This document shows, one piece after another, positions 1 to 35,945 of a DNA stretch of 35,945 nt; within the stretch, counting starts at the first letter, position 1, and every line of letters starts with the position of its first letter. Origin of the DNA: Rhodoferax sp. (GTDB taxonomy: Bacteria; Pseudomonadota; Gammaproteobacteria; Burkholderiales; Burkholderiaceae_C); assembly GCA_013791765.1 (NCBI GenBank), contig VMTC01000008.1, positions 1 to 35,945 on the forward strand, read 5' to 3'. Under the pieces are notes generated by a model, which did not search any database, was not told the origin of the DNA, and saw nothing but the letters and a program-made list of their open reading frames with translations. Both the position numbers and the translations under genes were made by a program.

Positions 1-2
1 CC

Positions 3-1400
3 AAGAGCCCGAACGGCATTATTCCGACACTGCTGGGCTTTTTTGCGGGTGCGCGCAAAGGGTCCTGGGTGGCCTGGTCGATGCAGGACAGTCGCGCACC
101 TGTTGGCTTTGTTCGCCATGTGCCGGTTGACGCCAAGCGCTATCCGAACCTGAAAGTGGCGCGGATTGCGCTAACGGCGGATGACGTCGATATCTTCTAC
201 AAGAAGTTCTCCAAAGAAGCTTTTTGGCCGATCATTTTTTCGTTCCCGGATAAAGCCGAGTTTCGCCAGGCGCACTGGGAACGCTACCTGGAAGTGAACC
301 GCATTTTTGCCGAGCAAACCGCACGCGAGGCGGCGCAGGGTGCGGTGGTCTGGATTCATGACTACAACCTGTGGATGGTGCCCGCGTTCCTGCGCCCGCT
401 GCGGCCCGACCTGCGCATCGCGTTTTTTCACCATACGGCGTTTCCGTCGAGCGACGTGTTCAACATTCTCCCGTGGCGACGCGAGATCATTGGCAGCCTG
501 CTGCAGTGCGATTACGTCGGCTTTCATATTCCGCGCTATGTCGAAAATTTTGTCGATGCCGTGCGCTCCTACACACCGCTTGATGTGCTTCAAACGGTGC
601 CCTGCGCGCCGCGCTTTGTCACTTACGGCTGCGCCTTGGGGGTTGACACGATGAGCTCGGTCATTGAGGTGGCCGGCCGTCGCGTGACGCTGGGGGCCCA
701 TCCGGTTGGCATCGATGTGGGGCTGATCGAGCAAATTGTCAGCACAGCTGCCGTACAAAAGAAAATGGCCCGTGTTCAGGCCTTGTTGCATGGGGTCAAA
801 GGCATCATCTCGATCGAGCGGCTCGACTATGTCAAAGGCTCGCTGGAGAAGTTGCAGGCATTCGAGCGGCTGCTCGAAGATCACCCCGAATTGATCGGTG
901 GCGTGACCTTGCTCAACATTGTCACGCCCGCCGCGCCCGGCATGGAGATTTACGAAGCCCTGCGCACGGAGGTCGATCGCATTGTGGGCCGCATCAACGG
1001 CCGGTTTTCGACGCTGGAATGGACGCCGGTGCGCTATTTCTACCGCTCGTTGCCGTTTGAGGAGGTTGTTGCGCATTACGCGGCCTGCGACGTGGCGTGG
1101 ATCACGCCGCTGCGCGACGGGCTCAACCTCGTGGCCAAAGAATTCGTGGCCACCAAAAAAGCCACGGGAACCGCCGGCGTCCTGATTCTCTCGGAATTTG
1201 CCGGCGCCGCTGTCGAGCTGCATGGCGCGCTGTTGACCAACCCCTACGACGCCAATTCGATGTCAAAAATCTTGCATCAGGCCCTCACCATGGGCGCTGA
1301 CGAGACCGCCTACCGCTGCCAGCGCATGGCAGCCATCGTGGCTGACAACGATGTGGTGCGCTGGGGTGACGAATTTATGCGCGCTGTGCAGGAAGCCTAG
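3..1400 (+). CDS. ggpS: Glucosylglycerol-phosphate synthase (GT20), 5' end outside the window
   Basis: Likely transfers glucose from ADP-glucose to glycerol 3-phosphate, making the precursor of the compatible solute glucosylglycerol. The frame is open from the window edge and begins KSPNGIIPTLLGFF, which matches the N-terminal region of GT20 enzymes, so only some 25-40 residues should be missing; a GTG at 69 is internal. Visible GT20 signatures are IHDYNLW (acceptor and catalytic region), FHHTAFPSSDVFNILPWR, RLDYVKGS (Arg and Lys that bind the nucleotide phosphates) and PLRDGLNLVAKEF (the nucleotide-sugar Asp and Glu). The stretch around SLLQCDYVGFHIPRYVENF is closer to my memory of cyanobacterial GgpS than of OtsA, which favours glucosylglycerol over trehalose 6-phosphate. 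No phosphatase domain is visible; one could be encoded upstream. Trehalose-6-phosphate synthase is the main alternative. Confidence 0.85.
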   Translation, partial: KSPNGIIPTLLGFFAGARKGSWVAWSMQDSRAPVGFVRHVPVDAKRYPNLKVARIALTADDVDIFYKKFSKEAFWPIIFSFPDKAEFRQAHWERYLEVNRIFAEQTAREAAQGAVVWIHDYNLWMVPAFLRPLRPDLRIAFFHHTAFPSSDVFNILPWRREIIGSLLQCDYVGFHIPRYVENFVDAVRSYTPLDVLQTVPCAPRFVTYGCALGVDTMSSVIEVAGRRVTLGAHPVGIDVGLIEQIVSTAAVQKKMARVQALLHGVKGIISIERLDYVKGSLEKLQAFERLLEDHPELIGGVTLLNIVTPAAPGMEIYEALRTEVDRIVGRINGRFSTLEWTPVRYFYRSLPFEEVVAHYAACDVAWITPLRDGLNLVAKEFVATKKATGTAGVLILSEFAGAAVELHGALLTNPYDANSMSKILHQALTMGADETAYRCQRMAAIVADNDVVRWGDEFMRAVQEA

Positions 1401-1441
1401 TTTTGCCCCTTTTTTTATCCATTTTTTTATATCGGAGTCTC

Positions 1442-1894
1442 ATGTCTAGCTTGAAATACCTGTTTGCATTGTTGGTCGCGTTGGTTTCATTGGGTTTTGC
1501 CCCGGCGCTGCAGGCCAGGGACATGGTGAGTGTGGCCAGACCAGAGATCAATATGCGAACCGGCGCCAGCACCCGACACTCGGTGGTCTGGGCACTGAGC
1601 AAAGGCTATCCGCTGGAGGTGATTGCACGCAAGGGCAAATGGCTCAAAGTGCGTGACTTCGAAAAGGACAGCGGTTGGGTATCGCGCCCACTGGTCAATA
1701 AAACGCCGCATGTGATCGTGAAATCGAGCATCTCAAATGTGCGCAGTGAGCCCAGCACCCGGGGCCGGATTCTTGGCAAGGCCCCCTACGGTGAAGTGCT
1801 GCGCACGCTGGAACACCGCGATGACTGGGTCAAGGTGCAACGCGACGGTGGACTCAAGGGCTGGATTTCGCGCCGCCTGGTCTGGGGCTGGTGA
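1442..1894 (+). CDS. Exported protein with two bacterial SH3 domains
   Basis: A 150-residue protein with an N-terminal signal peptide (KYLFALLVALVSLGFAPALQA, cleavage expected just after ALQA). Two bacterial SH3-like units follow: residues about 28-85 (INMRTGAS...VVWALSKGYPLEVIARKGKWLKVRD) and about 90-150 (SNVRSEPST...ILGKAPYGEVLRTLEHRDDWVKVQRD...GWISRRLVW). Such domains usually bind cell-wall material, so a periplasmic role is expected; the exact ligand is unknown. The ATG at 1442 is chosen because it has GGAG at 1434-1437 and starts the signal peptide; an upstream in-frame TTG at 1403 has no support. It lies 41 bp after ggpS and abuts the PfkB gene, so it may be cotranscribed with both. 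Confidence 0.85.
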   Translation: MSSLKYLFALLVALVSLGFAPALQARDMVSVARPEINMRTGASTRHSVVWALSKGYPLEVIARKGKWLKVRDFEKDSGWVSRPLVNKTPHVIVKSSISNVRSEPSTRGRILGKAPYGEVLRTLEHRDDWVKVQRDGGLKGWISRRLVWGW

Positions 1895-1926
1895 GCGGCT
1901 TGGGTCAACCAGCAGGCGCCCCGGAC

Positions 1927-2805
1927 ATGACTGACCTGGTCGTCGTCGGCCTGGCTTACTTTGAGGTTTTCGTGCCGCCGCATGCGCGTGCGGCGCCGGG
2001 GGAGGAGTTGTTTGTCGATGGCATTTCCCTGGCCCTGGGCGGCGCGCTCAACACCGCCACGGTTGCCGCGGCGCTGGGCTTGCGCGTGACGCTGTGCGTG
2101 CCGATGGGGCACGGCATTGTCGATCAGGCCGTGCAACTGCTGGCGCAGCGCCTGGGCATCACCTTGGTGCCTATCGCCGCGCGCGACAACCCCGCCATCT
2201 CGCTGGTGTTTTCTGATGCGAATGACCGGGCGTTCGTGAGTACGGCCGAGCTCGCCGTGCTGACCCATGTCAAGCGCTTGCCAGCGAGCGCCTGGGTGCA
2301 CGTGTCGGGACTGGAAGAGGCCGCGCGCGTTGCCGGGCCGTTGGCACTGGCGCGACAAAGCGGCGCGCGCATCTGCGTCAGCGGCAGTTGGAGCCCGCGC
2401 CAGTTGAGTCAGTTGGCCCAGCGCAAGGACTGCGCCTGGGACCTGCTGGTGCTCAATGAGAAAGAGGCGCAGGCCGCCTGCGGCGATGTGGCCCACGCGC
2501 AGCAAGCTCTGGCACACGCCGCGCACTCGGTGCTGATCACGCTCGGTGCCCAGGGGGTTGTTGGTGTCTTGAACGAAGTGCCGGTGCGCGAGCCGGCTCA
2601 GCCCGTGCAAGTGATCGATGCCACCGGTGCCGGTGATGCCTTTTGCGCCGGTGTGATGGCCGGCCTGGTACGCGGCCTGACACCCGCAGCGGCGGTGCAA
2701 CTGGGCACGCGCGTTGCCGCCAAAATTTTGAATCAAATCGGTGGCCTGGTTACAGACCCCAGCCTGATGGCCGATTTAAGCAAGGAGAGCCTATGCAAAC
2801 CCTGA
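1927..2805 (+). CDS. PfkB-family carbohydrate kinase
   Basis: A ribokinase/PfkB fold sugar kinase that would phosphorylate a sugar or nucleoside with ATP in the cytoplasm. The C-terminal signature DATGAGDAFCAG is present; its Asp in GAGD is the catalytic base and the glycines form the anion hole. The N-terminal LGGALNTATVAAALG is the substrate-binding GG motif. The family's VVVG opening begins four residues after the ATG at 1927, so I prefer that start. A GTG at 1891 would overlap the preceding stop codon (GTGA) and add 12 unconserved residues, and is possible if translation is coupled. The last 13 bp overlap the GH4 gene. Substrate is not evident from sequence; the neighbours suggest a glucosamine-type sugar or disaccharide. 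Confidence 0.85.
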   Translation: MTDLVVVGLAYFEVFVPPHARAAPGEELFVDGISLALGGALNTATVAAALGLRVTLCVPMGHGIVDQAVQLLAQRLGITLVPIAARDNPAISLVFSDANDRAFVSTAELAVLTHVKRLPASAWVHVSGLEEAARVAGPLALARQSGARICVSGSWSPRQLSQLAQRKDCAWDLLVLNEKEAQAACGDVAHAQQALAHAAHSVLITLGAQGVVGVLNEVPVREPAQPVQVIDATGAGDAFCAGVMAGLVRGLTPAAAVQLGTRVAAKILNQIGGLVTDPSLMADLSKESLCKP

Positions 2806-4067
2806 CTATATTGGGTGGTGGCAGCGCCTACACCCCCGGCTTGTTGCAGGCCCTGATTGCGCACGCCGCCCAATTGCCGCTGAAAACCGTGCGTTTGTAC
2901 GATACCGATGCCCGCCATCTGGCCATCGTCGCGCGCTTGACCGGGGCCATGGCAAAAAACGCGGGCGCGTTCAAAGTTGAAGTGGCTGACACGCTGGATG
3001 CAGCCATACAGGGTGCCGACCTGGTTTTGAACTCGACCCGGCCTGGCGCTCTGGTGGCCCGCCGCATTGACGAGACGCTGCCGCTGGAATTTGACATTCC
3101 CGGTCAGGAAACCGTGGGCCCGGGTGGTTTCTTTTTCGCGCTGCGCTCGGTGCCGCAGGCTTTGCGTGTGGCCGCCACGATGCAAGCGCTGGCACCGCAG
3201 GCGATCTTGCTCAATTACACCAACCCGAGCAACATCGTGACGCAGGCGCTGGTCGATCACGGCGGCGTGAATGTCATTGGCCTGTGTGATCAATCCGATG
3301 AAGACCTGCAGGCCGTTTGCCATGCGCTGGGTCGGCCAAGTCGCTATGCCTTTCGCTGCAACGGCCTCAACCACGCAACCTGGTACAGCGACATTGAGGT
3401 TGACGGCGCACCTTTGGGCGACATCCCCGAGTTGCTGGCGGCACCAGCGGACTACGACGAAGAGCACCAACTGCGTTTTGAATTCTCGCTGGCGCTGGCC
3501 CGTGAAAACGCGGGCTACTGGCCCAACTCTTACCTGCCTTACTATCTTTTTCCTGATGCTTTTGTGGCGCAGGCACGCCGTGTCGGGCCGCGCAGCGATG
3601 TCGTTGCTGCATCGCTTGACAAGTATTACGCGCATTTTGAGACTGAGGGCCTAAGCGCCACGCCGCAGTTACGCTATTTTCGCGGCTCGGCCGGTTTTGG
3701 CGATCTGGCCGTGACTGTGATTCGGGCGCTGGCCTCCAGCACGCCGCATGAACTGGTGCTGAACCTGCCCAACCGGGGCGCCACGGCCGCGTTTGCAGCG
3801 GATACCGTCATCGAGACGCGCGTGCGGGTCTCGCGCGCCGGCATCGAAGGTCTGGCCGCGCCGGCGCTACCGCGCTCTTTTGTTGAGCTCGCAGCCCAGC
3901 TTGAGCACTATCAAAGGCTCACGGCCCGGGCTGCTGCCGGCGGCAACGCGCAGGCGCGAGTTGCCGCGCTGGCGGCCAATCCGCTGGTCGGCCAGAGCGC
4001 CTTAGCGGCGCGCATGCTGGTGCGCGCCCGTGAGACTTACGGCGCCTTGCTCCCAGAGGCGCTATGA
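2793..4067 (+). CDS. GH4 6-phospho-beta-glucosidase-type glycosidase
   Basis: A 424-residue family GH4 enzyme. This family cleaves (usually 6-phosphorylated) glycosides by an NAD+ and Mn2+ dependent oxidation-elimination route. Visible marks are the N-terminal Rossmann motif LGGGSAYTPGLLQAL, NYTNPSNIVTQAL, the metal-binding Cys in GLCDQSDED and the metal-binding His in CNGLNHATWY. The length is normal for the family. The ATG at 2793 has AAGGAG at 2782-2787; the frame is open further upstream, but that stretch is kinase-gene shadow. It overlaps the kinase by 13 bp and the next gene by 4 bp (ATGA), so the set is translationally coupled. Among GH4 enzymes the sequence looks most like the CelF/ChbF 6-phospho-beta-glucosidase branch; alpha-specific members are the alternative. 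No PTS is visible, so the kinase next door may supply the phosphate. Confidence 0.85.
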   Translation: MQTLTILGGGSAYTPGLLQALIAHAAQLPLKTVRLYDTDARHLAIVARLTGAMAKNAGAFKVEVADTLDAAIQGADLVLNSTRPGALVARRIDETLPLEFDIPGQETVGPGGFFFALRSVPQALRVAATMQALAPQAILLNYTNPSNIVTQALVDHGGVNVIGLCDQSDEDLQAVCHALGRPSRYAFRCNGLNHATWYSDIEVDGAPLGDIPELLAAPADYDEEHQLRFEFSLALARENAGYWPNSYLPYYLFPDAFVAQARRVGPRSDVVAASLDKYYAHFETEGLSATPQLRYFRGSAGFGDLAVTVIRALASSTPHELVLNLPNRGATAAFAADTVIETRVRVSRAGIEGLAAPALPRSFVELAAQLEHYQRLTARAAAGGNAQARVAALAANPLVGQSALAARMLVRARETYGALLPEAL

Positions 4068-4921
4068 AAACACTGCCCCTGCTGGATCGTTTCAACTGGC
4101 ATGATTTTGAGCGCGTGGTGATTTTGTCGCCGCACCTGGACGATGCGGCCCTGAGCTGTGGTGGCTTGCTGCATGCACTGCAGGAGCGTGTCTCGACTCT
4201 GGTCGTGAGCATCAGTTGCGGCAGCTTGCGCGTCGTCAACGCGGACGGCAGCAGCAAAATCTCTACCCGGCGCGGCCATGTGAGCTCGCGCAGCCGTCGG
4301 CGTGAAGACATAGCGGCCATGCACTCGGTAGACACCGACTTTGTCCACCTCAGCTTTGCCGATGGCGTTTACCGCCGCAGCCCGCTGACCGGTCGGCTGA
4401 TCTACCGCAATACGCGCGAGCGCTGGGTGTTGCCACGCATCGAAGACCTGGCGCACGTCGAAGAGCTTTACCTGGTACTGCGCCGTCTGTGCCTGGATCT
4501 GGGCCGCATCCTGCTGATCAGTCCGATGGGCATCGGGCATCATGTGGACCACCAGATTGCCGCACAGGTGGCGGTGCGCATGGCCGCGACCAATGCAGGT
4601 GCCGAGCTGCTGTTTTATGAAGATTTTCCTTATGTGGCTGACCCGCACATCGGTCGCGGCGACCAGGACGACCCGTTGCAGGCGCTGACGCGGCTGCACC
4701 TGGCCGCCGCGCAGCGTTTGGTGATGCTGGTCGATGTGGACGCCAAGATGGCGCTGCTACGCCATTACGCCAGCCAAGTGCCTGCCCTGTTTGGCAACGA
4801 TGAGGGCATGCGCGCGCGTCTGGCTGGCCATTTGCATGGCACTGTGCCCTGCGAATATTACTGGCAGGCTCAGACGCTGCCTGCCACCTACACCTCCAAG
4901 GAGAAGTCCCATGTCGAATAG
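4064..4921 (+). CDS. PIG-L/LmbE-family zinc deacetylase
   Basis: A 285-residue member of the PIG-L (LmbE) superfamily of zinc N-deacetylases, which remove acetyl groups from GlcNAc-type sugars. The zinc site is visible as PHLDDAALSCGG (residues about 24-35, the PHxDD motif) and GHHVDH near residue 160 (third ligand His). The start ATG overlaps the GH4 stop codon (ATGA), and the end overlaps the SIS gene by 11 bp. The position between a phospho-glycosidase and a SIS protein suggests that the substrate is an acetylated amino-sugar disaccharide or monosaccharide, comparable to the deacetylase of archaeal chitin catabolism. This functional assignment is inference; the family assignment is firm. 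Confidence 0.85.
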   Translation: MKTLPLLDRFNWHDFERVVILSPHLDDAALSCGGLLHALQERVSTLVVSISCGSLRVVNADGSSKISTRRGHVSSRSRRREDIAAMHSVDTDFVHLSFADGVYRRSPLTGRLIYRNTRERWVLPRIEDLAHVEELYLVLRRLCLDLGRILLISPMGIGHHVDHQIAAQVAVRMAATNAGAELLFYEDFPYVADPHIGRGDQDDPLQALTRLHLAAAQRLVMLVDVDAKMALLRHYASQVPALFGNDEGMRARLAGHLHGTVPCEYYWQAQTLPATYTSKEKSHVE

Positions 4922-5930
4922 CATCATGGCCAAAGAGGCCCGCCAGGCCCCGCAGGTACTGTGTTTTGAGGCGCCGCGGTGGCAATCTGAGGCCTTTGCC
5001 ATTCGCCGATTGGTGGCTCAACGCCCGACCTCGGTACTGCTGGGCCGGGGCAGTTCAGGCAATGTGTGCACCTTTGCCGCCTACCTGTTTGCACTGCAAA
5101 CCGGGCGCCAACCGGTCGAATTTCGCCCCTGGCTGAACACTCAGCCACTGCCTGAGGCTGACTGGTCCGATGCGGTGGTGTACGCGTTTTCTTACTCCGG
5201 CAAATCAACCGACATTGCGGCCAGTGCCGAGTGGTTGCGCGCACGCGGTGCGTTGGTGGTGGCCGTGACCGAGGCCGGGGCGGGGGCTTCTAACGCGCAA
5301 CTGTTGCAGAGCGCCCACCACACGATTCGTCTGGGCTGTGGGCCGGAGCTGGCGGTGCCCGCTACCAAGAGCGTCATTGCACAGCTGTTCATTGCCGCTG
5401 CCCTGGCCGGTTATGAGCTCACACAAGCGGCCGAACAGACCGCAGCGAGCTTGCTTGCCATTGACGCGGCCGGCGTGCCTGAACAACTGGCGACTTTTTT
5501 GGAGGGTGCGCGCACCGTCACCTGGCTGGCTCGTGGGCCTTCCATCGGGGGCGCGCTGGATGCGGCGCTCAAATTGCAGGAAAGCGTCGCAATCCCTGCT
5601 TTTGCCTATTCGACGGCAGAGTATTTGCACGGCCCGATTGCTGCGGCCAGTCCACAGGACCGGGTGGTTATTTTTTCGGGTGCCGACGAGCCCATGGCGA
5701 GCAAACAGGCGGTCACCATTGCCTTGCTGGCGCGCGGGGTGCCGTTTCTTTGCCTGGGCTGCGATCAAACGCCCGAGGCGCAACTGCCATTGCCGTTTCC
5801 GCAGGCGCGCTGGGCCCGCACGGCGCTTTTGGCCTACATCGCGCAACTCACTTGCGCAGCGCTTGCCGAGCGTTACGGCATTGATCCGGACCAGCACCCG
5901 TCGCTGCGCAAGGTCACGCAAACCCATTGA
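4911..5930 (+). CDS. Double-SIS-domain sugar isomerase/deaminase (GlmS-C/AgaS-like)
   Basis: A 339-residue protein with two SIS domains and no glutaminase domain. SIS1 includes LLGRGSSGNVCTFAAYL (about residues 43-59) and SYSGKSTDIAAS; SIS2 includes LARGPSIGGALDAALKLQE and the conserved AEYLHGP. The C-terminus, DPDQHPSLRKVTQT, matches the tail of the GlmS isomerase half and AgaS, which helps close the active site. It probably isomerises and/or deaminates an amino-sugar phosphate such as glucosamine 6-phosphate. The ATG at 4911 has AAGGAGA at 4899-4905 and overlaps the deacetylase end by 11 bp. It is the last gene of the overlapping set. Frl-type fructosamine enzymes are an alternative family. 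Confidence 0.83.
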   Translation: MSNSIMAKEARQAPQVLCFEAPRWQSEAFAIRRLVAQRPTSVLLGRGSSGNVCTFAAYLFALQTGRQPVEFRPWLNTQPLPEADWSDAVVYAFSYSGKSTDIAASAEWLRARGALVVAVTEAGAGASNAQLLQSAHHTIRLGCGPELAVPATKSVIAQLFIAAALAGYELTQAAEQTAASLLAIDAAGVPEQLATFLEGARTVTWLARGPSIGGALDAALKLQESVAIPAFAYSTAEYLHGPIAAASPQDRVVIFSGADEPMASKQAVTIALLARGVPFLCLGCDQTPEAQLPLPFPQARWARTALLAYIAQLTCAALAERYGIDPDQHPSLRKVTQTH

Positions 5931-6006
5931 TCGACGCTGATGCGCGCCCCGCAAAAGAGGCGGCTATCACAAGTTTGTATTATTGAGATTTTCCAATTTG
6001 AACAAG

Positions 6007-7098
6007 ATGCTTCGCCAACTCATAGCCGACAACACCCCCCAGGACTGGGTCTACGCGCTGCTGGCCGCCGCGGCTTTCATTGTGCTGCTGCATTTTTTGC
6101 GCAAACTCGTGTTGCTGCATTTGCAGCGCATCGCCAGGAGCACCGATACGGTGATTGACGACTTTCTGGTCGAGGTGTTGTCGGCGACGCGCATTTTGCT
6201 GGCTGGCGCCGCCGGCTTGTACCTGGGCACGCATTTCTTGTCGCTGCCCGCGAGCCTGGAAAAATTTGTCGATCGCGCCTTCATCGCCGTGATCATTTTG
6301 CAGGCTGGCTTCTGGTTCAGTCGGGGCCTGAGTTTTTGGCTGAAACACCGCTTTTCTCAGGGCGACAAGGAGGACGAAGGCGCGCGCGCCATGACCTTGT
6401 CGCTGCTGTCTTTTCTGGGTCGGGTAGTGGTCTGGGTGCTGGTCTTGCTGCTGATCCTTGACAACCTGGGTCTCAACGTGACAGCGCTCGTGGCCAGTTT
6501 GGGCATTGGCGGTATTGCAGTGGCGCTGGCGGCGCAAAACATCCTGGGCGACCTGTTCGCGTCCCTGTCGATTGCCATCGACAAGCCTTTTGTCATCGGC
6601 GATTTCATCATTGTGGATGACATGATGGGCAGCGTGGAGCATGTCGGCTTGAAGACCACGCGCCTTCGCAGCCTGGGCGGTGAACAGATTATTTTTTCAA
6701 ACAATGACCTGCTCAAATGCCGCATCCGCAACTACAAGCGCATGCAGGAGCGCCGCGCCTTGTTTGCCATTGGCGTTACCTATGACACCCCGGCGGACAA
6801 GCTTGAGCAGATTCCGGCGCTGATCCAGCAAGCCGTTGAGGCGCAGTCTGATGCCCGCTTCGACCGCGCCCATTTCAAAGGTTTCGGCGCGTTTTCGCTC
6901 GATTTTGAGGCGGTCTATTACGTCCTCAAACCCGACTACAACACCTTCATGAGTGTGCAGCAGGCAATCAACCTGCAACTGGTGCGCCGCTTCGCCGACC
7001 AGGGCATCGAGTTCGCGTTCCCAACCCAGACGCTGTACCTCAGTCGCGGCGCGTCTGCCACCAAGGCGGAACACCCGATGGCAAAAAAATCTCAATAA
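6007..7098 (+). CDS. MscS-family mechanosensitive ion channel
   Basis: A 363-residue small-conductance mechanosensitive channel, opening on membrane tension during osmotic downshock to release solutes. Four hydrophobic segments precede the pore helix VASLGIGGIAVALAAQNILGDLFASLSI, which has the Gly/Ala packing pattern of MscS TM3. Next come PFVIGDFIIVDDMMGSVEHVGLKTTRLRSLGGEQIIFSNNDLL (beta domain) and a C-terminal alpha/beta domain. The ATG at 6007 is preferred; TTG codons at 5983 and 5998 are in frame and no strong ribosome site separates them. It follows the sugar operon by 76 bp and lies in a neighbourhood of osmolyte and ion genes. Confidence 0.88.
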   Translation: MLRQLIADNTPQDWVYALLAAAAFIVLLHFLRKLVLLHLQRIARSTDTVIDDFLVEVLSATRILLAGAAGLYLGTHFLSLPASLEKFVDRAFIAVIILQAGFWFSRGLSFWLKHRFSQGDKEDEGARAMTLSLLSFLGRVVVWVLVLLLILDNLGLNVTALVASLGIGGIAVALAAQNILGDLFASLSIAIDKPFVIGDFIIVDDMMGSVEHVGLKTTRLRSLGGEQIIFSNNDLLKCRIRNYKRMQERRALFAIGVTYDTPADKLEQIPALIQQAVEAQSDARFDRAHFKGFGAFSLDFEAVYYVLKPDYNTFMSVQQAINLQLVRRFADQGIEFAFPTQTLYLSRGASATKAEHPMAKKSQ

Positions 7099-7111
7099 GT
7101 TTAAGCCATTT

Positions 7112-7165
7112 ATGGCTATAGCCCGCGTGTAATAAGCGTTAATAGCTATCAATACTATAGCTTTT
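7112..7165 (+). repeat. Dispersed short repeat, copy 1
   Basis: This AT-rich element begins with GGCTATAGCCCGCGTG, continues with AATAAGCG and ends with TAGCTATCAA and a short A/T tract. The same pattern recurs at 11661, 27479, 29904, 30790 (inverted) and 35620 (inverted). This copy sits between the convergent mscS and antiporter genes. Confidence 0.7.
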
Positions 7166-7258
7166 TGCAGGCCCGTGCCAGCTTGAGTGCGGCGTATCAA
7201 GCGCTCAATGCAGGGGTTGATGCGCAGGGCAGAGCCTGCAAGGGGTGCACAAATCGGC

Positions 7259-8497
7259 TCACGCCTGGGGCGTCGGCTCTGGGGGGACTTCCTCATAGGC
7301 TGTGTCGGGTTTGAGTGTGTCGCCCGACCAGCGCAGCGCCTTGGCGCTGATCGGTGGCCCGATCGTTTCCAGCACCGCCACGGCGGCCAACACCACCGAG
7401 CTGACCACCGCGCCCTGCAATTGAAACAGCGTCAGCGTGGTGTCGGCCAGGCCAATGGCCAGGCCGGCCATGGGAATGAGCAGCAAGCCGGTGGTGGCAG
7501 CCTGGCGCTTGGGTGTGCCCATCAGGTGGGCGCTAATGCCCACGCCAAGCCATTTCGCCAGCGAGCGGCCAAACACCAGCACCAGGGCGGCCGGTGCGTA
7601 CTGAACCATTTCGGCCACGTGCAGGTTGGCGCCGGCGTAGACAAACAGGGCAATGAAAAACAACTCGAAGGCGGCGCCGAACTCGATATTGGCGATCAGC
7701 TCAGTGCGTTCAATGCTGCGCACCACGATCCCCAGTACCAGCGGCGCAAACAACGTTGACAGCTTCAGTGTCATCGCTGCGCCAAGCGTAAAGGCCACGG
7801 CGCCCACCACCAGCGCCAGGTGGTATTGGTGCGCCTCCTTGGTCTTGCGCGCCGCCATGTGCAATGCCATTCCCATGCTGGCGCCGAGCACAGTCGAACC
7901 CAGCAACTGGTACAGCGGCCCGCCGAGGATGGTGGTCAGCGGTGCCGCGGCGTCGTTGTAAAGCAGCGGCAGCAGCGCACTGAAAATCAGGAAAGCCAGC
8001 ACATTGTTGAGTGCCACCAGACTCTTGGCGCGTTCGGTCACCGGGCCGCTGGCACCCATCTCATTGGCGACGTGGATCAGCACCGCGGGCGACGAGGACA
8101 CGGCAATGGCCGCAATCACGGCTGCGGCCAGTCCGTGCACGCCCATCAGGTCCATGCCGTAAAACACCACTACAAAGGTCAAAGTGCTTTCAACCAGTGA
8201 GATGACGATCAGGCTGCGGTCGCGCACCAACAACTTGATGTCCAGCGACAGGCCCAGGCGGTACAGGATCAGGCCCAGGGCGACGTCAACAATGATGCGC
8301 GAGTTGGCCAGGGCGGCGTAGTCCACCAACCCCAGCACATTGGGCCCGGCGATCAGCCCCACCAGCATGAAGCCGGTGATGCTGGGCAGCCACGGCCAAC
8401 GGTGCGTCACATAGCCGCCCAGGGCACCGCAAAAAAGCAAAAAACCAAAGAAAAACAAGGCGTTCGAGGTCAGGGGCCAAGCGGGAAGAAAATTCAT
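7259..8497 (-). CDS. CPA2-family cation/proton antiporter (Kef-like membrane domain)
   Basis: A 412-residue polytopic membrane protein of the monovalent cation:proton antiporter-2 family. About 12 hydrophobic segments are visible. The features include GFMLVGLIAGPNVLGLV near the N-terminus, LGLILYRLGLSLDIKLL, AIAVSSSPAVLIHVANEMG (the family's core unwound-helix region) and RSLAKWLGVGISAHLMG. It stops shortly after the membrane domain, so the TrkA-N/RCK regulatory domains of KefB/KefC are absent. It probably exchanges Na+ or K+ for protons at the inner membrane. It is convergent with mscS and divergent from the marC-like gene. The transported ion cannot be told from sequence. Confidence 0.85.
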   Translation of the reverse strand: MNFLPAWPLTSNALFFFGFLLFCGALGGYVTHRWPWLPSITGFMLVGLIAGPNVLGLVDYAALANSRIIVDVALGLILYRLGLSLDIKLLVRDRSLIVISLVESTLTFVVVFYGMDLMGVHGLAAAVIAAIAVSSSPAVLIHVANEMGASGPVTERAKSLVALNNVLAFLIFSALLPLLYNDAAAPLTTILGGPLYQLLGSTVLGASMGMALHMAARKTKEAHQYHLALVVGAVAFTLGAAMTLKLSTLFAPLVLGIVVRSIERTELIANIEFGAAFELFFIALFVYAGANLHVAEMVQYAPAALVLVFGRSLAKWLGVGISAHLMGTPKRQAATTGLLLIPMAGLAIGLADTTLTLFQLQGAVVSSVVLAAVAVLETIGPPISAKALRWSGDTLKPDTAYEEVPPEPTPQA

Positions 8498-8687
8498 AGG
8501 CAGATCAATAGAGGAGGGCGGACAAAGGGTTCAACCGCATCGCGAGAAGTATCGCATCCTGGACGGGGGTGAAAACAACTTGTTGCCAGCGCCAGCACAA
8601 AGCCCGCCGCGCACGGTCAATTTGCTCATTCCCAAGCCTGCGAAGCGCCAATAGCGGAAAATGCCTGGGCTTTAAAAAGAGGTTTTC

Positions 8688-8774
8688 ATGAAATCATGGG
8701 TTGCGACTGGCGTCACGCCGGTCATTGGGTCTGTCTTTATTTTCCGGCCGCGCGCTGACGGGGTGTCGTTTTGA
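8688..8774 (+). CDS. Possible 28-codon leader peptide upstream of the MarC gene
   Basis: An ATG at 8688 preceded by AAAAGAGG (8675-8682) opens a 28-codon frame (MKSWVATGV...RADGVSF). Its TGA stop (8772-8774) overlaps the TTG start of the MarC-family gene (8771). The arrangement suggests reinitiation or translational coupling. No homology is recognised, and it could be chance; the good ribosome site and exact overlap are the only support. Confidence 0.4.
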   Translation: MKSWVATGVTPVIGSVFIFRPRADGVSF

Positions 8775-9463
8775 CGCTGGTATTGCTGGGCGCATTGGGC
8801 AAGAGCTTTCTTTTTGTTCTGGCGACGATTCTGCCGATTCTCAACCCGGCGGCCACCGCACCGATTTTTTTGGGTTTGACCGAGAACGCCTCAGCCAGCA
8901 CGCGCGCGCTGTTGGCGCGGCGCATTGCGCGCAATATGTTTGTGCTCATGGTCGGCTCCATGCTGGTGGGTTCCTACGTGTTGGAATTTTTTGGTATTTC
9001 GCTACCGATCGTGCGGGTTGGCGGCGGCTTGATCGTGGCTGCCGCCGCCTGGCGTCTGCTGAACGCCACGCAATCGACGGTTGATAGTCGAACCGAGCTG
9101 GCCGAGGCCTTCACGCCCGAACACGCGCACAAACAAGCGTTTTATCCGCTCACATTCCCGATCAGCTGCGGGCCGGGCTCGATTGCGGCGGCCATCACGG
9201 TGGGAGTGGCATTGAGCGACGAAAACCTCACGCTCTCGTTGGCGCGTATGGCGGGCGGCGTGCTGGCCCTGCTGGCCATTGGCATCATCTTGTACCTGGT
9301 TTTTCGCTACGCTCAGCGCCTGCTCGAGCCTTTGGGTGAAGCCGGTACGGTGATCTTTCTGCGTCTGTCAGCCTTCATTTTGCTATGCCTGGGCGTGCAA
9401 ATCGTCTGGGATGGCCTGAGCGAATTGCTCCGGGGACTGCTGGTGTCTGCGGCAGTGAGTTGA
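8771..9463 (+). CDS. MarC-family integral membrane protein
   Basis: A 230-residue protein with six hydrophobic helices typical of the MarC (UPF0056) family. The conserved N-terminal helix reads SFLFVLATILPILNPAATAPIFLGLT, and FYPLTFPISCGPGSIAAAITVG marks the second conserved half. The molecular function of this family is unsettled; it is not established as a drug-resistance gene. The start is TTG at 8771: an in-frame stop lies at 8756-8758 and no other start codon lies between, so there is no ATG alternative before the first helix. The stop is 13 bp before mgtE, and the two may be cotranscribed. Confidence 0.85.
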   Translation: MTLVLLGALGKSFLFVLATILPILNPAATAPIFLGLTENASASTRALLARRIARNMFVLMVGSMLVGSYVLEFFGISLPIVRVGGGLIVAAAAWRLLNATQSTVDSRTELAEAFTPEHAHKQAFYPLTFPISCGPGSIAAAITVGVALSDENLTLSLARMAGGVLALLAIGIILYLVFRYAQRLLEPLGEAGTVIFLRLSAFILLCLGVQIVWDGLSELLRGLLVSAAVS

Positions 9464-9476
9464 ATCGACAGCTGCC

Positions 9477-11138
9477 ATGAACCCTGTTCAACCGGATCCA
9501 GATCAAGAGATTGAGACCCACACACGCTCCTGGCGTGAGCAAGTCATCCAGGCATTGACCGATGGTAAAAACAAGCGGGTGCGCAAGCTGCTCGGGCGCA
9601 TGCATCCGGCCAAAATTGCCGCCTTGCTCGAATGGCTGGACGTCGGGCAGCGCACAGCGCTTTGGCAGCAGGTCGATGCCGCGCTTGAAGGCCGGATACT
9701 GCCGCACCTGAACCTCCATTTGCGCCAACAGCTCGCCGGTGAGTCCCGCGATGGTGAGGCTTCAGACCCGGTGGGCACCGCAGCGGGCGGCGCCTCCAAG
9801 CCGCAAAAGGTCAATCACCTCACGGCGGTTCGCGAGGCGCTCGGGCAAGGCAAGCTCAAACGGTTGGGCAAAATTTTGCAGCGCATGCATCCGGCCAAGG
9901 TGGCGGGCATGTTGGAGGGCTTGGCCCCGTCTGAGCGCACCAAGGTGTGGAGCATGGTGGACACCGAGCGCACCGGAAAGGTGCTCACCTATCTGCACGA
10001 TGAAATCCGCACCACCTTGGCTTGTGAGTTGGACTCGGACGACTTGGTTGCCTCAGTGCAGTTGCTGGAGCTTGACGACCTGGTGGACCTGATTCAGACC
10101 CTGCCGCCAGCTGTGGGCAGCCAACTGATGCAAGCCACCAGCGGCGGGCGGCGCCAACAGCTGGAGTCGATGCTGTCCTACCCACAGGACTGCGCCGGTG
10201 GCCTGATGAACACGGACACCATCGAGGTCCGTGCCGACGTCAAGGTCAGTACCGTGTTGCGCTATCTGCGCTTGCGCGAAACGCTGCCGCCACAGACCGA
10301 CATGCTGATGGTGCTAGACCGCGCGGGCCACTACCAGGGCGTACTGCGTCTGAGTGCACTGGTGACCTCCAATCTGGATGTGCGCGTGGCCGATGTGATG
10401 CAGACCGATGTCGAGGGCATTGCTGCGGATGCCAAAGGCACCGAGGTCGCCCGATTGTTTCAGGACCTGGATCTGCTGTCAGCGCCCGTGGTGGATGCGC
10501 AGGGGCGGCTCATCGGCCGCATCACGGTCGATGACGTGGTGGACCTGATTCGCGACGAGTCAGACCGCACCCTGATGCAGATGGCTGGGCTTGACGACGA
10601 AGCCGACATGTTTGCACCGGTGCTGGTGAGCTCGCGGCGACGCGCGCTGTGGCTGGGTGTCAACCTGGTGACGGCCTTTCTCGCAGCCTGGGTGATCGGT
10701 CAGTTTCAGGCCACGCTGACGCAACTGGTGGCACTGGCCGTGCTGATGCCCATCGTGGCGAGCATGGGGGGCATTGCCGGCAGCCAGACGCTCACCCTGG
10801 TGATTCGCGGGCTGGCGCTGGGGCAAGTACAAAAAGGCAATATCCGCATGCTGCTGGGCCGCGAGGTGGGCATTTCCATCCTGAACGGGGTGCTGTGGGC
10901 AGTGGTGATTGCGCTGCTGGCGGTGGCCTGGTTTGGCGACTGGGGCATTGGCGGCGTGCTGGGTATTGCCATCCTGGTCAACCTGCTGTGCGCGGCACTG
11001 GCCGGTTGGGCCATACCCTTGATTCTTCATCGCTGGGGCATCGACCCCGCGCTGGCGGGCAGCGTGATTTTGACCACGGTCACCGATGTTATTGGCTTTT
11101 TTGCTTTTCTCGGGCTGGCGACGGTGTGGTTGCTGTGA
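9477..11138 (+). CDS. mgtE: MgtE-type magnesium transporter with duplicated N domain
   Basis: A 553-residue Mg2+ channel/transporter; typical MgtE is about 450 residues. Order of domains: an N-terminal MgtE_N region, two CBS domains (about residues 240-365, including SYPQDCAGGLMNTDTIEV and VADVMQTDVEGIAADA), a connecting helix, and five membrane helices. The membrane part carries PIVASMGGIAGSQTLTLVIRGLALGQV and the conserved ILTTVTDVIGFFAFLGLA that lines the Mg2+ pore. The extra length comes from a repeat in the N domain: residues about 23-84 and 117-181 are similar and share RMHPAK at 41-46 and 136-141. No magnesium riboswitch is recognisable in the 13-bp gap upstream. Confidence 0.9.
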   Translation: MNPVQPDPDQEIETHTRSWREQVIQALTDGKNKRVRKLLGRMHPAKIAALLEWLDVGQRTALWQQVDAALEGRILPHLNLHLRQQLAGESRDGEASDPVGTAAGGASKPQKVNHLTAVREALGQGKLKRLGKILQRMHPAKVAGMLEGLAPSERTKVWSMVDTERTGKVLTYLHDEIRTTLACELDSDDLVASVQLLELDDLVDLIQTLPPAVGSQLMQATSGGRRQQLESMLSYPQDCAGGLMNTDTIEVRADVKVSTVLRYLRLRETLPPQTDMLMVLDRAGHYQGVLRLSALVTSNLDVRVADVMQTDVEGIAADAKGTEVARLFQDLDLLSAPVVDAQGRLIGRITVDDVVDLIRDESDRTLMQMAGLDDEADMFAPVLVSSRRRALWLGVNLVTAFLAAWVIGQFQATLTQLVALAVLMPIVASMGGIAGSQTLTLVIRGLALGQVQKGNIRMLLGREVGISILNGVLWAVVIALLAVAWFGDWGIGGVLGIAILVNLLCAALAGWAIPLILHRWGIDPALAGSVILTTVTDVIGFFAFLGLATVWLL

Positions 11139-11257
11139 CGCTGGCTTGACGGGCTCTCAGGCCGTGATGGACATGGCGCGGGCACGCATGAGTTAAAGTG
11201 GCTCCATTCAATTGCCCTTTCCGGTCAGTGAGCCGGACTTAACCCAGGAGTGACAGC

Positions 11258-11605
11258 ATGCAAGTACAAGTTAACACCGACGACCACATCCAAGGTGGCG
11301 AGGCCCTGGCCCAATGGGTGCGCGATGAAGCCAACACCCGTCTGACCCGGTTTAAAGACCATGTCACCCGGCTGGAGGTCTATTTGACCGATGTGGATGG
11401 CGCCAAGTCGGGCGTCAATGACAAGTGCTGCCGTCTGGAGGCCCGCATCGTCAGTCGTCAGCCGGTCACGGTCACGGCCGAAGCAGACAAAATGGCCGCT
11501 GCCTTTATTGCTGCCGTGGAAAAATTGGCCCGCGCAATGGATACCGACCTGGGACGCGTCAAGGATCGCAACGGACGCGACACGATTCGCACGGCGCAAG
11601 AGTAA
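11258..11605 (+). CDS. Ribosome hibernation-promoting factor / RaiA-like protein
   Basis: A 115-residue protein of the S30AE (HPF/RaiA) family, which binds the 30S subunit at the decoding centre and inactivates ribosomes in stationary phase or stress. The strand pattern MQVQVNTDDHIQGGEAL, the helix LAQWVRDEANTRLTRFKDHVTRLEVYLTDVD, CCRLEARIVSRQPVTVTAEADKM and a basic second helix ending in VKDRNGRDTIR fit the short-form family. No long C-terminal dimerisation domain is present. AGGAG (11247-11251) lies just upstream of the ATG. It is followed by a clear hairpin terminator. Confidence 0.82.
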   Translation: MQVQVNTDDHIQGGEALAQWVRDEANTRLTRFKDHVTRLEVYLTDVDGAKSGVNDKCCRLEARIVSRQPVTVTAEADKMAAAFIAAVEKLARAMDTDLGRVKDRNGRDTIRTAQE

Positions 11606-11619
11606 TACCGCTCTTGGGC

Positions 11620-11648
11620 GCCCGCGTTTACCAACGCGGGCTGTTTTT
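11620..11648 (+). terminator. Rho-independent terminator after the hibernation factor gene
   Basis: A perfect 9-bp stem, GCCCGCGTT / AACGCGGGC, with a 4-nt loop (TACC) is followed by TGTTTTTC. It lies 15 bp after the stop codon at 11605. Confidence 0.85.
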
Positions 11649-11660
11649 CAAGCACTTTAA

Positions 11661-11710
11661 GTGCTGTAGCCCGCGTACCATAACGGTATGTAGCTATCAA
11701 TTTTATGGTC
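11661..11710 (+). repeat. Dispersed short repeat, copy 2
   Basis: Contains GTGCTGTAGCCCGCGTACC and, 11 bp on, TGTAGCTATCAATTTTAT, matching the order of blocks in the copy at 7112. It lies directly downstream of the hibernation-factor terminator. Apart from this repeat and a run of ten C residues (11842-11851), I see nothing gene-like between 11649 and 11955. Confidence 0.65.
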
Positions 11711-11955
11711 GCTTAAAATTCGTCTCAGTGGCCTTCAAGGCCATGTGCCTTCCGGCCCTGCAGTTCATTACCTCGGTGAGTTAGCTGCAGGTCTCGGCAA
11801 GTCGGGCGCAAGACTGGGTCATTGAACTTTTGACGCATTGGCCCCCCCCCCGCTTCGTTCGTATGCTGTGCGTTGAGCCGTTTTCAATGGCAGGCAGCGG
11901 CGTTCTCATTATTTTTTGGGGCATTGCCCCGCCTTCTCACAAAGCAAAACTGACG

Positions 11956-13431
11956 ATGAATTCTTTCCGACAAGACTGGCTTTCCAATATCAAAAGCGAC
12001 TTGCTGGCAGGGCTGGTGGTGGCGCTGGCGCTGATTCCCGAGGCCATCGCGTTTTCCATCATTGCTGGTGTGGATCCCAAGGTCGGGCTGTATGCCGCGT
12101 TTTGCATTGCTGCAGTGAGCGCCTTTGTGGGCGGTCGCCCCGGCATGATCTCCGCTGCCACGGGTGCGATGGCGCTCTTGATGGTGACGCTCGTCAAAGA
12201 CCACGGCCTGCAGTACCTACTGGCCACCACGGTTCTGACCGGGCTGCTGCAGATTGTTGCGGGCTGGATCAAATTGGGCGAGTTGATGCGCTTTGTGTCG
12301 CGCTCGGTCATCACCGGCTTTGTCAACGCACTGGCGATTTTGATTTTTCTGGCGCAGTTGCCCGAGCTCACCAACGTGGGCTGGGAGGTCTATGCCATGG
12401 TGGCCGCTGGCCTGGGCATCATCTATCTGCTGCCTTATGTCACCAAAGCGGTGCCCTCGCCGCTGGTCACCATCGTGGTGCTGACGGCGGTAACGATGTG
12501 GCTGGGCCTGGACATTCGCACCGTGGGCGACATGGGCCAGTTACCCGACAGCTTGCCATTTTTTCTGTGGCCTGAAGTGCCCTTGACGCTGGAAACCCTC
12601 AAAATCATCTTTCCGGTCGCGGCCACGCTGGCCACGGTCGGCTTGCTCGAGTCGATGATGACCGCCTCAATTGTCGATGAATTGACCGATTCCACCAGCA
12701 ACAAGAACCGCGAATGCGTCGGCCAGGGCATCGCCAATATCACCTCCGGCTTTCTGGGTGGCATGGCGGGCTGCGCGATGATTGGCCAGTCTGTCATCAA
12801 CATCAAGTCAGGCGGGCGCGGACGTCTTTCCACGCTGGCTGCAGGGGTGTTCTTGCTGCTGATGGTGGTGTTTATCGGCGACTGGGTGGCGCGCATTCCG
12901 ATGGCTGCGCTGGTGGCGGTGATGATCATGGTGGCCATTGGCACCTTCAGCTGGACCTCGCTGCGCAATCTGCGCGTGCACCCCAAAAGCACCAGCCTGG
13001 TGATGATCGCCACCGTGGTGGTGGTGGTGGCCACGCATGACCTGGCCAAAGGCGTGCTGGTGGGTGTGCTGCTGTCGGGCTTTTTCTTTGCGCACAAGGT
13101 CGGCATGATTTTGTACATTGGCTCGCAAACCGAAGACGAAGGTCGGCTGCGCTCGTACCGCGTGGTGGGCCAGGTGTTTTTTGCCTCCGCCGAGCGTTTT
13201 GTGAACTCCTTTGACTTCAAGGAAGTGATCGAGAAGGTGCGCATTGACGTCAGCCGCGCGCACTTTTGGGACATCACGGCGGTCAGCGCGCTCGACAAGG
13301 TGGTGGTCAAGTTCCGCCGCGAAGGCACTGAGGTCGAGGTGCTTGGCCTGAACGAAGCCAGTGCCACCATGGTCGACCGTTTTGCCGTGCACGACAAACC
13401 TGACGCCGTTGAACAACTGATGAGTCACTAA
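11956..13431 (+). CDS. SulP-family anion transporter with STAS domain
   Basis: A 491-residue SLC26/SulP transporter for sulfate, bicarbonate or another small anion at the inner membrane. The opening [35 protein letters not shown] is the family signature, followed by [17 protein letters not shown] and [32 protein letters not shown]. The last ~110 residues form a STAS domain ([19 protein letters not shown]...[12 protein letters not shown]). The ATG at 11956 begins directly before the cytoplasmic N-terminus; the frame is open from 11830, but that extension is not family-like. A Usp gene follows after 14 bp, a common SulP partnership. The substrate is undetermined; the sulfate operon lies 13 kb away and is not linked transcriptionally. 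Confidence 0.88.
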
Positions 13432-13445
13432 GGCAGAGCTACACC

Positions 13446-14309
13446 ATGATTATTGAGAACAAAGTGCTGGCCTGCGTGGACCAATCCCATTTTGCCGACT
13501 ACGTGGCCGATTACGCCGCCTGGGCCGCCAAACGCATGAACGCGCCGCTGGAGTTGCTGCACACGATTGAACGCCATCCCGAACTCGGCAGTAGCACCGA
13601 CCACAGCGGCGCCATTGGTATCGATTCACAAGAAACTTTGCTGACCGAACTGGCCGGCCAGGACGAGTCGCGCAGCAAAGCCGCGCGGGAGAAAGGCCGG
13701 CTGTTTTTGAACCGCCTGCGCGAGCGCGTCGTCGCTGCCGGCGTGGCCGCGCCCGATATTCGACAGCGCCACGGCAATCTGCAGGAAACGCTGGTGGCGC
13801 AAGAGTCCGTTGTGCGGTTGTTTGTGCTGGGGCGCCGGGGTGAGTCGGCCGAAATCACCCAGCGTGACCTGGGACGCAACGTCGAGAGCGTGGTGCGCGC
13901 ACTGCACAAACCGATCCTCACCGTGACCGAGGGCTTCAAGGTGCCCGAGCGCGTGATGATTGCCTTTGATGGCAGCATCATCACGCGCCGCGGGGTCGAG
14001 ATGGTGGCGGCCAGCCCGCTGTTCAAAGGCTTGCCGGTGCATTTGTTGATGTCTGGCAAGCCCAGCGCGGAGGCGGCCAAACAACTTGACTGGGCACAAG
14101 GCGTGTTGACGGCGGCCGGCTTTCAAACCACGCCGCATTTGGTCCCGGGTGACGCCGAGCGCGTGATTGCCACCACCGTGAGTGAACAGTCCATTGACCT
14201 GTTAATCATGGGCGCTTACGCCCACTCGTCTCTGCGCAGCTTGCTGTTTGGCAGCAGAACCTCCGAGTTGCTGCGCTCGTCCAAAATCCCGACGCTGCTG
14301 CTGCGCTGA
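13446..14309 (+). CDS. Tandem universal stress protein
   Basis: A 287-residue cytoplasmic protein with two Usp domains (about residues 4-155 and 158-287). The second keeps most of the nucleotide-binding motif (MGAYAHSSLRSLLFGSRTSELL), though the second Gly of the G-x2-G part is Ala. The first, KVLACVDQSHFADYVADYAAWAAKRMNAPLELLHTIE, ends with LGRRGESAEITQRDLGRNVESVVRALHKPILTV, a less complete motif. It probably works with the SulP transporter encoded 14 bp upstream, and the pair looks like one transcript. Direct function is not established for this pairing. Confidence 0.85.
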   Translation: MIIENKVLACVDQSHFADYVADYAAWAAKRMNAPLELLHTIERHPELGSSTDHSGAIGIDSQETLLTELAGQDESRSKAAREKGRLFLNRLRERVVAAGVAAPDIRQRHGNLQETLVAQESVVRLFVLGRRGESAEITQRDLGRNVESVVRALHKPILTVTEGFKVPERVMIAFDGSIITRRGVEMVAASPLFKGLPVHLLMSGKPSAEAAKQLDWAQGVLTAAGFQTTPHLVPGDAERVIATTVSEQSIDLLIMGAYAHSSLRSLLFGSRTSELLRSSKIPTLLLR

Positions 14310-14364
14310 ACAACGAGGAGCCCCCAACTCGGAATTTCCAGACGTGCCTAAGCTGGTATTTTGG

Positions 14365-14399
14365 AAAATGGTGGGCTGATGACGGCGATGCACCATTTT
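14365..14399. promoter_or_regulatory. Inverted repeat upstream of the ATP-grasp gene
   Basis: A perfect 9-bp inverted repeat, AAAATGGTG (14365-14373) and CACCATTTT (14391-14399), with a 17-nt spacer lies in the 136-bp gap between usp and the ATP-grasp gene. It is not followed by a T tract, so an operator is as likely as a terminator. Confidence 0.35.
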
Positions 14400-14403
14400 G
14401 GGT

Positions 14404-14419
14404 TGGCGCAAAGCTTGCT
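14404..14419 (+). promoter_or_regulatory. Possible sigma-54 (-24/-12) promoter
   Basis: TGGCGC, five bases, then TTGCT, with exact GG-N10-GC spacing, resembles the RpoN consensus. The predicted start near 14430 leaves only about 16 nt of leader, with the ribosome site TAGGAG (14430-14435) right at its 5' end, which weakens the case. Confidence 0.3.
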
Positions 14420-14445
14420 AAGCTAGAGGTAGGAGTGATCAGCTT

Positions 14446-15990
14446 ATGCAAAAATTCGACGAGATGTACACCGAGCTGCCCTACGAGTTCTTCACGAAGG
14501 GGGCGAAGATACGGGACCACTACAAGATTTATGACGAGTGGCTGGCGCGCCAGCCCGGCAACATGATGGCCAAGCGGCGCGAAGAGGCCGAAATGATTTT
14601 CCGGCGCGTGGGCATCACCTTTGCTGTCTATGGCGAAAAGGACGAAGAGGGCTTTGGTGCCGAACGCCTGATTCCGTTTGACCTGATTCCGCGCATCATC
14701 GCGGCGCAGGACTGGTCCTTTTTGGAGCGCGGCCTGGTGCAGCGGGTGACGGCACTCAACCGCTTTCTGCACGACGTTTACCATGGGCAGGAGATCATCA
14801 AGGCGGGCTTGCTGCCGCGCGAGCAGGTCCAGCAAAACGCCCAGTTTCGCCCTGAGATGATCGGTGTGGATGTGCCCAACCAAATTTACTCGCACATTTC
14901 GGGCGTCGACATCGTGCGGGCGACCAATGGGGCAGGCGAGGGCGAGTATTACGTGCTGGAAGACAACCTGAGGGTGCCCAGTGGCGTGAGTTATATGCTG
15001 GAAGACCGCAAGATGATGATGCGGCTGTTTCCGGCGCTTTTTAACGCGCACCGCGTGGCGCCGATTGCGCATTACCCCGACTTGCTGCTGGAAACCCTGC
15101 GTGAAAGCAGTCCCGCCACCACCGCCGAGCCCACCGTCGTGGTGCTGACCCCGGGCATGCACAACAGTGCCTATTTTGAGCATGCTTTTCTGGCGCAGCA
15201 AATGTGCATTGAACTGGTGGAAGTGCAAGACCTGTTCGTGAAAGACAGCTTTGTGTACATGCGCACCACGCGTGGCCCCAAACGCGTCGATGTGATCTAC
15301 CGCCGGGTGGATGACGACTTCCTGGACCCCAAGGCGTTCCGCGCTACCTCTACCCTCGGTTGTGCCGGTCTGATGGAGGCTTACCGCGCTGGCCACGTGA
15401 GCATCTGCAACGCGGTGGGCACCGGTGTGGCGGATGACAAGTCGATCTACCCCTATGTGCCCAAGATGATCGAGTTTTATCTGGCGGAAAAGCCGATCCT
15501 GAGCAACGTGCCGACCTACATGTGCCGCAACAAGGACGATCTGGCCTATACGCTGGCCCACCTGAAAGAGCTGGTGGTCAAAGAAGTGCATGGCGCCGGT
15601 GGCTATGGCATGCTGGTCGGGCCGGCCGCCACCAGCGCCGAGATTGAGACTTTTCGTAAAGCAGTGCTGGCCAACCCAAGTGGCTACATTGCGCAGCCGA
15701 CCCTGAGTTTGTCAAGCTGTCCGACCTTTGTCGAGAGTGGCATTGCGCCGCGCCACATTGACCTTCGGCCTTATGTACTCAGTGGCAGGACAGTGCAGAT
15801 GGTGCCGGGTGGCCTCACCCGTGTGGCCCTGAAAGAGGGCTCGCTGGTGGTCAATTCATCTCAAGGTGGAGGTACCAAAGATACCTGGGTGCTTGAGCCT
15901 GATGAGGCGCCAGAGCCCCCCACATTGCCAAGCGCGCCCGAGACTGCGGCGACGCCGTCGCAAACACAGTCACAAACCCAATCGTCCTGA
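14446..15990 (+). CDS. Circularly permuted ATP-grasp protein (DUF404/DUF407 type)
   Basis: A 514-residue circularly permuted ATP-grasp family protein, expected to ligate a carboxylate to an amine using ATP; the product is not known for this group. Recognisable blocks are YDEWLARQPGNMMAKRREEAEMIFRRVGITFAVYG near the N-terminus, FRPEMIGVDVPNQIYSHISGVDIVRA, YYVLEDNLRVPSGVSYMLEDR, DVIYRRVDDDFLDP, NAVGTGVADDKSIYPYVPKMI and KEVHGAGGYGMLVGP. A Pro/Thr/Gln-rich tail (about residues 486-514) looks disordered. TAGGAG precedes the ATG. It is 17 bp upstream of the alpha-E gene, the usual partner. Confidence 0.88.
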   Translation: MQKFDEMYTELPYEFFTKGAKIRDHYKIYDEWLARQPGNMMAKRREEAEMIFRRVGITFAVYGEKDEEGFGAERLIPFDLIPRIIAAQDWSFLERGLVQRVTALNRFLHDVYHGQEIIKAGLLPREQVQQNAQFRPEMIGVDVPNQIYSHISGVDIVRATNGAGEGEYYVLEDNLRVPSGVSYMLEDRKMMMRLFPALFNAHRVAPIAHYPDLLLETLRESSPATTAEPTVVVLTPGMHNSAYFEHAFLAQQMCIELVEVQDLFVKDSFVYMRTTRGPKRVDVIYRRVDDDFLDPKAFRATSTLGCAGLMEAYRAGHVSICNAVGTGVADDKSIYPYVPKMIEFYLAEKPILSNVPTYMCRNKDDLAYTLAHLKELVVKEVHGAGGYGMLVGPAATSAEIETFRKAVLANPSGYIAQPTLSLSSCPTFVESGIAPRHIDLRPYVLSGRTVQMVPGGLTRVALKEGSLVVNSSQGGGTKDTWVLEPDEAPEPPTLPSAPETAATPSQTQSQTQSS

Positions 15991-16007
15991 ACCCAAGGAG
16001 AACTAAT

Positions 16008-16967
16008 ATGCTGTCACGCACTGCCGATCACCTGTTCTGGATGTCGCGCTACACCGAACGAGCCGAAAACACGGCCCGCATGCTCGATGTGAATTACCAG
16101 ACTTCGCTCTTGCCTCAATCCAGTGCGGCAGCGCAGGTCGGGTGGAAGGGCTTGCTGAGCATCAGTGAATTGCTCCCGAGCTACGCCGAAGCCTATGACG
16201 AGATCAACGTGCGCAACGTGATGGACTTTATGGTCAAGGACGACAGCAATCCGTCCAGCATCGTCTCGTGCCTGAGTGCGGCGCGCGAAAATGCGCGGGC
16301 GGTGCGCGGCAGCCTCACCACCGAAGTCTGGGAGACGCAAAACCAGACCTGGCTTGAGGTCCAGCGCATGATCAACTCGGGCGAGTTTGAGCATGATCCG
16401 GCACAGTTTTTCGAATGGGTCAAGTTTCGCTCGCATCTGTCGCGCGGCGTGACCGTGGGCACGATGCTGATGGACGAGGCGCTGCACTTCATGCGCTTGG
16501 GTACCTTTTTGGAGCGCGCCGACAACACGGCGCGGCTGGTGGACGTGAAGTTTCATGCGCTGCAAAGTGAGTTTTTTGGCGCCGCCAACGGCAAAGTCAT
16601 GGAGTACGACTTCTACCACTGGAGCGCGATTTTGCGCAGCGTGTCGGGCTTTGAGGTCTATCGCAAGGTGTACCGGGACATCATCAAGCCCGAACGCGTG
16701 GCCGAACTGCTGATTCTGCGAGCCGACATGCCGCGTTCGCTGCACGCCAGTCTGAACGAAGTGGTCAGCAATCTGGAGTTGGTGGGCGCTGAACAATCCG
16801 GTGAGACCCAGCGCCGCGCCGGCAAGTTGCGCGCTGATCTGAAGTATGGGCGCATCGATGAAATTTTGGCCACGGGCCTGCATGCGTTCCTGACCCAATT
16901 TCTGGACCGCATCAATGACCTGGGGGCCAACATCAGCCGCGACTTTCTGGTTCCAGCGCCGGGCTGA
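16008..16967 (+). CDS. Alpha-E domain protein (DUF403)
   Basis: A 319-residue all-helical alpha-E protein, the regular companion of the circularly permuted ATP-grasp enzyme. The N-terminus MLSRTADHLFWMSRYTERAENTARMLDV and the second copy-like motif HFMRLGTFLERADNTARLVDVKFH are typical. Function is unknown; the pair is proposed to make or handle a peptide-like compound. AAGGAG lies just before the ATG. In many genomes a transglutaminase-like protease gene follows; here none is seen before the sensor kinase gene at 17130. Confidence 0.88.
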   Translation: MLSRTADHLFWMSRYTERAENTARMLDVNYQTSLLPQSSAAAQVGWKGLLSISELLPSYAEAYDEINVRNVMDFMVKDDSNPSSIVSCLSAARENARAVRGSLTTEVWETQNQTWLEVQRMINSGEFEHDPAQFFEWVKFRSHLSRGVTVGTMLMDEALHFMRLGTFLERADNTARLVDVKFHALQSEFFGAANGKVMEYDFYHWSAILRSVSGFEVYRKVYRDIIKPERVAELLILRADMPRSLHASLNEVVSNLELVGAEQSGETQRRAGKLRADLKYGRIDEILATGLHAFLTQFLDRINDLGANISRDFLVPAPG

Positions 16968-17129
16968 GCTTCGCATGCTGACGGTCTTGACGACCGTGTG
17001 GCCGACTCAACAATTCTGCTCCCTGTCGCCTCTCTGACAGGGTAAACCTTGAGGTTTTTGCCTGAAGCAGTGCTCTATACTTTTGCCAGGGGTTATATAA
17101 AAGCAATAGTTCTTCTCTGAGCGAACACC

Positions 17130-19955
17130 ATGTTGACAAAAATCGTACGCTGGCTGGCATGTTTGTCGGTCTTGTTGGGATTCGCAGCGAGCGCGGTAGC
17201 CGAAGGCCCGCCAGCCGGTGCAACGCCGCCAGGCTGCACGTCCTGTCGGATCCAGATCGACAATCTGGACAAGCCCTTCAAATTGAGTGGCAAGTGGCTT
17301 TTTAGCCGCGACGATTTGCCACAAAACAAGAACGTTGATCTTGACACCTCCGGCTGGCGCCTGGTCAAGGCGCCTGGGCCCTGGAAAGGTGTCTATGACG
17401 ACAAGAAGGTGTTCCCGGTCGGCTGGTACCGGGGTAATCTTGAATTCGCCCCGGCGCTGGTCGGTCAGGAAGCAGTTTTGCTGCTCAATGCCTACATGAG
17501 TCGGGTCAGCGTCTATGTTGATGGTGAAGAGGTATATCGTCGGCCGAACAACATCAACGTTGAGCGGTATTATTCGATTCAGGCTATTCCTGTGCGCTTC
17601 AAGATCAAAGAGCATCAGGTGATCGCCATACGCGTTGATACCCCCTTGATGTCGGGTCTTTATCAGTTGCCATTTGAATTACACAAGTACGACAAGCACG
17701 ACACCGGCCTGGTGATCTATCAGATATTGGGCGGTGAGTCGCGCATGATTGCCGCTTACGTCATTGCATTTTTTGGTCTTTTCTTCTTATTGATTTATGC
17801 CAAGACCCGTTACGGCCTTTATCTGGTGTGCGCAGCATCGAGTCTTGTCATTTTTCCGTTCTTTGCAGCACCCGGCGATTATTTTTTGAGCATCTTTGAA
17901 CCGGAGACAATGCTCTATCTGCACTACATTGGGATAGCTGCCTGCTTTCTGTTCTATATCTTTGCCCAGTACTTTCATAAATTCACGCCAAAAATAAACT
18001 GGATTGGCGGCATTTTGCTGGGCAGCATCGGGTTGACCATTGGCTCTATGGCCTTTTACCCCAATGTTGCATTGTTCCAGCACATCCGCAGCGTCTATTT
18101 CATTGGCAATCTGTTGGCCGGCTTTGGCGCCTGCTATATGCTGATCAGAGGAATAATGAACAAGAAGCCAGGAGCGGGCATCTTGCTGTTTGGTATCAGC
18201 GTTTTTGTGGCGATGGGCTTCAATGACCTTTTGCTTGCTCTGGGTGTCATTCAGTCCTACTCGATGATATTTTTTGGCGTGTTGATCGCCACCGGCACCA
18301 TGCTCTATGTCGCCTCCAACACCTTTGCCAACACCTTCGTCGAGAACAAGAAACTGGTCGGGGACCTGAAAGTCATGAACGACAGCCTGGAAGACCTGGT
18401 GACAGAGCGCACGGCGCAATTGCGTCAAAAGACCAATGACATTGAGTCGATGCTTGAAAACATGCCACAAGGTGTGCTGACCGTGACCGCTGGCAACATC
18501 ATTCATCCAGAGTATTCAGCCTACCTCGAAACCATTTTCGAGACCAAGGAAATTGCCGGCAAGAGCTTGATGGATATTGTGTTCAGCAACACCAATCTGG
18601 GCGCTGACATGCTGTCGCAGGTTGAAGCCGCGATTGGGTCTTGTATTGGTGAAGATCAGATGAACTTCGAATTCAATTCGCATTTGCTGGTCACTGAACT
18701 GGACAAGACCATGGCCGATGGCCGGGTCAAGTCATTGGAGCTCAGCTGGTCACCGATCTGCAATGACGTGGTCGAAAAGCTCATGCTTTGCGTGCGCGAT
18801 GTCACCGAGTTCAAACGGTTGGCCGGCGAAGCCACAGCGCAAAAGCGTGAGCTTGAAATCATTGGTGAAATCTTGGCCGTAAGCCAGGAAAAATTCCAGG
18901 AATTTATTGAGAGTTCGTACAAGTTTGTTGAGGAAAATGACACCATCAACCGCGATACCCATCAAAAAGATATTGAAGCGATAGGCCTGCTGTTCCGCAA
19001 TATGCATACCTTGAAGGGCAATGCGCGCACCTATGGTTTGCTGCATATGACCAACGTCGTGCACGAAACCGAGCAGGTCTATGACGAGTTGCGCAAGAAC
19101 CCAGAAAAAGAATGGGATACTGATTCTCAAAAAGAGCAACTCGCGCAAGTGCGCGCCCTGGTGGACGAGTACGCCAAGGTCAATAGTACGACGCTGGGAC
19201 GCAAGGGCCCAGGGCGCCGTGGCAGCGTCGAGCGCTTCCTGATGGTCGACAAAGAGCAGGTCACTGAGTCGCTGCATCTGATTGAGACCACCAACGCCGA
19301 GAGCGTGGCAGCGCTGCGTGCCACGCTGGCTCATGTGGGTAAGACTTTGAGCCTGATCGGCACCGAGAGAATTGACGAGATACTGGCTGGCGTCATTGAA
19401 TCCATGCCCTCGCTGGCCCGGGAGTTGGGCAAAGAGCCACCCCGGATCAGCATTGAGGACCATGGGGTTGTGGTGCGCAATCAAATCAGCGGTCTACTGA
19501 AGAACCTGTTCGTACATTTGTTCCGCAACTCAATGGATCACGGCTTGGAAACACCCGCTGCGCGCTTGGCCGCAGGCAAGCCACTTGTTGGGCAGATCCA
19601 GCTGGATCTGGCGCTTGAAGATGGGCAGTTCATGCTCAGAATGCGGGACGACGGGCAAGGCTTGAACATGGCCAGAATTCGTCAGACCGCCATTGAGAAA
19701 GACCTGCTTACCGATGCCAATGCCTCGCCCGAGTCAGTAGCTCAGTTGATCTTCACGCCGGGCTTTTCAACGGCTGACAAGGTGACCGAGGTTTCAGGCC
19801 GGGGCGTTGGTATGGACGCAGTCAAAGGTTTCCTGGAGCGTGAAGGTGGCAGCGTGAAGATTCGGTTCCTGGACGACAATGCCGCCCAAGACTACCGGCC
19901 GTTTGAAGTCGTCATCAACCTGCCTGTGAAGTTTGCCGTCCAGTCATCTATTTGA
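17130..19955 (+). CDS. 7TM sensor kinase with Hpt and CheA-type ATPase domains
   Basis: A 941-residue membrane kinase. Order: signal peptide (1-25); periplasmic galactose-binding-like sensor (about 40-195, with WYRGNLEF and [14 protein letters not shown]) as in 7TMR-DISM receptors; seven membrane helices (about 205-400); coiled coil (about 405-440); PAS-like region (about 445-565); and an Hpt domain with phospho-acceptor His626 in MHTLKGNA. The ATPase domain is CheA-like: N box RNSMDHG (Asn800), DDGQG (840-844), GFSTADK and GRGVGMD (890-896). There is no HisKA domain and no CheW-like P5 domain after the ATPase. It likely autophosphorylates at His626 and passes phosphate to the CheY-like protein at the end of the operon. 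The stop overlaps the next gene's TTG start. Ligand unknown. Confidence 0.85.
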
Positions 19956-20683
19956 ATTCTTTTGTGACCACTTCAATCGTCTATTTTCTGTTGGGTTGCC
20001 TGCTTGGCGCAGGTGTCATGGTGTGGCGTCTTAGGCAACTTAAAAGGGCCATGGCGGACATGGTGCCGATCGAGCAGGTGCAGACTGCAGAGCAAAATTT
20101 GCAGCTCGTCATTCGGGAGTTGGAGCATAAGCTTGAGCAGCACCAGCAGTTGTTGACGCAAGAAGCCAATACAGGCCAGGCTCAATTGCAGCAACTGCAA
20201 CAGGAGCAGGCGAAAGTTCTGCGCCAGTTGGATTCAGAGAATTCGAATGCAAAAGACAAGACGCTGGAAAACTGCAATGCCTTGGGGCAAGCGATCGACA
20301 AGCTGCTTGGCTTGGCCAAGACCTTTGAACGCTGGCATGCGGATATGAGCGCCCTGATCACCCACAACCGGGAAATGCACAGCAAAAACGACGAGTTTTC
20401 CTCGATCGTGCGCCAGGTTGTGATCGTGACGCTGAATGCGTCGATTGAGGCCGCACGCGCGGGTGAGCAGGGCCGTGGATTTGCCGTGGTTGCCAATGAA
20501 ATGCGTGAGTTGGCCGCACGCGCCGAGGCACTGTCTAAAGACTACCGAAGCAACCTTTATGAAAACGATTTGATCACCACAACGACATTTCAGGATTTGC
20601 AGGCCGGCGGCAAGATGATCATCGGCTCGGTCATTGGGCTTGATCTGATCAACAAAAAAACCAAAGAAGTGCTCTCCAATTAA
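19952..20683 (+). CDS. Miniature membrane-anchored MCP-like protein
   Basis: A 243-residue protein with one N-terminal membrane helix (about residues 5-27, [20 protein letters not shown]), a Gln/Glu-rich coiled coil (about 40-105), and a chemoreceptor signalling tip. The tip, [30 protein letters not shown], starts at Asn162 and closely matches the kinase-binding hairpin of MCPs. Only about 50 residues follow the tip, so the long returning helix, methylation sites and ligand domain of true MCPs are missing. The start is TTG at 19952, overlapping the kinase TGA; GTG at 19964 is an alternative. It probably scaffolds or regulates the kinase encoded upstream. Confidence 0.8.
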
Positions 20684-20695
20684 ACGGCACCCACC

Positions 20696-21250
20696 ATGAT
20701 CAGCAATAACGCCCGGGATGGTTTCGACTACATGTTTATGCAGGGCCTTAAAGGTGGGTTGCTTGCATCGCCCGAGGACAATTTCGAGATCAGCGTATTG
20801 CCTGATCTTTCAGAGGTCAAAGAAAGCAAGCTGGTCATTCTGACGGTCTCGTCGTACCTGTTTCGGTTGATGGTTTTGATTTATTTCACGCCAGACCAGG
20901 CCACCAGAGAGCACTTTGCCAGAGTCAACAAGTCGTCGGTTGAAGGCATGAGTGAACGGGATTTTGACGACGCGATTTCTGAATGTGGCAATATTTCTTG
21001 TGGCATTCTGAATCGAGAGTTGGCGCATTTTTTTCCAAATATTGGCATGTCGACTCCCAATATTCTCGACAAGGATTGCTCATCCTATCTGGCAATACTC
21101 AATACCGGCCATGTTCAACACCTCCGGGTCGACATTAACGAGACAGTTCATTTTCACGCCAGCCTGTGCGTCTGTGCCTATGCAGACCTGGATTTCAAGG
21201 TTGAAATCAGCGAAGAAGAGGCCAATACCGGCGAGCTGGAATTATTCTGA
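20696..21250 (+). CDS. CheX-like protein ending in GELELF
   Basis: A 184-residue protein with a CheC/CheX/FliY-type fold. The signature is DDAISECGNISCGILNRELAHFF (about residues 91-113), with the Glu96-x2-Asn99 pair that in CheX attacks the CheY phosphoryl bond, followed by NIGMSTPNIL. It therefore likely dephosphorylates the CheY-like partner. The C-terminus is GELELF after an acidic linker (SEEEANT), a hexapeptide shared with the next protein. It starts 12 bp after the MCP-like gene, with no clear ribosome site, so coupling is likely. A catalytically inactive CheX-like adaptor is the alternative. Confidence 0.75.
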   Translation: MISNNARDGFDYMFMQGLKGGLLASPEDNFEISVLPDLSEVKESKLVILTVSSYLFRLMVLIYFTPDQATREHFARVNKSSVEGMSERDFDDAISECGNISCGILNRELAHFFPNIGMSTPNILDKDCSSYLAILNTGHVQHLRVDINETVHFHASLCVCAYADLDFKVEISEEEANTGELELF

Positions 21251-21280
21251 TAACAGGGCGTCAAACCCAAGGAAGCAAGA

Positions 21281-22258
21281 ATGACCGATGAAACAAAGAT
21301 TGTCAGTAAAGTACTGGTTCTGGACAGTAACGCCGAGTGCTATGACAGTATCAAGGCATTTTGCGATAGCCATAATTTGATTGGACTCAAAGTCCAGCAT
21401 GACAACATCATGTCTGTTCTCAAGTCCAACGTGGATTTGGGCGCAATTCTTTTGGCTGAAGAATATGGCGACAACGCCCACGGTGGCATCCAGCTGGCCC
21501 GGGATATTCATGAGGTTCGTCCTGATTTACCAATTTTCTTGCGTCGGGAAAAATCAGATCATCTGGACGATTTTTCCGAAAAGGACCGTAAATTATTCAG
21601 TGCAGCCTATACGATCGACTGCATTGCCAATCTGCATCAGGCCATTGACGAGTTTATTTTCAGTTTGGTCTACCCGAGTGCACTGGTGCGCGGTATCACA
21701 GATCTGACCAAGACGGCGCTGGAAAGCCAGTTTCGAGGAATGGGAGTCGAGATTGCTGCTCCCTATATTGTTCGCGATCGAATTATTTTTGGTGAGATAT
21801 TCACGCTGATTCCGATTGAAGGCAGTTGGTGTCGCGGCTACATGATGCTGCAGGCCGAAGAAGAGTCGCTGTTACGACTGGTCAAGGCGGATAAGACTTA
21901 TATTGATGCCGATAGTGCCGATGACTTTCGCAACCTGAACAATGTGCTGGGTGAAATTACCAATCTTATTTGGGGTGCCTTCAAGAACAAGTACATCAAT
22001 TATTCTGAAAATAATGCCAATCTGGCTCAGGTGCCGCTGGTGATCAATCACCTGCATCGCTACATCTCATTTGGTTCGGAGAATCCCCAGTTGTGTTTCA
22101 AATACACTTTGTTGGACGGAGATCACAACGATGAGAAATCGATGGTTATCTATCAAAGGTTTGTTTTTAACCTGAGCTGGTCTCCGGAGGATTTCAAAGA
22201 AAACCAATTTTCAACCGTGGATGAGTTGTTTGATTCTGGTGAGCTTGAATTGTTTTGA
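21281..22258 (+). CDS. Degenerate receiver fused to CheX-like domain, ending in GELELF
   Basis: A 325-residue protein. Residues about 8-128 look like a receiver fold (KVLVLDSNAECYDSIK, then DLGAILLAEEYGD), but Ala59/Glu60 occupy the phospho-acceptor position and no Lys-Pro pair is visible where receivers keep one, so it is probably not phosphorylated. Residues about 135-300 form a CheX-like domain with NVLGEITNLIWGAFKNKY, giving Glu225-x2-Asn228. The tail reads TVDELFDSGELELF; it resembles the CheZ C-terminus that binds CheY and ends with the same hexapeptide as the upstream protein. AAGGAA precedes the ATG. Likely an adaptor or phosphatase for the CheY-like protein. Confidence 0.72.
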   Translation: MTDETKIVSKVLVLDSNAECYDSIKAFCDSHNLIGLKVQHDNIMSVLKSNVDLGAILLAEEYGDNAHGGIQLARDIHEVRPDLPIFLRREKSDHLDDFSEKDRKLFSAAYTIDCIANLHQAIDEFIFSLVYPSALVRGITDLTKTALESQFRGMGVEIAAPYIVRDRIIFGEIFTLIPIEGSWCRGYMMLQAEEESLLRLVKADKTYIDADSADDFRNLNNVLGEITNLIWGAFKNKYINYSENNANLAQVPLVINHLHRYISFGSENPQLCFKYTLLDGDHNDEKSMVIYQRFVFNLSWSPEDFKENQFSTVDELFDSGELELF

Positions 22259-22278
22259 TTTTTATATAGGATTTAATC

Positions 22279-22647
22279 ATGGCGCAAATTTTAGTGGTTG
22301 ATGACTCGAGCACCGTCCGTAACGAAGTAGGTGATTTTCTGAAAAAGAATGGCTTGAATGTGGCTTTGGCGGTTGACGGGCGTGACGGTCTGGCCAAGCT
22401 CAAGGCTGACCCGAGCATCAAGCTCGTTGTTTGCGACGTCAATATGCCCAACATGGATGGCTTGACCATGGCGGAAAAAGTCCGCGGTGAGCTGGGCAAC
22501 AGCACGGTGAGCATCATCATGTTGACCACCGAGAATTCACCCATCATGAAAGAGCGAGGCAAAGCGGCCGGCATCAAGGGCTGGATCGTCAAACCGTTCA
22601 AGGGTGACGCGGTTCTGGCGACCTTCAAGAAGCTCGCCGGCGCTTGA
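22279..22647 (+). CDS. CheY-like single-domain response regulator
   Basis: A 122-residue stand-alone receiver. All active-site residues are present: Asp8-Asp9 (VVDDS), the phospho-acceptor Asp53 (VCDVNMPNMDG), Thr83/84 (MLTTE) and Lys105 (VKPF). With no output domain it must act by protein binding, for example on a motor or pilus component, or on the CheX-like proteins. AGGA precedes the ATG at a normal distance and the gene starts 20 bp after the previous stop. It is the last gene of the chemosensory-like operon and the expected target of His626 of the sensor kinase. Confidence 0.9.
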   Translation: MAQILVVDDSSTVRNEVGDFLKKNGLNVALAVDGRDGLAKLKADPSIKLVVCDVNMPNMDGLTMAEKVRGELGNSTVSIIMLTTENSPIMKERGKAAGIKGWIVKPFKGDAVLATFKKLAGA

Positions 22648-22667
22648 GTCAAGGCGGCCGCTTTGTC

Positions 22668-23882
22668 TTAGAAAATGCTGCGCGGCGTCCCCGGGTCCGC
22701 CAGCTCTTGATCTTCGATCTGGCGCAGCAGGGCCTGTGCGTATGAACTGAGTGCGGAGTCGGGGGAGTCGAGTACTTCGGTGGCAAGTTCACGCGCCCCG
22801 AACGTCAAACCCAGAGCCTCGAATTCTTGTGCCAATGACAGTTGCACCGCATGGTCTAGCTCGTCGTCAGTGTCCAGTTTGGGCGTAGCTGTTGTTGCTG
22901 TGGGCAGCACAGCCTGCAAATCAGCAACTGGCTGGTCCTGGATATCGAAATCCAGTAAAACTGCGGCTGCAGGGGGCAGTGTCGGTAGAACGCTTTCATG
23001 TCGGGGTGCGGGGTTCTGCTGGTCTGGCGAACGCGCTGCGTCTTGATTCTCGCCGCCCCGGTTGCCTTGGGCGGGTCGGCCAGTCGGTGTGTGAAGCGGC
23101 AGTAATTCGACTGGCCTGTGATCTTGCTCGTTTGACGTTGTTAAATCTGTTTTTTGCGGCCGCCTAGACCTGGCCGCACGCTTGCTGGCCAGCGACTTGA
23201 GTACACGTTCAACTTCATCAGCAGCCGCTTCCGGGTCAAACTCCGGTACATGTTGGATCTTGGCAACCGGCTTTTCGTTAGCGCTGACGACAGCTTGCAT
23301 CAAAGGCGCTTTGATCGGCAACAAATCTTCCAGATTCACATCCAAGTCTGAAACTGCGGCGCCCGAAGCTGAAGCGGGTGGCTCAGTAGACGCCGTTGGC
23401 AACTCTGGTGCCGTCTCCGGCAGGGCGGCTGCACGCACCCGCGCTGACTGAAGGACTTCTAATGTTTCTGAATCCAGCGGTAGGTCTGGAGGGCTGTAAC
23501 TGTCAACGAACTCTTGTTGTCGCCCCATTGGTCTTGCCCGCAAACGGTGCGATCCAGACCACGTCAGCAAGCCGCCCAGTATCAGTATCCCGATACCCAA
23601 CAAGGCTGTTCCGGGTGTCAGACTGGCTGGCATACCAAAAATAGCGCTGGTAAAAGGCTGGCCCTGCTGTTCTAGTTGCAGTTGTTCAATACCTGACTGG
23701 GTAATGAGAGCCTGTTGGCGCATGGCTTTGAGCTCCAGGGCCATTTGATCGGGATGCGGTATCAATTCAATCGTGTTCCCTGTTTGCAGGGCAGAAAGTT
23801 GTAAGGAAAGATCGGGGCCTAGAGAAGTCTCTGGCGCTACAGACGCGGCAGTGCGCGGGTTGGCCGGGGTCGGGTCTGTCAT
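22668..23882 (-). CDS. FimV-like single-pass membrane protein
   Basis: A 404-residue protein with a short N-terminal region, one membrane helix (about residues 85-108, LTPGTALLGIGILILGGLLTW), a long low-complexity Pro/Ala/Thr-rich linker, and a C-terminal segment LSLAQEFEALGLTFGARELATEVLDSPDSALSSYAQALL. That last part resembles the FimV C-terminal domain (tetratricopeptide-like), known from polar hubs for type IV pili; no LysM domain is visible. The start is ATG at 23882, one codon after a GTG at 23885. It converges with the CheY-like gene, 20 bp apart. The FimV link is a short match, so the name is tentative. Confidence 0.6.
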   Translation of the reverse strand: MTDPTPANPRTAASVAPETSLGPDLSLQLSALQTGNTIELIPHPDQMALELKAMRQQALITQSGIEQLQLEQQGQPFTSAIFGMPASLTPGTALLGIGILILGGLLTWSGSHRLRARPMGRQQEFVDSYSPPDLPLDSETLEVLQSARVRAAALPETAPELPTASTEPPASASGAAVSDLDVNLEDLLPIKAPLMQAVVSANEKPVAKIQHVPEFDPEAAADEVERVLKSLASKRAARSRRPQKTDLTTSNEQDHRPVELLPLHTPTGRPAQGNRGGENQDAARSPDQQNPAPRHESVLPTLPPAAAVLLDFDIQDQPVADLQAVLPTATTATPKLDTDDELDHAVQLSLAQEFEALGLTFGARELATEVLDSPDSALSSYAQALLRQIEDQELADPGTPRSIF

Positions 23883-23918
23883 CACTCTTCTCTGAATTTC
23901 TTCTTGTCGGGCTGCAGC

Positions 23919-24164
23919 CTAACGACGGTTCTTCCTGGTGGACGTTCCCATGTTTTCCCTGTTTCTGTCAATGCGTTCCTGCTTGCGCTTGTTTTCCCGG
24001 TCCATCGCCTTTTTCTTGGTGTAGCCAGAATGGTCAGCCCAGGTCCACCAGAGCACAGCCAGGCCAAATGGCGCCATAACAACCCACCAGCTCCAGTTCG
24101 CCACCGGGCCAAATGCCAGAGATTTCATGATCATTAAGAATAATCCAAGTCCTAGTAAATACAT
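23919..24164 (-). CDS. Small Trp-rich protein (TIGR04438-like)
   Basis: An 81-residue protein: two hydrophobic segments (MYLLGLGLFLMIMKSL and NWSWWVVMAPFGLAVLWWTWAD) followed by a highly basic tail (YTKKKAMDRENKRKQERIDRNR). It matches the small Trp-rich family widespread in Burkholderiales, in which GPVANWSWW is conserved. Function is unknown; a small inner-membrane protein is expected. The ATG at 24164 starts the family-like sequence; an upstream frame from 24224 adds unconserved residues. It is 36 bp upstream of the FimV-like gene on the same strand. Confidence 0.85.
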   Translation of the reverse strand: MYLLGLGLFLMIMKSLAFGPVANWSWWVVMAPFGLAVLWWTWADHSGYTKKKAMDRENKRKQERIDRNRENMGTSTRKNRR

Positions 24165-24267
24165 CTCGCAAAGCCCAGTTACATTTTGATGGGCGCGCCA
24201 AGGTCGCCTGTCAACACCAATCAATACAATCGCACCAGTTCACTATAAACCAAGCGATGAGGTCTTA

Positions 24268-24576
24268 ATGGCTAAAACTTTAATTATCGCTGCGCTTGCC
24301 GCAGCCTTTCTCACTGTTCCCGTACTGGCTGATCCAGCGCTTGCCAAGGCCAAGAATTGTTTGGCCTGCCATACCGTCGAGAAAAAATTGGTGGGACCGG
24401 CGTACCAGGATGTGGCAAAGAAGTATGCCGGTCAAAAAGATGCTTCGGCCAAGCTAGCAACAAAAATCATGAAGGGCGGCTCTGGCGTCTGGGGGGCGGT
24501 GCCGATGCCGGCCAATACCCAAGTGAATGAAGCAGAAGCCAGGAAACTGGCAGATTGGGTTTTGAGCTTCAAATAA
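24268..24576 (+). CDS. Class I c-type cytochrome (c551-like)
   Basis: A 102-residue periplasmic electron carrier. It has a signal peptide (residues 1-21, cleaved after VLA), the heme attachment motif CLACH at 31-35, and Met80 in VPMPAN as the likely sixth heme ligand. The size and spacing match the small cytochrome c551/c5-type family, which passes electrons to terminal oxidases or reductases. It stands alone on its strand, convergent with the ferredoxin reductase gene, so its partner cannot be read from context. Confidence 0.9.
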   Translation: MAKTLIIAALAAAFLTVPVLADPALAKAKNCLACHTVEKKLVGPAYQDVAKKYAGQKDASAKLATKIMKGGSGVWGAVPMPANTQVNEAEARKLADWVLSFK

Positions 24577-24589
24577 GCGCGTATTTGAC

Positions 24590-25654
24590 TCAGTCAAACA
24601 CCGGCGACTCAACGCCCAACACCTTGTGCAACTTCGGACTGGTGGTGGTGTACTGCAAAAAAACTTTTTTCTCAGGCGAAATGATCGTTATGGCGCCAAA
24701 GGCGGCCAGTGCGCATTCATGAAAGCCACTCAAGATCAGCTTCTTCTTGCCGGGATAGGTGTTGATGTCGCCGACGGCAAAAATGCCAGGCTCACTGGTG
24801 GAAAATTTCTCGGTATCCACCTTGAGCTGTTTGCGCTCGATGTCCAGGCCCCAGTCGGCAATCGGGCCCAACTTGGGCGACAGGCCGAAAAAGACCAGTA
24901 ACACGTCCAGCGGTACGACCCGGGTGATGCCGTCAGAACCGTTGACTTTGATGCCGGTCAGCAGGCTGTCCTGGGCTTCAAAGCCGGTGACCTGACCGAC
25001 GATGAACTGCATCTCCAGCGCGTCGCACAGTTCGCGCATTTTCGCCACATTGGACGGCGCGGCCTTGAAGCCGTCCCGGCGATGGATCAGGATCACGCTG
25101 GCGGCTTTGTGGGGGCCGGCTTTGACAAAGTCCAGCGCCCAGTCGAGGGCAGAATCGCCGCCGCCAACGATGACCAGATTCTTGCCCGCAAAATCGGCCG
25201 GGTTGCGCACGCGGTAAAACAATTGCGAGTCTTCGAACACGTCCAGGCCGTCAACCTTGAGGGTGCGCGGCTGGAATGCGCCCACGCCTGCGGCAATGAA
25301 AATGGTTTTGCTCAGGAAGCTCGTACCCTTGGAGGTGGCGACAAAAAAACGTCCGTCGTCCTGTTTTTCTACCGTCGTGACTTCCTGTCCGTAGTGAAAG
25401 GTGGCACCAAACGGGGCAATCTGTTTCAGCAGGTTTTCCGTCAACTCCCGGCCGGTACAGACGGGAACGGCAGGGATGTCGTAAATGGGCTTGTCAGGAT
25501 AGAGCTCAACGCACTGACCGCCGGGGTGCTCCAGCGAATCCACGACATGGGCCTTGATTTCAAGCAGGCCGAGTTCGAACACCTGAAACAATCCGACCGG
25601 GCCGGCACCGATGACTAGCGCGTCGGTCTCTATGGGGTTTTGATGGTTGCGCAC
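24590..25654 (-). CDS. Ferredoxin-NADP+ reductase, thioredoxin reductase-like type
   Basis: A 354-residue FAD flavoprotein moving electrons between NADPH and ferredoxin. FAD-binding [26 protein letters not shown] near the N-terminus, [18 protein letters not shown], the NADPH-binding motif [16 protein letters not shown] and the C-terminal [29 protein letters not shown] are all visible. The CxxC of thioredoxin reductase is missing, as expected for this FNR class. The start is GTG at 25654 because an in-frame stop lies a few codons upstream. It lies 45 bp downstream of the fdxA-like gene, so the pair probably forms a redox couple. Confidence 0.88.
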
Positions 25655-25699
25655 AGGCGAGTCAATAGTCCATGTGTTGAAAGAGCAAAAAGCAAAAAA

Positions 25700-26029
25700 T
25701 CAGCGCTCTAGAAATGGCAGCTTGCCGGCCTTGTCTTTCCATTCTTCGGCCTCAGGCAGGGCGGGCTTGCGCTTGGTGATGGTCTTCCAGCCCGGCAGCT
25801 TGGCCAGATCGGCATTGATCTTGGTCATGTGCTGCTGGTCTTTGGGCACATCTTCTTCAGCATAGATGGCATTGACCGGGCATTCGGGAATGCACACGGC
25901 GCAGTCAATGCACTCATCGGGGTCGATGGTCAAAAAATTGGGACCTTCGCGAAAGCAATCCACGGGACAGACATCGACGCAATCGGTGTATTTGCATTTG
26001 ATACAGGCTTCAGTGACGGTATGTGTCAT
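25700..26029 (-). CDS. fdxA: FdxA-type 7Fe ferredoxin
   Basis: A 109-residue ferredoxin of the [3Fe-4S][4Fe-4S] type. The first motif is [18 protein letters not shown] and the second [12 protein letters not shown]; the latter supplies three Cys of the 4Fe cluster and the last Cys of the other. The C-terminal ~50 residues ([20 protein letters not shown]) are the usual FdxA extension. It is upstream of the ferredoxin reductase gene on the same strand and about 100 bp downstream of cysN, so readthrough from the sulfate operon is possible. Confidence 0.93.
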
Positions 26030-26132
26030 GTTGTGTTTTTCGACAAGGTAGGTGAAAAGGGTCGATTTTATTGGGTTTCAAATTCTGTCCCGCCCAAATA
26101 GCCTTGGACGTCGCCGGATTTCTTGAACCAGG

Positions 26133-27533
26133 TCAATTAATCAGCACTGCGCCCGAGGTTTTGTGCGAGGCCGTGTCCACCAACACCATGGAGCCAAGCA
26201 CCCGGGACTGGTTGAATGGCCGCGCTGCAATCGGCTCTTGCAGCACCAACTCGACATGGCCAATGGCATTGGCCGCCAGCACGCTGGCGTTTTCTTCGGC
26301 CAGGGTGTTGATGTCAAGTTTGTGCACGATGCGCTTGACGCGGGCCTTGACCCAGCGGTGCCCGTGCAGCGCCCAATAGACCCGGCCTGCGACCAGTGGC
26401 TCGTCGTCCATCCAGGCGATCGTCACTTTCAGCTCGCGGCTGGGCGCCAGGCTGGTGGTTGCGGGCGTCGTATCGAAATCATCCTCTGCAACCGCACTGT
26501 CGGCATTCGCAGCTTCAACCCCCAGCAGCCAGTCGCCGCGCGACACATCAACCTCCCGGTCCAGCACAATGCCGGCGCTGTGGCCGCCAGCGACTGTGCC
26601 GGGCTGGCGGGTCGTGCCCAGCACCTGCGCGATGTTGGCGCTTTGACCGCTGGGCAGCAGCTTGACCGCCTGCCCGACGCGGGCAAAGCCGGTGGCAACC
26701 CGGCCCCAAAAGACGCGCCGGCCTTGCGAGGTGTCACGGCTAGCAGAGAACTTTTCGACCCATTGCACCGGAAATGCCAGCGGCAACTCGGTATCGGCCG
26801 GGGTCACGGGCAAGAGTTCCAGAATGTCGAGCAAACTGGGCCCGTTGTAGCCGCACCAGCCCTCGGCCGCTTCCACCACGTTGTGTCCCTTGAGCGCCGA
26901 AATCGGCACGATCGCCGCGACCTCGATACCGGCGGCTTGGGCAAACGCGCGCAGGGCATGGCTGATGTTGGCAAAAGCCAGCGCCGCCTGGCCTGCGGTT
27001 TTTGGTTTGGCTGCGTCTTCCAGCGCGTCGAGCTTGTTGACGGCAAACACGATGCTGTTGACGCGCAGCAAGTGGCACAAGAGCGTATGGCGCCGGGTTT
27101 GTGGCAGCAGGCTCAAAACGGGGTTGACCCAGTCAAGTTTGGTGGCATCCACCAGCACCACGGCAGCATCGGCGCTGCTGGCGGCGGTGACCATGTTGCG
27201 GGTGTATTGCTCGTGGCCGGGGGCGTCGCCAATGATGAATTTGCGATCGGCGGTGTTGAAGTAGCGGTAGGCCACGTCGATGGTGATGCCCTGCTCACGC
27301 TCGGCGGACAAGCCGTCGGTGAATTGCGCCAGGTCCGCCTCGCCGCTCTTGGATACATTGGCCAGCTGGTCAAGCAGCACGCTTTTGCTGTCCAGCAACA
27401 AGCGGCCAATCAAGGTGCTTTTGCCGTCGTCGACACTGCCGCAGGTGATGAATTTCAGCGCAGATTGTGTATCTAATTGGGCTATAGCCCTCGTGTCTGT
27501 TGCGTTAGTAGCTATTGAAATAGTAGTGTTCAT
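26133..27533 (-). CDS. cysN: Sulfate adenylyltransferase, GTPase subunit
   Basis: The 466-residue GTPase subunit of ATP sulfurylase, coupling GTP hydrolysis to APS formation with CysD. G1 GSVDDGKSTL, G2 region AEREQGITIDVAYRYF, G3 GDAPGHEQY and G4 NKLD are present, followed by EF-Tu-like beta barrels. There is no fused CysC kinase domain, which fits direct reduction of APS. The first ~20 residues (NTTISIATNATDTRAIAQL) are encoded by a dispersed repeat and have no family similarity; no other ATG or GTG lies before the conserved ALKFITCGS. It is separated from cysD by 258 bp holding a palindromic element, unlike the usual tight cysDN pair. Confidence 0.93.
   Translation of the reverse strand: MNTTISIATNATDTRAIAQLDTQSALKFITCGSVDDGKSTLIGRLLLDSKSVLLDQLANVSKSGEADLAQFTDGLSAEREQGITIDVAYRYFNTADRKFIIGDAPGHEQYTRNMVTAASSADAAVVLVDATKLDWVNPVLSLLPQTRRHTLLCHLLRVNSIVFAVNKLDALEDAAKPKTAGQAALAFANISHALRAFAQAAGIEVAAIVPISALKGHNVVEAAEGWCGYNGPSLLDILELLPVTPADTELPLAFPVQWVEKFSASRDTSQGRRVFWGRVATGFARVGQAVKLLPSGQSANIAQVLGTTRQPGTVAGGHSAGIVLDREVDVSRGDWLLGVEAANADSAVAEDDFDTTPATTSLAPSRELKVTIAWMDDEPLVAGRVYWALHGHRWVKARVKRIVHKLDINTLAEENASVLAANAIGHVELVLQEPIAARPFNQSRVLGSMVLVDTASHKTSGAVLIN
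27479..27531 (+). repeat. Dispersed short repeat, copy 3, within the cysN 5' coding end
   Basis: The plus strand reads GGGCTATAGCCCTCGTG, then GTTAGTAGCTATTGAAAT. This matches the blocks of the copy at 7112, except TATTGAAA for TATCAA. It ends at the cysN start codon (complement of 27531-27533) and encodes most of the first 18 residues. Confidence 0.65.
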
Positions 27534-27601
27534 CTTTGTCTTCTTGGTGTTTAGTGGGGCCGTTATGGTTAACGTTGAATAGTCACTTGTGAGGCCTACT
27601 T

Positions 27602-27648
27602 AGCTTTAACCCGCAGCGCAGTGCGAATTTGGCTTTAACCCGCAACGC
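27602..27648 (+). repeat. Direct repeat of about 18 bp
   Basis: AGCTTTAACCCGCAGCGC (27602-27619) and GGCTTTAACCCGCAACGC (27631-27648) differ at two positions. They lie 5' of, and the second overlaps, the palindromic element between cysN and cysD. Confidence 0.7.
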
Positions 27649-27743
27649 GCATTGGGTGTCTGACTCCGCGAATGTCCCCCGGCTTGTGCTTCGCCCAAGC
27701 CTCCTCCTTGACTTCGCTACGCCAGACATCCAACGCACGCTGC
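27642..27743. mobile_element. Palindromic MITE-like element between cysD and cysN
   Basis: The left arm 27642-27664 (GCAACGCGCATTGGGTGTCT...) and the reverse complement of the right arm 27721-27743 agree at about 17 of the first 20 positions. An inner hairpin, GGCTTG / CAAGCC (27681-27686 and 27696-27701), forms the tip. No open frame is inside. It is probably a nonautonomous repeat; it could also affect cysN expression by RNA folding. Confidence 0.55.
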
Positions 27744-27791
27744 TAGTCGCTGTCGCCGCGCCGGGTTAGACACATAGCCGCGCCGAGATCA

Positions 27792-28763
27792 CTAAAAGTA
27801 CCCATCTTTTTTCCGCTTCTCCATGGAAGCCTCAGAGGTTTTGTCGTCCATGCGGGTCGCACCGCGCTCGGACACCTCCACCGTCAGCGTCTCTAAAACG
27901 ATGTCATCCGCGTTCGCCGCCAGGCTGGCGACCGGGCAAGTGCAGGTGATGTCGCCCACGGTGCGAAAGCGCACGTCGCGCAGTTCGGCCACTTCGCCGG
28001 GCTTCAAGGGGGTCAACTCAGTCACCGGCACCAGCAGGCCTTTGCGCTCCACCACCGCGCGCTGGTGCGTGTAGTAGAGCGAGGGCAGGGCGACCTTTTC
28101 ACGCGCAATGTACTGCCACACATCGAGCTCGGTCCAGTTTGAAATCGGGAATACGCGGAAATGCTCGCCCGGGTGCAAGCGGGTGTTGAACAGCGTCCAC
28201 AATTCGGGGCGCTGCTCTTTCGGTTGCCACTGACCAAAGCTGTCGCGGTGGCTGAAGATGCGTTCCTTGGCGCGTGCTTTCTCTTCATCACGGCGGGCGC
28301 CACCAATCAGCGCGTCAAAGCGAAATTCCTCGATCGCCTCCAGGAGCGTGACCGACTGGTGCACATTGCGGCTCTCGCCCGGATGCGTCAGGCGCACGGT
28401 GCCGCGCGCCATCGAGTCTTCGACGCTGCGAACGATCAGCTCGGCGCCCAGCTCCTTGGCGCGTGAGTCGCGGAAATCGGTGACCTCATGGAAGTTGTGA
28501 CCCGTGTCGATCATCAGCAGCGGATACGGAATGCGGCCACCGTTCTTGCTGTCAATAAAAGCCTTCTCGGCGCACTTGAGCATCACCAGCGAGTCTTTGC
28601 CGCCAGAAAACAAGAGCGTCGGGCGCTCAAAGGCGGCTGCCACTTCGCGCAGGATGAAGATGGTTTCTTCTTCGAGCGCATCGAGATGGGCGTTGCTAAG
28701 ATGGTCAGGGCGAGGGTGGTGCGTCATGGGGTGCAACAGGTTGGAGGGCAGGGGAGCGTTCAT
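27792..28763 (-). CDS. cysD: Sulfate adenylyltransferase, catalytic subunit
   Basis: The 323-residue PP-loop ATP sulfurylase subunit, making APS from sulfate and ATP with CysN. Signatures: ATP pyrophosphatase loop FSGGKDSLVMLK, DTGHNFHEVTDFRD, FDALIGGARRDEEKARAKERIFS, and the C-terminal DDKTSEASMEKRKKDGYF typical of CysD. The start is the ATG at 28763, which overlaps the cysH stop codon (ATGA); an in-frame extension to 28811 would run into cysH. It is part of the block DUF934-cysH-cysD with 4-bp overlaps. A hairpin-rich gap then separates it from cysN. Confidence 0.95.
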   Translation of the reverse strand: MNAPLPSNLLHPMTHHPRPDHLSNAHLDALEEETIFILREVAAAFERPTLLFSGGKDSLVMLKCAEKAFIDSKNGGRIPYPLLMIDTGHNFHEVTDFRDSRAKELGAELIVRSVEDSMARGTVRLTHPGESRNVHQSVTLLEAIEEFRFDALIGGARRDEEKARAKERIFSHRDSFGQWQPKEQRPELWTLFNTRLHPGEHFRVFPISNWTELDVWQYIAREKVALPSLYYTHQRAVVERKGLLVPVTELTPLKPGEVAELRDVRFRTVGDITCTCPVASLAANADDIVLETLTVEVSERGATRMDDKTSEASMEKRKKDGYF

Positions 28764-29521
28764 GTTAGGGCCTTTTCTGGCAGCGGGCTGGTTTTGACGT
28801 GCAGGCCGCATTCCTTGGCGGCCTCATCTTCCCACCACCAGCGACCAGCGCGAAAATCTTCGCCCTGGCTAATGGCGCGGGTGCAGGGCGCGCAGCCGAT
28901 GCTGGGGTAGAACTGGTCGTGCAGCGGGTTGTAGTCAATCTTGTTGAGGGCAATGAAATACCAGACATCACCCCAGGTCCAGTTTGCCAAGGGGTTCAAC
29001 TTCACGCGGGCGGCATCCGAGGTGTCGATCAACGGCACCTCGGCACGCGCGCCGGATTGTTCGCGGCGCAGGCCGGTGATCCAGGCGGCCTTGTCTTTGA
29101 GGGCGCGGTTCAAAGGTTCCATTTTGCGGATGTTGCAGCAGGCCTTGCGCAACTCGATGCTTTTGTACATCGCCTCCAGGCCCTCGCGCGCGACAAACTC
29201 GACGGTTGCTTCTGGTACCGGCTTGAAGACCTCTACCGGTGCGCGTGAGCTGGCTTTGAGGCGCTCCAGCAAAGCCAGCGTCTCGGTGTGCAACATGCCG
29301 GTTTCCAGCACAAAAATGCCGATATCGAGCTGCAAGCTGTTGATCAGGTGCGCAATCACCATGTCTTCAGCGCCCAGGCTGCAAGCCAGGGTGATACGTG
29401 GTGCAGCGCCGGCGGTCAAAGGTGCGTAATCAAGCGCGGCCTGCTGCAATAGGGCCGTCGTTTCTGCCAGCTTGGCGGCAAAGTCGCCAGAGGCGCGGGC
29501 GTTGCGATCGATGGCGCTCAT
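28760..29521 (-). CDS. cysH: Assimilatory adenylyl-sulfate reductase, [4Fe-4S] type
   Basis: A 253-residue PAPS/APS reductase family enzyme that reduces adenylyl sulfate to sulfite with thioredoxin or glutathione. The iron-sulfur motif is complete (Cys128-Cys129 in KACCNIRK; Cys210 and Cys213 in GCAPC), which indicates use of APS rather than PAPS. The catalytic Cys238 is in KECGLH near the C-terminus. Other marks are LACSLGAEDMVIAHL and ITGLRREQSGAR. The start overlaps the DUF934 stop and the stop overlaps the cysD start, both ATGA. Absence of a cysC gene or domain in the window fits the APS route. Confidence 0.94.
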   Translation of the reverse strand: MSAIDRNARASGDFAAKLAETTALLQQAALDYAPLTAGAAPRITLACSLGAEDMVIAHLINSLQLDIGIFVLETGMLHTETLALLERLKASSRAPVEVFKPVPEATVEFVAREGLEAMYKSIELRKACCNIRKMEPLNRALKDKAAWITGLRREQSGARAEVPLIDTSDAARVKLNPLANWTWGDVWYFIALNKIDYNPLHDQFYPSIGCAPCTRAISQGEDFRAGRWWWEDEAAKECGLHVKTSPLPEKALT

Positions 29522-29961
29522 GCCGCAACGCCTTCGATGCTGCTTGCGTCAACTGGGGCCAGTGGCGACGACCCGCTGGCCGCAAACAGCGGCGCTGGCG
29601 TGACGGCATCGCCCTGGTAAAAGCCGCTGAAACGCTCCAGTTGGCGCTGCGCCAGCGCGATGTCTTGGTCAGCGCGCAGCACGGCGGCATCAAAGCCGCT
29701 GCGCTGCATTTGCAGCAATTGGTCAATCAGCACATCACCAGTGGCCACAATTTCGCCCTGGAAACCCAGGCGCCGGCGCAGCAGAAAGGCCTGGCTGAAG
29801 GCGCGGCCATCGGTGAACTTGGGGAAGTTCAGCTCCACCCGCTGCACCCCGGTCAGTGCCAAGGTGCGCGGGTCGGCATCATTCGCCAAATTTATAACAT
29901 TCTGGCCTGTAGCCCACGTGGAATAAGCGCTGGCAGCTATCAAAGTTATTTTGTTTTGCAT
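29518..29961 (-). CDS. DUF934 family protein of sulfite reduction
   Basis: A 147-residue DUF934 protein, a small partner of CysI in Burkholderiales and relatives. The conserved block NFPKFTDGRAFSQAFLLRRRLGFQGEIVATGDVLIDQLLQMQRSGFDA is clear. It is thought to support sulfite reductase, perhaps in electron transfer or cofactor handling; this is not proven. The first ~22 residues (QNKITLIAASAYSTWATGQNV) come largely from a dispersed repeat, so the native N-terminus may have been replaced. It lies 12 bp after cysI and overlaps cysH by 4 bp. Confidence 0.85.
   Translation of the reverse strand: MQNKITLIAASAYSTWATGQNVINLANDADPRTLALTGVQRVELNFPKFTDGRAFSQAFLLRRRLGFQGEIVATGDVLIDQLLQMQRSGFDAAVLRADQDIALAQRQLERFSGFYQGDAVTPAPLFAASGSSPLAPVDASSIEGVAA
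29904..29952 (+). repeat. Dispersed short repeat, copy 4, within the DUF934 5' coding end
   Basis: The plus strand reads GGCCTGTAGCCCACGTG, GAATAAGCGC and CAGCTATCAA, sharing about 21 of 28 positions with the 7112 copy over the later blocks. It ends about 7 bp inside the start codon (29959-29961) and supplies most of residues 4-20. Confidence 0.68.
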
Positions 29962-29973
29962 AAGGTTTTGATC

Positions 29974-31791
29974 TTAATCGGTCAGGGCATCGGCCGTTTT
30001 CAAATGAATATGGAGCTCTTTGCCGCTGTTGCCAGTCTCGCTGCGAACCCGGTTGGCAGCCGCACGAAATGGCTCCAGGCCCAGGCGCCGCACGGTGGCA
30101 ATAAAGCCTTCACCGCTTGAGCGCTGCAGGCGGTAAGTCTCTAACAGCGCCTCCACCACATCGGTCACTTCTGAGGCTGCAAATGAGGGGCCAATCACTT
30201 TGCCAGCCACGGCAGCGCCTGACAGCGTGCTGCCGTCCGAGCCGCCAAGCGACACCTGGTACCACTCGCGACCATCCTTGTCGACGCCCAAAATCCCGAT
30301 ATGACCGCTGTGGTGGTGGCCGCAGGAGTTGATGCAGCCGCTGATGTGCAGGTCAACCGCGCCGATGTCAAACAGCTCGTCCAGGTCCTGGAAGCGTTCG
30401 GTGATGGCTGCGGCCACGGGAATCGAGCGCGCGTTGGCCAGCGCGCACAGGTCGCCACCGGGGCAGGCGATCATGTCGGTCAGCAAGCCGATGTTGGCCT
30501 TGGCCAGACCGGCTTGGCGCGCTGCTTGCCACAGAGCGGGCAACTGGTCGGCACGCACCCAGGGCAGCAGCAGGTTCTGCTGGTGCGTGACGCGCATTTC
30601 ACCGGCGCTGAAGCGGTCTGCCAGGTCCGCAGCGGTATCGAGCTGATCGGCGCTGGCGTCGCCCGGGGCCTGGCCCAGGCGCTTGTACGACAGCGTGACG
30701 GCGCGCAAATCGGGATTTTGGTGCAGCGCCACGTTCTGCTTGAGCCAGCGCTGGTAGTCCTTGGCGTCCTTATCCGATAGCTCGATTGCTTCATTACCAG
30801 TAGCATCTTGCGCTTGCTGCACAAGGGCTGGGGGTAAAAATGATGCTGAGACCCGGTCGAGCTCGGCTTGGGCAATGGTGTGCGGTGCGCCGTCGTGGGT
30901 GAGGATGTCCTGGTACTCGGCCTCGACCTCGTCGGTGAAGCGCTGGCCCTCGGCCTTGACCAGAATCTTGATGCGCGCCTTGTACATATTGTCGCGCCGG
31001 CCCCAACGGTTGTAGACCCGCACCACGGCTTCCAGGTAATTCAGAATCTGCGCCCAGGGCAAAAACGCGCGGATGGTGCTGGCGATCACCGGCGTGCGGC
31101 CCATGCCGCCGCCCACCTGCACCTTGAAGCCGATCCGGCCGTCGGCATCGCGCAGCAACTGCAAGCCGATGTCATGCCAGGCGGTGGCCGCGCGGTCTTC
31201 CTGTGCGCCTGAGACTGCAATCTTGAACTTGCGTGGCAAAAAAGCGAATTCAGGGTGCAAGGTGCTCCACTGCCGCATGATCTCGCAGTAGGGGCGCGGG
31301 TCAATACTCTCATCGACCGCGACGCCAGCGAGCGCGTCGCTGGTGATGTTGCGGATGCAATTGCCGCTGGTCTGGATGCCGTGCATGTTGACGCTGGCCA
31401 GCAGGTCCATCACATCGGCGCTTTTGTCCAAGGGGATCCAGTTGAACTGCACGTTCTGGCGAGTCGTGAAGTGGCCGTAGCCGACTGGCAGGTGCGGCGT
31501 GCCGAGCTCAGCTTGTGTGCCGCTGGCGTGTTGGTACACGGGGGCGCTGGGCTGGTCAAACTCGCGTGCGATGCGGGCCAGCACGCGCAACTGCGCACTG
31601 GCCAGTTCGCCATAGGGCACGGCCACGCGCAGCATCGGCGCATAACGCTGGATATACCAGCCGTTTTGCAGCCGCAGCGGGCGAAAATCATCGTCGCTAA
31701 GTTCGCCGCGTTGGTTGCGTTCAAGCTGGTCGCGGTACTGCGCGGCACGCTGGTGCACAAATTGACGGTCAAAGTCGGTGTATTGGTACAT
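29974..31791 (-). CDS. cysI: Sulfite reductase hemoprotein (siroheme/[4Fe-4S])
   Basis: A 605-residue nitrite/sulfite reductase-fold enzyme reducing sulfite to sulfide with six electrons. The cluster/siroheme ligands are Cys443 and Cys449 (IACPGGDLC) and Cys486 and Cys490 (SGCINSC). Further marks are HFTTRQNVQFNWI, GIQTSGNCIRNITSD and VQVGGGMGRTP. No flavoprotein subunit (CysJ) is encoded nearby, so ferredoxin is a likely donor. The stretch FLPPALVQQAQDATGNEAIEL (about residue 315-335) coincides with an inverted dispersed repeat and looks inserted between two domains. It follows the tauE-like gene by 57 bp. Confidence 0.92.
   Translation of the reverse strand: MYQYTDFDRQFVHQRAAQYRDQLERNQRGELSDDDFRPLRLQNGWYIQRYAPMLRVAVPYGELASAQLRVLARIAREFDQPSAPVYQHASGTQAELGTPHLPVGYGHFTTRQNVQFNWIPLDKSADVMDLLASVNMHGIQTSGNCIRNITSDALAGVAVDESIDPRPYCEIMRQWSTLHPEFAFLPRKFKIAVSGAQEDRAATAWHDIGLQLLRDADGRIGFKVQVGGGMGRTPVIASTIRAFLPWAQILNYLEAVVRVYNRWGRRDNMYKARIKILVKAEGQRFTDEVEAEYQDILTHDGAPHTIAQAELDRVSASFLPPALVQQAQDATGNEAIELSDKDAKDYQRWLKQNVALHQNPDLRAVTLSYKRLGQAPGDASADQLDTAADLADRFSAGEMRVTHQQNLLLPWVRADQLPALWQAARQAGLAKANIGLLTDMIACPGGDLCALANARSIPVAAAITERFQDLDELFDIGAVDLHISGCINSCGHHHSGHIGILGVDKDGREWYQVSLGGSDGSTLSGAAVAGKVIGPSFAASEVTDVVEALLETYRLQRSSGEGFIATVRRLGLEPFRAAANRVRSETGNSGKELHIHLKTADALTD
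30790..30832 (-). repeat. Dispersed short repeat, copy 6, inverted, inside cysI
   Basis: The minus strand reads CAGCCCTTGTG, AAGCGCAAGATGCTACTGG, in the same block order as the 7112 copy (AGCCC..GTG, AAGCG, TAGCTA). Similarity is weaker than the other copies, but the spacing agrees. It keeps the cysI frame open. Confidence 0.5.
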
Positions 31792-31848
31792 GGTGAATTG
31801 AGTTTAGAAAAACCGACGGTTGAAAGAGGGTGGTTCTTGCTATGGGTC

Positions 31849-32640
31849 TTACATAACGATGAGTTTGGTGCCGGCGTAGGCTAACAGCACGGACAGCAGG
31901 GAACGAATCACCCGCTCGGGCGTGCGCGTCATCAGGTGCGCTCCGACCCAGATGCCGGGAATCGACCCAATGAGCAGCTTGGCCAACAAGGGCCAATCGA
32001 CCGAACCCAGCGAGGCGTGGCCCAGCCCTGCCACCAAGGTGAGCGGTACGGCATAAGCAATATCGGACGCCACAATGCGCGGTAAGGGCAGCAACGGGTA
32101 CAACAGCATCAGCACTGTGACGCCAATGGCGCCCGCGCCCACCGAGGTGAGGGTGACGAGTGTTCCAATCACGGCGCCAAACAGCAGCGGCAGGCTCCAA
32201 TGCAGCGGCCTGGCGGCCAGTGTCTCCTGGCCACGCGCCACTGAAGTGGGTGCCGCCTTGCCGCGCACGGCCTTATAAAGAGTAGCTGCCGCAGTGAGCA
32301 GCAAGGCAACGCCGAGCGTGGTGGTCATCACGTGTTGAATCTCGGCACTGGCCGTACCAACACGGCTCAGGACCCACAGTGTGGTCAAAGCGGCCGGGAT
32401 GCTGCCCGCCGACAGGTGCAACACGACGCGCCATTCCACCTGGCGTGCGCGCGCCAACTTGATCGTGCCGCCCATTTTGGTAAAGGCGGCAAACAGCAGA
32501 TCAGTGCCGACGGCCATGTAGGGCTTGACGCCAAAAAAGAAGATCAGGATAGGCGTCATGAGCGAGCCACCGCCGACACCGGTGAGGCCCACCACCATTC
32601 CGACAAAAAATCCGGCAAAAATAAAAGCGAGGTCTTGCAT
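31849..32640 (-). CDS. TauE/SafE-family sulfite (organosulfur anion) exporter
   Basis: A 263-residue membrane protein with two homologous halves of four helices. GFFVGMVVGLTGVGGGSLMTPILIFFFGVKPYMAVGTDLLFAAFTK and the later FGAVIGTLVTLTSVGAGAIGVTVLMLLYPLLPLPRIVASDIAYAVPLT are the duplicated family motifs. As the first gene of the sulfate-assimilation block it likely exports excess sulfite or imports sulfate. Instead of a ribosome site it has CACCTCCT directly before the ATG (on its own strand), so initiation looks unusual. Confidence 0.87.
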   Translation of the reverse strand: MQDLAFIFAGFFVGMVVGLTGVGGGSLMTPILIFFFGVKPYMAVGTDLLFAAFTKMGGTIKLARARQVEWRVVLHLSAGSIPAALTTLWVLSRVGTASAEIQHVMTTTLGVALLLTAAATLYKAVRGKAAPTSVARGQETLAARPLHWSLPLLFGAVIGTLVTLTSVGAGAIGVTVLMLLYPLLPLPRIVASDIAYAVPLTLVAGLGHASLGSVDWPLLAKLLIGSIPGIWVGAHLMTRTPERVIRSLLSVLLAYAGTKLIVM

Positions 32641-32663
32641 AGGAGGTGAACTCTAAAGGCAAG

Positions 32664-32719
32664 TCTTTATATTTCAAACTATCTTTTGATGATTTAGATA
32701 TGCGATCTGGATATAAAGA
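32664..32719 (-). promoter_or_regulatory. AT-rich control region of the sulfate operon
   Basis: A perfect 9-bp inverted repeat, TCTTTATAT (32664-32672) and ATATAAAGA (32711-32719), brackets an AT-rich 38 bp upstream of the tauE-like gene, with the start codon 24 bp further on. On the minus strand TATAAA could serve as a -10. A CysB-type activator site is a guess from context. Confidence 0.35.
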
Positions 32720-32756
32720 GGCCATTCGCGTCTCTGAAAAGAGTGCGAGTTCCTGT

Positions 32757-32787
32757 TTGCGGTTCGTCAAGAATTTGCTGCTACAAT
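32757..32787 (+). promoter_or_regulatory. Probable sigma-70 promoter of the tRNA-Val gene
   Basis: TTGCGG (32757-32762) and TACAAT (32782-32787), 19 bp apart, lie 20 bp before the mature tRNA start. The -10 is good, the spacing is longer than ideal. Confidence 0.45.
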
Positions 32788-32806
32788 TCGCGGCTGATAA
32801 CGATTC

Positions 32807-32883
32807 AGGCGCATAGCTCAGCTGGTTAGAGCACCACCTTGACATGGTGGGGGTCGTTGGTTCGAGTCCAATTGCGCCTACCA
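32807..32883 (+). tRNA. tRNA-Val (anticodon GAC)
   Basis: A complete 77-nt cloverleaf with encoded CCA. The acceptor stem AGGCGCA pairs with TGCGCCT, the D arm is AGCTCAGCTGGTTAGAGC, the anticodon arm CCACC-TTGACAT-GGTGG carries GAC at 34-36, and the T arm is GTTGG-TTCGAGT-CCAAT. It reads GUC (and GUU) valine codons. A terminator hairpin follows. No integrase or attachment-site duplication is seen at its 3' end. Confidence 0.97.
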
Positions 32884-32886
32884 AAT

Positions 32887-32921
32887 AAACCCTTGTAATT
32901 CAATGAGTTACAAGGGTTTTT
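32887..32921 (+). terminator. Rho-independent terminator after tRNA-Val
   Basis: A 12-bp perfect stem, AAACCCTTGTAA (32887-32898) and TTACAAGGGTTT (32908-32919), with a 9-nt loop, ends in a short T run three bases after the CCA. Confidence 0.85.
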
Positions 32922-33245
32922 GTTGCCCGCATTCATCTTCGTTGCTGAATAAAAAGTCTTTGAAAGCCTTGGAACGGGGTGCCGTGTCATAGGCCGTCGG
33001 CAAGGGGGCGTATGTCAATGAATCTCTTTTCTTCTGGCAAACGGCTACGAAGAATTTTTGTGAACAGAGGCAAACGGGTCAATGGCTGGCTCGTCCATGC
33101 TGGGCGCAGCTTCATGCAATTGGTCAGGTTCGGTGGCGGGCCACAGAGCTTGCATTTGACTGTCGTGCGAAGCAATGGAATCTTTTGCCATAAGGACCAA
33201 TTGGCGTCCTTGCTGCCTTCAACCTCGATTCAAGCCATCAAGCCA
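32922..33245. other. Gene-free stretch
   Basis: No supported gene is seen. The open frames of 62-96 codons here have no family likeness, no convincing ribosome site and overlap one another on both strands, so they look like chance. It separates the tRNA terminator from the tandem repeats at the end of the ABC gene. Confidence 0.6.
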
Positions 33246-33273
33246 TCAACTGATCAACTGATCAACTGATCAA
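33246..33273 (+). repeat. Tandem 8-bp repeat (TCAACTGA)
   Basis: Three perfect copies of TCAACTGA run from 33246 to 33269, plus a partial fourth (TCAA). The TGATCA palindromes inside it also form the stop codon of the minus-strand ABC gene (33270-33272). Confidence 0.9.
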
Positions 33274-33956
33274 ACTGCCATTTCCGTCTCCAGCACCCGT
33301 CCCGCCTCAATCGTGATGCAGCGCGCGCAGCGGGAGGCAATCGCGCGGTCGTGCGTGACCAGCACCAGCGTGGTGCCAAGTTCACGGTTCAGGTCAAACA
33401 TCAGTTCCATCACTCGCTCACCGGTGGCAAAGTCCAGACTGCCGGTGGGCTCATCGGCCAGTAAGAGCGCCGGTTTGACGACAAAGGCGCGCGCCAGGGC
33501 CACCCGCTGCTGCTCGCCGCCGCTGAGTACCTTGGGGTAATGACCCAGACGCTCGGCCAATCCGACGCGCGCCAGCATGTCGGTTGCGGCGGCGCGCGCA
33601 TCGCGCTTGCCGCTAAGTTCCAGCGGTAGCATCACGTTCTCCAGGGCGGTTAGATTGCCCAGCAACTGAAAACTCTGAAAGACAAAGCCGACCTTTTGGG
33701 CCCGCACGGCCGCGCGCTCGTCTTCATTGAGGGTGAAAATGTCCTGCCCGGCCAGCCGAACGGTGCCGCGGCTGGGTGTGTCAAGACCCGCAATGATCGA
33801 CAACAGCGTGCTCTTGCCGGAACCTGAGGCCCCGACAATGGCGACTGTTTCCCTGGCATTCAGCGAGAAATCAATATCGCGCAAAATGTCAAGTGTGCCG
33901 GTGGAATCTGTCACCGACTTGAACACATGGTCAACGGAAATAATTGAATCAGACAT
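33270..33956 (-). CDS. LolD/YbbA-like ABC transporter ATPase
   Basis: A 228-residue ATP-binding subunit. Walker A GASGSGKSTLL, Q loop GFVFQSFQLL, signature LSGGEQQRVALARA, Walker B ALLLADEPTGSLD and the switch His in LVTHDRAIASR are intact. It belongs to the MacB/LolD/FtsE group, whose members pair with FtsX-like permeases; in Enterobacteria the ybbA ATPase is divergent from tesA, as here. No permease gene follows, since the reading stops at the tandem repeat and a gene-free gap lies beyond. The ATG at 33956 overlaps the start codon of the opposite-strand esterase gene (CATG). The frame is open further upstream, but that is antisense to the esterase. Confidence 0.9.
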   Translation of the reverse strand: MSDSIISVDHVFKSVTDSTGTLDILRDIDFSLNARETVAIVGASGSGKSTLLSIIAGLDTPSRGTVRLAGQDIFTLNEDERAAVRAQKVGFVFQSFQLLGNLTALENVMLPLELSGKRDARAAATDMLARVGLAERLGHYPKVLSGGEQQRVALARAFVVKPALLLADEPTGSLDFATGERVMELMFDLNRELGTTLVLVTHDRAIASRCARCITIEAGRVLETEMAV

Positions 33957-34638
33957 GAAGCTTTCTTTGTATCGAATTGACACGCAACGCCGAGACTTTA
34001 TCGCGATAGGGGTACTGGCTGCTGTGGCGGGGTTATCGCTTGTGGCACCGGCGCAAGCTACTGGCGTGGCGCCCAAGAGCGCCAAAGCCAGAAAAATTCT
34101 GGTTCTGGGCGACTCGCTCAGTGCCGAGTATGGGCTCAAGCGGGGCAGCGGCTGGGTGGCGCTGCTGGGGCAGCGGCTTAAAGCCGAAAAAATACCGGCC
34201 ACCGTGATCAACGCCAGCATCAGCGGCGACACCACTGCTGGCGGGCGCGCGCGTCTGGGCGCCCTGCTGACGCAACACCGGCCAACGCACGTCATCATTG
34301 AACTCGGTGGCAATGATGCACTGCGGGGTTTGCCCCTGAAACTTACCCAAGACAACCTGAGTCACATGACGCTGGCGGCTCAGAATGCCGGCGCCAAAGT
34401 GCTGCTGATCGGCATGCAGGTGCCCCCCAATTACGGCAAAGACTATGGTGAGCGTTTTGCCGCACTGTTTGCCAGCGTGGCCAAGGCCAGGGGCGCCGCG
34501 CTGGTGCCGTTCCTGCTCAAGGGCGTGGCTGACGATGGCACGACTCGCCTGTTTCAAGCGGACCGGATCCATCCCAAGGAAGAAGCACACCCCATCATGC
34601 TGGCCAATGTGTGGCCAGAACTGAAAAAAATCCTGTAA
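33955..34638 (+). CDS. TesA-like SGNH esterase / arylesterase with twin-arginine-type signal
   Basis: A 227-residue periplasmic hydrolase of the GDSL/SGNH family (thioesterase I / lysophospholipase / arylesterase). Block I VLGDSLSAEYGL carries the catalytic Ser, block II is INASISGDTTAGG, block III ELGGNDALRG, and block V DRIHPKEEAH contributes Asp and His. The N-terminus QRRDFIAIGVLAAVAGLSLVAPAQA resembles a Tat signal (RRxF, then a hydrophobic stretch ending AQA). The ATG overlaps the ABC ATPase start codon on the other strand and no strong ribosome site is seen; TTG at 33967 is an alternative. The TAA stop overlaps the mnmH ATG by one base. Confidence 0.9.
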   Translation: MKLSLYRIDTQRRDFIAIGVLAAVAGLSLVAPAQATGVAPKSAKARKILVLGDSLSAEYGLKRGSGWVALLGQRLKAEKIPATVINASISGDTTAGGRARLGALLTQHRPTHVIIELGGNDALRGLPLKLTQDNLSHMTLAAQNAGAKVLLIGMQVPPNYGKDYGERFAALFASVAKARGAALVPFLLKGVADDGTTRLFQADRIHPKEEAHPIMLANVWPELKKIL

Positions 34639-35699
34639 TGAGCCTGAACATCCTGCCCGCCACCGACGTTCTCGCGCGTTTGCATGAGTTTGACACTGTC
34701 ATTGACGCCCGCAGCCCCGGTGAGTTCGACGAAGACCATTTGCCGCTCGCCGTCAACTGGCCCACTCTCAACAACGAGGAACGCCGCGACATTGGCACCC
34801 TGTACAAACAGGTCAACGCTTTTGAAGCCAAAAAACGCGGTGCGGCAATAGCGGCGCGCAATATTGCGGCGCACATTGAACGTGCCGTCATCGACAAGCC
34901 CAAAGACTGGCAACCGCTGGCCTACTGTTGGCGTGGTGGCCAACGCAGCGGCTCGCTGGCGCTGATTCTGAGTCAGATCGGTTTTCGGGTCACGCTGGTC
35001 GAAGGTGGTTACAAGGCGTTTCGGGCCGCTGTGGTGCAAGACATCCCACGCCTGGTCAGTGGGCTGGACTGGCGCGTGATCAGTGGCACCACCGGGTCCG
35101 GCAAAACCCGGCTGCTACAGGCGCTGGCAACCCAAGGTGCACAGGTGCTGGACCTGGAAGCGCTGGCCCGGCACCGCAGTTCGGTGCTCGGTGCCATTCC
35201 CGGGCAAGCTCAGCCGACACAAAAGCGCTTTGACACGCTGGTGTGGCAAGCCTTGCGAACGCTCGATAGCACGCGCCCGGTCTATGTTGAGAGCGAAAGC
35301 AAAAAAGTCGGAAATGTGGCGGTGCCCACCGCGCTGATCGAGGCCATGCGCCAAAGCCCCTGCCTGAACCTGGTGTTGCCCGACGCCGAGCGCGTGGCCT
35401 TGCTGATGGAAGACTACAGTTTCTTTGTCAGCGACGTCGAAAGCTTTTGCGAACGTCTGCAGGTATTGACCGACGTCAAGGGCAAGGTTCTGGTGCAGGG
35501 CTGGCAGCGCCAAGTGCGCGCTGGCAACATCGCCCCGGTGGTGCAAGAGCTGCTTACGCTGCATTACGATCCGAGCTATCTGCAGTCGATGCAGCGTAAC
35601 TTTGTGCGCTATGCAGATGCAAAAATAATAGCACCTAAAGACCATTCTATGCGGGCTATGGCCGAATTAGCCCAAAGAATAATTGAAGAAACTTTGTAG
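34638..35699 (+). CDS. mnmH: tRNA 2-selenouridine synthase
   Basis: A 353-residue SelU/YbbB enzyme that converts 2-thiouridine at the tRNA wobble position to 2-selenouridine through a geranylated intermediate, using selenophosphate. The rhodanese half carries the catalytic Cys97 in CWRGGQRSG, the same position as in E. coli. A P-loop GTTGSGKT starts at residue 150. Other family marks are DARSPGEFDEDHLPLAVNWPTLNNEER and VYVESESKKVGNVAVP. The ATG shares one base with the esterase stop (TAATG). The last ~30 residues include an inverted dispersed repeat (IIAPKDHSMRAMAELA). Selenophosphate synthetase (selD) is not in the window. Confidence 0.93.
   Translation: MSLNILPATDVLARLHEFDTVIDARSPGEFDEDHLPLAVNWPTLNNEERRDIGTLYKQVNAFEAKKRGAAIAARNIAAHIERAVIDKPKDWQPLAYCWRGGQRSGSLALILSQIGFRVTLVEGGYKAFRAAVVQDIPRLVSGLDWRVISGTTGSGKTRLLQALATQGAQVLDLEALARHRSSVLGAIPGQAQPTQKRFDTLVWQALRTLDSTRPVYVESESKKVGNVAVPTALIEAMRQSPCLNLVLPDAERVALLMEDYSFFVSDVESFCERLQVLTDVKGKVLVQGWQRQVRAGNIAPVVQELLTLHYDPSYLQSMQRNFVRYADAKIIAPKDHSMRAMAELAQRIIEETL
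35620..35662 (-). repeat. Dispersed short repeat, copy 5, inverted, within the mnmH 3' coding end
   Basis: The minus strand reads GGCCATAGCCCGCATAGAAT and then TGCTATTATTTTTGC, close to the block order of the 7112 copy. It encodes residues about 328-342 of MnmH. Confidence 0.6.
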
Positions 35700-35735
35700 A
35701 CCAAATTTCAACATGGCGGCAAGAAGCGCGTCGCC

Positions 35736-35945
35736 CTAAGCCAATGCCTCCAGCAATTCCGTCTCAATGTCAATCTGCGCGCGGTTGTGTTGCAGCTCCG
35801 GGCCCTCGATCAGGAACGTGTCGTCCACCCGTTCCCCCAGCGTATTGATTTTTGCCAGTTGCAGGTTGATTTGGTGCTTGGCCAGCACCCGGGCCACACA
35901 GTACAGTAACCCGACGCGGTCGCTGGCCGAGATGTTGAGCAGCCA
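35736..35945 (-). CDS. glnD: PII uridylyltransferase, C-terminal end only
   Basis: The last 69 codons of a gene whose start lies beyond the window. The sequence WLLNISASDRVGLLYCVARVLAKH...INTLGERVDDTFLIEG...IDIETELLEALA is the final ACT domain of GlnD, the bifunctional enzyme that uridylylates and deuridylylates PII in response to glutamine. The stop is TAG at 35736-35738. It converges with mnmH across 36 bp without a clear terminator. Confidence 0.9.
   Translation of the reverse strand, partial: WLLNISASDRVGLLYCVARVLAKHQINLQLAKINTLGERVDDTFLIEGPELQHNRAQIDIETELLEALA

Follow-up and report, generated by a model that had tools for sequence, protein, structure and literature searches.

We found that a stretch of DNA from Rhodoferax sp. 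carries a compact five-gene module which, judging from sequence comparisons and structural models, probably represents a mode of flagellar control that has not been described. The module occupies positions 17130-22647 of the window (the whole stretch of 35,945 nucleotides that was analysed) and consists of five open reading frames on the + strand, to which all coordinates below refer. Gene 1 overlaps gene 2 by 4 bases and the next gaps are 12, 30 and 20 bases, in agreement with the preliminary description, which had reported five co-directional genes with overlaps or gaps of at most 30 bp. The products that it had proposed, a kinase with Hpt and CheA-type ATPase domains, an MCP-like tip protein, two CheX-like proteins and a CheY, were all recovered by Pfam and by AlphaFold2 and Foldseek. 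When CheA, CheW, CheR, CheD and receptor proteins of the same genome were used as BLASTP queries against the 136 window ORFs of at least 80 aa, CheA retrieved gene 1, the receptor retrieved gene 2 and nothing beyond these two genes was hit. Pfam also detected no Che families in ten neighbouring proteins (11830 to 27533), so CheW and CheR are indeed not visible near the operon, as had been noted. No description of the operon was found in open-licence papers.

Of 91 related loci, 81 contain the complete set of families, and this co-occurrence exceeds chance. One contig was counted twice among these loci (L020 and L080), and its removal leaves 80 of 90. The recurrence in other genomes by which the preliminary description had proposed to judge the operon takes the form of a recurring five-family set in several gene orders. 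After the genome scan, 80 of 306 relatives were retained; genome counts hold one duplicate (G195 and G331 give identical matches), and the locus pairs L047/L048 and L038/L053 each come from a single isolate. An apparent order 2-1-3-4-5 in L025 was spurious, produced by a long ORF that overlaps, the true order being 1-2-3-4-5, which is also that of both plasmid-borne copies (Caballeronia and Burkholderia stagnalis). In 83/83 pairs, genes 2 and 3 either overlap or are separated by at most 54 bases, and the kinase is on the opposite strand in two of the 81 full loci. Among the ten incomplete loci, four are near a contig end (L048, L055, L073 and L113), four are solitary copies of gene 4 (L029, L065, L090 and L103) and two have no genes 2 and 3 nearby (L102 and L107). 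The genome of L029, a locus excluded from the family alignments, has a full module elsewhere (L024), that of L103 has a full gene 2 elsewhere, and that of L102 has a partial gene 2 outside the L102 stretch. Gene 2 was not found anywhere in the genomes of L065 and L090; L107 lacks genes 2 and 3, and gene 2 is also missing from the rest of its metagenome-assembled genome. No further family was present in more than nine of the 91 loci, so no sixth partner names the output, and a search for single proteins that combine two of the families, and so would point to partners, found none.

Gene 1 (17130..19955) encodes a sensor kinase of 941 aa. A variable membrane region (aa 1 to about 404) is followed by a PAS-like conserved region (aa about 425-557, 18402..18800), an Hpt or P1 domain (aa 607-679, 18948..19166), a P3-like two-helix stretch (aa about 708-742, 19251..19355) and a CheA-type HATPase_c or P4 domain (aa 791-911, 19500..19862). 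Hpt and HATPase_c scored above the Pfam cut-offs, the latter with additional support from profile and fold, and the PAS-like region was defined from the AlphaFold2 model and conservation, Pfam PAS matches in relatives being sub-threshold only. Pfam H-kinase_dim gave no match for P3 in gene 1; the profile alignment with E. coli CheA spans this stretch, and the model shows two short helices there. According to Berry et al. (PMC10542144), the P3 dimerization domain of CheA is often missed by HMMER. The kinase profile aligned with P1 (9-108) and P3-P4 (281-496) of E. coli CheA and then ended, and the first 24 Foldseek matches of gene 1 were all CheA structures. No CheW-like P5 was matched by Pfam in gene 1, which stops 30 aa past HATPase_c. 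In 82 of 84 kinases, 48-99 aa follow the G2 box (the other two were not measured), which leaves no room for P5. The Hpt phospho-acceptor is His626 (19005-19007); this His and the tested N box and G box residues are kept in 84/84 kinases.

The preliminary description had called gene 1 a 7TM sensor kinase. Fusion of a sensor to the kinase was confirmed, but the 7TM type is specific to this copy, as two hydrophobic segments precede the core in 69/84 kinases (hydropathy) and Pfam found no sensor families in three of ten relatives. For gene 1 itself, the label rests on a 7TMR-DISM_7TM match below the Pfam cut-off (25.5 vs 29 bits), since a plain hydropathy scan gave an N-terminal segment and six more.

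Gene 2 (19952..20683) encodes a sensor-less, membrane-anchored receptor tip of 243 aa with an N-terminal hydrophobic segment, a presumed coiled coil and a hairpin; its start may be the GTG at 19964 rather than the TTG at 19952, because relatives begin about there. MCPsignal was found in 33/33 family members (Pfam) and covers aa 149-199 only of gene 2 (profile 42-92 of 172); it alone recurs, and neither sensor nor HAMP families were detected in these 33 members. The stretch in common with ordinary receptors is the hairpin tip (aa 158-188, 377-407 in Tsr numbering; 20423..20515), where 27/31 positions match ordinary receptors (residue overlap >0.4) and 4/31 differ. Four of five trimer-contact positions are kept in gene 2, and the tip residues are highly conserved (N381 84/84, E385 84/84, R388 83/84, F396 84/84 and V398 80/84), while F373 is lost and the QTN stretch mostly lost in the family. 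The likeness is confined to the hairpin; the flanks match no ordinary receptor and have near-invariant residues of their own.

Gene 3 (20696..21250) encodes a protein of 184 aa with an E96xxN99 motif, and gene 4 (21281..22258) a protein of 325 aa that joins a pseudo-receiver to a CheX domain with an E225xxN228 motif. The ExxN motif is catalytic in CheX/CheC phosphatases. Both residues are kept in 85/85 copies of gene 3, and in gene 4 the Glu is kept in 90/91 and the Asn in 91/91. CheX scored above the Pfam cut-off in gene 4, while the CheX/CheC match of gene 3 fell below it. Fold comparison was used for gene 3 because its profile reached CheX/CheC among solved structures only at E 0.16-0.74, and AlphaFold2 and Foldseek confirmed a CheX fold. 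The pseudo-receiver of gene 4 (aa about 9-125, 21305..21655) is tentatively so labelled, as its receiver profile matches are weak (E 0.24-0.33); its Glu60 aligns with Asp54, the phospho-acceptor of NtrC, and Glu occupies this position in 82/91 proteins. In the relative L021, the gene 4 reading frame is interrupted by an internal stop. The two CheX proteins of the module share a C-terminal tail of the G-x-LELF type (85/85 for gene 3 and 90/91 for gene 4, by a pattern devised after the sequences were seen), here GELELF at 21230..21247 in gene 3, where model confidence is low (aa 174-182), and at 22238..22255 in gene 4. In eight genomes, 13 of 14 matches to an ELELF-stop pattern were ends of CheX proteins of the module families.

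Ordinary che genes are seldom neighbours of the module. In the 91 loci (66 at least 18 kb long, the shortest 4.4 kb, these being the stretches to which the counts apply), BLASTP found linked CheW in one, CheA in two, and CheR and CheD in none, so that linked cheW and cheR, which the preliminary description had named as the case against its reading, are exceptional or absent. It had also suggested looking for CheW elsewhere in module genomes. CheW domains were found in 59/59 of those searched, a set built from 50 of 80 loci picked by eye for variety and 10 further genomes, with L042 left out. Our own genome has six CheW matches, 17 MCPsignal matches and a cheY-cheA-cheW-cheR-cheD cluster. These results, together with the kept hairpin residues, do not support the idea that receptor arrays are dispensed with. 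Flagella and CheW usually occur together, which tells against the explanation favoured below: in an unselected sample, CheW was present in 232/300 Burkholderiales and in 11/11 module genomes, a weak association (P 0.056).

On balance, we lean towards a flagella-linked sensor-kinase/CheY/CheX pathway that would contact the ordinary receptor array via the gene 2 tip. Coupling to the array is proposed because the hairpin residues, including trimer contacts, are mostly kept and the module's kinase itself offers no P5 for binding. An insulated pathway with the same kinase-CheY-CheX chemistry, in which gene 2 assemblies would scaffold module proteins only and never the cell's CheW/CheA, seems unlikely. 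Insulation would fit the rare linkage to che genes and the near-invariant residues of the gene 2 flanks; moreover, gene 2 might not enter arrays, given the loss of F373 and most of QTN, the four differing hairpin positions and flanks unlike those of ordinary receptors. However, the 27/31 matching hairpin positions, trimer contacts among them, and the presence of CheW in 59/59 module genomes argue against it.

The array-contacting pathway would act on flagella through gene 5 (22279..22647), a CheY-type single-domain receiver of 122 aa (Pfam Response_reg) with D8, D9, D53, T83 and K105. D8, D9, D53 and T83 are present in 88/88 family members, leaving the receiver active site intact, and the closest receiver in five che stretches of its own genome is the CheY beside cheA on the fliM contig (46%). 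FliM was found in 57/60 module genomes, a hand-picked set clumped by genus, compared to 199/300 Burkholderiales; two of the three module genomes without FliM have FliG, and the third, the metagenome-assembled genome G333, lacks both. In the unselected sample, all 11 module genomes have FliM (P about 0.01). Gene 4 is absent from 188/199 flagellated genomes in the sample, and the module is thus an accessory. This, the solitary copies of gene 4 and the genomes without gene 2 weigh against the pathway that we favour. An output other than the motor, such as adhesion or second-messenger control, with the flagella link reflecting lifestyle, would suit a lone receiver without a recurring linked target and the genome G333; we regard it as improbable in view of the FliM counts and the likeness of gene 5 to the CheY on the fliM contig.

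The module has a G+C content of 0.507, against 0.597 across 10 kb on either side. The dip reported in the preliminary description is thus real here but mostly local, as the modules of relatives differ from the flanking DNA by a mean of only 0.021, again downwards. Promoter-like sites (2 in the module vs 5.1 in shuffles) and terminator-like sites (7 vs 6.3) were uninformative. That the module is what remains of a standard chemosensory operon, degenerating after loss of cheW, cheR and P5, we reject as highly improbable. Such decay would account for the missing standard parts, the low G+C and the stop in L021, but not for catalytic residues that are invariant in 84-91 homologues, for kinases that all end without P5 (82/82 measured; two of 84 were not measured) or for the same five families in 81/91 loci. 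With linked cheW, cheA, cheR and cheD exceptional or absent, these features uphold the earlier view of a distinct signalling system rather than a fragment.

In the pathway that we favour, the gene 1 sensor would set autophosphorylation of His626, from which phosphate would pass to Asp53 of gene 5; phosphorylated gene 5 would act in trans, with the flagellar motor as its most likely target, and genes 3 and 4 would remove the phosphate. The common tail may dock both CheX proteins on one module partner, and gene 2 may bring the module to the ordinary receptor-CheW-CheA array or link the two. A bolder reading, possible but somewhat doubtful, is an unrecognised chemosensory class in which a sensor sits on a P5-less CheA-type kinase, a separate tip plugs this kinase into the array so that two-component sensor and array jointly act on flagella, and the phosphatases are held by their shared tail. 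Chemotaxis parts are re-cut here: the sensor is fused to the kinase, the receptor tip exists as a small protein in its own right, and the two phosphatase-like proteins have a tail in common, which offers a directly testable docking motif. Because a conserved CheA-type kinase with a sensor and without a CheW-like domain stands beside a bare receptor tip, the operon is a natural experiment on the separate contributions of receptor tip, CheW and P5. In Herbaspirillum, Paraburkholderia, Aquabacterium and methanotrophs, the pathway may provide an additional level of motility control.

Compared with canonical chemosensory systems (F, ACF and Tfp classes), the module has no regularly linked CheW or CheR. 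Gene 1 is homologous to CheA in P1 and P4 by profile and fold, with P3 within the profile alignment, but lacks P5/CheW and a P2 match and carries a membrane sensor and a PAS-like domain. Berry et al. (PMC10542144) report a CheW domain in 100% of 13,673 CheA and describe CheA as having no sensor domain. Sensor histidine kinases whose sensors are of the 7TMR-DISM or 4HB-HAMP type likewise have the sensor fused to the kinase, whereas in gene 1 an Hpt phospho-acceptor precedes the CheA-type ATPase, HisKA is not matched, and the module partners are CheX, CheY and a receptor tip. Gene 2 shares the hairpin tip and an MCPsignal match with methyl-accepting chemotaxis proteins, but has no sensor or HAMP match, a partial signalling domain and conserved flanks of its own. 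Finally, gene 3 has the same fold as the CheX phosphatases of T. maritima, B. burgdorferi and V. vulnificus, with whose structures the ExxN motifs of genes 3 and 4 align, whereas the module has two such proteins, one fused to a pseudo-receiver and both ending in a common C-terminal tail.

Five ORFs were found on the forward strand at 17130-22647, overlapping once by 4 bases and otherwise separated by 12, 30 and 20 bases, bearing out the compact same-direction operon (overlaps or gaps of at most 30 bp) of the preliminary description. Pfam assigned Hpt and HATPase_c to gene 1 and part of MCPsignal to gene 2; gene 3 matched CheX/CheC below the threshold, gene 4 matched CheX and gene 5 matched Response_reg. 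The ten neighbouring proteins comprised a sulfate permease, a Usp protein, an ATP-grasp/Alpha-E pair, a cytochrome c, a pyridine-nucleotide oxidoreductase, a ferredoxin, a GTPase and two without a match; no chemotaxis family was found among them using Pfam.

Gene 4 was present in 11 of 300 Burkholderiales genomes, this Rhodoferax genome counted, and the five families (the module) stood side by side in all ten others; in one of these (locus L021), gene 4 is interrupted by an internal stop, and the kinase ORF, which begins close to the end of a contig, is short. Among 398 genomes of the phylum, five carried gene 4: this genome, three others from the same order and one from the same class. Scanning 84,980 species genomes gave 306 gene 4 relatives, of which the best 80 were retained and combined with the 11 earlier loci. 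In this set of 91 loci (the best 80 of 306 plus 11), all five families occurred together in 81, and the order was 1-2-3-4-5 in 61, 1-4-5-2-3 in 8, 2-3-4-5-1 in 5 and different in the rest; the predicted recurrence of the gene set in other genomes was thus observed. Any further gene family recurred near the module at no more than 9 of the 91 loci. According to the record titles, hosts include Herbaspirillum, Paraburkholderia, Aquabacterium, Rhodoferax, Propionivibrio, Formivibrio and Methylobacter. In addition, gene 4 was found in six records of large Burkholderia and Caballeronia replicons filed as plasmids, and both records inspected contained the whole operon.

Solitary gene 4 homologues were seen at four loci (L029, L065, L090 and L103, around 9300-10980). 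A complete module (L024) is present at another site in the L029 genome, and the L103 genome has gene 2 elsewhere, while a search for gene 2 elsewhere in the L065 and L090 genomes found none. At locus L102 (about 11900-15030), the place expected for genes 2 and 3, after gene 5, is taken by genes judged by eye to be phage head- or portal-like, and the same genome has a partial gene 2 at another site; a prophage possibly inserted into this operon.

The operon, described earlier as less G+C-rich than its neighbours, indeed lies 0.09 below its flanks in the window. Over 63 relatives the mean difference was -0.021, with the operon lower in 51; a recent arrival in this genome is therefore possible. 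At locus L036, the module adjoins the same ATP-grasp/Alpha-E pair as in the window (14446-16967; 86 and 82% identical) but on its opposite side, the pair preceding the module in the window. The L036 contig is titled Akkermansia muciniphila, yet its genes are close to those of the window, and it is probably a mislabelled metagenome bin.

The suggestion that receptor arrays are dispensed with was not supported, since all 59 module genomes searched carry CheW somewhere. The Rhodoferax genome (4.17 Mb, 136 contigs) has six CheW-domain matches on contigs other than that of the window, 17 MCPsignal matches, and a cheY-cheA-cheW-cheR-cheD cluster on the same contig as fliM. Elsewhere in it (L031:9804-13819), a MASE3-PAS-kinase-receiver hybrid and an HD-domain response regulator adjoin cheW and two receptors. 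In line with the absence of CheW and CheR from the operon, BLASTP over the 91 loci linked CheW to the module in 1, CheA in 2, ordinary receptors in 9, and CheR and CheD in none. Linkage to an ordinary che set is exceptional, seen at L084 (Methylobacter psychrophilus) and L107, where a CheA with the usual end lies nearby, with CheW too at L084. FliM was found in 57 of 60 module genomes, and FliG in 2 of the remaining 3. In the unselected sample of 300 Burkholderiales genomes, FliM occurred in 199 and CheW in 232; all 11 sample genomes with gene 4 have FliM (P about 0.01) and CheW (P 0.056), values calculated as if the genomes were independent, although they are not.

The gene 2 profile matches solved receptors, and MCPsignal was found in 33 of 33 members. 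When 84 of the 85 gene 2 proteins were placed against ordinary receptors (31, drawn from eight of the module genomes), the two agreed at 27 of the 31 positions from 377 to 407 (Tsr numbering); on both sides of this stretch, gene 2 diverges and has near-invariant residues of its own. An excerpt of PMC8466855 describes mutation of five trimer-contact positions, which we converted to Tsr F373, N381, E385, R388 and V398; gene 2 keeps all except F373. F396, a receptor residue named in a passage of PMC8144572, is also retained.

Conservation within the module is highest for gene 5 (median pairwise identity 0.79, versus 0.36-0.51 for the other proteins). Among five che stretches of its own genome, gene 5 best matches the CheY encoded next to cheA on the contig with fliM (46%). 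The gene 3 model was confident (pLDDT 92) except for its tail, and the first 20 Foldseek matches were titled CheX, CheC, CheC-like, FliY or putative chemotaxis protein, with FliM next. With E values up to 0.1, 25 of 34 gene 3 members had a CheX match; for gene 4 the count was 11 of 11. The catalytic ExxN motif is invariant in gene 3 (85/85) and almost invariant in gene 4 (Glu 90/91, Asn 91/91). Receiver matches to the N-terminal part of gene 4 were weak, and 82 of 91 proteins have Glu at the position of the NtrC phospho-acceptor Asp. Both families share a C-terminal tail, G-x-[LMI]-[DE]-[LFMI]-[FLY] (gene 3, 85/85; gene 4, 90/91), which may serve in docking. A DNA pattern for ELELF-stop matched 14 places in eight module genomes, 13 of them at the C-termini of module-family CheX proteins (including one solitary gene 4) and the remaining one reading TGG without a stop; the reversed control pattern gave 4 matches.

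The kinase profile aligned with P1 (9-108) and P3-P4 (281-496) of E. coli CheA and stopped there. The stretch after the G2 box, measurable in 82 of 84 kinases, is 48-99 residues long; it reaches 177 and 291 in the two kinases of the Rhodoferax genome that have a CheW domain. The AlphaFold2 model of gene 1 (pLDDT 86, pTM 0.46) contains a PAS-like domain, Hpt, a pair of short helices and the ATPase, and its first 24 Foldseek matches were all CheA structures, P3-P4 foremost. His626 and the tested N and G box residues were invariant (84/84), and the catalytic core should work like that of CheA. The sensor is exchangeable: in ten relatives, Pfam found HAMP in 6, 4HB_MCP in 4 (two above cut-off), GAF in 1, 7TMR-DISM in 1 and no sensor family in three. 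A hydropathy scan showed two segments ahead of the kinase core in 69 of the 84 proteins and six or seven in another 6. Therefore, a sensor type usual for receptors is often located on the kinase.

Taken together, the parts support a pathway from sensor kinase to CheY to CheX that is linked to flagella, its output being putative. That a P5-less kinase with a fused sensor is retained alongside a bare receptor tip suggests contact with the ordinary receptor array through the tip rather than through the kinase. In an excerpt of the CheA survey by Berry et al. (PMC10542144), the CheA core is defined by Hpt, dimerization, kinase and CheW domains; under this definition, the module kinase, which lacks P5, falls outside that class.
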